Shown here: positions 1-43,769 of the stretch, one piece after another
Numbering within the stretch: position 1 is the first letter of the stretch
How the letters are laid out: every line of letters begins with the position of its first letter
Source: a bacterium
GTDB taxonomy: Bacteria; Campylobacterota; Campylobacteria; Campylobacterales; Arcobacteraceae
DNA length: 43,769 nucleotides
Direction: 5' to 3'
Assembly (NCBI GenBank): GCA_018816105.1
Contig: JAHIWE010000033.1
Location: 1 to 43,769 of the forward strand
The notes under the pieces: model-generated
Database searches by the model: none
What the model saw: the letters and a program-made list of their open reading frames with translations, nothing else
What the model was told of the DNA's origin: nothing
Translations under genes and position numbers: made by a program

Positions 1-291
1 AATAGCTAATTTAACACCATTAATTGCACGATGAACTTCAACTTGAGAATCCATCCAAGGTTTTCCACCTTCAGATGCACAAAGTTTTGTTAAATCATCA
101 ATTTGAGAAGACATAATTTTTACTACATTTTCTAAAATCTCAACTCTTTTGTATTTTGGTAAAGCATTTTTATGGTCTAAAAAAGTAGCTTTTGCTAAAT
201 CTAAAGCAGCTTCTACTTGGGCTACTGATCCATATGGAACTTTTCCAACTACACTTCCGTCAAATGGTGATGTTACGTCTATTGTACTCAT
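1..291 (-). CDS. Aldehyde dehydrogenase, N-terminal part (cut by window edge)
   Basis: The reverse strand from an ATG at 289-291 reads 97 codons to the window edge with no stop. The translation begins MSTIDVTSPFDGSVVGKVPY and continues through a KLCASEGGKPW segment. This is the N-terminal cofactor-domain entry of the NAD(P)+-dependent aldehyde dehydrogenase superfamily, where the 'SPFDG' start and 'E.GKP' helix are usual. The catalytic Cys and Glu lie outside the window, so substrate cannot be judged. The gene starts 19 bases after the stop of the acetolactate-synthase-like gene and is on the same strand. The two are therefore probably co-transcribed and may act on the same carbonyl metabolites. 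The preceding AAAAAGGAAAAGAG stretch supplies a ribosome site. Family call is firm; specific function is open. Confidence 0.8.
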   Translation of the reverse strand, partial: MSTIDVTSPFDGSVVGKVPYGSVAQVEAALDLAKATFLDHKNALPKYKRVEILENVVKIMSSQIDDLTKLCASEGGKPWMDSQVEVHRAINGVKLAI

Positions 292-310
292 ATCTCTTTT
301 CCTTTTTTTA

Positions 311-1957
311 TTATATTAAACACTGTTTTTTAGCTAATAAATCATTTAAAATTGCATGATTTAAAGAGTAATCAACTGCTAAATCAATAAGGTGTACACC
401 TTTTGAATTAACACACTCTTCTAGTGTTTTTTCAAACTCTTCAACTGAAGTTGGTCTATGTCCGCTTGCACCATAAGATTCTGCATATTTAACAAAATCA
501 GGATTTCCTAAATCTAAACCAAATGTTTCAAATCCCATTCCTGTTTGTTTCCATTTAATCATTCCGTATGCATTGTCATTTAAGATAATTACAGTTAAGT
601 CAATTCCTAATCTAACAGCAGTTTCTAGTTCTTGTGAATTCATCATAAATCCACCATCACCGCAAACAGAAACAACTTTTTTAGTAGGGTTTACCATTTT
701 AGCTGCCATTCCAGAAGGAAGTCCAGCACCCATCGTTGCTAATGCATTATCAAGTAATAACGTATTTGGTTGAGCACATCTATAGTTTCTTGCAAACCAG
801 ATTTTATAAACACCATTATCAAGTGTTACAATATCTTCATCATCTAAAATTTGTCTAATACTTCTTACTGCTCTTTGAGGTAAAATTGGGAATCTATTAT
901 CTCCAAAGTATTTATTTAAATGTGTTTTAATTTCAACAACCATTCTTTTATAATAATCAAAATCCCAATGATCTTGTGTAGAAATTGCAGTTGCTAAACT
1001 ATTAATATTTGAAGCTATATCACCAACAACATCAAGTTGTGGGAAATATGTATCATCAACTTCACTTGGGAAGAAATTAACATGAATTACTTTTGTAGCA
1101 TCTGCTGTATTTTCCATAAAAAATGGTGGTTTTTCAATAACATCATGACCTACGTTGATAATTAAATCCGCTCTTTCAATTGCGCAGTGAATAAAGTCAT
1201 CTTTTGAAAGTGCAGCTGTTGATAAACAAAGTTTATGATTTTCATCAATTACACCTTTCCCCATTTGTGTTGAGAAGAAAGGGATTCCAGTTTCATTTAC
1301 AAAATCAGTTAAGGCTGTACCAATTCTCGTTCTATTAGCACCAGCTCCTATTAATAATAATGGTCTTTTTGCTTTTTCTATCATTTTTACAGCTTCTGAA
1401 ATAGAATCTTTTCCAGCTTTTGGATATTTAAAATCTCTAACTGGGTAGATATTAAATTCTACTTCTTCAGCTGCTATATCTTCAGGTAATTCAATATGAA
1501 CAGCACCTGGTCTCTCAGTTGTAGCTATTTTAAATGCTTCTCTTACCATTGATGGAATATTATTTCCATTAACAACTTGTTTTGCATATTTTGTCATAGG
1601 TTTCATCATTCCAACAATATCTATGATTTGGAATCTACCTTGTTTTGATTTTTTGATTGGTTTTTGTCCCGTAATCATCATCATTGGCATTCCACCAAGT
1701 TGTGCATAAGCTGCACTTGTTGCGAAATTTGTAGCTCCAGGGCCAAGAGTTGATAAACAAACTCCAACTTTTCCAGTTAATCTTCCATAAGTCGCTGCCA
1801 TAAATCCAGCCGCTTGCTCATGTCTTGTTAAAATTAGTTTAATATCTGAAGTTCTAAGTGCTTCAAGAAAATCAAGATTTTCTTCACCTGGAATTCCAAA
1901 GATATATTCAACACCTTCGTTCTCTAAAGCTTTTACAAATAGTTCTGATGCATTCAT
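311..1957 (-). CDS. Acetolactate synthase-like ThDP-dependent enzyme (catabolic AlsS type)
   Basis: The 548-residue protein has the three-domain layout of the acetolactate synthase/pyruvate oxidase family. Seen directly: an N-terminal pyrimidine-binding domain with the activating glutamate in 'RHEQAAGF' (Glu47), a central domain (about 190-330), and a C-terminal pyrophosphate domain whose ThDP motif runs from 'GDGGFMM' to 'NDNAYGMIKW' (about 437-470). The family condenses two pyruvates to 2-acetolactate, though relatives include carboligases and decarboxylases. No regulatory small subunit (IlvH) gene follows, and length and C-terminal motifs ('FGLDLGNPDFVKYAESYGA') resemble catabolic AlsS more than biosynthetic IlvB. 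An aldehyde dehydrogenase follows 19 bases downstream, so the real role may be in aldehyde or acetoin metabolism. Two Fur-like palindromes lie upstream. Substrate is inferred from family only. Confidence 0.8.
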   Translation of the reverse strand: MNASELFVKALENEGVEYIFGIPGEENLDFLEALRTSDIKLILTRHEQAAGFMAATYGRLTGKVGVCLSTLGPGATNFATSAAYAQLGGMPMMMITGQKPIKKSKQGRFQIIDIVGMMKPMTKYAKQVVNGNNIPSMVREAFKIATTERPGAVHIELPEDIAAEEVEFNIYPVRDFKYPKAGKDSISEAVKMIEKAKRPLLLIGAGANRTRIGTALTDFVNETGIPFFSTQMGKGVIDENHKLCLSTAALSKDDFIHCAIERADLIINVGHDVIEKPPFFMENTADATKVIHVNFFPSEVDDTYFPQLDVVGDIASNINSLATAISTQDHWDFDYYKRMVVEIKTHLNKYFGDNRFPILPQRAVRSIRQILDDEDIVTLDNGVYKIWFARNYRCAQPNTLLLDNALATMGAGLPSGMAAKMVNPTKKVVSVCGDGGFMMNSQELETAVRLGIDLTVIILNDNAYGMIKWKQTGMGFETFGLDLGNPDFVKYAESYGASGHRPTSVEEFEKTLEECVNSKGVHLIDLAVDYSLNHAILNDLLAKKQCLI

Positions 1958-1982
1958 TTTAATACTCCGTTTGTTTAAAAAA

Positions 1983-2048
1983 ATTATTGATAATCATATT
2001 GCAATACCTGTTAAAAAATAGTTTATATTTATAATGATTATCAAAAAG
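1983..2048. promoter_or_regulatory. Two possible Fur boxes upstream of the acetolactate-synthase-like gene
   Basis: Two copies of a 9-base core, TGATAATCA (1988-1996) and TGATTATCA (2035-2043), lie 30-90 bases upstream of the minus-strand start at 1957. Aligned by eye to the classical 19-base Fur consensus, each window (1983-2001 and 2030-2048) matches at about 13 positions. In this AT-rich DNA such matches arise by chance fairly often, so this is only a candidate. The sites also lie about 135-200 bases before the LemA gene, which could be the regulated side instead. Confidence 0.35.
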
Positions 2049-2150
2049 ATACAATTTATGTAAGATATTACACAAAAGTGATTATAGTTTATTACACCTT
2101 AATATAATAATCATTTTTTTTATACTTTATATCATCTTAATGATATTTTT

Positions 2151-2176
2151 TATACTATTTATAAATTTCAGAAAGG
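2151..2176 (+). promoter_or_regulatory. Likely -10 box and ribosome site of the lemA operon
   Basis: TATACT at 2151-2156 is a reasonable -10 box, and AGAAAGG at 2170-2176 is a good Shine-Dalgarno 7 bases before the ATG at 2184. A convincing -35 was not seen, which is normal for Campylobacterota housekeeping promoters. Confidence 0.4.
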
Positions 2177-2183
2177 TCGTTTT

Positions 2184-2777
2184 ATGAAAAAAATTTTAAT
2201 AATAGTAATCTTAGCAATTATTGTTCCTTTAGTTTATTTAATAATTTCAAACTATAACAATATTCCAAGACTAGATGAAGGTGTGAAAGAAAAGTGGTCA
2301 CAAGTTCAAAATCAATACAAAAGAAGAGCAGATTTAATTCCTAATCTAGTGGCAACTGTAAAGGGTTATGCTGAGCATGAAAAAAGCACTTTTGTAGAAG
2401 TAACTGAAGCTAGAAGTAAAGTTTCACAAATGAATATAAATGCTGATACACTTAATAATCCAGCAGCTATGCAACAATTTGCAAATGCACAAGCAGGACT
2501 TTCAAGTGCATTATCTAAGCTTATGCTAGTTGTTGAAAAATACCCTGATTTAAAAGCAAATGAAAATTTCATGGCACTTCAATCTCAACTTGAAGGAACT
2601 GAAAATAGAATTACAGTAGCACGTCGTGATTTTATAGAAGCAGTTAAACTTTATAATTTAGAACTTCGAACAATGCCAGGGAAACTTGTAGCTGCTATTG
2701 TTCATCCAAGTGCTCAATTAAAAGAAACATTTACAGCAAGCCCTGCTGAACAAGAAGCTCCAAAAGTTCAGTTTTAA
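2184..2777 (+). CDS. lemA: LemA family membrane-anchored protein
   Basis: The 197-residue protein starts with an N-terminal membrane anchor (about residues 4-22) that probably leaves the rest outside the cytoplasm. The LemA signature follows: 'IPRLDEGVKEKWSQVQNQYK' then 'RRADLIPNLVATVKGYAEHE'. The remainder is predicted long helix (about 60-175) ending in the family's 'PAEQEAPKVQF' tail. LemA proteins are four-helix bundles of unknown biochemical role, frequently encoded with TPM-domain proteins, as here. Its stop (TAA 2775-2777) overlaps the ATG of the next gene by one base, so the two are translationally coupled. Confidence 0.9.
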   Translation: MKKILIIVILAIIVPLVYLIISNYNNIPRLDEGVKEKWSQVQNQYKRRADLIPNLVATVKGYAEHEKSTFVEVTEARSKVSQMNINADTLNNPAAMQQFANAQAGLSSALSKLMLVVEKYPDLKANENFMALQSQLEGTENRITVARRDFIEAVKLYNLELRTMPGKLVAAIVHPSAQLKETFTASPAEQEAPKVQF

Positions 2778-3394
2778 TGTATTTAGGTGAAGAAGAAAAA
2801 GAGCTGATTTCAAAAAAGATTGAAAATCTTGAGAAATTAAGCTCTGCTGAACTAGTAGCTGTTATTACAAAAAGAAGTGGTGAATATAAGTATATCAATA
2901 CCTTAATCAATATTTTTGTGATTTTTGTAATCTCTTTTTTTCTAATATTCTTTTTTGATTTTTCATCTATTCAATTAGTTGAAATACAACTTCTTTCTTT
3001 TATTGGTTTTTATCTTTTCTTTGAAAAATTTGATAATTTGATTTTAAGTATTTTGCCAAAATCATACAAAAGAGAGAAAGCCTCTTTAAATGCCCATGAA
3101 CAATTTTCTAATCTAGGACTTAATAGAACAAAAACAAATCAAGCTATTATGTTTTTTGTAAGTTTTGATGAAAAATATGTTGAAATTATTACAGATAAGA
3201 CAATTTGTGAAAAAATAAAAGATGATTATTGGCAAACAATAGTTGATGAATTTGTAAAAGATGTAAAGAACAATAATTTATCAAATGGTTACTTAAAAGC
3301 TATGGATTCCTGCAGTGAGATTTTAATAAAAGAGTTTCCAATTACAAAAGATGATGAAAATGAATTAGCAAATAATGTAATTGAGTTAAGGTAG
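2777..3394 (+). CDS. TPM-domain membrane protein with the domain split around membrane segments
   Basis: The 205-residue protein carries a TPM (YgcG-type) domain start, 'EKIENLEKLSSAELVAVITK'-like, at residues 11-35. Two hydrophobic segments follow (about 42-62 and 68-84), then the second half of a TPM fold (about 103-165, 'HEQFSNLGLN...AIMFFVSFDEKYVEIITD'). It has no signal peptide, so the TPM portion probably faces the cytoplasm, unlike the next protein. Some TPM proteins have been described as phosphatases or as membrane protein turnover factors, but no activity can be assigned here. It sits between LemA (1-base overlap) and the signal-peptide-bearing TPM gene (3-base gap), so all three are one operon. 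Confidence 0.8.
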   Translation: MYLGEEEKELISKKIENLEKLSSAELVAVITKRSGEYKYINTLINIFVIFVISFFLIFFFDFSSIQLVEIQLLSFIGFYLFFEKFDNLILSILPKSYKREKASLNAHEQFSNLGLNRTKTNQAIMFFVSFDEKYVEIITDKTICEKIKDDYWQTIVDEFVKDVKNNNLSNGYLKAMDSCSEILIKEFPITKDDENELANNVIELR

Positions 3395-3397
3395 AAT

Positions 3398-4315
3398 ATG
3401 AAAAAAATTCTATTAACTTTATTACTTTTATTCTCAGCTTTATTTGCAGACATCACTCAATACTTTCCAAAACTAGATGGACGGGTAGTTGATACTGCAA
3501 ATATTTTAAGTAACTCTGCAAAAGAAAAATTAACAACAATTTTAAAAGAGCATGAAGATAAAACTTCAAATCAAATAGTTGTTGTAACTTTAAAATCATT
3601 AAATGGTTATGAAATAGAGGAGTTTTCCTATCAACTAGGAAGATTTTGGGGAATTGGACAAAAAGATTTAAATAATGGTGTTTTACTTGTAATTTCTATG
3701 GAAGAAAAGAAACTTCGAATAGAAGTTGGTTATGGACTTGAAGGGGCACTAACAGATAAAATATCCTATGAAATAATAAACTACACACTAAAACCAAAGT
3801 TTAGACAAGAAAGATACGAAGAAGGAATTTCAAATACTGTAGAAGAGATTATTCAAGCAATAAAAGGTGAATATACTGCAAAAACAAAAGTGAAAGATCA
3901 AGATAAAGATCAAAATGACTTTATAGCTTTTTTCTTTTTTACAATAATATTTATTTCAATATTTCTAAGTGGTGTTTCTGCAAAACTAAAAAACCAATTT
4001 TTATATAAAGTAAGCAAATCTTCTATATTTTCATCTTTTTTTGGTTTCTTTACTTTTATAATGGCGCAATCATTTACATCTTTTTATACTATTATTGCAT
4101 TGGTTATCTTTTTAATAGTATTTATTTTTAATTTTCTAAGTATGAAAAATGTAGACTTCAATAAAATAAAAAAATATTCAAATAATTCATCAAATACAAG
4201 TGCGCAAGGATTCGGTGGATTTGGCTCTTCAAGTAGCGGAGGGTTTTCAAGTGGTGGCGGATTCTCTGGCGGTGGTGGAGGATTTGGTGGTGGAGGAGCA
4301 AGCGGTGGCTGGTAA
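3398..4315 (+). CDS. TPM-domain protein of YgcG type with Gly/Ser-rich tail
   Basis: The 305-residue protein has a clear signal peptide (MKKILLTLLLLFSALFA, cleavage near residue 17). A TPM domain (about 20-150) opens with 'YFPKLDGRVVDTANILS' and contains the conserved 'GIGQKDLNNGVLLVIS' and 'IEVGYGLEGALTD' segments. Two hydrophobic stretches lie at about 177-245. The C-terminus (about 265-305) is a low-complexity Gly/Ser/Phe run ending in 'GGGASGGW', the usual signature of YgcG family members. It is the last gene of the LemA-TPM-TPM set and may work with LemA at the envelope. Function in this group is not settled. Confidence 0.85.
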   Translation: MKKILLTLLLLFSALFADITQYFPKLDGRVVDTANILSNSAKEKLTTILKEHEDKTSNQIVVVTLKSLNGYEIEEFSYQLGRFWGIGQKDLNNGVLLVISMEEKKLRIEVGYGLEGALTDKISYEIINYTLKPKFRQERYEEGISNTVEEIIQAIKGEYTAKTKVKDQDKDQNDFIAFFFFTIIFISIFLSGVSAKLKNQFLYKVSKSSIFSSFFGFFTFIMAQSFTSFYTIIALVIFLIVFIFNFLSMKNVDFNKIKKYSNNSSNTSAQGFGGFGSSSSGGFSSGGGFSGGGGGFGGGGASGGW

Positions 4316-4345
4316 CTTCTTTTTAATAATAAAAGGCAAATAACA

Positions 4346-5002
4346 ATGAATAATAAAGCAATTATATTTGATTTAGATGGAACACTAATAGACTCTTTAG
4401 AAGATATTGCTGTTTGTATGAATCAAGTTTTAGAAGAATTAGAACTTCCCATTCATAAAATAGAAGATTATAAATATTTTGTAGGTGGAGGAATTAGTGT
4501 ACTTGTTGATAATGCACTTGATAAACAAACTTCTCTTGAAACAAAAGAAAAAGTTACAAATAAATTTAAAGTAATATATGATCAAAAATTACATGAAAAA
4601 ACCTTACCTTACGATGGAATTTATGATCTTTTAGATGAACTTCAAAAGCTCGATTTCAAAATAGGAATTTTATCAAATAAACCACATGAATTTACAATTG
4701 AATATGCGAAAAACCTATTTTCAAAATATGAAATGAAAGAAATTCATGGACAAAAAGCTCATATTGAGAAAAAACCAAATCCAACAGCAGCTATTCAAAT
4801 AGCACAAAGTTTTGATGTTCCTTGTGAAGAGATTTATTTTGTGGGGGATACAATGGTTGATATGCAAACAGCAGTTAATGCAAAAATGATAGGAATTGGT
4901 GTTCTTTGGGGATTTAGAGATGAAGATGAACTAATGGAAAACGGTGCTACTTTTGTAGTAAAACATCCTTTAGATATTTTAGAAATAGTAAATAAGAAGT
5001 AG
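4346..5002 (+). CDS. gph: HAD-family phosphatase, phosphoglycolate phosphatase-like
   Basis: The 218-residue protein opens with the HAD motif I 'FDLDGTLIDS' (nucleophile Asp9, acid/base Asp11). It has a helical cap (about 16-85), motif II 'GILSNKP', a Lys in 'KKPNPTAA' (motif III) and motif IV 'FVGDTMVDM'. Length and motif set fit the Gph/PGP subgroup that dephosphorylates 2-phosphoglycolate, although related enzymes act on pyrophosphate or sugar phosphates. It begins 30 bases after the TPM gene, so it may be the last gene of that transcript. A strong bidirectional hairpin overlaps its stop. Confidence 0.8.
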   Translation: MNNKAIIFDLDGTLIDSLEDIAVCMNQVLEELELPIHKIEDYKYFVGGGISVLVDNALDKQTSLETKEKVTNKFKVIYDQKLHEKTLPYDGIYDLLDELQKLDFKIGILSNKPHEFTIEYAKNLFSKYEMKEIHGQKAHIEKKPNPTAAIQIAQSFDVPCEEIYFVGDTMVDMQTAVNAKMIGIGVLWGFRDEDELMENGATFVVKHPLDILEIVNKK

Positions 5003-5020
5003 AATTTTCTACTTCTTATT
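4991..5020. terminator. Bidirectional terminator hairpin
   Basis: A perfect 12-base stem, AATAAGAAGTAG (4991-5002) with its complement (5009-5020), encloses a 6-base loop. It overlaps the stop of the HAD phosphatase and lies between two convergent genes, which suggests termination in both directions. Confidence 0.75.
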
Positions 5021-5027
5021 ATACTTT

Positions 5028-5843
5028 TTAATCTGCTTTTTTAAAGCCTAGTTTTTCAAGTATATCTGATGGACTTAAATCTTTACTTTCTGCAATATCT
5101 TTAAACTTATCATCCTCTTTTGCATCTAAACCTATCTCTTTTAATTTTGAAATAAAATCATCACTGCTTATTTCTAAAGTCAAAGCAACTTCTTTTATAG
5201 ATTTTTTTCCAAGACCTGAAAGTGGAACTATTTTTAAGTTACCTTTTTCAAAATTTTTTCTCAATAAATCATAAATAAATTTGGGACTTACTTTATTTAT
5301 CTTTGCTATTTGAGATAGACTTTGTTCTTCCTCAAATGCAATATTATTTGATGTTAATATATTTTTTGATCTTTCTAAATCATAGTTTAGTTTTTTTGTA
5401 AAACTTTTTAAAGAAGATAATTCAGCGTGTGAATAAGGTGACGTTCCATACTCTTTTTCCCAAGAACTTTTTATATCATCTCCAAAGTTTAAGAAATCTG
5501 AAAAAGGACTGATTTGATAAATAGTTCCAAATAAAAATATCAAAAACAAAATACTAGCAATTATCATATCTTTAGTAAATAAAACAAATTGTCTTGCTTC
5601 ATTATTCATATAACTAATCAAAGGCGTCCAATTATAATAAACATGTAAAATAGTAGCTACTATAAACAAAACCATAAAACTTGAATGAATTTGCCCATAT
5701 AATTCTTTTGAAATACCAAATAGCTCCCAATTTGCCCAATTAGCAACTCGACCAGGTGGTGTGATAAATAGTATTATTCCTGTAAATGTCATAGTAAACA
5801 TAGCTAAAAGCATAGTTAGTGAAGTGATTTTTTTAAGACTCAT
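5028..5843 (-). CDS. DUF4405-type membrane protein with repeated helical C-terminal segment
   Basis: The start is placed at the ATG 5841-5843, because AAGGAG sits 7 bases before it; an upstream in-frame ATG (5897) lacks such a site. The 271-residue product has three hydrophobic segments in its first ~110 residues, with histidines in 'QIHSSFMVLF' and 'ILHVYYNW'. This resembles the DUF4405/cytochrome b561-like fold found in Campylobacterota, in which such histidines can bind heme. The C-terminal half holds three similar ~30-residue units with an 'IA...SP..I...L' pattern. It is convergent with the phosphatase gene. A redox or respiratory role is plausible, but no partner is encoded beside it. 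Confidence 0.65.
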   Translation of the reverse strand: MSLKKITSLTMLLAMFTMTFTGIILFITPPGRVANWANWELFGISKELYGQIHSSFMVLFIVATILHVYYNWTPLISYMNNEARQFVLFTKDMIIASILFLIFLFGTIYQISPFSDFLNFGDDIKSSWEKEYGTSPYSHAELSSLKSFTKKLNYDLERSKNILTSNNIAFEEEQSLSQIAKINKVSPKFIYDLLRKNFEKGNLKIVPLSGLGKKSIKEVALTLEISSDDFISKLKEIGLDAKEDDKFKDIAESKDLSPSDILEKLGFKKAD

Positions 5844-5890
5844 AATAACTCCTTCTTTTTCATATTTTAGCACCTTTTTGTAAGCATTTA

Positions 5891-5918
5891 TTAACAATCT
5901 TTAATAAAATAGTATAAT
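5891..5918 (+). promoter_or_regulatory. Candidate sigma70 promoter for the Rof-like gene
   Basis: TTAACA (5891-5896), a 16-base spacer and TATAAT (5913-5918) give a good promoter about 30 bases before the ATG at 5948. It overlaps the unlikely N-terminal extension of the divergent DUF4405 gene, which further supports the shorter start chosen there. Confidence 0.55.
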
Positions 5919-5947
5919 AGTATTCTATACCAATTATAGGATTCCAA

Positions 5948-6193
5948 ATGGCAAATAAATATCAAACTGTAAGTTGTCATTTTTATGATGAACTTGAGGC
6001 TTTAGCTGTAAAAAAAGTACTTTCGAATATTACATATTTAGAAAATGAAAATGAAATAAATGTAGAAGATTTAATTGTGGATTTTAAAACAAAAAATAAA
6101 GAAGAGTTTTTAATACTAAAAAATGGAACTCAAATAAGACTAGATAAAATAATCAAAATAAATGGAATAGATACATCAAATCTTAAATGCTAG
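5948..6193 (+). CDS. Rof-like Rho-binding antiterminator family protein
   Basis: The 81-residue protein matches the Rof pattern (the E. coli YaeO/Rof family, which binds Rho and inhibits termination). The N-terminus 'YQTVSCHFYDELEALAV' corresponds to the family's 'Y.PI.C..YD.LE', and 'GTQIRLDKIIKING' corresponds to the conserved 'G...RLD.I.S..' end. Between them is a predicted beta-rich Sm-like core. Function is by family resemblance only, and no experiment on Campylobacterota members is known to me. It lies 21 bases before the metallopeptidase gene and may be co-transcribed with it. Confidence 0.7.
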   Translation: MANKYQTVSCHFYDELEALAVKKVLSNITYLENENEINVEDLIVDFKTKNKEEFLILKNGTQIRLDKIIKINGIDTSNLKC

Positions 6194-6214
6194 AATATTA
6201 AATCAAGGATATTA

Positions 6215-7381
6215 ATGAAGACCTTTAAATGTGATTGTGAAAATCATCAAATACTATTTTTTGAAAGCAAAACTTGTGTTGCTTGTGAACGAGTAGTAGG
6301 AGTTGATGATAATTTTAATAAAGTAGAAACATATAACTTAGATAAAAATAATGGCTACTATTTTAAAACAAATCAACCAGAAGTTCATTATAAGAAATGT
6401 GATAATAATGCTAACTATCAAGTTTGCAATGGTATGGTTAATATGAATACTTTTGAACCAGTACCCAACAAAGATGAAGTATTATGTTTTGCTTGTCGTT
6501 TTAATGAAACTATTCCTGATTTATCAATTGTTGAGCATATTCCTTTATGGAAAAAAATGGAAATAGCAAAACGTCGAGCTATTTATACACTTAAAGCATT
6601 ATCTCTTCCATTAGATAATATTCAACAAAATCCAAAAAGTGGTTTGAGTTTTGATTTCACAACAGACCGTGATGTAAGTGACCATTTCTTGACTAAATTA
6701 GATGATCAAGAAACAGTATTTACAGGTCATGATAATGGACATATTACTATTAACCTAGCTGAAGCAGATGAAGTTGCTCGTTCTAATACAAAACATGCCA
6801 TGGGTGAGCAGTACCGTACATTACTTGGTCATTTCAGACATGAACTTGGTCATTACTATTTTGAAAAACTAATTGCCAAATCAAAAAAGAAACATGAACT
6901 ATGTAAAAAATATTTTGGTGATGATGAGTTAGATTATCAAGAAGCTCTTAAAAAACATTATGAAAATGGCGCACCTCAAAACTGGAGTGAGCATTTCATA
7001 AGTGAATATGCTACCATGCATCCATATGAAGACTGGGCTGAAACTTGGGCACATTATATGCATATTATAGATACTTTAGAAACAGCAAAAAATTTCAATA
7101 TTACAGGGTCTATAAGAGATACAGTTGATACTGAAAATCTTGGTGATTTAAAATTACCACAAAGCTCTTACTTTTTTTCTTCTCAAACTTCAATAACAAG
7201 TATTTTAGATACATGGATGGATTTTGCTGTTATTCTTAATTCTTTAAATCGTAGTATGGGAATGAATGATGCCTATCCCTTTGTATTAACACAATCTGTA
7301 CGTACAAAACTTTCGTTTATTCATCATGCAATTCACGATAAACTAGAGCGTATGCCAGAATTAACTCATGAGATAAAATAA
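6215..7381 (+). CDS. Zinc-ribbon putative zinc metallopeptidase (Peptidase_Mx type)
   Basis: The 388-residue soluble protein has an N-terminal zinc-ribbon region with four Cys pairs: C6/C8, C21/C24, C62/C71 and C91/C94. The catalytic-type motif is H209-E-L-G-H213 ('HFRHELGHYYFE'). A conserved 'PYEDWAETWAHYMHI' segment about 70 residues later probably supplies the third metal ligand. This architecture is that of the 'putative zinc-binding metallopeptidase' family, whose substrates are unknown. There is no signal peptide, so it acts in the cytoplasm. It follows the Rof-like gene by 21 bases. The family call is strong; the activity is inferred. Confidence 0.85.
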   Translation: MKTFKCDCENHQILFFESKTCVACERVVGVDDNFNKVETYNLDKNNGYYFKTNQPEVHYKKCDNNANYQVCNGMVNMNTFEPVPNKDEVLCFACRFNETIPDLSIVEHIPLWKKMEIAKRRAIYTLKALSLPLDNIQQNPKSGLSFDFTTDRDVSDHFLTKLDDQETVFTGHDNGHITINLAEADEVARSNTKHAMGEQYRTLLGHFRHELGHYYFEKLIAKSKKKHELCKKYFGDDELDYQEALKKHYENGAPQNWSEHFISEYATMHPYEDWAETWAHYMHIIDTLETAKNFNITGSIRDTVDTENLGDLKLPQSSYFFSSQTSITSILDTWMDFAVILNSLNRSMGMNDAYPFVLTQSVRTKLSFIHHAIHDKLERMPELTHEIK

Positions 7382-7439
7382 ATTCAAGCCTAAATATACT
7401 TTATATTTTAAATTCTAAAAATCAAGATTAGTAAAAAAT

Positions 7440-7453
7440 AGCCCTTAGGGGCT
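7440..7453. terminator. Weak hairpin after the metallopeptidase gene
   Basis: AGCCC (7440-7444) pairs with GGGCT (7449-7453) across a TTAG loop. It is the only GC-rich hairpin in the gap, but it is short and lacks a clear T-run, so termination here is tentative. Confidence 0.35.
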
Positions 7454-7482
7454 TATAAATTGGTTTTAATCTCTTCAAAAGG

Positions 7483-7509
7483 TTGTATATGCAATAGTTG
7501 CATATACAA
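7483..7509. promoter_or_regulatory. Operator palindrome of the MarR regulator
   Basis: TTGTATATGCAA (7483-7494) and its exact complement (7498-7509) form 12-base arms around a 3-base centre, 13 bases before the regulator's ATG. MarR dimers bind such TTGC/GCAA palindromes and often repress their own operon. The position would block transcription start or translation initiation of marR-bcr. Autoregulation is inferred from position and symmetry. Confidence 0.75.
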
Positions 7510-7522
7510 TTAAAGGATCAAA

Positions 7523-7945
7523 ATGGCTTATGCATTAGAAAAATCTATTGGTTTTAAAATAAACCAAACTGCAAATAGAATTAACAATAAATTTAATACC
7601 CTACTTCAGAAATATGACATCGCTCCAGAACAAAGAGCAACTTTAGAAATAATAAAATATGAAAAAGACGTAAATCAAACAAAAATAGCAAATATTTTAG
7701 CAAAAGATAAAACTACAATAAGTAGAACATTAGCAACTTTAGAAAAAAAAGGTTTTATTCTAAAAAAACAAATTGACAAAAGGACAAATCTTATTGAGCT
7801 GACACTTGAAGGTGAAAAGATATTAGAAGAAAGTGCATTTATAGTAAAAGAGTTTCGAAAAAAGATTTCATCAAATCTTGATGAAAATGAAATAAATAAA
7901 ATCGTTGAATTACTTGAAAAAGTAGCTTTGAGTATGGAAGAATAA
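7523..7945 (+). CDS. MarR-family transcriptional regulator
   Basis: The 140-residue protein has the MarR winged-helix layout: an N-terminal dimer helix (about 5-30), 'ATLEIIKYEKDVNQTKIANIL' and the recognition helix 'KDKTTISRTLATLEKKGFI' (about 65-84), the wing 'KKQIDKRTNLIELTLEGE', then a C-terminal dimerisation helix. AAAGGA precedes the ATG by 7 bases. It is followed 2 bases later by a Bcr/CflA exporter and preceded by a 27-base palindrome. The simplest reading is a ligand-released repressor of its own operon and the exporter. The inducing ligand is unknown. Confidence 0.9.
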   Translation: MAYALEKSIGFKINQTANRINNKFNTLLQKYDIAPEQRATLEIIKYEKDVNQTKIANILAKDKTTISRTLATLEKKGFILKKQIDKRTNLIELTLEGEKILEESAFIVKEFRKKISSNLDENEINKIVELLEKVALSMEE

Positions 7946-7947
7946 TT

Positions 7948-9102
7948 ATGAAAAAATCAACAAATCATATATATTTAATCATACTTTTATCCATACTTTC
8001 TTCTGTTGCACCAATGGGAGTGGATACTTATTTACCTTCAATTCCAGATATTGCAAAATCATTTGATGTAAGTATTCACAAAATCGAACTTTCATTATCA
8101 ATATTTCTAATTGGTTTTTCAATTGGTCAAGTATTTGGAGGCCCTATTTCCGATAGATATGGAAGAAAAATGAGTTCTATCTTTGGACTTTTAGGTTATG
8201 CCTTATTTAGTTTTATTATCATCTTTAGCTCAACTATTTATGAATTATGGGTTTATAGATTCTTTGAAGCATTTTTTGGGGGAATTGTTGTAGTAAATGC
8301 AGCTGCTGCTGTAAGAGATAGATTTCATGGGGCTGAAGCTGCAAAAGTATTTTCACTTATTGGAATGGTAAGAAGTATCGCTCCACTTTTAGCTCCTGCT
8401 ATTGGTGCTTTTATTATTCACTTTTTTACCTGGGAAGCTGTTTTTATATTTTTAACTATTTATGCTTTAATCGTAGCTTTTTTTGTTTATAAAGATTTAG
8501 AAGAAAGTTATACATATACAAAACAAAACGTGTTTGAATCATTTAAATTAGTACTAAGCCATAAAAATGCCTTAAAAGCAATGTTAACTTTAGGTTTTAG
8601 TTTTGGTGGTTTTTTTATAATTATTGCTAAAACATCTTTTATTTATATAGAATATTTTAAAATTCAAACTGATTATTTTCCATTCTTTTTTGGAATAAAT
8701 TTTATAGTTTTAATGCTAATGATTAAAGTAAATGTGAATCTACTCAAAAGTATAAATCCTATAGATCTTGTAAAAATTTCTCTTTTAGTGCAAGTAATTT
8801 CAGGAATTCTATTTGTTTTAAACTATGAAAATATTAGTTTAGTTTTAATTGTGATTTTAATTGCTTCATATATGAGTATGATGGCTTTTATTTTTGGAAA
8901 TTGTATGGCTTTAACTTTAGAACACTTTCCTAAAAATGCGGGAGTAGCTTCTGGTGTTGTAGGAGTTTTACAGTTTGGATTAGGAGCAATTATTTCTTCA
9001 ATTGCACTATCATTTCATAGTGAGACTTTTTTACCAATAGCTCTTAGTATTTCAATCATTTCATTTCTTGCATTTTTGATTATAAGAACATATAAGATAT
9101 AA
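7948..9102 (+). CDS. MFS drug exporter, Bcr/CflA type
   Basis: The 384-residue protein is strongly hydrophobic with about 12 membrane segments. It carries MFS motif A 'GGPISDRYGRKMSS' between segments 2 and 3. The opening 'ILSSVAPMGVDTYLPSIPDI' is characteristic of the Bcr/CflA (DHA1) group of proton-driven exporters, which remove antibiotics such as bicyclomycin and other small compounds. It lies 2 bases after the MarR gene, so the two are one operon and the substrate is probably the MarR ligand or a relative. The exact substrate cannot be read from sequence. Confidence 0.88.
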   Translation: MKKSTNHIYLIILLSILSSVAPMGVDTYLPSIPDIAKSFDVSIHKIELSLSIFLIGFSIGQVFGGPISDRYGRKMSSIFGLLGYALFSFIIIFSSTIYELWVYRFFEAFFGGIVVVNAAAAVRDRFHGAEAAKVFSLIGMVRSIAPLLAPAIGAFIIHFFTWEAVFIFLTIYALIVAFFVYKDLEESYTYTKQNVFESFKLVLSHKNALKAMLTLGFSFGGFFIIIAKTSFIYIEYFKIQTDYFPFFFGINFIVLMLMIKVNVNLLKSINPIDLVKISLLVQVISGILFVLNYENISLVLIVILIASYMSMMAFIFGNCMALTLEHFPKNAGVASGVVGVLQFGLGAIISSIALSFHSETFLPIALSISIISFLAFLIIRTYKI

Positions 9103-9122
9103 AAGAGTTACTCTTTTATATC
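9096..9122. terminator. Bidirectional terminator hairpin overlapping two stop codons
   Basis: A perfect 12-base stem, GATATAAAAGAG (9096-9107) with its complement (9111-9122), encloses a 3-base loop. It contains the stop codons of the MFS gene and of the convergent small gene, so it probably ends both transcripts. Confidence 0.7.
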
Positions 9123-9499
9123 TCTAATTCGAAAAATGATTCTTCAATTTTTTCATATTTTGCAATAGAACATGAAATTTTTATTGCATTTTCATAGTCT
9201 TTAAATTCATCAACAAAAAGTTTTTGTAATTTTTCTAACTCAACACATCTAAAAATAAAATATCCTAGAACTTCAGTTCCTCTTGAACCTGTTTTTTCGA
9301 TTCCAAAACTATCAAATTTCCAATCTATTCCTTTTGTAAAAAAGAATACCTCTGAAAGTCTTTTTTCTAACTCATCTCTTACATTATTATCATATGCTTT
9401 TAAATGAACATAAAATGCAACATTTATATTAAACTGCGATTGAACTAACTTCTCTTGTTCTTCAGTACTTGGGTTTTCTATAATATTTATATTACTCAT
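9116..9499 (-). CDS. Conserved-type hypothetical protein, 127 residues
   Basis: I do not recognise this family. The protein is soluble and acidic, has no signal peptide, and contains one Cys in 'FIFRCVEL' and one in 'KISCSIAKYE'. The middle segment 'VAFYVHLKAYDNNVRDELEKRLSEVFFF' looks like a beta-alpha unit, and repeated beta strands follow ('VLGYFIFRCV', 'AIKISCSIA'), suggesting a small alpha/beta fold. It is convergent with the MFS exporter and divergent from the hemerythrin gene. Base use matches its neighbours, so it is a real gene with no sign of recent transfer. Confidence 0.65.
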   Translation of the reverse strand: MSNINIIENPSTEEQEKLVQSQFNINVAFYVHLKAYDNNVRDELEKRLSEVFFFTKGIDWKFDSFGIEKTGSRGTEVLGYFIFRCVELEKLQKLFVDEFKDYENAIKISCSIAKYEKIEESFFELEI

Positions 9500-9641
9500 A
9501 TTAAAATGCTTCCTAATTTTTTGAGTATTATAGTAAGATAGTTTGAAATAAAGCTTGCATTAATAATTCTAAATTCTTATTTTTAGTTTATTTTTATATT
9601 TTAAAACTTTATAAAATAAGATTTTTTTTATTATTTTTTAA

Positions 9642-9647
9642 TATAAT
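9642..9647 (+). promoter_or_regulatory. Candidate -10 box of the hemerythrin gene
   Basis: TATAAT at 9642-9647 sits 23 bases before the ATG at 9671, after a very AT-rich upstream stretch, leaving a short leader with CAAAAGG as ribosome site. No -35 is evident. Confidence 0.45.
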
Positions 9648-9670
9648 CGTAATTAACAATCAAAAGGTAT

Positions 9671-10525
9671 ATGATGACATATAAAGAAAATAATAAAACT
9701 TCAATTATTTGGCGTTCAGAATATAACATCAATAATTTCAAAATAGACACTGAACATCAAAAACTCTTTTCAATAGCCAGAGAAGCTATGAATGTATCAA
9801 AACTACAAAGTGATTTAGATATAAAATCAAAATTAAAAGAAATTATAAGTAGACTTTTTAACTATATCAATTTACATTTTTCTAATGAAGAAAAATATAT
9901 GCAAGATATCTCTTATCCAGAAATAGATAATCATAGATTTTTACACAAAAACATGTTGAATATGCTCACTTCTCTTGTTTCAAAATTAAATACAATGCAG
10001 TTAAAAGAAATAGAGATATCTTTATATAATTTTATTGAAGAGTATTTCATTAGACATATAGTTTTAGAGGATAAAAAAATTCAATTATGGAATACAAATC
10101 TTCAAGATTTAAAGAAAAATTTTGGCTGGAAAAATATCTACAGCGTTAATAATCCAAATATTGATGATGAACATAAAAAATTATTTGATATTGCTCAAGA
10201 AGCTTTTATAGAAGTTGAGCCTGATTTAAAACCAGCAAAAATTAAAGAGATTTTAACAAAATTATATAACTACATGAAAAAACATTTCAAACATGAAGAA
10301 GAGTATATGAGTGAAATAAATTATCCAGATATTCAAGAACATAAAAAACTTCATAATGAAATTATAAATACTATTAATAATTTTGTAAGGCAACTCCCTA
10401 CATTAGATGAAGACAAATTTGAAAAAGAGTTAGCAAGAATCATAGACATAGCACTTGTTCATCATATTATTCAAGAAGATAGAAAAATTATTCTATGGGA
10501 AAAAACAAATCCAAATAAAAAATAG
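9671..10525 (+). CDS. Tandem double-domain bacteriohemerythrin
   Basis: The 284-residue protein contains two complete hemerythrin domains in tandem (about 14-140 and 152-278). Each has the full set of di-iron ligand motifs. Domain 1 has 'TEHQKLF' (His29), 'HFSNEEKYM', 'HRFLHKN' and 'RHIVLEDKK'. Domain 2 has 'DEHKKLF', 'HFKHEEEYM', 'HKKLHNE' and 'HHIIQEDRK'. Bacteriohemerythrins bind O2 reversibly at a di-iron centre and serve in oxygen delivery or sensing. Most are single-domain (about 130 residues), so this is a duplicated form. There is no signal peptide or output domain. The start may equally be the second ATG at 9674. An ABM-domain gene follows 8 bases later. Confidence 0.92.
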   Translation: MMTYKENNKTSIIWRSEYNINNFKIDTEHQKLFSIAREAMNVSKLQSDLDIKSKLKEIISRLFNYINLHFSNEEKYMQDISYPEIDNHRFLHKNMLNMLTSLVSKLNTMQLKEIEISLYNFIEEYFIRHIVLEDKKIQLWNTNLQDLKKNFGWKNIYSVNNPNIDDEHKKLFDIAQEAFIEVEPDLKPAKIKEILTKLYNYMKKHFKHEEEYMSEINYPDIQEHKKLHNEIINTINNFVRQLPTLDEDKFEKELARIIDIALVHHIIQEDRKIILWEKTNPNKK

Positions 10526-10533
10526 GAGAAAAT

Positions 10534-10878
10534 ATGTACGCTGTTATATTTGAAGTTTGGCCAACAAAAGATGGTAAAGAAGAGTATTTACAAATTGCAT
10601 CAAAATTAAAAGAATTTTTACAAAATCGTGAAGGATTTATCTCAATTGAGAGATTTCAAAGCTTAAGTGAGGAAAACAAACTTTTAAGTCTATCTTTTTG
10701 GGAAGATGAAAAAGCGATTGAAATTTGGAGAAATATGTTTGAACATAGAATTGCTCAAGATAAAGGAAATGCTAAAATTTTCGAAAAATATAGAATAAGA
10801 GTAGCAAATGTTCTAAGAGATTACACAAAAGAAGATAGAGAACAAGCCCCAAAAGATTCAAATGAACATAGAATTTAG
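10534..10878 (+). CDS. ABM-family (antibiotic biosynthesis monooxygenase fold) protein
   Basis: The 114-residue protein has the dimeric alpha/beta barrel ABM pattern. The first strand is 'MYAVIFEVWPTKDGKEEYL', then 'LKEFLQNREGFISIERFQSL', 'KLLSLSFWEDEKAIEIWRN' and the closing 'HRIAQDKGNAKIFEKYRIRVANV'. Such proteins include heme-degrading and quinol monooxygenases, and many have no known reaction. AGGAG lies 7 bases before the ATG. The position 8 bases after the hemerythrin gene suggests a shared transcript and perhaps a link to oxygen or heme, but this is inference. Confidence 0.8.
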   Translation: MYAVIFEVWPTKDGKEEYLQIASKLKEFLQNREGFISIERFQSLSEENKLLSLSFWEDEKAIEIWRNMFEHRIAQDKGNAKIFEKYRIRVANVLRDYTKEDREQAPKDSNEHRI

Positions 10879-11053
10879 ATTTTTACAAAAAGCTATTAAT
10901 GATAAAAACTATATTTCATTTACATATGAAGATAAAAGTTATAAAAATATCAAAGCTATAAAAATTGATGAGCAAAATATAATTCATTGTGATAATGGTC
11001 TTTTTGAATTTGAAAAAATAAAGAAATTACAAATTTTGAAGAATAAATTTTGA
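10862..11053 (+). CDS. Small hypothetical protein, 63 residues
   Basis: This ORF begins inside the last 17 bases of the ABM gene, in another frame, and runs on alone for 175 bases with typical codon use. The product has a strand-rich pattern ('YISFTYEDKSYKNIKAIKI...IIHCDNGLFEFEKIKKLQIL') reminiscent of the first strands of WYL-type Sm-like folds, but it is too short for a confident match. No ribosome site is obvious, so it may rely on translational coupling to the upstream gene. Function unknown. Confidence 0.55.
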   Translation: MNIEFRFLQKAINDKNYISFTYEDKSYKNIKAIKIDEQNIIHCDNGLFEFEKIKKLQILKNKF

Positions 11054-11082
11054 AATTACACAATTTGTTAATTTTTAAACTA

Positions 11083-11088
11083 TATAAT
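11083..11088 (+). promoter_or_regulatory. Candidate -10 box of the exported protein gene
   Basis: TATAAT at 11083-11088 lies 26 bases before the ATG at 11115, and AAGGA lies close to that ATG. No -35 was recognised. Confidence 0.45.
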
Positions 11089-11114
11089 TCACAAATTTAT
11101 TTTTAAGGATTAAT

Positions 11115-11495
11115 ATGAAAAAAATCATATTTACTACACTATTATCAATTTCTTCAATTTTTGCATTTGATATAGGTGCAGTTACAAAAACTGTAGGTGC
11201 TGCAACGGGAATTACAGCTGAGTCAATTGGAGGACAATTAGCTGATATGGTTAAAGCAAAAGCTCCTGCAACTGCTGAACAAGCAAAATCATATTGTGTT
11301 CAAGCTTCTACTTATAAATCATTTGTGGGAATAGCTGATGATGGTATGATGGCTAAAGCTATTGATATTTGCGCTGAAAAATCAAGCGAAGGATTAGAAG
11401 GAAAGGTAAAAGAAGTAAAAGAAAAAGCTACTTCTGAAGCTGTAAAATCTACTCCATCTATGCTTGATACTGCAGGTAAGTTATTAGGAAACTAA
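11115..11495 (+). CDS. Small exported hypothetical protein
   Basis: The 126-residue product starts with a clear signal peptide (MKKIIFTTLLSISSIFA, then FDIG), so it is probably periplasmic. The mature part is Ala/Lys/Glu-rich and mostly helical. It has two cysteines (in 'KSYCVQAS' and 'IDICAEKS') that could form a disulfide. A repeated-looking helical C-terminus 'KVKEVKEKATSEAVKSTPSM' follows. I do not recognise the family. It stands alone, with its own -10 box, a good AAGGA ribosome site and a hairpin terminator just after the stop. Confidence 0.75.
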   Translation: MKKIIFTTLLSISSIFAFDIGAVTKTVGAATGITAESIGGQLADMVKAKAPATAEQAKSYCVQASTYKSFVGIADDGMMAKAIDICAEKSSEGLEGKVKEVKEKATSEAVKSTPSMLDTAGKLLGN

Positions 11496-11502
11496 TACTT
11501 TT

Positions 11503-11525
11503 ATCAAACCCTTCTTGGGTTTGAT
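11503..11525 (+). terminator. Rho-independent-type hairpin
   Basis: ATCAAACCC (11503-11511) pairs with GGGTTTGAT (11517-11525) around TTCTT. This 9-base stem starts 7 bases after the stop of the exported protein gene. The T-rich tail is interrupted. Confidence 0.7.
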
Positions 11526-11575
11526 TTACTACACTCTTCTTTTATACAAAATAAATGTTATGATTTCTAAAAAAT

Positions 11576-12409
11576 ATGGGTAATAACATGAATACAACAG
11601 ATTTAATGAACACAGCACTAAACCTTGCAAAACTAAACACTATGCCTTACGATACAAATATTATAGTATCAGGTGAAAATATAAAAAGAGTTCTAATAGG
11701 TATTGATATGGAAACTCCTGAATTAATGCTTGCACAACAGTTAGGTTATGACTGTGTTGTAAGTCACCATCCAAAAGCCGACTCTTGCGTAGTTGATTTT
11801 GCAAAAGTTATGGATGTGCAAATAGACAGAATGGTAAAATCAGGAATTCCTATAAACAAAGCTCAAAAAGTTCTAAAAGCAAAACAAGCAAGTATTGATT
11901 TGACAAAACACGCTTCAAACTATGACAGAGTTAGCTCAGCTGCTAGACTTATGAATATGCCATATCTAAATATTCATATTCCAGCTGATTTTATCACAGA
12001 AGAGATAGTACAAAAAAGACTAGATAATGCATTTAAAGACAAACCAAAAACAAAACTAAAAGATATTATTGAAGAGCTAAATTCGTGGGAATACTTTATA
12101 GGAAAAGTTGCACAACCAGTTATAAGAGTGGGTTCTAGTGAGGACTACGCAGGAAAAATTGAAGTGCTTATGTCAGGTGGAACAAATGGTGGGGCAGATG
12201 TTTATAAATCATATTTCCAAGCAGGTGTAGGTACAATCGTTGCTATGCACGTTCCTGAAGATGTGCAAAGAGCAGTAATAGAGCAAAATATAGGAAATAT
12301 AATCATAGCTCCACATATGCCAAGTGATAGTATTGGATTACTTGAAATTGTAAAAGCTTGGAGAGAACAAGGTGTTGAAGTTACTTGTATGAGTGGGATT
12401 GTGGAGTAG
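11576..12409 (+). CDS. NIF3-like dinuclear-metal-site protein
   Basis: The 277-residue protein carries NIF3 family marks: 'IKRVLIGIDMETPELMLAQQ', the metal-binding 'VVSHHPKAD' (double His), and C-terminal 'GVGTIVAMHVPEDV' and 'IIIAPHMPSDSIGL' that supply further metal ligands. NIF3 proteins form hexameric rings with two metals per subunit. They are often annotated as GTP cyclohydrolase 1 type 2 homologues, but no general function is established. Two possible starts exist: ATG 11576 (no ribosome site) and ATG 11588, which has GGGTAA before it and may be the real one. The toxin-antitoxin promoter begins 2 bases after the stop. Confidence 0.82.
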   Translation: MGNNMNTTDLMNTALNLAKLNTMPYDTNIIVSGENIKRVLIGIDMETPELMLAQQLGYDCVVSHHPKADSCVVDFAKVMDVQIDRMVKSGIPINKAQKVLKAKQASIDLTKHASNYDRVSSAARLMNMPYLNIHIPADFITEEIVQKRLDNAFKDKPKTKLKDIIEELNSWEYFIGKVAQPVIRVGSSEDYAGKIEVLMSGGTNGGADVYKSYFQAGVGTIVAMHVPEDVQRAVIEQNIGNIIIAPHMPSDSIGLLEIVKAWREQGVEVTCMSGIVE

Positions 12410-12410
12410 A

Positions 12411-12439
12411 TTGACAATATAATACTTATACTATATAAT
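12411..12439 (+). promoter_or_regulatory. Perfect-consensus sigma70 promoter of the toxin-antitoxin operon
   Basis: TTGACA (12411-12416), a spacer of exactly 17 bases and TATAAT (12434-12439) match the textbook consensus at every position, starting 2 bases after the NIF3 stop. A promoter this strong implies a repressor, fitting the palindrome just downstream. Confidence 0.85.
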
Positions 12440-12452
12440 ACTTTTAAAAGTA
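12439..12452. promoter_or_regulatory. Operator palindrome for the antitoxin
   Basis: TACTTTTAAAAGTA is a perfect 14-base palindrome beginning at the last base of the -10 box and covering the expected start site. Related ATACTT/AGTACT/ATACT half-sites recur between 12421 and 12468. Phd/YefM-type antitoxins, with or without toxin, repress their own promoters through such sites. Confidence 0.6.
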
Positions 12453-12469
12453 CTATTAAGGATACTATT

Positions 12470-12724
12470 ATGATAATAAATGCAAATGAAGTAAAAACAA
12501 AAGGTGTTTCAATTTTTGCAAATCTACTTGAAAAATTTGATGAACTTATCATCAATGTAAGAGGCAAAAACCAATATGTTGTACTTGATATAGAAAGATA
12601 TAAGGAATTAAGAGCAAATGAACTTGATTTGGCTTATTTAAAATCTCTACAAGATATAGAAAAAGGAAATTTCAAAGTTCAAAGTGCAAAAGAGCATATT
12701 GAAGAGTTAAGAAATGAATTATAA
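12470..12724 (+). CDS. Type II antitoxin, Phd/YefM family
   Basis: The 84-residue protein has the Phd/YefM N-terminal DNA-binding fold: 'MIINANEVKTKGVSIFANLL' then 'ELIINVRGKNQYVVLDIERYKEL'. A C-terminal charged helix (about 50-84) would neutralise the toxin. AAGGA lies about 8 bases before the ATG. It overlaps the toxin gene by 11 bases, the normal order with antitoxin first. It probably represses the very strong promoter upstream through the adjacent palindrome. Confidence 0.85.
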   Translation: MIINANEVKTKGVSIFANLLEKFDELIINVRGKNQYVVLDIERYKELRANELDLAYLKSLQDIEKGNFKVQSAKEHIEELRNEL

Positions 12725-12989
12725 ATTAATCATCACCGATGAATACAAAAAACGACTAAAAAAGTTTTTGAAAAAACATCCTGATATGATTGAACAATAT
12801 GCAAAGTGTATATTTATACTAGAAAATGACCCTTTTCATCCAAGTCTTAGACTTCATAAACTAAAAGGTAAATTAGCAGATTTTCATTCTATTTCTATAA
12901 ATATGGAATATAGAGTTATTATTGATTTTATTATCAAAGATAATGAAATTATTCCTATTGATATTGGTACACATGATGATGTGTATTAA
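12714..12989 (+). CDS. Type II toxin, RelE/ParE superfamily (YafQ/RelE-like)
   Basis: The 91-residue protein follows the RelE-fold pattern: 'MNYKLIITDEYKKRLKKFLKKHPD', 'LENDPFHPSLRLHKLKGKLADFHSISINMEYRVIIDF', ending 'IIPIDIGTHDDVY'. The conserved Arg in 'EYRVIIDF' and the terminal 'IGTHDDVY' are typical of ribosome-dependent mRNA endonucleases of this superfamily. It is translationally coupled to the antitoxin. Whether it cleaves mRNA (RelE/YafQ) or acts like ParE on gyrase cannot be decided by eye, but the former is more likely given the C-terminus. Confidence 0.85.
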   Translation: MNYKLIITDEYKKRLKKFLKKHPDMIEQYAKCIFILENDPFHPSLRLHKLKGKLADFHSISINMEYRVIIDFIIKDNEIIPIDIGTHDDVY

Positions 12990-12996
12990 TACTTCA

Positions 12997-13041
12997 TTCT
13001 TTTCTTTTTAGTAAAGAAAAGAAACAAAAGAAAAGCGTTCG
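12997..13041. repeat. A/T-purine hairpin, possible dispersed repeat or bidirectional terminator
   Basis: TTCTTTTCTTT (12997-13007) pairs exactly with 13013-13023, giving an 11-base stem with a 5-base loop. An A/G-rich run (AAACAAAAGAAAAGC) follows and then GTTCGCAGAGTTCC. It lies between the convergent toxin and flavoprotein genes, so a terminator role is plausible. The A/G-rich tail followed by that GC-richer motif resembles intergenic repeats that recur in AT-rich genomes; only one copy is visible here. Confidence 0.4.
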
Positions 13042-13111
13042 CAGAGTTCCAAAATAGCTAAAAAATAAAATGAAATCTTAAAAATATTAAATCCATATAT
13101 TTTTCTTTTAT

Positions 13112-14338
13112 CTATTTCCCTAAACTCTTCCCAACCAAATACCCACTCGCCCACGCAAATTGAAGATTAAAACCTCCCCTATTTCCTACTATATCTAAAA
13201 CTTCACCTGCAAAATATAGACCTTTGCATAACTTACTTTCATAAGTTTTATTATCTACCTCAGCGGTTCTTACTCCTCCACCACTAGCTTCTGCGTGTCC
13301 GAAACCTTGGGTGTCTATTATTTTTAGTTTCCATTGGTTTAGTTGGTAGGCTAAGGCTTTTATTTGTTTTGCGTTTACATCAGTGGCTTTTGTATCTATG
13401 TTGATTTTGCAAATATCTAATAATACTGGTGCTATTTTATTTGATACCATTCCAGTTATTATATCTACGGCTTTTTGACTTGGGATAGTTTTGAAAAGTG
13501 TTTGGATTTGATCGCCTAGGTCATTTCTGTTTATTTTTGGAAAGAAGTTTATTGCTATTTTTACATCTTGGTATTGGCTTAGATTTAAAACTGCTAGTTG
13601 TGAAATATCAAGTATTGCAAAACCTGAAACTCCATAACTTGTGAATAGTACATCTCCATAAATCTCTTGCTCTAAATTTCCATTTACATATAGGCTTACA
13701 TTACACTCTTTTTTTACACCTTGAAGTTTTCCATTATAGGTATTATCAGTTTTTAGTCCTACAAGGGAAGGATAAGTTGGGTTGAAACTGTGTCCAAATT
13801 TTGAAGCGAAGTCTAAACCGCTTTCGTTTGCATTTAATTGTGGAGCTGCACCTAAACCATTTGAGATTAGAACTTTATCATAAGATTTAAACTCTTGTTC
13901 TTGTGTTGAGATAGTAAACTTATCTTCTATTTTTTCTATATTTACAATCATTGCTTCTAAATATATATTTATATCTAATTCTTTTAAAGCTAGTTCCAAA
14001 AGATTTGTTACTGATTTTGCTTCATTTGATAAGGGATATACTTTTCCACTTGGTTTTATATCAAGTAAAAGTCCTATACTTTTGCAGAACTTTTCAAAGG
14101 CTTTGAAATCAAACTCTTTTAGTGCGAAACTAGTAAAGTCTGGATTTTCTCCTAGATAGTTTTTTGAACTTATTTGATTATTTGAGATATTACATCTTCC
14201 ATTTCCACTTGCAAGTATCTTTTTACCTATACCTTTGTTTGCATCAAATAAATCTATATGTAAATTTTTGTTTAATCTTTTAGCAGTAATTGCAGCTATT
14301 ATTCCTGCTGCTCCTGCTCCTATTATTGCTATTTTCAA
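13112..14338 (-). CDS. YhiN/HI0933-family FAD-dependent oxidoreductase
   Basis: The 408-residue protein begins with the Rossmann FAD motif 'IAIIGAGAAGIIAA', then 'GKKILASGNGRCNISN', the hallmark of the YhiN (BaiN/RdsA) flavoprotein group. It ends with 'TQGFGHAEASGGGVRTAEVD' and 'GLYFAGEVLDIVGNRGGFNL', also typical. The start is a TTG (14336-14338) with AAGG about 7 bases upstream; no in-frame ATG is nearby. A paralogue reduces bile acids in gut Clostridia, but the general role of the family is not established. It lies 65 bases downstream of a cupin gene on the same strand. Confidence 0.88.
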   Translation of the reverse strand: MKIAIIGAGAAGIIAAITAKRLNKNLHIDLFDANKGIGKKILASGNGRCNISNNQISSKNYLGENPDFTSFALKEFDFKAFEKFCKSIGLLLDIKPSGKVYPLSNEAKSVTNLLELALKELDINIYLEAMIVNIEKIEDKFTISTQEQEFKSYDKVLISNGLGAAPQLNANESGLDFASKFGHSFNPTYPSLVGLKTDNTYNGKLQGVKKECNVSLYVNGNLEQEIYGDVLFTSYGVSGFAILDISQLAVLNLSQYQDVKIAINFFPKINRNDLGDQIQTLFKTIPSQKAVDIITGMVSNKIAPVLLDICKINIDTKATDVNAKQIKALAYQLNQWKLKIIDTQGFGHAEASGGGVRTAEVDNKTYESKLCKGLYFAGEVLDIVGNRGGFNLQFAWASGYLVGKSLGK

Positions 14339-14403
14339 ATTTTGCCTTAAACTTTTTTTTGATTATAGCTAATAGACTCTTTTAAATACTAAGAATACTC
14401 ATT

Positions 14404-14724
14404 TCAATAAAATACAGCAAACCAAATAGTAGATTCATCTAAACTTGTAAATTTCACTCTATGTTTTTCCATGGCTTTTATATTTAAGTAATCACCTTTT
14501 TTTAATTCTACTTCCCTATTCTCAAATTCTAATATTGCAAAGCCTTCTAAAAGCAAAATAAATTCACTTTTTTCTTGCTCATACCAAAAGTTTTCAGGTG
14601 ATTTTTGACCATTTGAAACTATCTTTTCTACTTTTATAGTCTCATTTTTAAAAATCTCAAAGAATTTCTCTTCACTTTTATCTACTATTATTTCATCAAA
14701 TATATTATATTTTTCTACACACAT
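14404..14724 (-). CDS. Small cupin-domain protein
   Basis: The 106-residue protein is a single cupin barrel: 'SEFILLLEGFAILEFENREVELKKGDYLNIKAMEKHRVKF' covers both cupin motifs (the G..LEG... strand pair and the 'GD...I....H' turn). Usual metal ligands are only partly present, because motif 1 has Glu but not the normal 'HxH' pair. It may therefore bind a metal weakly or serve as a sensor or structural protein. Similar single cupins are annotated as 'cupin domain protein' without function. It is upstream of the YhiN-like gene on the same strand. Confidence 0.75.
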   Translation of the reverse strand: MCVEKYNIFDEIIVDKSEEKFFEIFKNETIKVEKIVSNGQKSPENFWYEQEKSEFILLLEGFAILEFENREVELKKGDYLNIKAMEKHRVKFTSLDESTIWFAVFY

Positions 14725-14778
14725 AAACTATCCACAGTATTGATTTATTGGTATTTTAGCAAATTTTTCCTAATCATC

Positions 14779-14806
14779 TGATATAATCTTGATTGATTTA
14801 ATCAAG
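14779..14806 (+). promoter_or_regulatory. Upstream extended -10 promoter with operator palindrome (metY leader)
   Basis: TGATATAAT (14779-14787) is an extended -10 element. It is directly followed by CTTGATT (14788-14794), 5 bases, and its complement AATCAAG (14800-14806), which would cover the start site. A related near-palindrome, GTGATTAAATTAC (14847-14859), abuts the second promoter. Both are candidate sites for the Rrf2 regulator encoded in the operon. Function is inferred. Confidence 0.5.
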
Positions 14807-14859
14807 TTAGTTAATCACCCCTAATTTAAAGGGTATTATATTAATTGTGATTAAATTAC

Positions 14860-14888
14860 TTGACATTAATAAAAAAATGTTCTATAAT
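14860..14888 (+). promoter_or_regulatory. Perfect-consensus promoter of the sulfur operon
   Basis: TTGACA (14860-14865), a 17-base spacer and TATAAT (14883-14888) match consensus completely. Transcription would start near 14895, leaving about 38 bases of leader with AAAGGA before the ATG at 14933, too short for a riboswitch. Confidence 0.85.
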
Positions 14889-14932
14889 TTCAACATATTA
14901 AAAAAGAAGCAAAAAAAAGAAAGGAAAACAAT

Positions 14933-16201
14933 ATGCAAAACGAAACAATTGCACTACACGCTGGTTATAACAAAAAAGAAGGCAATGGTTCAATGGCTGT
15001 TCCAATTACACAAACTACTGCTTATGCATTTAGAGATTCTGAGCATGCTGCTAATTTATTTGCACTAAAAGAATTAGGACCTATTTATACTAGATTAACA
15101 AATCCTACAACTGATGTTTTAGAGCAAAGATTTGCTGCACTTGAAGGTGGAGCTGCTGCAATTTGTGTTGCATCTGGTCAATCAGCTATTTTCTATGCTG
15201 TTGCAAATGTTGCTGAAGCTGGAGATAATATTTTAATCTCTGATAAATTATATGGTGGAGCTGTTACTTTACTAGCTCATACTATGAAAAGATTTGGTAT
15301 CACAGCTCGTGTGTTTAAAAGTGAAGATGCTTCAAATTTAGAAGAGCAAATTGATGATAAAACAAAAGCAATTTTCTTTGAATCATTATCAAACCCACAA
15401 ATTGCAATTACTGATATAGAAAAAGTAGTTGAAATTGCAAAAAAACATGGTGTTTTAACTATTTGTGATAATACAGTAGCAACTGCAGCTTTATTTAACC
15501 CAATCAAATGGGGTGTTGATGTTGTTGTTCACTCAACTTCAAAATATACAAATGGTCAGGGAACTGCAATTGGTGGAATTGTTGTAGAAAGAGATGGAAT
15601 GGCTGAATTCTTTAAAGCTAATTCAAACAGATATTCACACTTTACAACTCCTGATGAGTCATATCATGGATTAGTTTATACAGATGTTCCTCTTCCTAAC
15701 TTTTGTTTAAGAATTAGATTATCTCTTTTAAGAGATATTGGTGCGGCACAAGCTCCTTTTAACTCATGGCTTTTAATTCAAACATTAGAAACTTTAGGTT
15801 TAAGAGTGGATAAACACTCTGATAATGCACTTGAAGTTGCTAAGTTTTTAGAGTCGCATCCAAAAGTAAAAGCTGTAAATTACCCAGGACTTACTTCTAA
15901 TAAATATTATGCAAAAGCACAAAAATATTTTAAAGATGGTAAATCATCAGGATTAATTTCATTTGATGTTAGCTCATTTGAAGAAGCAAGAAAAGTAATT
16001 GATAGTGCTAAATTATTCAGCGTTGTTGTAAATATTGGAGATAGTAAGTCACTTATTGTTCATCCAGCATCTACAACTCACTCTCAAATGAGTCCTGAAG
16101 AGTTAGCAAAAGCAGGTGTTAATCCTGTGACAATTAGACTTTCTATTGGTTTAGAAAACACTGTTGATCTTATTGAAGATTTAAATCAAGCATTAAATTA
16201 A
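14933..16201 (+). CDS. metY: O-acetylhomoserine sulfhydrylase (MetY type)
   Basis: The 422-residue protein belongs to the Cys/Met-metabolism PLP family. It has 'GSMAVPITQTTAYAF' near the N-terminus, 'YTRLTNPTTDVLEQR', and the PLP lysine in 'VVHSTSKYTNGQG' (Lys204). The length (about 420-430, longer than the ~380-400 of MetB/MetC) and 'FESLSNPQI' fit O-acetylhomoserine aminocarboxypropyltransferase, which makes homocysteine from O-acetylhomoserine and sulfide. It is first in the sulfur operon, under a consensus promoter, and consumes the sulfide that the downstream genes should generate. O-succinylhomoserine use cannot be excluded. Confidence 0.9.
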   Translation: MQNETIALHAGYNKKEGNGSMAVPITQTTAYAFRDSEHAANLFALKELGPIYTRLTNPTTDVLEQRFAALEGGAAAICVASGQSAIFYAVANVAEAGDNILISDKLYGGAVTLLAHTMKRFGITARVFKSEDASNLEEQIDDKTKAIFFESLSNPQIAITDIEKVVEIAKKHGVLTICDNTVATAALFNPIKWGVDVVVHSTSKYTNGQGTAIGGIVVERDGMAEFFKANSNRYSHFTTPDESYHGLVYTDVPLPNFCLRIRLSLLRDIGAAQAPFNSWLLIQTLETLGLRVDKHSDNALEVAKFLESHPKVKAVNYPGLTSNKYYAKAQKYFKDGKSSGLISFDVSSFEEARKVIDSAKLFSVVVNIGDSKSLIVHPASTTHSQMSPEELAKAGVNPVTIRLSIGLENTVDLIEDLNQALN

Positions 16202-16202
16202 T

Positions 16203-16616
16203 ATGCCGTTAATTTCAACAAAAGGTGTATATGGCTTAACAGCCATGTACGAGTTAAGTAAGCATCAAGAAGATACTCCCATGCAAATCAAGGATATATC
16301 TGCAAATGCTAATATCCCTCAAAACTACCTTGAACAGTTACTAAGTAAGCTAAGACGAGCTGAATTAGTAAAAAGTATCAGAGGAGCTAGAGGTGGGTAT
16401 ATACTTGCTAGAAAACCTAATGAGATTAAAATAGTTGATATTTTAATCGCTTTAGAAGATGATATAAAAATTGTGGATATGAAAGCAGATAACCCAATTT
16501 TGAATATCTTTTTTGATGAGTCGAAGAATAGTATGAAAAAGATTTTTGATATTTCATTAGATAAATTAGATGAATATCAAGATAAATATAATGAATTTTT
16601 ACATTACAGTATATAA
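16203..16616 (+). CDS. Rrf2-family regulator without cysteines (CymR-like)
   Basis: The 137-residue protein starts one base after the MetY stop. It shows the Rrf2 winged helix: 'STKGVYGLTAMYELSKHQ', 'MQIKDISANANIPQNYLEQLLSKLRRAELVKSIRGARGGYILAR'. The sequence contains no Cys at all, so it cannot hold the Fe-S cluster of IscR or NsrR. CymR of Firmicutes, a cysteine-metabolism repressor of the same family that works in a complex with CysK, is the obvious model. Here the gene sits between metY and cysK. It is probably the operon's own sulfur-responsive regulator, perhaps acting at palindromes near 14788-14859. The regulatory assignment is inference. Confidence 0.85.
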   Translation: MPLISTKGVYGLTAMYELSKHQEDTPMQIKDISANANIPQNYLEQLLSKLRRAELVKSIRGARGGYILARKPNEIKIVDILIALEDDIKIVDMKADNPILNIFFDESKNSMKKIFDISLDKLDEYQDKYNEFLHYSI

Positions 16617-16638
16617 ATAATAAATAAAGGAAAATGAT

Positions 16639-17571
16639 ATGAAATTTGCAAATAATATAACAGAATTAATCGGAAACACACCTTTAGTAAAATTACAAGG
16701 TGCAAGTGATGCAAGTGGAGCTACGGTTCTAGGAAAATGTGAGTTTATGAACCCATCTCACTCTGTAAAAGATAGAATTGGTACAAACATGATAAATGCT
16801 GCTTTAAAAGCTGGATTAATCAAAGAAGGAACAACAGTAATTGAACCAACAAGTGGAAACACAGGAATTGCATTAGCATCTGTTTGTGCAGCACTTGGAA
16901 TTAAACTAGTTCTTACAATGCCTTCATCAATGAGTATTGAAAGAAGAAGATTATTAAAAGCTTTAGGTGCTGATTTAGTATTAACTGCTCCTGAAAAAGG
17001 TATGAAAGGTGCTATTGAAAGAGCAGTTGAATTAAAAGAAGAAACACCAAATTCTTTTATTCCTCAACAATTTGCAAATGAAGCAAATCCTGAGATTCAT
17101 AGACTTACAACAGCAAAAGAAATTTTAGCTGATACTGATGGAAAAATTGATATTTTCATTGCAGCTATTGGTACAGGTGGAACAATAACTGGAACTGGTG
17201 AAGTTTTAAAAGCTCATAATCCTAATATTCAAATTATTGCTGTTGAACCTGATGCAAGTCCTGTATTAAGTGGTGGTAAACCAGGTCCTCATAAAATTCA
17301 AGGTATTGGAGCAGGTTTCGTACCTGATATTTTAAATACAAAAATTTATGATGAAATAATTCAAGTATCAAATGATGATGCAATTGCTAGTTCTAGACTT
17401 CTTGCACAAAAAGAAGGATTATTAGTTGGTATTAGTGCCGGTGCAAACGCACATGTTGCTGCATTAGTAGCTGCTAGACCTGAAAACAAAGGTAAAACTA
17501 TTGTTACAATTTTATGTGATACTGGTGAAAGATACTTAAGTTCAGGTTTATATGATTATGAAGAAGAGTAA
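16639..17571 (+). CDS. cysK: Cysteine synthase A
   Basis: The 310-residue protein is a textbook O-acetylserine sulfhydrylase. It has the PLP lysine in '[11 protein letters not shown]' (Lys44), the substrate loop 'PTSGNTG' (71-76), the phosphate loop '[10 protein letters not shown]', and '[11 protein letters not shown]'. It condenses O-acetylserine with sulfide to cysteine. Start choice is supported by AAAGGAAAATG spacing. It is 22 bases after the Rrf2 gene in the sulfur operon, and a 9-base hairpin overlaps its stop, which may reduce transcription into the downstream sulfate-activation genes. Confidence 0.95.
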
Positions 17572-17583
17572 AAACTCTTCTTT
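17561..17583 (+). terminator. Hairpin at the end of cysK (attenuator or terminator)
   Basis: AAGAAGAGT (17561-17569) pairs with ACTCTTCTT (17574-17582) across an AAAA loop, followed by a short T-run. It overlaps the cysK stop codon and lies inside an otherwise collinear sulfur gene set, so partial termination is likely. Confidence 0.6.
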
Positions 17584-17619
17584 GTAACTATTTATTATAT
17601 ATAAAATTAGGAAAAATAC

Positions 17620-17850
17620 ATGCACGAAAAACCATATAGGTCAGTGGTAAAATCTATTTCATGGAGAACATTAGGTACTCTTGATACGATGATAATTTCA
17701 TATTTTGTTACAGGTAATTTAGTAATGGCAGCATCAATTGGTTCAATTGAGGTTGTAACAAAAATGGCATTGTATTATTTTCATGAAAGAGCTTGGAATA
17801 GAAGTTCTTTTGGTAGAGTAAAACCTCCTGCAAATGATTATCAAATTTAG
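17620..17850 (+). CDS. DUF2061 small membrane protein
   Basis: The 76-residue protein contains 'RSVVKSISWRTLGTLDTMIISYFVTG' and 'SIGSIEVVTKMALYYFHERAWNR', the two halves of the DUF2061 domain, each with a short hydrophobic segment. The family is membrane-associated, of unknown function, and often encoded beside sulfate assimilation genes, as here between cysK and the APS reductase. A role in sulfate or sulfite handling at the membrane is possible but untested. It ends 8 bases before the next gene. Confidence 0.85.
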   Translation: MHEKPYRSVVKSISWRTLGTLDTMIISYFVTGNLVMAASIGSIEVVTKMALYYFHERAWNRSSFGRVKPPANDYQI

Positions 17851-17858
17851 GTGAAATA

Positions 17859-18563
17859 ATGAGTAAAAAAGAGTTAGTAGAAAAATTAAACAAAGAATTA
17901 GAAAATAAATCAACGCAAGAAGTAGTTGAATTCTTTTTGAAAAACTTTGAAAAAGTAGCATTAAGTTCAAGTTTAGCAGCAGAAGATCAAGTTTTAACAG
18001 ACCTAATGCTAAAGGAAAATAAGAATGCAACAATATTTACATTAGATACAGGCAGACTTCATCCTGAAACTTATGATGTAATGGATGCAACAAATTTGAA
18101 ATATGGTGTAAAAATTGATGTATTTTTCCCAAATAGCGAAAAAGTACAAGAATTATATCAAACGCAAGGTGTAAATGGACAATATGAAAGTATTGAAAAT
18201 AGAAAGAATTGCTGTGGTATTAGAAAAATTGAACCTCTTAAACGTGCTTTAAAAGGTCTTGACGTTTGGATTACAGGGCTAAGAGCTACTCAAAGTGTAA
18301 CAAGAATTGATATGCCTTTAGTTGAATGGGATGAAGCATTTAATGTTATTAAAGTTAATCCTTTGATTAATTGGAATGAAAAAGATGTTTGGGATTACAT
18401 AAAAGAAAATAGAGTTCCATATAATAAACTTCACGATCAAGGTTTCCCTAGTATTGGATGTGCTCCATGTACACGAGCCATTAAAGAAGGTGAAGATATA
18501 AGAGCAGGAAGATGGTGGTGGGAAAACCCAGAACATAAAGAGTGTGGTTTACACAAGAAATAG
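17859..18563 (+). CDS. cysH: Adenylyl-sulfate (APS) reductase, thioredoxin-dependent type
   Basis: The 234-residue protein has the CysH pattern: 'ALSSSLAAEDQVLTDLM', 'FTLDTGRLHPETY', and the catalytic C-terminal 'KECGLH' (Cys229). It also holds both cysteine pairs that bind a [4Fe-4S] cluster, 'NCCGIRK' (Cys118/Cys119) and 'GCAPCTR' (Cys201/Cys204). Presence of the cluster cysteines indicates an enzyme that uses APS rather than PAPS, consistent with no APS kinase (CysC) nearby. It reduces APS to sulfite with thioredoxin. It lies in the sulfur gene set just upstream of cysDN. Confidence 0.93.
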   Translation: MSKKELVEKLNKELENKSTQEVVEFFLKNFEKVALSSSLAAEDQVLTDLMLKENKNATIFTLDTGRLHPETYDVMDATNLKYGVKIDVFFPNSEKVQELYQTQGVNGQYESIENRKNCCGIRKIEPLKRALKGLDVWITGLRATQSVTRIDMPLVEWDEAFNVIKVNPLINWNEKDVWDYIKENRVPYNKLHDQGFPSIGCAPCTRAIKEGEDIRAGRWWWENPEHKECGLHKK

Positions 18564-18637
18564 ATTTTAATTTAAAATATAAAGATGAATTCAAACTTTT
18601 AATTTGAGTGATTCTAAATTAATGGAGAAAAATAAAA

Positions 18638-19549
18638 ATGATAAGTAAAGAAAGATTAACCCATTTAAAACAATTAGAAGCAGAATCAATGCACATAATG
18701 AAAGAAGTAGTAGCAGAATTTCAAAATCCAGCTATGCTTTATTCAGTTGGGAAAGATAGCTCGGTTATGCTTCATATCCTACAAAAAGCATTTTACCCAG
18801 CACCACCACCCTTACCTTTAGTTCATGTTGATACAACATGGAAATTTAAAGAGATGATAGAGTTTAGAGATAGACGTGCAAAAGAAGTTGGTATGGAGCT
18901 TTTAGTTTATATTAATCCTAAAGGTGAAGAGATGGATATCTCTCCTTTTACTCATGGCTCTGCACTACATACCGATGTTATGAAAACTGAAGGTTTAAAA
19001 AATATGTTAAACATTCAAAAGTTTGATGCAGTATTTGGTGGAGCAAGACGTGATGAAGAGAAATCAAGAGCAAAAGAGAGAATCTACTCTTTTAGAGATA
19101 AAAACCATAGATGGGATCCAAAATCACAAAGACCAGAGTTATGGAATATCTATAATGGAAGACACACTAAAGGTGAGTCTATTAGAGTATTCCCATTATC
19201 TAACTGGACAGAGCTTGATATTTGGCAATATATTTATCTTGAAGGTATTCCTATTCCTGATTTATATTTCTCAAAAGAAAGAGATGTTGTAGAATATATG
19301 GGTACAAAAATCATGGTAGATGATGAAAGAATGCCTGAAGAATTAAGAAAAACAGCTAAAAAAGAGATGGTAAGATTTAGAACTTTAGGTTGTTATCCAT
19401 TAACTGGTGCAGTTAATAGTGAAGCTACAACTTTACCAGAGATTATTCAAGAAATGTTAATTTGTACTACAAGTGAAAGACAAGGTAGATTAATAGATAG
19501 TGATGGTGACGCATCAATGGAGAAAAAGAAACAAGAAGGGTATTTTTAA
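18638..19549 (+). CDS. cysD: Sulfate adenylyltransferase subunit 2
   Basis: The 303-residue protein carries the PP-loop '[14 protein letters not shown]' and CysD hallmarks '[17 protein letters not shown]', '[20 protein letters not shown]' and '[15 protein letters not shown]'. The C-terminal '[14 protein letters not shown]' is also typical. With the GTPase subunit CysN it forms ATP sulfurylase, making APS from sulfate and ATP. A 74-base gap before it could hold an internal promoter, though none was clear; ATGGAGAAAA supplies the ribosome site. Only 2 bases separate it from cysN. Confidence 0.95.
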
Positions 19550-19551
19550 AA

Positions 19552-21009
19552 ATGGCACATCAATCAGATTTAATAGCAGAAAATATAGAACAATATTTAA
19601 AAGAACACGAAAATAAAGAGATATGTAGATTTATCACTTGTGGAAGTGTTGATGATGGTAAAAGTACTCTAATTGGAAGACTTTTATATGATTCAAAAAT
19701 GATTTTTGAAGATCAATTAGCAGCAATTGAAAAAGATTCTAAAAAATCAGGAACAACTGGTGATAAAATTGACTTAGCACTTTTAGTTGATGGACTAGCA
19801 AGTGAGAGAGAACAAGGTATTACTATCGATGTTGCTTATAGATTTTTCTCAACTGATAAAAGAAAATTCATAATTGCAGATACTCCAGGTCATGAGCAAT
19901 ATACAAGAAATATGGCAACGGGTGCAAGTACTGCTGATATTGCAATTATTTTAATAGATGCAAGACAAGGGATTTTAACTCAAACTAAAAGACACTCTTA
20001 TATAGCTTCTTTACTAGGTATTAAAAACCTAATCGTTGCTATTAATAAAATGGACTTAGTTGATTTTAGCGAAGAAGTTTTTGAAAATATTAAAAGAGAT
20101 TATAATGAGATTATTGAATATCTTCCTCATAATAAAGATTTAAATATTCAGTTTATTCCTATTTCTGCTTTAGATGGAGATAACATTTTAACTATTTCAC
20201 CTAAGTGTTCTTGGTATAAAGGTCTTCCTTTAATGCAATTATTAGACCGAACAGAAATACATAAACAAGAGTCATCTTCATTTAGATTACCTGTTCAGTA
20301 TGTTGTACGTCCTCATTTAAATTTTAGAGGATTTTCAGGAACAATTTCAAGTGGAAGTGTTAGTGTTGGTGATGAAATTACAGTATTACCTTCAAGAAAA
20401 ACATCTAAAGTAAAATCAATAGTATCAAATGATATTAAAGATTTAAGACCAATTGGAAAAGATGAAACAGTTGAAACTATTCAAACTGCATTTGCTCCAA
20501 TGGCTACAACTATTACACTTGAAGATGAGATTGATATAAGTAGAGGTGATATGATTGTAAAATCAAGTGATATTCCAAAAGTATCAAATCACTTATCAGC
20601 AATGGTAGTTTGGATGGATGAAACTCCACTTAAATTAAATCAAAACTACATTATCAAAAGAGCAACATCTGTAATAAATGGAGCATTTAACACTATTGAG
20701 TTTAAGAAAAACATCAATACTTTTGAAGAAATTGATGCAACACAACTTGCTTTAAATGATATAGCAAAATGTACAATCTCTTTAGATAGAGATATAGCAG
20801 TTGATCCATACCATGAAAATAGATATACAGGAAGTTTTATTATAATTGATAAATATACTAACTCAACAGTTGGGGCTGGTATGATTGTATCTTCTATTGA
20901 AGGTTTCGCTCATTTAGAAGAAGAGAAAAAAGTATATACTCAAAGTGAAATTGAGTTAAATGAATTTATTAGAAGAAATTATCCGCAATGGGATTGTAAG
21001 GCAATATAG
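19552..21009 (+). CDS. cysN: Sulfate adenylyltransferase subunit 1 (GTPase)
   Basis: The 485-residue translation-factor-like GTPase has the G1 loop 'GSVDDGKSTLIGRLLYDS', switch 'REQGITIDVAYRFF', 'DTPGHEQYTRNMA' and 'NKMDLVDF', followed by beta-barrel domains. GTP hydrolysis by CysN drives APS formation by CysD. There is no fused APS kinase domain at the C-terminus (length about 485 versus about 630 for CysNC), matching the APS-type reductase next door. Its stop overlaps the GTG start of the next gene by one base. Confidence 0.95.
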   Translation: MAHQSDLIAENIEQYLKEHENKEICRFITCGSVDDGKSTLIGRLLYDSKMIFEDQLAAIEKDSKKSGTTGDKIDLALLVDGLASEREQGITIDVAYRFFSTDKRKFIIADTPGHEQYTRNMATGASTADIAIILIDARQGILTQTKRHSYIASLLGIKNLIVAINKMDLVDFSEEVFENIKRDYNEIIEYLPHNKDLNIQFIPISALDGDNILTISPKCSWYKGLPLMQLLDRTEIHKQESSSFRLPVQYVVRPHLNFRGFSGTISSGSVSVGDEITVLPSRKTSKVKSIVSNDIKDLRPIGKDETVETIQTAFAPMATTITLEDEIDISRGDMIVKSSDIPKVSNHLSAMVVWMDETPLKLNQNYIIKRATSVINGAFNTIEFKKNINTFEEIDATQLALNDIAKCTISLDRDIAVDPYHENRYTGSFIIIDKYTNSTVGAGMIVSSIEGFAHLEEEKKVYTQSEIELNEFIRRNYPQWDCKAI

Positions 21010-22103
21010 TGTCTAATGATTTAACATTAAATATAGAACAAATAAAAAAAGAAAAAAGTGGAATAGATGTCTTAGGTGACATCTATATCTACTCAATTTT
21101 TCAAGAACGAATAACGCCAAGTGATTTGGAAAGATTCAAATGGTATGGACTTTATGCACAAGATGAAAAACAAGAATTTTTTGAATTAAGAATTCCGCTT
21201 AATATGGGTGAATTAAATCTTGAACAATTAAGAACTATAACGCAAATAACAAAAGATTATACAAATGGCACTTTAAACTTATCAAGTGAGCAAAAAATAG
21301 AGTTAAAAAATCTAAAACTTCACAATATCCCAAATATTTTCAATATGCTTCAAGCTGTTAAATTAAATACTTTTTTTGAAGCAGGTCACACAGTAAGAAG
21401 AGTTCTTACATGCCCAGTAAATGGTATTGATGAAACACAATTATTTGATGTTAGTGATTTAGCAAATAGAATAAATAAAACATTCATTGGAAATAAAGAT
21501 TACTATAACTTACCAAACAAACTTCAAATGGCTATTAGTGGATATGAAGAAGGATGTGATGTTCAGTTTATTCCTGATGTTAGTTTTAATGCAACAAAAG
21601 ATTCAAAAGATAAAATCATTTTTTCACTAAAACTACTTGATAAAACAGTAGGTTATGTAACTTCTCCTCAGGTTCTAAATACAGCAAAAAGTATTGCAAA
21701 TATTTATAAAGATTATGGATATAGAGAGAATTCACAAAAAAGTTCATTTGAATATCTTGTTAATAATTGGGGTTTTGATAAGTTTTACGATATATTAAAT
21801 GCTTCAATCAATTATAAAATAGAAAAAGATATTTCTAAAAAAGATATTTCAACTCCTAGAAAACCTAGAATGGGTATAAACAGCAGTAAAATTCAAGGGG
21901 AAAGTTATATTGGATGTAGATTTAATTCAAATGATATAAGTTATTCAACACTTGATTCTTTATATGAATTATTATTAAAATATAAAGCTTCAAAAATAAA
22001 AATAACCCATAAAGCAAATATTATAATTTTAGATGTTCCTTCAATAAATGCAGAAGAATTTGCAAAAGAGTTGGAAAAAATTGGATTTAATCCTTTTTCA
22101 TAA
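21009..22103 (+). CDS. Half-length nitrite/sulfite reductase-like protein lacking the Fe-S/siroheme motif
   Basis: This 364-residue protein starts with a GTG that overlaps the cysN stop. It resembles siroheme-dependent nitrite/sulfite reductases only in the first three domains: a ferredoxin-like half domain (about 30-105, 'IPLNMGELNLEQLRTITQI'), the 'HTVRRVLTCPVNGIDETQLFDV' domain (about 120-265), and a second ferredoxin-like half (about 280-364). The C-terminal catalytic domain, with paired Cys motifs that bind the [4Fe-4S]-siroheme, is absent, and only three scattered Cys remain. Usual lengths are about 550 or more. It ends in a clean stop and hairpin with no readable remnant behind. It may be a partner subunit, a scaffold, or a decayed enzyme. 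Confidence 0.75.
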   Translation: MSNDLTLNIEQIKKEKSGIDVLGDIYIYSIFQERITPSDLERFKWYGLYAQDEKQEFFELRIPLNMGELNLEQLRTITQITKDYTNGTLNLSSEQKIELKNLKLHNIPNIFNMLQAVKLNTFFEAGHTVRRVLTCPVNGIDETQLFDVSDLANRINKTFIGNKDYYNLPNKLQMAISGYEEGCDVQFIPDVSFNATKDSKDKIIFSLKLLDKTVGYVTSPQVLNTAKSIANIYKDYGYRENSQKSSFEYLVNNWGFDKFYDILNASINYKIEKDISKKDISTPRKPRMGINSSKIQGESYIGCRFNSNDISYSTLDSLYELLLKYKASKIKITHKANIIILDVPSINAEEFAKELEKIGFNPFS

Positions 22104-22108
22104 ATTTT

Positions 22109-22132
22109 TAAGAGCTTTTTATAAAGCTCTTA
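22109..22132. terminator. Hairpin after the sulfite-reductase-like gene
   Basis: TAAGAGCTTT (22109-22118) pairs with AAAGCTCTTA (22123-22132) around a TTAT loop, 6 bases after the stop. It probably ends the sulfate assimilation transcript, although no long T-run follows. Confidence 0.6.
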
Positions 22133-22193
22133 TGCTAAATAACTTAAAATTATAAAACTAATAAGAAAACCTAATTAAACGAGCAAAATAATT

Positions 22194-23495
22194 ATGAACA
22201 AAAATATTTTTAGACCTTTTTTCAATGAAAACAGTGATATTTTAAATTTTATAAAATACAATACTATTGGAAAAAATAAAAAAGAATATTTTGATTATAC
22301 AGCATCAGGATTAGCATTTAGACAAATAGAAAATAGAATCCATGATGTTCTTGAAACCTACGCAAATACTCACTCAAAAGAAGCATCAAACGCAGATAAA
22401 ACCACAAACTATTATGAAATGGCAAGAGCAAATTTAGCTTCTAATTTAGAGCTATCAGATGAGTTTGCTATACTTCCAAGTGGATGCGGAACAACAGCTG
22501 CAATTAAACACTTTCAAGAACTTATGGGATTATATATTCCTCCTTCTACAAAAAAAAGATATGGTTTTGAAATAGATAAATCTAAAGCTCCTTTAGTAAT
22601 TGTAGGACCATATGAACATCACTCAAATGAAGTTTCATTTAGAGAAGCTCTTTGTGAAATCCAAAGAATAGATCTAAATAAAGAAGGATTAATAGATTTA
22701 AATCATCTAAAAGATATTTTAGAAAAAAACAAACACAGAGAAATAATTGCTTCATTTTGTATAGCTTCAAATGTAACAGGAATAATAACTCCCTACGAAG
22801 AAATATCAAAACTCTTACGAACTTACAATGCTGTTGTTTGTTTTGATGCAGCAGCATCTAGTCCTTATATGAATATTCCTAATCATTTATATGATGCAAT
22901 GTTTATGTCACCTCACAAACTTCTTGGAGGTCCAGGATCTTGTGGATTATTGGTAATTAGAAAAAGTCTAATTGATACTGATATCTCACCAACTTTCGCA
23001 GGTGGTGGAACGGTTGAATATGTAAATAAAGAAACTCAAGTTTATCAAAAAAACATAGAAACAAGAGAAGATGCAGGAACTCCTGGAATTTTGCAACTAA
23101 TTCGTGCAAGTTTAGCATATCAGCTAAGAAATGAAATTGGTTTTGAGTTTATTAAAAAACAAAAAAATGGATTAAAAGAATATTTCATAAATGAATTAAA
23201 AAAAATATCAAATTGTGAAATCTATGGAAACCAAGAAGCCTCTAATATAGGAATAATTTCTTTTAATATAAAAGGTCTAAATCCTTACGAACTATGCAAT
23301 AAATTATCAAGTCAAAACAACTTTCAAACAAGAGCAGGATGCTCATGTGCAGGGCCTTATGGACATGATTTATTAGGAATTCAAACTTTAGATATTAACA
23401 ATAAACCAGGATGGGTTAGAATCTCAATTCACTTCTCACAAACAAAAGAAGAGATTAAAAGTTTAGTTGATGGAATTAGAAAAATAGCAGTTTAA
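22194..23495 (+). CDS. Class V aminotransferase, cysteine desulfurase-like
   Basis: The 433-residue PLP enzyme has 'EYFDYTASGLAFRQIE' at the N-terminus, 'LPSGCGTTAAIKHF', 'VGPYEHHSNEVSFREA', and the PLP lysine in 'FMSPHKLLGGPGSCG' (Lys242). A cysteine loop 'RAGCSCAGPYGHDLL' (Cys383/Cys385) corresponds to the catalytic Cys of SufS/CsdA-type desulfurases. It could remove sulfur from cysteine or a related thiol amino acid. Its place right after the sulfate assimilation genes suits a sulfur-transfer role, but substrate is unproven. It has its own gap of 90 bases and could be transcribed alone. Confidence 0.8.
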   Translation: MNKNIFRPFFNENSDILNFIKYNTIGKNKKEYFDYTASGLAFRQIENRIHDVLETYANTHSKEASNADKTTNYYEMARANLASNLELSDEFAILPSGCGTTAAIKHFQELMGLYIPPSTKKRYGFEIDKSKAPLVIVGPYEHHSNEVSFREALCEIQRIDLNKEGLIDLNHLKDILEKNKHREIIASFCIASNVTGIITPYEEISKLLRTYNAVVCFDAAASSPYMNIPNHLYDAMFMSPHKLLGGPGSCGLLVIRKSLIDTDISPTFAGGGTVEYVNKETQVYQKNIETREDAGTPGILQLIRASLAYQLRNEIGFEFIKKQKNGLKEYFINELKKISNCEIYGNQEASNIGIISFNIKGLNPYELCNKLSSQNNFQTRAGCSCAGPYGHDLLGIQTLDINNKPGWVRISIHFSQTKEEIKSLVDGIRKIAV

Positions 23496-23497
23496 AA

Positions 23498-24688
23498 TCA
23501 ATACAAAAATCCCATAAGCCAAAGGGGTATTTTATTAGCAAATCCTATTTCAATATCATCTGAGATAACAAAACCATTTTTATTTCCTTTTAATTGGGAA
23601 TCATCTTTAGAAGCCCCACCTATTTCAAAAACAAAATTATCATTTACTATAAAATCTCCTCTATCATGATAATGAACCTGATGATGAAGACCCACTTGTG
23701 ATACAAAAAAACTTTCTCTAATAGCTCCTATATCTCCATTTCCACAAAGTATTCTAAATAAGTTTGGATTATCTAAAAGAAGTTTATCTGGTTTATTGAT
23801 AGCTCTCATTCCAGCCCCACCTCTTACAATATGAATTAAACTTCCAGCATCCATTCTTTCAAGGTATTTTTGAAGTGTAGGCCAAGATGTTCCAACAGCA
23901 GAACTAAGTTTTGAGATGTTTAATTCATAAGGTTTTGTAGAACAAAGCATATAAATTATTTTTTTTAATTTATCTAATTTTGAAGGGTCAATATGATAAA
24001 TACCACAAAGATCTGAATCAATAGTAAGATTTATTACTTCAAGAAGTTTTATAGGATAATCACTTAAAGATTCTTGATAAAAAGGGTAACAACCATATTT
24101 CAAATAATCATTAAATTGTTCCAAGGGTCTGATTTGTTTCATAATATTAAAAACGATATCTTCATGATTTTTTAATATTTCATCTAAGGTATAGCTTTTG
24201 AAAGATTGTTTAGTTTGTAGTTCACAAAACTCTCTTAAAGATAAAACTCCTAAAGTATGAAGAACAGCCCTTCTTGATAAATCACCAGATGAATGTTCTA
24301 TTTGAAGTGCTGATGAACCACTAAATAATACTTGTAATTCAAATACATCATAAATTGCTTTTAAATCTTTTGAGAAATTATTATTTTTATGAATTTCATC
24401 TATTATGAATAATTTTCCACCTCTTGCATAAAAAGCTTCAGCTATTTCATAAAGATTTTCTCCACTCATTGCAGGATGGTCACAACTAACATATAATATT
24501 TTTGAAATTGGGATTTCTAAACTTTTTGCATATTGTAAAAGAATAGTACTTTTACCAGCACCTCGAGCACCTTTAATACCAATTAATTTACTATTAAAAT
24601 CAATTTTTGAGTAAAGATATCTTTCATATGTAGGCACTTGTCTTGCTAATATTTGAGCTGATATTTTTTGCAATATTTCTAAATTCAT
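23498..24688 (-). CDS. AAA-type ATPase with C-terminal winged helix (AAA_14-like)
   Basis: The 396-residue protein has Walker A 'GARGAGKST' (residues 40-48), Walker B 'KLFIIDEIHK' (about 90-100) and sensor segment 'VLFSGSSALQI'. A later 'YLKYGCYPFYQES' and a C-terminal helix-turn-helix-like stretch 'LNISKLSSAVGTSWPTLQKYLERM'-type region (about 247-270) follow. This layout matches the large family of 'ATP-binding' AAA_14 proteins found singly in many bacteria, whose function is unknown; some are thought to be mobile or defence-linked. A perfect 20-base inverted repeat just upstream suggests autoregulation. Confidence 0.75.
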   Translation of the reverse strand: MNLEILQKISAQILARQVPTYERYLYSKIDFNSKLIGIKGARGAGKSTILLQYAKSLEIPISKILYVSCDHPAMSGENLYEIAEAFYARGGKLFIIDEIHKNNNFSKDLKAIYDVFELQVLFSGSSALQIEHSSGDLSRRAVLHTLGVLSLREFCELQTKQSFKSYTLDEILKNHEDIVFNIMKQIRPLEQFNDYLKYGCYPFYQESLSDYPIKLLEVINLTIDSDLCGIYHIDPSKLDKLKKIIYMLCSTKPYELNISKLSSAVGTSWPTLQKYLERMDAGSLIHIVRGGAGMRAINKPDKLLLDNPNLFRILCGNGDIGAIRESFFVSQVGLHHQVHYHDRGDFIVNDNFVFEIGGASKDDSQLKGNKNGFVISDDIEIGFANKIPLWLMGFLY

Positions 24689-24704
24689 TCTTCATCTTTT
24701 ATTG

Positions 24705-24752
24705 TAAAGTATATTTTATAATAATACCAATTTTATTATAAAATATACTTTA
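24705..24752. promoter_or_regulatory. Long inverted repeat upstream of the AAA ATPase gene
   Basis: The 20-base arm at 24705-24724 is the exact reverse complement of the arm at 24733-24752, with an 8-base spacer. Each arm is itself nearly palindromic (TAAAgTATAtTTTA core), so the element looks like two operator copies facing each other. It begins 17 bases before the ATPase start and lies about 80 bases from the divergent phosphoesterase. Confidence 0.7.
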
Positions 24753-24834
24753 TAACAAAATAAATTTCTCAAAATTAAACAAACTCTAAACAATTCATTT
24801 ATACTTCATTAACCAATACCATATACAATCCCAA

Positions 24835-25959
24835 ATGAGTTTCATAATTTTTTTTTCAGTTTTTACAATTGTTTTTGCTTTTCAAACATTGATAATAAAA
24901 AAGCGTCTTATAAATAAACTTGATTTTACGTATAAGACCAAAAAGTATCTAAGCCTAATTCTATATATTACTTTTTTCGGTGTACTTTTGTATCCCGCGG
25001 CTAGATACTATCCTTTAGTGCCTAACTGGCTCTATTTTCTGCTTTCTTTACCAATTGGGGTGATTTTTTTAACATTTATAATTACATTATTACATGAAAT
25101 CATCTCATTTGGATTCTCTAAAACTACTTTTAAAAAAAACAGAAGAGAGTTCTTTAAAAAAGGTTTAGATATAGGTGCTATTTCTGTTGTAATTGCTACG
25201 AATGCAAAGGCTATAGACAATGCAAGAGATATAGAACTTGAAGTTGTTGATGTAAAAATCAATAATTTAAAACAACCCTACTCTATAGTTCAATTAAGTG
25301 ATATTCATATTGGTGGTTTAATTGATAAAGATTTTATTAAATCTTTAGTTGATAAGGTAAATATTTTAAATCCTGATGTTATTGTAATCACAGGTGATTT
25401 AGTTGATACTAAACTTGATTTTGCAAAAGCAGCACTTGATGAATTAAGAAATCTAAAATCAAATTTTGGAACATATTTTATAGTTGGTAATCATGAATAC
25501 TTTCATGGAGTTCAGCCTATTATTGATTATGTAAATTCACTTGGAATAAAAACTCTAGAAAATGAAAATGTTTATATAGGAGCAAAAGATACTGGTTTTT
25601 ATTTGTGCGGAGTTTATGATAGATTTGGAAATAGATATGGTTCATACAAGCCAGATATTAAAAAAGCTTTAGAAAATACAAATAATCATCCAACTGTATT
25701 ATTAGCCCATCAACCAAAATTTATTGATGAACTAGAATCTACAAAAGGCATTGATTTAATTCTTTGTGGACATACTCATGGTGGACAAATTTTTCCATTT
25801 AATTTTTTAGTAAAACTACAACAACCTTATGTAAGAGATTTAAACACTCATAATGAGTTTACACAAGTCTATGTAAACAAAGGTACAGGTTTTTGGGGAC
25901 CACCTATGAGATTAGGTGCTAGTAGTGAGATAACTTTTTTGAAGTTATCTCAAGTTTAA
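24835..25959 (+). CDS. Membrane-anchored calcineurin-like metallophosphoesterase
   Basis: The 374-residue protein has three hydrophobic segments in its first ~95 residues. A soluble domain follows with all metallophosphoesterase motifs: 'LSDIHIGG' (Asp156, His158), 'VITGDLVDT', 'VGNHEY' and '[11 protein letters not shown]'. Relatives include UDP-2,3-diacylglucosamine-type and YkuE-like phosphodiesterases. The YkuE-like arrangement (membrane anchor, then enzyme domain) is closest. No ribosome site was seen before the ATG. Its stop overlaps the stop of the convergent chemoreceptor gene by two bases. Confidence 0.85.
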
Positions 25960-27983
25960 AAACTCTCCCACTCCTCATCATCATTTACTTTTGAAATTAC
26001 ACTTGCTGTTGTTTGTGGTTTTACATTACTTACTGTTGGGGAAATAGCTGTTTGTTTTGTTTCTATTTTTTTTGATTCACTTTTCTTTATAGGCTCTATT
26101 TTTTTAGTATTAGTAATAAATTTATCTAAATTCATATCTTTAGCTTTTGCATCTTTTTTACCAATAAACTCTTTTTCATCAGCTGTTGATACTACAAGTT
26201 TTGCAATATTATCTGTAACAACGGCAACTTCATAACTTTGAGAGGCTATCATAGCATTTTCTTGTGTTTGTCTATCTAAGTGATTTACTGCATCATTTAT
26301 TTGCTCAATTCCATGTAGTTGCTCTTTTGAAGCATTTTGAATATCTTGAATTAAATTTATTGTATGTGTAATATTTTCATTTAATTCTTTATATCCATCA
26401 ATCATATTTCCAGCTATTTGTTTACCATAATTTGCTTTTGAAGTTGCATTTTCAACTATTAATTTTATCTCTTTTGCAGCTTCAGCACTTCTTGCTGCTA
26501 GATTTCTAACTTCTTGTGCAACTACTGCAAATCCACGTCCTGCTTCTCCAGCAGTTGCTGCTTCAACGGCTGCATTTAAAGATAAAATATTTGTTTGAAA
26601 AGCAATTTGATCAATTACTGTTATTGCTGTGTTAATTGCTGTTACTTGTGTATTAATATCATCCATTGCAAGAGTTGTTTCATTTGCTAATTTTTCACCT
26701 TGATTAGCTGATGAAGTAACACTATGAGATAAGGTTGCCATTTTAGAAATACTTTGAGTGCTATTTCTAATATTACTTGTAATTTCTTCAATAGCTGCGG
26801 CTGTTTCTTCCAAAGAAGCGGCTGAAGCAGTTGAACTTTGATTTAATTTAGCCACATTTACAAGTAAAATATCAGAACTTAGATCAAGTGTTAATCCATT
26901 TGTTTTATTATCAACTAACATTTGATTAATTGAATTTTGTAAAGTATTTATTCCTACTACTAATCTCTCAAGAACTCCACCTTTTTCATCATTTGAACGC
27001 ATTTTTAATACTTTTGTATAATTATGTTTTATATATTCTTCTAAAATTTCATCTACTTCTTCAAATCTATTTTTTGTATTTTTTATCATTTCATTAACAT
27101 TATTTTTGAACTCTTCTAATGGAATGTTTGAAGTATTTTTTTCTATTAATTGAGAATACCAACCATTATTTACCCTTGTCATTACAACCTTAGCATCTTC
27201 AATTAACTCTATATCTTGATTTATTGTATTTTCAATTTGTTTAATATTTAAATTTACAAATTTTGCCATTTCACCAAACTCATCTTTTGCTTTATCATCT
27301 AATAAAGAAACATTACTTGATGTTTTGTTTACATATGAAAAAAATGATATTAAGCCATCTTTAAAATCATTTAACGATTTTGTAATAATATTTGAAATCA
27401 CTAATGAACAAACTATAAAAGTTACAATTGAAAGAATCCCTAAAATAACTAATATTGTATTTAATAAATCATGGGCTTTATTTTTTAATTCTATAGCTTC
27501 TGAGTTTATAATTTTTATTTTTTCTTCTAAAGATAGACCAAGATTTGCCATTTGAGAAATTATAGTTTTTATTTCAGCAGGCTCTTCTTTTATACCACTT
27601 TTAAAGTTTTTTATTAATTTCAAAGAAAATAAATCAAAACTCTTAACATATTCTTTTGATAAATCACTTATTTCATCACTTATTTGTCTACTTTGATCTA
27701 ATATCAATTGTTTTTTTAAGTCCATTGTTTTGGAATCTAATGTATTAAAAATCTCTTTCACTTCTTTAGATTTTTCTTCATTTGGAGCTCTTAAAAACTG
27801 ATAAACAGCAATTCTAGCTTTTAGAAGATTCTGAGATAACTCATCTGTTTTTACATAAACTTCATTTCTTGTATTTAAAAGCTTATTATAGTGAATATAT
27901 ACAAAAGAGAATATTCCAACTATTATTATAAATCCCAAAGGAAATAACAATAGTTTTGATTTTGTTTTTATATTTCTTAACAT
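25956..27983 (-). CDS. Methyl-accepting chemotaxis protein with C-terminal xWxxF tail
   Basis: The 675-residue receptor has a membrane segment at about 10-30, an extracytoplasmic helical sensor region (about 31-172), a second membrane segment (about 173-196), a HAMP-like linker and the signalling hairpin. The tip reads '[20 protein letters not shown]' then '[22 protein letters not shown]', the CheA/CheW contact signature. A long flexible Lys/Thr-rich linker leads to a last pentapeptide EWESF, close to the NWETF tether that binds CheR/CheB in enterobacterial receptors. Ligand is unknown, and no chemotaxis genes are adjacent. Confidence 0.92.
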
Positions 27984-28085
27984 TTTGATTCCTTAATCTA
28001 ACGTTTTATAATTATACAACATATGTTTTTAAATACATTTGTATTAGTAATATACAATATTTAAAGATAGTAATTCTTTTATTTA

Positions 28086-28093
28086 TGTATAAT
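28086..28093 (+). promoter_or_regulatory. Candidate promoter of the transglutaminase/ATP-grasp operon
   Basis: TGTATAAT (28086-28093) provides a -10 box with upstream TG about 30 bases before the ATG at 28124. AAGGATAAG supplies the ribosome site. No good -35 is visible. Confidence 0.5.
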
Positions 28094-28123
28094 AATTCTA
28101 ATTTAAATAAATAAGGATAAGTT

Positions 28124-31100
28124 ATGTCTTTGAAAGTTGTAATATCTCACAAAACTCACTATAAATATGATAGAAATATATCTTTATCTCCTCATATTAT
28201 AAGATTAAGACCTGCTCCTCATAGTAGAACCCCTATTGAAGCTTATTCATTAAAAATAAAACCAGATAATCACTTTTTAAACTGGCAACAAGATCCATTT
28301 GGAAACTACATGGCAAGACTTGTATTTCCTGAAAAAACAAAAGAATTTTCAATTGATGTTGAAATTATTGCTGATTTAATTACATTAAATCCATTTGATT
28401 TCTTTGTTGAAGATAGTGCAAAAGATTTTCCTTTTGAATATAAGAAGGAATTAAAAAAAGAGTTAAAACCATATTTAAAAATTGATGAAAAAGGTAAATT
28501 ATTAAAAGACTTCGTAGCTTCTATTGATAAAACACAAAAACCAATCATTGATTTCTTAGTTGAAGTAAATCAAAAAATCAATCAATATGTAAACTACACT
28601 GTACGATTGGAAGCTGGTGTTCAAGAGTGTAAAACTACTTTAGAAAATAAACTAGGTTCATGTAGAGATTCAGCATGGTTATTTGTTCAAGTGTTAAGAC
28701 ATTTAGGACTTGCAGCTCGTTTTGTATCTGGTTACCTAGTTCAATTAACAGCAGATGTTAAATCACTTGATGGACCAAGCGGTCCTGAAGCTGACTTTAC
28801 AGATTTACATGCTTGGACTGAAGTTTATATTCCAGGTGCTGGTTGGGTTGGGCTTGATAGTACAAGTGGCTTATTTGCAGGGGAAGGTCATATTCCACTT
28901 GCTTGTACTCCTCACTATAATAGTGCTCATGCAATTGAAGGATTTAGTGATAAATGTGAAACAGAGTTTTTCTTTGATAATTCTGTAACAAGAATCTTTG
29001 AATCTCCAAGGGTTACAAAACCATATAAAGATGAACAATGGGATGCTATTTATAAACTTGGATTTAAAGTTGATGAAGATTTAGAAAAAAATGATGTTCG
29101 TCTTACAATGGGAGGTGAACCTACTTTTGTATCAATAGATGATATGGAATCACCTCAATGGAATAGTGAAGCTGATGGCCCTCACAAAAGAAAACTTGCA
29201 AATGACTTATCAAGAAAACTATTAGATACTTATGGAAACAATGGTTTACTTCATCATGCTCAAGGAAAATGGTATCCAGGTGAACCACTTCCTAGATGGC
29301 AAACAACAGTGTTTTGGAGAAAAGATGGAAAACCTGTATGGGAAAATCCTGATTTATTAGCCGATATGAATAAGACATATCCATATTCAACTGATGATGC
29401 TAGAAATTTCATATCAACACTATCTTTAATTTTAGGAATAAGTGATGAAAATGTAATTCCTGCTTACGAAGATCCAATTTATTATATTATGAAAGAAGCA
29501 GAACTTCCTTTAGATATTGATCCATTAAAATATGATTTAAAAGATCCTCTTGAAAGAAGAACTATTGCTGAAAAATTAACAAAAGGATTAAATAATCCTG
29601 TTGGATTTGTTCTTCCAGTTAGCTTTGGAGAAACAAAATGGATTACTTCAAAATGGGAATTTAGACGTGGTCACTTATTTTTAGGAGCAGGAAATTCTCC
29701 TTTAGGATTAAGACTTCCACTTGAATCTTTAATTGTTAAACCACAAGTTGAACTTGAACAAGATTTTGAGCAAGATTTATTTGCTTCATATCCAGCTTTA
29801 GGTGAATATATCACAGCTGTTCAAAAAAGAGCTAAAAAAATGAGTAAAAAAACTACTCTAAAAAATAAATATGAAGCTTTTGTAAGAACAGCACTTAGCG
29901 TTGAAATTAGAGATGAAAAACTTTGTATTTTCCTACCTCCAATAAATAAAACAGAAGTTTTCTTAGATTTAATTGCCTCAATTGAAGAAGCAGCAAAAAG
30001 ATTAGAATTAAGTGTAATCATAGAAGGGTATGAACCTCCACATGATTTAAGAACAGATAGAATCAAAGTAACTCCAGATCCAGGTGTTATTGAAGTAAAT
30101 ATTCAACCAGCTAGTTCTTGGAAAGAGTTAAGTGATAACTTACTTTCTTTATATGAAGATGCTAGAGTTTGTAGACTTGGAACTGAGAAATTTATGCTAG
30201 ATGGAAGACACACAGGAACAGGTGGTGGAAATCACGTAACTATTGGAGCTATGGAGCCTAGTGATTCACCATTACTTAGAAATCCTCAATTACTTAGAAG
30301 TCTAATCACATTTTGGCAACACCACCCAGGTTTATCATACCTTTTCTCAGGTGCATTCATAGGACCAACTTCTCAAGCTCCAAGAGTTGATGAAGGAAGA
30401 GCAGAAAATCTATATGAACTTGAAATTGCCTTCTCTCAAATTCCAGAATCTGGAGATGTTCCTTTTTGGTTAACAGATAGATTATTTAGACATATGCTAA
30501 CAGATATCACAGGAAATACCCATAGAAGTGAATTTTGTATAGATAAATTATATTCACCAGATAGTAGTACAGGAAGACTTGGAATCTTAGAGCTTAGAGC
30601 CTTTGATATGCCTCCTCACTCTCAAATGGCACTTTTACAAATGTTATTGGTACGGGCATTAGTATCTTGTTTTTGGGAAAAACCATATAAACATGATTTA
30701 GTTAGATGGGGAACAAGGCTTCATGATAAATTCTTACTTGAGCATTATGTAAAAGAAGATTTAAAAGGTGTAGTTCAATATTTAAATGATGAAGGTTATG
30801 AGTTTAAACTTGATTGGTTTGACCCATTCTTTGAGTTTAGATTCCCATTATATGGAATGACAATGATTGAAGGAATGCCTGTTGAAATCAGATCAGCAAT
30901 TGAGCCTTGGCATGTTCTAGGAGAAGAATCAAGTTCTCAAGGAACTGCTAGATATGTTGATTCATCAGTTGAAAGATTACAAATAAAAATTGAAAACTTC
31001 AATGAAGAAAGATATATCATTACTTGTAATGGTGTTCAAGTTCCATTATCTAGAACAGATGTTGAAGGTGAGTATGTAAGTGGTGTTAGATATAAAGCTT

Positions 31101-31489
31101 GGCAACCATGGTCAGCACTACACCCTACAATTAAAGTAGATACACCTCTAACTTTTGATATAATCGACAAATGGAATACAAGGTCAATTGGAGGGTTCAA
31201 TTATTTTGTTGCACATCCAGGTGGAAGAAGTTATGATAGTTTCCCTGTAAACTCTTATGAAGCAGAATCTAGAAGAATAAATAGATACTGGGACTTCAAC
31301 CATTCACAAGGTGTTGTAACAGAATATGAACCACAAATTGGTGGAGAAAGTAATACTCTTTTTGCAGTTGAGGCTACAAGAACTTTAACTAATAAAAAAG
31401 GAAGTAAAAAACTATTCTTCCACGAAATGCCTAAAAATAAAGAGTATCCTCATACTCTAGACTTAAGACAAAGGTGGATTAGAAAATAG
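28124..31489 (+). CDS. Transglutaminase-DUF2126 fusion (transglutaminase plus amidoligase-like domain)
   Basis: The 1121-residue protein has three parts. An N-terminal transglutaminase-associated beta domain (about 1-110) and a transglutaminase-like core (about 140-300) come first, with catalytic triad candidates Cys180 ('LGSCRDSAWL'), His229 ('DLHAWTEVY') and Asp245 ('GLDSTSG'). A large DUF2126 region (about 325-1121) follows. DUF2126 has been proposed to be a GCS2-like COOH-NH2 ligase; the motif 'LDGRHTGTGGGNH' (about 692-704) is the kind of conserved loop expected for that fold. There is no signal peptide. It starts an operon whose next gene follows with no gap. Likely role: forming or breaking amide bonds on a peptide. 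Product and substrate are unknown. Confidence 0.88.
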   Translation: MSLKVVISHKTHYKYDRNISLSPHIIRLRPAPHSRTPIEAYSLKIKPDNHFLNWQQDPFGNYMARLVFPEKTKEFSIDVEIIADLITLNPFDFFVEDSAKDFPFEYKKELKKELKPYLKIDEKGKLLKDFVASIDKTQKPIIDFLVEVNQKINQYVNYTVRLEAGVQECKTTLENKLGSCRDSAWLFVQVLRHLGLAARFVSGYLVQLTADVKSLDGPSGPEADFTDLHAWTEVYIPGAGWVGLDSTSGLFAGEGHIPLACTPHYNSAHAIEGFSDKCETEFFFDNSVTRIFESPRVTKPYKDEQWDAIYKLGFKVDEDLEKNDVRLTMGGEPTFVSIDDMESPQWNSEADGPHKRKLANDLSRKLLDTYGNNGLLHHAQGKWYPGEPLPRWQTTVFWRKDGKPVWENPDLLADMNKTYPYSTDDARNFISTLSLILGISDENVIPAYEDPIYYIMKEAELPLDIDPLKYDLKDPLERRTIAEKLTKGLNNPVGFVLPVSFGETKWITSKWEFRRGHLFLGAGNSPLGLRLPLESLIVKPQVELEQDFEQDLFASYPALGEYITAVQKRAKKMSKKTTLKNKYEAFVRTALSVEIRDEKLCIFLPPINKTEVFLDLIASIEEAAKRLELSVIIEGYEPPHDLRTDRIKVTPDPGVIEVNIQPASSWKELSDNLLSLYEDARVCRLGTEKFMLDGRHTGTGGGNHVTIGAMEPSDSPLLRNPQLLRSLITFWQHHPGLSYLFSGAFIGPTSQAPRVDEGRAENLYELEIAFSQIPESGDVPFWLTDRLFRHMLTDITGNTHRSEFCIDKLYSPDSSTGRLGILELRAFDMPPHSQMALLQMLLVRALVSCFWEKPYKHDLVRWGTRLHDKFLLEHYVKEDLKGVVQYLNDEGYEFKLDWFDPFFEFRFPLYGMTMIEGMPVEIRSAIEPWHVLGEESSSQGTARYVDSSVERLQIKIENFNEERYIITCNGVQVPLSRTDVEGEYVSGVRYKAWQPWSALHPTIKVDTPLTFDIIDKWNTRSIGGFNYFVAHPGGRSYDSFPVNSYEAESRRINRYWDFNHSQGVVTEYEPQIGGESNTLFAVEATRTLTNKKGSKKLFFHEMPKNKEYPHTLDLRQRWIRK

Positions 31490-33979
31490 ATGTCAATTTT
31501 TGATAGTTGTAGGTTAGAATCATCATTTGATGAAATGTTTGATAAAGATTGTAATGTAAAAGAACAATGGAAAGAAATATTTAATAATCTTGAAAAAACA
31601 GATATAAAACAACTTGAGCAAAAACAAACAGAAATTGATTGGCGTTTAGAAGATAATGGGGTTACTTATAATATTTATAATGATCCTGAAGGAACAAATA
31701 GAAGATGGAATCTAGATCCGATTCCATTTGTTCTAACTAGTGAAGAATGGGAAGAAATTACAAAGGGATTAAAACAAAGAGCAAAGTTATTAAATCTTAT
31801 TTTTAAAGATTTATATACAGAACAACGTTTAATAAAAGAAGGTATTGTTCCTGCTGAAATTATATTTGCTCACAAAAGTTTTATACCTGAAGTATTTAAT
31901 TTTGAAAATCCAGATTATTATACTATGAGATATTATGCTGCTGATATAAGCAGAGGTCCAAATGGAAAATTTTGGGTTATAAATGATAGAACACAATCAC
32001 CATCAGGTCTTGGTTATGCAATAGAGAATAGACTTACTATGAACTCTGTGTTAAATGATTTATATCCAAATATTGAAATCCAAAAAATTGCTAAGTTTAT
32101 AGAAGGTTTTAAGAATATGCTTAAAAAAATAGCTTCTAAAACAAATGATCATCCCTTAGTAACACTCTTAAGTCCTGGTCCTCATAATGAAACATATTTC
32201 GAACATTCGTACCTTAGTTCATTTTTAGATTTAACACTTGTTCAAGGTGAAGATTTACTTACAAAAAATAATCAACTTTGGCTAAAAAGCCTAAGTGGTC
32301 TTAAAAAAGTTGATGCAATAATAAGAAGAGTTGACTCAAAATTTTGTGATCCACTGGAATTAAGAAATGACTCACGACTTGGAGTTGCTGGACTTTTAAA
32401 TGTTGTAAGAGAAGATAATGTTTGTATGATAAATCCAATTGGAGTGGGAATTTTAGAAAATATTGGACTTAATCCTTTTATGAAAAATATCGCTAAGTTT
32501 TTACTTGATGAAGAGTTAATTCTTCCTCAAATAGCAACTTGGTGGTGTGGACAAAAAAAAGAGTTAGATTTTGTAATTAAAAATATAAGAACCCTTTTAA
32601 TAAAAAAAATTGATAAAACTGATGATATAGAGGTTTACTTTGGTAATCAACTAAATGATGAAGAAATCATAAAACTAACTGAAAAAATCAGTAAAAGCCC
32701 ACACTATTATGTGGGTCAAGAAATCATTGACTTCTCAACAATTCCTTCTTTTCATAAGGGAAAAGTAGAACCAAGAAATGCAGTTATTAGAGCATTTGGC
32801 TATTTAGAGGAAGAAAACTTTGAAATTATGCCAAGTGGTCTTGTAAGAGTTTCTGCTTCAAAAGATTCATTAGTAGTTTCAAATCAAAAAGGTGGAACAA
32901 GTAAAGATTTATGGATTTTAGGAAAAAGTGAAGATACATCAAATATTAATATATTCAAATCTAGAGAATTTATTGATACAAGATTAGAAAATATTTCAAC
33001 TAAAAGAGCTGAAAATCTTTTCTGGCTTGGAAGATATCTTAATCGTGCAATTACAATGGCTAGAATGATTCGATTTAATTTAAAAAGTATGCTAAATATT
33101 AATAGATATGAAGATAATACAAATGCAAAACAAGCAACAAAAATATTAAATATTTCATTAACCCATCTATCTATGACTTATCCTGGATTCTTAGAAGAAA
33201 AAGAGATAAAACCTATAGTTGAAATTATTGATTTAATTCAAAATAACAATAGATGTGGAACATTATCTTTTACACTTTCAATGCTTTCTAATATAAATGC
33301 AAATGTTAAAAATCTTCTTACAATGGAAGCTTGGAGAATCTTTGAGAGAATGCAAAAAGAGTGGTTTACATACAATAAAAGACAAATAGTTTCAAATAGA
33401 GATCATATAAATGAACTTGATAAAATTCTTATTTATCTAATGGCATATAAAGAGTTAATCGATGAAAGTATCTTTAAAGAACAAGGTTTGATTTTATATG
33501 ATATTGGTTGTAAAATAGAGGTTTCTCAACTTTTAATCTCTAAACTTCGTTCACTTCTTACAAAAAAACATGATATGTTATTGGAGTATGATATTTTAGA
33601 TTCAATGCTAAACTCTTATGAGAGTTATAACTCATATAGAGCTTATTATCAATCAACACTTGAACTTGAAAATGTTCTTGAATTTTTATTGTTTAATACA
33701 AAATATCCAAAATCTTTGATTTATATACTTGAAGATTTATCATCAAATCTTAAAGATTTACCAAGAGATGGAAAAAACTATCATTTGAGTTCTTTTGAAG
33801 AGCCTATATTTAAATCATATTCAATGTTAAGAGTTTCATCTACTAAAAAACTTTTAGAAATAGAAGAGGATGAAGTTATTTATAAAAATCTTGATAAGTT
33901 TTTATCTGAAATTTCAGACAATTTAGCTCTTACATCAGAAGAGTTAACAAAAACATATTTTTCACACTATAACGAGTAA
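31490..33979 (+). CDS. Circularly permuted ATP-grasp fused to alpha-E domain
   Basis: The 829-residue protein joins two domains that are separate genes in the neighbouring minus-strand operon. Residues about 10-495 form a circularly permuted ATP-grasp (DUF404/DUF407) with segments 'DPIPFVLTSEEWEEITKGLK', 'VINDRTQSPSGLGYAIENR', 'LLSPGPHNETYFEHSYLSSF' and 'DAIIRRVDSKFCDPLELR'. Residues about 500-829 form an alpha-E (DUF403) domain opening 'STKRAENLFWLGRYLNRAIT'. ATP-grasp enzymes ligate a carboxylate to an amine via an acylphosphate. The alpha-E domain always accompanies this ATP-grasp type and has no known activity. It abuts the genes on both sides (0 and 2 bases), so the operon is tight. Confidence 0.9.
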   Translation: MSIFDSCRLESSFDEMFDKDCNVKEQWKEIFNNLEKTDIKQLEQKQTEIDWRLEDNGVTYNIYNDPEGTNRRWNLDPIPFVLTSEEWEEITKGLKQRAKLLNLIFKDLYTEQRLIKEGIVPAEIIFAHKSFIPEVFNFENPDYYTMRYYAADISRGPNGKFWVINDRTQSPSGLGYAIENRLTMNSVLNDLYPNIEIQKIAKFIEGFKNMLKKIASKTNDHPLVTLLSPGPHNETYFEHSYLSSFLDLTLVQGEDLLTKNNQLWLKSLSGLKKVDAIIRRVDSKFCDPLELRNDSRLGVAGLLNVVREDNVCMINPIGVGILENIGLNPFMKNIAKFLLDEELILPQIATWWCGQKKELDFVIKNIRTLLIKKIDKTDDIEVYFGNQLNDEEIIKLTEKISKSPHYYVGQEIIDFSTIPSFHKGKVEPRNAVIRAFGYLEEENFEIMPSGLVRVSASKDSLVVSNQKGGTSKDLWILGKSEDTSNINIFKSREFIDTRLENISTKRAENLFWLGRYLNRAITMARMIRFNLKSMLNINRYEDNTNAKQATKILNISLTHLSMTYPGFLEEKEIKPIVEIIDLIQNNNRCGTLSFTLSMLSNINANVKNLLTMEAWRIFERMQKEWFTYNKRQIVSNRDHINELDKILIYLMAYKELIDESIFKEQGLILYDIGCKIEVSQLLISKLRSLLTKKHDMLLEYDILDSMLNSYESYNSYRAYYQSTLELENVLEFLLFNTKYPKSLIYILEDLSSNLKDLPRDGKNYHLSSFEEPIFKSYSMLRVSSTKKLLEIEEDEVIYKNLDKFLSEISDNLALTSEELTKTYFSHYNE

Positions 33980-33981
33980 TT

Positions 33982-34875
33982 ATGATATATGAAATTTACC
34001 ATGAAACAAAATTTAATTATGCAGCTATTGTCACATTTAGTCATAATATTGCAAGATTAAAACCAAAAAATAGCTCAACACAAAAACTATTAGAGCATTC
34101 ACTAAAAATAAGTCCAAATCCTTATGAAACAAGTGAATTTGTAGATTATTTTGAAAATACAAATAATTTTATGTTAATAAGAGAAGCCCATAAAAGTTTG
34201 ACGGTTACTGCTATTTCAAGAGTTGAAAGAATTGAAGAAGAAATAAATAAAAATATTCAAGAGCTAAAAAACTGCAAAATAACATTTAAAGAAGCAAGGG
34301 AAAGATTAACTAAATTTAATAGTGAAGATGTTTTATCTAAGCAATATCTTTTTGAAACAGACTCTATTCCAATTGCAAATGAAAATATAAAAACATATAT
34401 TCTTGAGTCATTTAGTGAAGATAGAAACCTATTTGAATCTATTAATGAATTTATGCAAAGAATATTTACAGACTTCAAGTTTGTATCGGGCTTTAGTAAT
34501 GTAACGACTCCAATTGATGAGATATTTGAAGCTAAAAAAGGTGTTTGTCAAGATTTTGCTCAATTTGCAATTGGGGCTTTAAAAAGTATAGGACTTCCTG
34601 CTAGATATGTAAGTGGATATATTCAAACAAATCCACCTGAAGGTCAAGAAAAACTTTTTGGAGCAGATGCTTCACATGCATGGTTTTCTGTTTATATTCC
34701 TAGTTTTGGATGGGCTGATTTCGATCCAACAAACAATAAAATACCAAATGAAGAGTATATAGTGTTAGGTTATGGAAGAGATTATTTAGATATCGCTCCA
34801 CTTAAAGGTGTAGTTCAAAGTAGTGGGAATAGTATCTTAGGTGTAAAAGTGAATGTTCAAAGAATGAATAGTTAA
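33982..34875 (+). CDS. Transglutaminase-like cysteine peptidase family protein
   Basis: The 297-residue protein has the N-terminal beta domain ('YEIYHETKFNYAAIVTFSHN', about 1-75) and a transglutaminase core with Cys189 ('KKGVCQDFAQFAI'), His232 ('DASHAWFSVY') and Asp248 ('ADFDPTNNKI'). It ends with 'VLGYGRDYLDIAPLKGVVQ', the family signature. Family members hydrolyse or transfer amide bonds. It has no signal peptide and is the last gene of the plus operon. Its stop lies 1 base from the convergent M14-like gene. It is presumably the processing partner of the ATP-grasp, since this gene trio is common in bacteria. Confidence 0.92.
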   Translation: MIYEIYHETKFNYAAIVTFSHNIARLKPKNSSTQKLLEHSLKISPNPYETSEFVDYFENTNNFMLIREAHKSLTVTAISRVERIEEEINKNIQELKNCKITFKEARERLTKFNSEDVLSKQYLFETDSIPIANENIKTYILESFSEDRNLFESINEFMQRIFTDFKFVSGFSNVTTPIDEIFEAKKGVCQDFAQFAIGALKSIGLPARYVSGYIQTNPPEGQEKLFGADASHAWFSVYIPSFGWADFDPTNNKIPNEEYIVLGYGRDYLDIAPLKGVVQSSGNSILGVKVNVQRMNS

Positions 34876-34876
34876 A

Positions 34877-35809
34877 CTATCCAATCTTTGCAATTCTAAA
34901 TGCAACTGCATTTTCATAAATTAAAGAAGTACTATAAAAACATGTAATCATTCCATCACATGGAGCTAAAAAGGTATGAATTACATTTCCTTCTAAAGAG
35001 TGTACAATTTCTCCAATAACTTGGTCTTTTGATACATATCTTCCAGCTGATTCAATTTGAATAAAGATTCCACTTTTAGGTGCTTTAATTACTTCTATTG
35101 ATTCTCTATTTATAACAGTTGATTCATAACCATTAAAAATATGATGTTCAATAACTTTGTTTTTATCCATAAATCTAAGCATTCCTTGATTTATCTGACT
35201 TGCAGTTTTTTTATCAATTTGATTTTCATGTGGACACATAATTGAATATGCCTTAGTTCCCCATAATTGCCAATTATATTGTAAAGTTACAGTATCTATT
35301 GATTTTACAGTTCTGTGATGAATCATTTTAAAACCAAACTTTTTTGCTGCTTTTAAATCTTCATATCCACTTTTAAAAAGTTTTACATAAGGAATACAAG
35401 TAGCAGGATCAGGACGCCTTTCTAATATTATTCCATAAGTGTATCCATTAATTGCATCAAAAACTTTTTTTGCTATTCTTTGAGTTGTTTCACCCAATTC
35501 ATAACCTGGAAACATCATATTTAAATCTGTATTATCCAAAGGCCAAAATCTTTTTCCAATATTTAGTGCATAATGATTAATTGAAGGAATAATTAAAACA
35601 TTACCTTTAATCTTTTTTTCTTCAATCTTATTTTTAAAAAAATCCACTAATGATGAAGCACAATATAAAGGTAATATTGAATCACCCTCCATAGCTCCAA
35701 TAATAGCAATACTAGGTGCTGTTGCATCACTGCCTTCAAATAAATAACCCTCTACAACAAAAGGTGCTCTACTTAAAGATTCAATTCTTAAAATCTCAAT
35801 TTTTTTCAC
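34877..35809 (-). CDS. M14 aspartoacylase/succinylglutamate-desuccinylase-like protein, zinc ligands lost
   Basis: The best start is GTG 35807-35809, because GGAG lies 6 bases before it; a TTG at 35821 is less supported. The 310-residue product aligns along its length with the upstream neighbour and with AstE/AspA family proteins. The zinc motif HxxE is replaced (Glu41-Gly-Asp-Ser44 in 'GAMEGDSIL'), the Arg after 'DLN' is Met ('TDLNMMFPG'), the third ligand His is lost ('ILERRPD' in place of 'DIHSS'), and the catalytic Glu is absent. It looks like a pseudoenzyme. Its start overlaps the end of the intact homologue, so the two are probably made together and may pair. Confidence 0.8.
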   Translation of the reverse strand: MKKIEILRIESLSRAPFVVEGYLFEGSDATAPSIAIIGAMEGDSILPLYCASSLVDFFKNKIEEKKIKGNVLIIPSINHYALNIGKRFWPLDNTDLNMMFPGYELGETTQRIAKKVFDAINGYTYGIILERRPDPATCIPYVKLFKSGYEDLKAAKKFGFKMIHHRTVKSIDTVTLQYNWQLWGTKAYSIMCPHENQIDKKTASQINQGMLRFMDKNKVIEHHIFNGYESTVINRESIEVIKAPKSGIFIQIESAGRYVSKDQVIGEIVHSLEGNVIHTFLAPCDGMITCFYSTSLIYENAVAFRIAKIG

Positions 35810-36749
35810 TGTTTTCTCCAAAAATTCTAGCGATTAACGAGCCTTCATAAACAACAGGATATTCTCTTAATGTAAACAATATACCCTCAGCAGGTGATTT
35901 TAATTCACAATAAATAGTTCCAGTTAAAGGATCAACAATATCACCAATTTTTTGATCTTTTTGAATTATGGCACAATGATCTAAAGAAGGAACAAACAGA
36001 CCACTTTTTGGTGCATTTAAATAAAATACTTCTCCAACTTCAGAACTAAAAGCTTCTCTTGTGATAAAATCATCTTTACACTCAATAATGGCTTCTTTTT
36101 TCATTAGATTTAAAATACCTAATAATAATTGATGTCCATACTCTTTTGTAAGCCTCATACCAACGCCCATTTCAACAACAAGTGTTTTAGTACCCATAGA
36201 GTTTAATGTATGTGAAAAAGTTGATTCAAGAACCGTTACAGCATCATGTATCCATATAAAATCACAATTTAATTGCTTAGCTAGTGGTAAGGTTGATTTT
36301 GAGAACTCTTTATTTATTCTAATTTGTGGAATTTCTCTTAAAAAGATATTACTTGAGTGAATATCAATAGCAACATCACTACCTTTTATATCTTGTGAAA
36401 GTGCATATACTACTTGACCTGGTAAAAATTCATTTGGGCTACCAGGAAAAGTTCTATTTAAATCAACTTCATATAAAGGAAATCCTCTAGTAATTGTATC
36501 AACTCCCAAAGAGTTAACTGAAGGATAAATATCCACTATTCCTATGATTTTTTCACTATTTTTATTTAACCAATCAGCTAATAGATATATAACTAATTGA
36601 CCTTCTAATTCATCTCCATGTATTCCACTCACAATAGATATTCTTTTTAGTTTTTTAGCCCTTTTACTTGCAGGTTCGAATCTTGTTCTTCTAATAGAAA
36701 GTTTTTCACCAACGGGAAGATCTGAACTAAAAATTTCACTTGTTTTCAT
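35796..36749 (-). CDS. M14 aspartoacylase/succinylglutamate-desuccinylase-like zinc enzyme
   Basis: The 317-residue protein keeps all expected residues of this family: zinc ligands His44 and Glu47 in 'SGIHGDELEG', 'VDLNRTFPG' (Asn98-Arg99, substrate carboxylate binding), the third ligand His131 in 'AIDIHSS', and a catalytic Glu193 in 'VVEMGVG'. The C-terminal ~75 residues form a beta domain ('GLFVPSLDHCAIIQKDQKIGDIVD'). Members cleave acyl-amino acids such as N-succinylglutamate or N-acetylaspartate, or C-terminal residues of peptides. In this operon it may trim or deacylate the product of the ATP-grasp. It overlaps the next gene. Confidence 0.87.
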   Translation of the reverse strand: MKTSEIFSSDLPVGEKLSIRRTRFEPASKRAKKLKRISIVSGIHGDELEGQLVIYLLADWLNKNSEKIIGIVDIYPSVNSLGVDTITRGFPLYEVDLNRTFPGSPNEFLPGQVVYALSQDIKGSDVAIDIHSSNIFLREIPQIRINKEFSKSTLPLAKQLNCDFIWIHDAVTVLESTFSHTLNSMGTKTLVVEMGVGMRLTKEYGHQLLLGILNLMKKEAIIECKDDFITREAFSSEVGEVFYLNAPKSGLFVPSLDHCAIIQKDQKIGDIVDPLTGTIYCELKSPAEGILFTLREYPVVYEGSLIARIFGENSEKN

Positions 36750-36753
36750 TTAT

Positions 36754-37413
36754 TTACTCAACTATAATTTTATTAATCTTAGCATTTATAGAATTTAGTA
36801 TAACCTCATATGAATCTTTTTCATCATGTGGTTTAAATACTGCATCTGGTGCTAAAATTTTTACAATTTTATCTATTTCCTCCATAACAACCAATGAAAA
36901 CATTTTATTTCTTTCTAATCTTAAATGAAAATCAACTTTTTCAACAAGTTTTCCAAGTCTAATAAAATAATCACTTGTATCTCTTTTTTGTCTTCTTGTT
37001 AATTTCCCCCAAATAGCACTTATTAAAGATAAAACTTCATCTAAAAAGCTACAATCAACTTGTGGTAGATGACTTCCTCTTTTTATTAGTTCAGATAACT
37101 CAATAACAGAACCAAAAGCTTCTGTATACATATCAGCTCTACTTATAATGGCATTTTCCCTTGCACATTCCATTAAATTATTTATATTAGAATCATGATT
37201 CCCAAAAATAGCTATATTTAAGAAATCTTTTGTATCTTTATACTCAATATCCATCTCTAACTTTTTAAAAAGTTTTACTCCAGCTTGTTTATCAGTATCA
37301 ATTACCTTATCTGATGCTGTGATAATTTCTAGTAATGTCGCTTCAATTCTTTCTAAATATCTACCAAACCAATATAAATTTGTTGCAACATTTGCAGTTA
37401 TTAATTGTTCCAT
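36754..37413 (-). CDS. Alpha-E (DUF403) domain protein
   Basis: The start is the ATG 37411-37413, preceded by GGAGG at 7 bases; a longer upstream reading would overlap the ATP-grasp gene. The 219-residue product is nearly all helical and opens with the alpha-E signature 'VATNLYWFGRYLERIEATLLEI', matching the C-terminal half of the fused protein at 31490-33979. Conserved Glu/Arg residues suggest a catalytic or binding helical bundle, but no activity is known. It is separated by 1 base from the ATP-grasp gene, so the split pair is made together as the fused version would be. Confidence 0.87.
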   Translation of the reverse strand: MEQLITANVATNLYWFGRYLERIEATLLEIITASDKVIDTDKQAGVKLFKKLEMDIEYKDTKDFLNIAIFGNHDSNINNLMECARENAIISRADMYTEAFGSVIELSELIKRGSHLPQVDCSFLDEVLSLISAIWGKLTRRQKRDTSDYFIRLGKLVEKVDFHLRLERNKMFSLVVMEEIDKIVKILAPDAVFKPHDEKDSYEVILNSINAKINKIIVE

Positions 37414-37414
37414 A

Positions 37415-38779
37415 TTAAGCCTCCATAACCCAAGTATCTTTAAACCCACCACCTTGAGATGAATTAACTAAATAATTCCCTACTTCCATGGCATATCTTG
37501 TTAATCCACACTTCCAAACTTTTGGTTCTTCTGCCATAACAACATAAGCTCTAAAGTCTGCTTTTCTTGGTACTATTTCATTATTTAAATAACATTTCTC
37601 ATCGTAAAATTCAACTAACTCTTGAGCAATGAATCTTCTTGGATCAGATTCGATTATTTTCTTTAAATCTTCTAATTGAATTTTTGTCATTGCATGTCCA
37701 AACATTACTCCATAACCACCAGCTTCTGCAACATCTTTGATAACAAGTTTATGCATATTTTCAAACACATATTTCTTATCATCTTCAAAATATGGTAAAT
37801 ATGTTGGTGCATTTTTTAAAATTGGCTCTTCACCTAAATAGTATTTAATCATTTTTGGAACAAAATAGTAAATACCTTTATCATCAGCAACACCATTTCC
37901 AGGTGCATTTAAAAGTGCAACATTTCCAGATAAATAAGCTTCCATGATTCCTGGAACTCCTATTAAACTCTCAGGATTAAAGAATTTTGGATCTAAGAAC
38001 TCATCATCTAATCTTCTATAAATAGAACCAACTCTGATATCTTTTCCATTATAGTTTTTAAAATAAACCACTTTATCTTTAACTACTAATTCACTATTTC
38101 TAACAAGCTGAGCACCAATTTTTTTTGCTAAATATGCATGTTCATAATAAGCTGAATTAAATCTACCTGGAGTTAAAACAACATTTATTCCTCCACAATT
38201 TACATAATCCATTGATTCTCTTAATATTAAAGGATATTCTTTTATTGGTTTAATATTTAAAGATTCGAAGAATTCTGGATATATTTTTCTATAAGTATCC
38301 CTAATTGATAATGGATAACTAGCACCACTTGGAACTCTTAAATTATCTTCTAAAATAATCCAATCATCTGTTATAGTATCTTTTACTAAATCAATTCCAT
38401 TAATATGCGTTCTGATTTTTTTTGAAGGAGAGAACCCATGAAGCTCTTTTAAATAACCTTTTGCTTGGTAAATAAATTCTTCAGGAATAATATTATCTTT
38501 AATAATATTTTTTGTAGTGTATAAATCTTCTAGAAAAAGATTAAGTGCTTTTATTCTTTGACTAAGACCTTTATCTAAATTATCAAACTCTTTTGAATCT
38601 ATAATTCTTGGAATTACATCAAAAGGAAGAGATCTTTCTATAAAATTTCCATCTTTATAAAGATTGAAATTAACCGCAAACTTGTCCATATACTTTTGGA
38701 ACTCATCAATCTTTTGTCTATCTTGTTTTGAAAAGATTTCCCAAAAGATTTTATTCACATCATTCTTATCATTTATCAA
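37415..38779 (-). CDS. Circularly permuted ATP-grasp ligase (DUF404/DUF407)
   Basis: The best start is TTG 38777-38779, which has AGGGGG 7 bases upstream; an ATG nine codons earlier has no ribosome site. The 454-residue product matches the ATP-grasp part of the fused protein: 'LPFDVIPRIIDSKEFDNLDK', 'ILEDNLRVPSGASYPLS', 'VVLTPGRFNSAYYEHAYLAK', 'SIYRRLDDEFLDPKFFN' and 'FIAQELVEF'. It should activate a carboxylate with ATP for ligation to an amine. It heads the minus-strand operon with alpha-E and two M14-like genes. A short GTATATA-type palindrome (38859-38875) lies upstream. Confidence 0.9.
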   Translation of the reverse strand: MINDKNDVNKIFWEIFSKQDRQKIDEFQKYMDKFAVNFNLYKDGNFIERSLPFDVIPRIIDSKEFDNLDKGLSQRIKALNLFLEDLYTTKNIIKDNIIPEEFIYQAKGYLKELHGFSPSKKIRTHINGIDLVKDTITDDWIILEDNLRVPSGASYPLSIRDTYRKIYPEFFESLNIKPIKEYPLILRESMDYVNCGGINVVLTPGRFNSAYYEHAYLAKKIGAQLVRNSELVVKDKVVYFKNYNGKDIRVGSIYRRLDDEFLDPKFFNPESLIGVPGIMEAYLSGNVALLNAPGNGVADDKGIYYFVPKMIKYYLGEEPILKNAPTYLPYFEDDKKYVFENMHKLVIKDVAEAGGYGVMFGHAMTKIQLEDLKKIIESDPRRFIAQELVEFYDEKCYLNNEIVPRKADFRAYVVMAEEPKVWKCGLTRYAMEVGNYLVNSSQGGGFKDTWVMEA

Positions 38780-38930
38780 TTTACACCCCCTAAACTGATA
38801 AATCATAGTCTTTTTATTCTAAATAATAAATAAATAATTCTTATGATTTCTTGTTTAAGTATATAAAATATATACACTTTACAATAATTTATGCATTTAT
38901 CTACAGAAAATAGCCTTTTTTTATATTTAC

Positions 38931-38969
38931 ATAAAAAAAAGGGAAGATAGATAAACTACCTTCCCTTTT
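38931..38969 (-). terminator. Strong terminator downstream of typA
   Basis: AAAAGGGAAG (38937-38946) pairs with CTTCCCTTTT (38960-38969), continued by TAG/CTA after one mismatch, with a 5-base loop. Read on the minus strand, the hairpin is followed by eight T residues, so it is a classical Rho-independent terminator for the typA transcript. Confidence 0.85.
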
Positions 38970-38990
38970 GTAAAAAACTATTTATAATAT

Positions 38991-39083
38991 TAGTTATATT
39001 TCTCTTTTTTTCTCAACATTGAAGCTAAAGCTTCAAGTTTTGCTTAAAAGAGTTTTCTTTACTAATTATATTTCTCTTTTTTT
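38991..39083. repeat. Direct repeat of the typA 3' end
   Basis: The 21 bases at 39063-39083, holding the last codons and stop of typA, recur at 38991-39011 with one mismatch, exactly 72 bases (24 codons) away. The second copy would read RKKEKYN then stop in the same frame, but three stops lie between. It looks like a decayed short tandem duplication; a small hairpin (39019-39036) lies in between. Confidence 0.6.
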
Positions 39084-40876
39084 GCAGTTCTTTTTCTAAC
39101 TGTTGGATCAAGTTCTCTTTTTCTTACTCTTACAGAAATAGGAGTTACTTCAACAGACTCATCTTCTTCAATCCACTCTAATGCATTTTCTAAAGACATT
39201 TGTCTTGGTGGAACTAATTTAATAGCTTCATCAGCACCTGAAGATCTAACATTTGATTGTTGTTTACCTTTAGTTGGGTTAACATCTAAATCATTATCTT
39301 TAGCATGTTGACCAATAACCATACCAACATATACTTTATCTTGAGGTTTAACAAACATAATTCCTCTATCTTGTAAGTTGAAGATTGAATAACCAACAGC
39401 TTCTCCAGCTTCCATAGAAACTAATGCTCCATATTTTCTAGATTCAACAGTTCCTGAATATGGTCTAAACTCTAAAAATGAGTGATTCATAACACCCTCA
39501 CCTTTAGTTTCAGTTAAGAATTCAGTTCTAATACCAATTAAACCTCGAGCAGGAATCTCAAACTCTAATCTTGTATAACCAGCACCCATTGGTACCATGT
39601 TAGTCATATTAGCTTTTCTTTTTCCAAGTTTTTCAATGATAGCACCTGTATGCTCATCTGGTAAATCGATTACTAAATGCTCAAATGGCTCAGTTTTAAC
39701 ACCATCTTCAATTTTTGTAATAACTTCAGGTCTTCCAATACAGAACTCAAAACCTTCTCTTCTCATATTTTCAGCAAGGATACAAATTTGTAATTCCCCT
39801 CTTCCGTTTACTCTGAATTTACCTTCACCAATTTGCTCATAATTCATAGCAATATTAGTGTTCATTTCAGCTGCTAATCTTTCATTAATTTTATTTGAAG
39901 TAACAAATTTACCCTCAGTTCCAGCTAATGGAGAATCATTTACAGCAAAAGTAACAGATAATGTAGGCTCTTCAATATGCATAGGGTCTAATGGCATTGG
40001 GTTTGCAGGATCACACAATGAATCTCCAACATCAATTGTTTCAAAACCAGCAACGGCAACGATATCACCAGTTCCAGCTGTTTTAATATCAAATCTTTCC
40101 ATACCTTTAAATCCGATAAGTTTAGAAACTCTTCCTTTAACTTTTTCACCATCTGCTTTAACTAAAACTACATTCTCACCCATTGAAATTGTACCGTTAA
40201 AGATTCTAGCGATTCCAATTTTTCCAATAAAATTATCATAATCTAGTGTAAATACTTGAAGTTGTAAACCATTTTCATCACTTCCTTTTGGTTTTGGAAC
40301 TTCATTTAAAATAGTTTGAAATAATGGTGTTAAGTCTTTATTTTCATCATCTAATGAAAGTTTTGCATAACCATCTCTTGCAGCTGCGTATACAACTGGG
40401 AATTCTAATTGTTCTTCAGTTGCATCCATTTGTGCAAATAGGTCAAATACTTCATCAATAACTCTATCTGGATCTCCACCTGGTTTATCAATTTTATTGA
40501 TAACAACGATTGGTCTGTGTCCTAAAGATAGTGCTTTTTTAACAACGAATTTAGTTTGAGGCATAACACCTTCTTGAGCATCAACAAGTAATAAAACAGA
40601 GTCAACCATTTTTAATACCCTTTCAACTTCTCCACCAAAATCCGCATGGCCTGGAGTATCGATAATGTTAATTCTAACACCTTCATAATCGATAGCTGTA
40701 TTTTTAGAAAGAATTGTAATTCCTCTTTCTTTTTCGATAGCATTGCTATCCATTACTCTTGTTTCTACATTCTGATGCGAAGAAAATGTACCTGATTGTT
40801 TTAATAACTCATCTACTAAGGTAGTTTTACCGTGGTCAACGTGTGCAATTACTGCAATATTTCTAATGTCTCTCAT
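39062..40876 (-). CDS. typA: Ribosome-associated GTPase TypA/BipA
   Basis: The 604-residue protein has the translational GTPase start '[20 protein letters not shown]' and '[20 protein letters not shown]', then '[20 protein letters not shown]' and '[13 protein letters not shown]'. EF-G-like domains follow and the TypA-specific C-terminal domain ends '[15 protein letters not shown]'. TypA/BipA binds the ribosome and aids 50S assembly and stress growth. It has an extended -10 box upstream, a terminator downstream and no operon partner. Confidence 0.96.
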
Positions 40877-40902
40877 TGATACTCTTTTTATAAATTTTCG
40901 CG

Positions 40903-40910
40903 ATTATACA
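40903..40910 (-). promoter_or_regulatory. Candidate -10 box of typA
   Basis: On the minus strand TGTATAAT spans 40910-40903, about 27 bases before the typA ATG at 40876. No clear -35 was seen. Confidence 0.5.
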
Positions 40911-40967
40911 AAAATTTTGCTTATATACACGTATTTCTCAAAAAAACTTCTTTAATAGTACTATTTT

Positions 40968-40976
40968 TGATATAAT
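40968..40976 (+). promoter_or_regulatory. Extended -10 promoter of the eptA operon
   Basis: TGATATAAT (40968-40976) is a full extended -10 element on the plus strand. It would give a leader of about 130 bases before the eptA start, containing the palindrome at 41052-41072. Confidence 0.45.
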
Positions 40977-41051
40977 TTTAAAGAAAATGTATATATTTTG
41001 CACAATTAAGAATCTTTTTATATTCTCTAAATATGAACAAAAATTAATATT

Positions 41052-41072
41052 TTGTTAATGGCATATTAACAA
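41052..41072. promoter_or_regulatory. Palindrome upstream of eptA
   Basis: TTGTTAAT (41052-41059) and its complement ATTAACAA (41065-41072) flank a 5-base centre, 43 bases before the eptA start. It is a plausible regulator site for a lipid A modification operon, but the regulator is not in the window. Confidence 0.45.
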
Positions 41073-41115
41073 TATTTAATTATCATTTCACAACATTAAA
41101 TAACAAAGGTATATA

Positions 41116-42738
41116 TTGAAGAAGATTTCTCAATACACATTAATTATAACAATAGCTATATTTTTTACACTATTTTATAACTTTTCATTTTTTACAAATG
41201 TAATAAACACTTATCCTTTAGAAGGATTAACCATAGTTCATTTTTTATCTGTTGGAGTTTTATTAATATCTTTAGTAGTATTTTTATTTACACTATTTAG
41301 TTCAAAATATACAACTAAACCTCTTTTAATAATTGCATTGGTAGTTTCATCTTTCACTGCTTATTTTATGGATACTTTCCATGTGGTTATTGATGATAGT
41401 ATGATCAGAAACTCTTTACAAACAGATATAAATGAATCTGCTGATTTATTTTCTTTAAAATTAGTTTTTTATGTATTTTTACTTGGGATATTGCCTTCAT
41501 ATTTTGTATATAAAACTCAAATAAAATATAAATCATTTAAACAAGAAATTTTCGCAAAACTAAAAGTTATTAGTTTATCTTTAGCTCTTATATTAATAAT
41601 TTTATTTTCATTTAGTAAATTTTATACTTCATTTTTAAGAGAACATAAACCTTTAAGATATCATGTAAACCCTATTTATTGGATTTATAGTATTGGTAAT
41701 TATATAAATAAAAGTGTAAATAGTGGCCCAATTGTTGTAAAAGAAATAGGATTAGATGCAAAGATTAAAAAAGATGAACATCATGATAAAGTTGATAAAA
41801 CAGAATTAATCATTATGGTTGTAGGAGAAGCTGCACGTGCGAATAGATTCTCTTTAAATGGTTATGAGAAAGAGACAAATCCTCTTTTGAAAAAAGAAGA
41901 AATTTATAATTTTTCTAATATGTACTCATGTGGAACTTCAACTGCTGAGTCGGTTCCATGTATGTTTTCTATTTTTGATAAAGCAGATTATGACTATAAA
42001 AAGGGAATTTCAACTGAAAATATTGTTGATGTTTTAAAACACACAAAAGATGTAAATATTTTATGGAGAGATAATAACTCAGATTCAAAAGGCGTTGCAT
42101 TAAGAGTTGATTTTGAAGATTATAGAACTTCAAAAACAAATACAAAATGTGATGATGTTGAATGCAGGGACGTGGGAATGTTAGTAGGACTTGATGAATA
42201 TATTAAAAAACATAAAGGTGAAGATATCTTAATAGTACTTCATCAAATGGGAAATCATGGACCTGCTTATTATAAAAGATATCCAAAAGAGTTTGAAAAG
42301 TTTACTCCTGTATGTAAAACAAATCAACTAGAACAATGTACACAAGAAGAAGTTAGCAATGCCTATGATAATGCAATTTTATATACTGATTATTTTTTAT
42401 CAGAGGTAATTAATTTTTTAAAACCATATTCAAAAAGTTATGAAACAGCAATGCTTTATATGAGTGATCATGGTGAAAGTTTAGGAGAAAATGGTTTATA
42501 CCTTCATGGACTTCCATATTTTATGGCACCTGATGAACAAAAACATATAGGATCACTTATTTGGTTTGGAGATGGTGATATAAAAGAGGATATTGATTTA
42601 CAAAAATTAAATACCTATAAAGATAAATTATTTTCACAAGATAATCTATTTCATACACTTCTTGGACTTTTTGAAGTTGAAACTGATGTTTACAAAAAAG
42701 AGATGGATATTTTATACGATGCAAAAAAATCTCACTAA
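41116..42738 (+). CDS. eptA: Phosphoethanolamine transferase for lipid A (EptA type)
   Basis: The 540-residue protein starts at TTG 41116, with AAAGG 6 bases upstream. It has five membrane segments (first ~175 residues) and a periplasmic alkaline-phosphatase-fold domain. Key residues are visible: 'MVVGEAARANRFSLNGY' (Glu238, metal), the nucleophile Thr region 'SCGTSTAESVPCMFS' (272-286), 'LHQMGNHGPAYYKRYP' and 'YMSDHGESLGENGLYLHG'. It moves phosphoethanolamine from phosphatidylethanolamine to lipid A (or, in relatives, other envelope acceptors), leaving diacylglycerol. This lowers surface charge and gives polymyxin tolerance. It overlaps the PAP2 gene, with dgkA following. Confidence 0.9.
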   Translation: MKKISQYTLIITIAIFFTLFYNFSFFTNVINTYPLEGLTIVHFLSVGVLLISLVVFLFTLFSSKYTTKPLLIIALVVSSFTAYFMDTFHVVIDDSMIRNSLQTDINESADLFSLKLVFYVFLLGILPSYFVYKTQIKYKSFKQEIFAKLKVISLSLALILIILFSFSKFYTSFLREHKPLRYHVNPIYWIYSIGNYINKSVNSGPIVVKEIGLDAKIKKDEHHDKVDKTELIIMVVGEAARANRFSLNGYEKETNPLLKKEEIYNFSNMYSCGTSTAESVPCMFSIFDKADYDYKKGISTENIVDVLKHTKDVNILWRDNNSDSKGVALRVDFEDYRTSKTNTKCDDVECRDVGMLVGLDEYIKKHKGEDILIVLHQMGNHGPAYYKRYPKEFEKFTPVCKTNQLEQCTQEEVSNAYDNAILYTDYFLSEVINFLKPYSKSYETAMLYMSDHGESLGENGLYLHGLPYFMAPDEQKHIGSLIWFGDGDIKEDIDLQKLNTYKDKLFSQDNLFHTLLGLFEVETDVYKKEMDILYDAKKSH

Positions 42739-43408
42739 ACAAATAATAATTACAGTTATGCTATTAATAGCTGTAATTGCTCTATTTCAATTTAGCGATT
42801 TAGATATATTTATACAAAACTTTTTCTATAACTTTGAATTAAAAGTATGGTTGATAGATAAAGATGAACCTATTTTAAAATTTTTTCTCTATGATGGAAT
42901 GAAGATTTTTCTTATTTTGATTGCTGTTGCAATTTTATTTTCTTTAGTTTTTTTAAGAAAAAAAAGATTAATCCAAGAGTACAAAAAAGGATTAATTATA
43001 GTTTTATTATCAGCTATTTTTGTTCCTTTAATGATTGGTTCATTAAAAGCAATTTCAAATACTCCTTGTCCTTGTAATATTGTAAATTTTAACGGTGTGT
43101 ATCCTGATATAAAAGTTTTTGATTCATATCCAAAGGATTTTATTCAACCTTCAAAAGCAAAATGCTGGCCAGCAGGACATGCAAGTGGTGGTTTTGCACT
43201 AATGGCGCTATTTTTTTTATTTAAAACTCCTAAAAATCAAAAAAAAGCATTAATAGGTGCTTTAATTGTAGGTTGGAGTATGGGTTCATATAAAATGCTT
43301 TTAGGGGATCATTTTTTAAGTCATACCCTTATTACAATGATTATGGCTTGGCTTATTATTTTAATAATAGTAAAATTAACACAATTTAAACAAAGGCAAG
43401 AAACTTGA
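42719..43408 (+). CDS. PAP2-superfamily lipid phosphatase (LpxE-like candidate)
   Basis: The preferred start is ATG 42719, inside the last 20 bases of eptA; a farther in-frame ATG (42662) would add a charged non-membrane leader. The 229-residue protein has about five to six membrane segments and the PAP2 motifs 'CWPAGHASGGFALM' and 'KMLLGDHFLSHTL'. In Helicobacter an LpxE lipid A 1-phosphatase is encoded beside EptA and clears the site that EptA then modifies, so that is the leading guess. Hydrolysis of another lipid phosphate cannot be excluded. Confidence 0.8.
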   Translation: MQKNLTKQIIITVMLLIAVIALFQFSDLDIFIQNFFYNFELKVWLIDKDEPILKFFLYDGMKIFLILIAVAILFSLVFLRKKRLIQEYKKGLIIVLLSAIFVPLMIGSLKAISNTPCPCNIVNFNGVYPDIKVFDSYPKDFIQPSKAKCWPAGHASGGFALMALFFLFKTPKNQKKALIGALIVGWSMGSYKMLLGDHFLSHTLITMIMAWLIILIIVKLTQFKQRQET

Positions 43409-43767
43409 GAAATCAACCAAAATATAATTTCTTTAAAAATACTACTTATGCACTAAAAGGTTTAGTTGATTTAGTAAAAACAGAAACATCATTTAGAATC
43501 GAATTAATTATCACGATTCTTTTACTTCCTGTAATTATATTTATAGATGTAAGTCTTACAAATAAAGCCTTGATGTTTATCTCACTAATGGGAATGATTT
43601 TAGCAGAAGCTACAAATAGTGCCATTGAGCGAGTTGTTGATTTAGTAACTTTAGAACATCATCATATGGCAGGTCGAGCTAAGGATGTTGGGAGTGCTAT
43701 TGTATTTATAAGTATTTTTATATTTGTAATTACTTGGGCTATTGTTCTTATTGATACTTATAACTAA
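43405..43767 (+). CDS. dgkA: Diacylglycerol kinase
   Basis: The 120-residue protein starts at a TTG (43405-43407) that overlaps the TGA of the PAP2 gene, with AAAGG 8 bases upstream. It has three membrane segments and the DgkA signature 'EATNSAIERVVDL', 'HHHMAGRAKDVGSAIVFI'. It phosphorylates diacylglycerol to phosphatidate, recycling the diacylglycerol that EptA releases. The stop (TAA) is within the window, so the gene is complete. Confidence 0.93.
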   Translation: MRNQPKYNFFKNTTYALKGLVDLVKTETSFRIELIITILLLPVIIFIDVSLTNKALMFISLMGMILAEATNSAIERVVDLVTLEHHHMAGRAKDVGSAIVFISIFIFVITWAIVLIDTYN

Positions 43768-43769
43768 TA

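What the first reader, a model, noticed from the sequence alone, without database searches (positions are those of the whole stretch)
28124..38779. Two convergent operons for a peptide-ligation/cleavage pathway of unknown product
Seen: seven genes (transglutaminase-DUF2126, ATP-grasp/alpha-E fusion, transglutaminase; and convergently ATP-grasp, alpha-E, two M14-like proteins) with near-zero spacing within each operon. Known: circularly permuted ATP-grasp, alpha-E, transglutaminase and DUF2126 co-occur widely and were predicted by comparative genomics to form amide-bond-making systems. Inference: one ATP-grasp set builds, and the transglutaminases and M14 proteins trim or transfer, a small peptide or protein tag. 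I know of no product described for this group of bacteria.
Basis: partly seen in the sequence, partly recalled or inferred. Interest (0 to 1): 0.85.

Follow-up and report, generated by a model that had tools for sequence, protein, structure and literature searches.

The report
Amide-bond cassette with two pseudoenzymes
A bacterium of the Arcobacter group carries seven neighbouring genes that look like one predicted pathway for making and breaking amide bonds; it is a variant in which a zinc-enzyme pair, one apparently active and one apparently dead, stands where relatives carry a proteasome-like protease, and its product is still unknown.

Summary
In detail: two compact convergent operons, A (TG-DUF2126, ATP-grasp/alpha-E, TG) and B (ATP-grasp, alpha-E, two AstE/M14-like proteins), stops one base apart. 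In 397 Campylobacterota genomes A is nearly always with B (45 of 46), but B occurs without A (6 of 51), and outside the phylum B is a widespread five-gene cassette (ATP-grasp, alpha-E, TG, AstE1, AstE2) in genomes without DUF2126 (0 of 34, 0 of 19). Found here: (1) the second AstE is a conserved pseudoenzyme (catalytic Glu absent in 124 of 124 copies, zinc His pair in 123); (2) the ATP-grasp of A lacks two metal-ligand-like residues (49 of 49) and the glycine loop, which B's keeps; (3) among AstE-type cassettes the B-operon TG keeps its Cys where A is absent and is deleted or Cys-to-Ser/Arg where A is present, with one unclear MAG. Point 3 rests on 2-3 independent contrasts and was not seen in Gammaproteobacteria. 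No Anbu-size protease was found in 15 Campylobacterota genomes. This is a new variant of the predicted CP ATP-grasp/alpha-E system. Nitrogen limitation induces homologues elsewhere; a sulfur link was set aside. The product is unknown.

The parts
28124..31489 (+). A1: transglutaminase-like N-terminal region and core fused to DUF2126 (predicted GS-like amidoligase), 1121 aa
   Evidence: Pfam DUF2126 1282.8 bits, Transglut_core 64 bits; TG Cys180-His229-Asp245 kept in 38 of 38 full-length A1; weak GS-fold resemblance of the DUF2126 model
31490..33979 (+). A2: circularly permuted ATP-grasp fused to alpha-E, 829 aa; ATP-grasp part looks degenerate
   Evidence: CP_ATPgrasp_2 447 bits, Alpha-E 172 bits; residues aligned to B1 E153 and N155 changed in 49 of 49 A2; none of 49 keeps all three loop glycines, one keeps two
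33982..34875 (+). A3: stand-alone transglutaminase-like protein, 297 aa
   Evidence: Bact_transglu_N + Transglut_core; Cys189-His232-Asp248 kept in 58 of 58 A3
34877..35821 (-). B4: pseudo-AstE (AstE/AspA fold, zinc His pair and catalytic Glu lost), 314 aa
   Evidence: PF24827 35 bits; zinc His pair lost in 123 of 124 and catalytic Glu in 124 of 124 copies; AF2 model pLDDT 85, best PDB matches 3cdx and DoeB 6twm, CphZ 8ein also high
35796..36749 (-). B3: AstE/AspA-like zinc amidase, 317 aa, all catalytic residues present
   Evidence: PF24827 63 bits; H44, E47, N98, H131, E193 kept in 130 of 130 copies; best solved match by sequence 3cdx
36754..37413 (-). B2: stand-alone alpha-E protein (start codon taken as the ATG at 37413; listed ORF begins GTG 37452)
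   Evidence: Alpha-E 65 bits; start; no convincing solved relative by sequence
37415..38806 (-). B1: circularly permuted ATP-grasp, 463 aa, catalytic motifs intact
   Evidence: CP_ATPgrasp_2 443 bits; 3n6x E 8e-112; E153-D154-N155 kept in 101 of 101 B1, three loop glycines in 100 of 101

Best explanation
The seven genes are two modules of one ATP-dependent amide-bond system. Module B is the core: the intact ATP-grasp B1, helped by alpha-E (B2), joins a carboxylate to an amine; B3, a zinc amidase of the AstE/AspA kind, opens such a bond, with the dead paralogue B4 as a binding or regulatory partner. In AstE-type lineages without module A a transglutaminase-like Cys-His-Asp enzyme sits in the same operon. 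Module A brings its own transglutaminases (A1 N-terminus, A3), a GS-like ligase domain (DUF2126) and a probably non-catalytic ATP-grasp/alpha-E scaffold (A2), and in Campylobacterota it has replaced the B-operon transglutaminase. Shown: gene content, residues kept or lost, distribution, and the replacement pattern. Inferred: the reactions, the direction of each step, a glutamyl or aspartyl (side-chain or N-acyl) amide as the bond, and a role in nitrogen economy, which rests on homologues in other bacteria.
For: Co-occurrence of A with B: 45 of 46 A2-bearing genomes of 397, Fisher p 1.5e-51 before any correction for relatedness. B3 is found only with B1 (44 of 44); B3 and B4 are paired in 50 of 50 fetched phylum loci with B3. 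The five-gene cassette occurs in Clostridia, Methanomethylophilaceae archaea, a Bacteroidales, a Spirochaetales and others. B1, B3 and the A transglutaminases conserve catalytic residues while A2 and B4 have lost theirs. TG lost or Cys-to-Ser/Arg with A, intact without A, in AstE-type cassettes; parallel Cys-to-Ser in a Burkholderia cenocepacia with A. 45 or 46 of the 50 listed fold matches of the DUF2126 model are glutamine-synthetase-like, though none reaches E 0.001. The ATP-grasp of a Yersinia Anbu operon releases phosphate from ATP (PMC6376114, passages). Nitrogen induction of homologues: P. putida PP_2685/PP_2688 (PMC8050072, passages), B. cenocepacia I35_5080-83 under NtrC (PMC5491218, passages).
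Against: No product, substrate or interaction is known; Yersinia operon proteins did not specifically pull each other down (PMC6376114). The TG replacement has only 2 independent well-supported contrasts (3 on all branches), sign test p 0.5; it was not seen among Gammaproteobacteria, where most DUF2126-free genomes also show no neighbouring TG, and Shinella has A with an intact B-type TG. One TG-less AstE MAG (G466) showed no DUF2126. Seven genomes with A and B lack the AstE pair altogether. B4 still has a Glu at the second zinc position in 52 of 124 copies. No strong sigma-54 site stands before A1 or B1 in Campylobacterota. The DUF2126 model is poor (pLDDT 59).
Confidence: 0.5

Rival explanations
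1. A scavenging route: the ligase step merely activates an amine or peptide (as in gamma-glutamylation of amines), and the transglutaminases and AstE1 release usable amino acids; nothing is built to be kept.
For: Nitrogen-limitation induction of homologues; relatives of the AstE pair by sequence or fold include DoeB and the cyanophycin dipeptide hydrolase CphZ; the GS-like fold matches of DUF2126 include gamma-glutamyl-methylamide synthetase and YbdK.
Against: No oxidising enzyme or transporter stood out as a constant neighbour when the loci were read by eye; neighbours were not annotated systematically and part's output was cut.
Confidence: 0.25
2. Protein tagging: B1/DUF2126 attach a small peptide to proteins and TG/AstE1 remove it, as predicted for the Anbu-type operon.
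For: Association of the same gene set with the proteasome-like Anbu in other bacteria (Klebsiella plasmid; PMC5666114 and PMC6376114 passages).
Against: Here no Anbu-size protease was found in 15 Campylobacterota genomes; no tag-like gene of 60 aa or more stood out beside the operons, but shorter frames were not looked for.
Confidence: 0.15
3. Two unrelated pathways that travel together; neighbourhood reflects shared acquisition only.
For: B is common without A; G342 carries A and B about 1.1 Mb apart on one contig.
Against: A is almost never without B in the phylum; the B-operon TG state tracks A in AstE cassettes; both are fused into one operon in Enterobacter, and B1-alpha-E-A1 runs occur in other Gammaproteobacteria such as L284 and L329.
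Confidence: 0.15
4. A thiol or sulfur-amino-acid peptide (glutathione-like), because B1's nearest solved relative is called a glutathionylspermidine synthase and sulfate genes lie nearby.
For: CysA/W/T, sulfate-binding protein, CymR-like Rrf2, CysK, SsuD or CysD beside A or B in several genomes; sulfite-reductase, CysN-like and CysK-like genes 6-11 kb before A in the window.
Against: Of 31 same-genus genomes, 23 have a close CysT (87% or more), 13 of these without A and B, while four with A and B, the window's own among them, have none; the cases lie mostly in one clade; the PDB name is itself a guess.
Confidence: 0.07

Closest known systems
Predicted CP ATP-grasp / GS-like DUF2126 / alpha-E / transglutaminase system (Iyer et al. 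2009; paper not held, content recalled)
   Same: Same ligase, alpha-E, TG and DUF2126 families in operons
   Different: NTN-hydrolase Anbu not found; AstE1 plus a dead AstE2 in its place
Anbu operon (ATP-grasp, alpha-E, TG, Anbu) of Klebsiella, Yersinia, Pseudomonas
   Same: First two genes, and the third in non-Campylobacterota cassettes, in the same order as in the Klebsiella plasmid
   Different: Fourth position holds AstE1-AstE2 instead of a proteasome-like protease; Campylobacterota with module A have no TG or a dead one in B
AstE/AspA family: DoeB, CphZ, aspartoacylase
   Same: Fold and catalytic residues in B3 (by sequence); fold in the B4 model
   Different: Low sequence identity; B4 lacks the catalytic residues; ligase genes stand beside them
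3n6x, putative glutathionylspermidine synthase
   Same: Near full-length match to B1, same catalytic motifs
   Different: A name given by depositors; no functional test was seen here; B1 has no amidase domain

Membership tests
Predicted CP ATP-grasp/alpha-E/TG/DUF2126 system | Circularly permuted ATP-grasp with alpha-E | tested here: met
Predicted CP ATP-grasp/alpha-E/TG/DUF2126 system | DUF2126 with transglutaminase domain | tested here: met
   Pfam
Predicted CP ATP-grasp/alpha-E/TG/DUF2126 system | DUF2126 is a GS-like fold | tested here: inconclusive
   Model pLDDT 59; matches almost all GS-like but none below E 0.001
Predicted CP ATP-grasp/alpha-E/TG/DUF2126 system | Ligase activity on a peptide or protein | not testable with these tools
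   No assay
Anbu operon | Proteasome-like Anbu gene in or near the operon | tested here: not met
   PF00227: 13 of 15 Campylobacterota genomes have one match each, open frames 177-200 aa (HslV-size, not further identified); own genome and G344 none. Five cassette genomes outside the phylum were also searched: three without a match, one (G441) with a 187-aa frame, one archaeon with two
AstE/AspA zinc amidase (B3) | HxxE...H zinc site and catalytic Glu | tested here: met
   130 of 130 copies, some contigs counted twice
AstE/AspA zinc amidase (B4) | HxxE...H zinc site and catalytic Glu | tested here: not met
   Zinc His pair absent in 123 of 124, catalytic Glu in 124 of 124; the one with a zinc site is Oryzomonas L222
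Active CP ATP-grasp (A2) | Metal-ligand-like residues and glycine loop as in 3n6x and B1 | tested here: not met
   E153/N155 equivalents changed in 49 of 49; at most two of three loop glycines, in one copy. That E153 and N155 are metal ligands is recalled from glutathionylspermidine synthetase
Active CP ATP-grasp (B1) | Metal-ligand-like residues and glycine loop as in 3n6x | tested here: met
   57 of 57 phylum and 44 of 44 outside copies for the residues; loop 100 of 101

The most novel reading that the evidence does not exclude
The AstE-type cassette (ATP-grasp, alpha-E, TG, AstE1, dead AstE2) is a separate, unnamed, widespread amide-cycling system of Clostridia, archaea, Campylobacterota and others, which makes and opens a glutamyl or aspartyl isopeptide tied to nitrogen economy; module A is an add-on whose transglutaminases take over from the cassette's own, and the two dead paralogues (A2, B4) are structural subunits of active pairs.
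Probability: 0.28. Interest if true: 0.85.

Novelty: new variant of a known kind. Interest (0 to 1): 0.55.

Why it matters
The CP ATP-grasp/alpha-E/DUF2126 set is widespread and I saw no described product; the word DUF2126 is in no paper of the open-access library searched. The AstE-type variant gives a route in: characterised AstE/AspA enzymes have small defined amide substrates, so B3 can be assayed, and its substrate would name the bond that B1 makes. The dead partner, the degenerate second ATP-grasp and the swap of transglutaminase between modules each make a gene-removal test direct. Database names call some B4 proteins M14 family metallopeptidases, which the residues contradict.

Tried and rejected
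Sulfur link: looked strong from neighbours, but a close CysT is in 13 same-genus genomes without A and B and is missing from four with them; set aside, not disproved. Sigma-54 control in Campylobacterota: best score 5 of 11 before A1 (20 loci), 7 of 11 before B1 (56 loci), 7 of 11 in 205 control genes; scores of 6-7 are commoner before B1 (5 of 56) than in controls (3 of 205), a weak excess that was not followed up. A general rule that DUF2126 replaces the B-operon transglutaminase: failed outside AstE-type cassettes. Of 91 Gammaproteobacteria with B1 that were tested, 55 have DUF2126. A separate TG with a visible Cys motif right after B1/alpha-E was seen in 2 with DUF2126 (G694, G530) and 4 without (G686, G723, G765, G767); G659, without DUF2126, has a TG match whose Cys motif was not seen; several loci are cut by contig ends. 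Twenty DUF2126-free genomes read upstream showed Anbu in 8 and no TG. Three A2-bearing Gammaproteobacteria have no DUF2126 (G501, G572, G760). DUF2126 fold: model too weak for a claim by itself. No viral-contig scan, no viral-library fold search and no complex prediction was made.

Dropped or doubled rows: G338 (66-residue partial match) and G734 (50-residue partial) were not counted as B1; alignment A3 held L048 twice; copies include some contigs fetched twice; A in the phylum was scored by A2, not A1; part of the printed output was cut, so the TG state of all 57 phylum loci with B1 was recounted; structures of A2 and B3 were not predicted.
Full report
OBSERVATION. Operon A reads 28124-34875 on +, operon B 38806-34877 on -, converging with their stops one base apart. 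Junctions inside A are 0 and 2 bases; inside B the genes abut or overlap. The window is contig C18 of a 2.78 Mb draft genome in which a search with B1 finds just these two circularly permuted (CP) ATP-grasps. Named close relatives of A1 are Arcobacter.

WHAT THE PROTEINS ARE. Pfam: A1 Bact_transglu_N, Transglut_core and DUF2126; A2 CP_ATPgrasp and Alpha-E; A3 TG; B1 CP_ATPgrasp; B2 Alpha-E; B3 and B4 AstE_AspA_cat. No NCBIfam cut-off is reached; the AstE proteins touch DoeB far below its cut-off. B1's only solved relative by sequence (E up to 0.001) is 3n6x, a putative glutathionylspermidine synthase. DUF2126 and B2 have no convincing solved relative by sequence.

DISTRIBUTION. In 60 genomes (own included), 17 have a match to B1, each with exactly one B1-like and one A2-like gene. 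In 397 Campylobacterota genomes (completeness 90% or more asked for), B1 is in 51, A2 in 46, both in 45; B1 alone in 6 (G107, G187, G223, G268, G302, G309), A2 alone in 1 fragmented genome (G320) (recount; Fisher p 1.5e-51, relatedness ignored). B3 (56% identity or more) is in 44, all with B1; in the loci fetched, 50 of 50 with B3 have B4. Seven genomes have A and a short B of ATP-grasp and alpha-E only. So A2, B1 and B3 occur together in 38 genomes. Of 52 genomes with A and B, own included, 43 have them in one stretch of at most 20 kb; some of the rest are split by contig ends, but G342 has them far apart on one contig.

THE B CASSETTE ELSEWHERE. A profile of B3 gave 555 relatives in genome contigs, of which 80 loci were returned. 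Of the 53 loci outside Campylobacterota, 41 show ATP-grasp, alpha-E, TG, AstE1, AstE2 in this order on one strand, among them Clostridia, Methanomethylophilaceae, a Bacteroidales, a Spirochaetales and Duodenibacillus. The other 12 are cut by contig ends (such as L176, L192, L201), rearranged (L209, L210), read differently by the script (L214, L222, L223) or have no ATP-grasp in view (L175, L204). A TG is found in 50 of the 53. Several Sulfurospirillum-type genomes and G107 also have the TG in this place. DUF2126 is absent from 36 of 36 genomes (34 non-Campylobacterota by locus title; L169 and L170 are Campylobacterota) and from 19 of 19 non-Campylobacterota genomes. A gammaproteobacterium (G686, L314) has ATP-grasp, alpha-E, TG and both AstE genes without DUF2126. 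Completeness of these drafts was not given.

PSEUDOENZYMES. B3 keeps His44, Glu47, Asn98, His131 and Glu193 in 130 of 130 copies and Arg99 in 129. B4 lacks both zinc His residues in 123 of 124 and the catalytic Glu in 124 of 124; it has a Glu at the second zinc position in 52 and Asn98 in 106, and is otherwise well conserved. The one copy with a zinc site, in Oryzomonas L222, still lacks the catalytic Glu, and L314's second AstE keeps HxxE-like and NR motifs, so the loss looks secondary. An AlphaFold2 model of B4 (pLDDT 85) has the AstE fold, best matches 3cdx and DoeB, with the cyanophycin dipeptide hydrolase CphZ close behind, TM about 0.7. For the ATP-grasps, B1 keeps E153-D154-N155 in 101 of 101 copies and three loop glycines in 100; A2 has changed E153 and N155 in 49 of 49, and none keeps all three glycines (one, L122, keeps two), while D154, K357 and Q395 are kept. 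That E153 and N155 are metal ligands is recalled from glutathionylspermidine synthetase. The TG triads of A1 (38 of 38) and A3 (58 of 58) are intact.

TRANSGLUTAMINASE SWAP. Of 57 fetched phylum loci with B1, 13 have a TG inside the B cassette: seven from genomes with A, with Cys to Ser (L043, L134, L135, L138, L142, L144) or Arg (L136), and six from the genomes without A, with the Cys (L120, L137, L139, L140, L141, L143). A second set: of 16 Campylobacterota genomes with TG-less B, 14 have DUF2126; G469 has A2 and A3 in its locus; G466, a MAG, shows no A. On a B1 tree of 82 rows both traits change three times; only 2 independent contrasts lie on well-supported branches (3 on all), all in the expected direction, sign test p 0.5: suggestive, not proven. 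Named plasmid records: Enterobacter, Caballeronia, Acidithiobacillus, Halomonas and Azospirillum have DUF2126 and no separate B-type TG in the stretch read; Burkholderia cenocepacia has one with Cys to Ser; Shinella has one intact, an exception. Gammaproteobacteria do not show the pattern (see Tried and rejected), so it should not be generalised.

NO ANBU SEEN. PF00227 finds one HslV-size match in 13 of 15 Campylobacterota genomes and none in the window's genome or G344. A Klebsiella plasmid shows the classic order ATP-grasp, alpha-E, TG, proteasome-type protease. The AstE pair thus stands where Anbu stands; equivalence of function is inference.

DUF2126. The model is weak (pLDDT 59), but 45 or 46 of the 50 listed Foldseek matches are glutamine-synthetase-like enzymes, best E 0.0056, low TM. 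This agrees with, and does not prove, the prediction of Iyer et al. 2009 (recalled; the paper is not held).

PHYSIOLOGY. Passages read: in P. putida PP_2685 (proteasome beta subunit) and PP_2688 (CP ATP-grasp) rise by log2 4.44 and 3.99 on nitrate against ammonium, and the PP_2688 promoter responds to nitrogen depletion 3.7-fold (PMC8050072); in B. cenocepacia I35_5080-83 are listed at -6.0 to -9.4 in an ntrC mutant (PMC5491218); a CP_ATPgrasp gene is listed with an RpoN-type site in Bradyrhizobium (PMC13207237); Anbu is said to be high under nitrogen starvation, and its operon's ATP-grasp released phosphate from ATP while no specific complex was found (PMC6376114). None of this is from Campylobacterota, where no strong sigma-54 site was found.

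NOVELTY. Searches for DUF2126, DUF403/404/407, alpha-E, CP ATP-grasp, Anbu and succinylglutamate desuccinylase listed no paper that I recognised as describing an AstE-type cassette (open-access library only, some lists capped). The 2009 prediction paper could not be read, so it may mention it. I file the finding as a new variant of a known, predicted kind.

Noticed in passing
window 16639-22103: PALP (CysK-like), EF-Tu-type GTPase (CysN-like) and nitrite/sulfite reductase genes lie 6-11 kb before operon A; sulfate ABC genes lie between A and B in several relatives (L034, L037, L039, L040, L041).
   Followed up: partly
L108, L109, L111, L112 (about 10.7-11.9 kb): A further alpha-E-like reading frame (273-288 aa) precedes B1 in genus code g67.
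   Followed up: no
L042:15631-16482 and L117:12163-12999: An additional gene resembling the transglutaminase part of A1 lies upstream of A1.
   Followed up: no
L049:6353-7579: In G036 a gene of the cystathionine gamma-synthase / O-acetylhomoserine sulfhydrylase kind sits between A1 and A2.
   Followed up: partly
P0077: A Francisella philomiragia DUF2126 protein is 80% identical to A1, suggesting transfer of module A between phyla.
   Followed up: no
L250:8845-18042: An Enterobacter plasmid carries B1, B2 and A1-A3 as one five-gene run; arsC and IS elements lie upstream.
   Followed up: partly
G000:C4:67859-68671: A separate AstE-like paralogue in a frame of about 350 aa exists in the own genome; similar ones exist in genomes without B.
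   Followed up: no
L175 (Aquificota), L204: AstE1-like genes without an ATP-grasp in view; what they do alone is unclear.
   Followed up: no
L252:11496-12557, L255:5285-6366: A 'putative zinc-binding metallopeptidase' lies by the ATP-grasp/alpha-E pair in Caballeronia and Hymenobacter, possibly a third kind of hydrolase partner.
   Followed up: no
L314 (G686): A gammaproteobacterium with the five-gene AstE cassette has a second AstE that keeps HxxE-like and NR motifs, perhaps an ancestral state of B4.
   Followed up: partly
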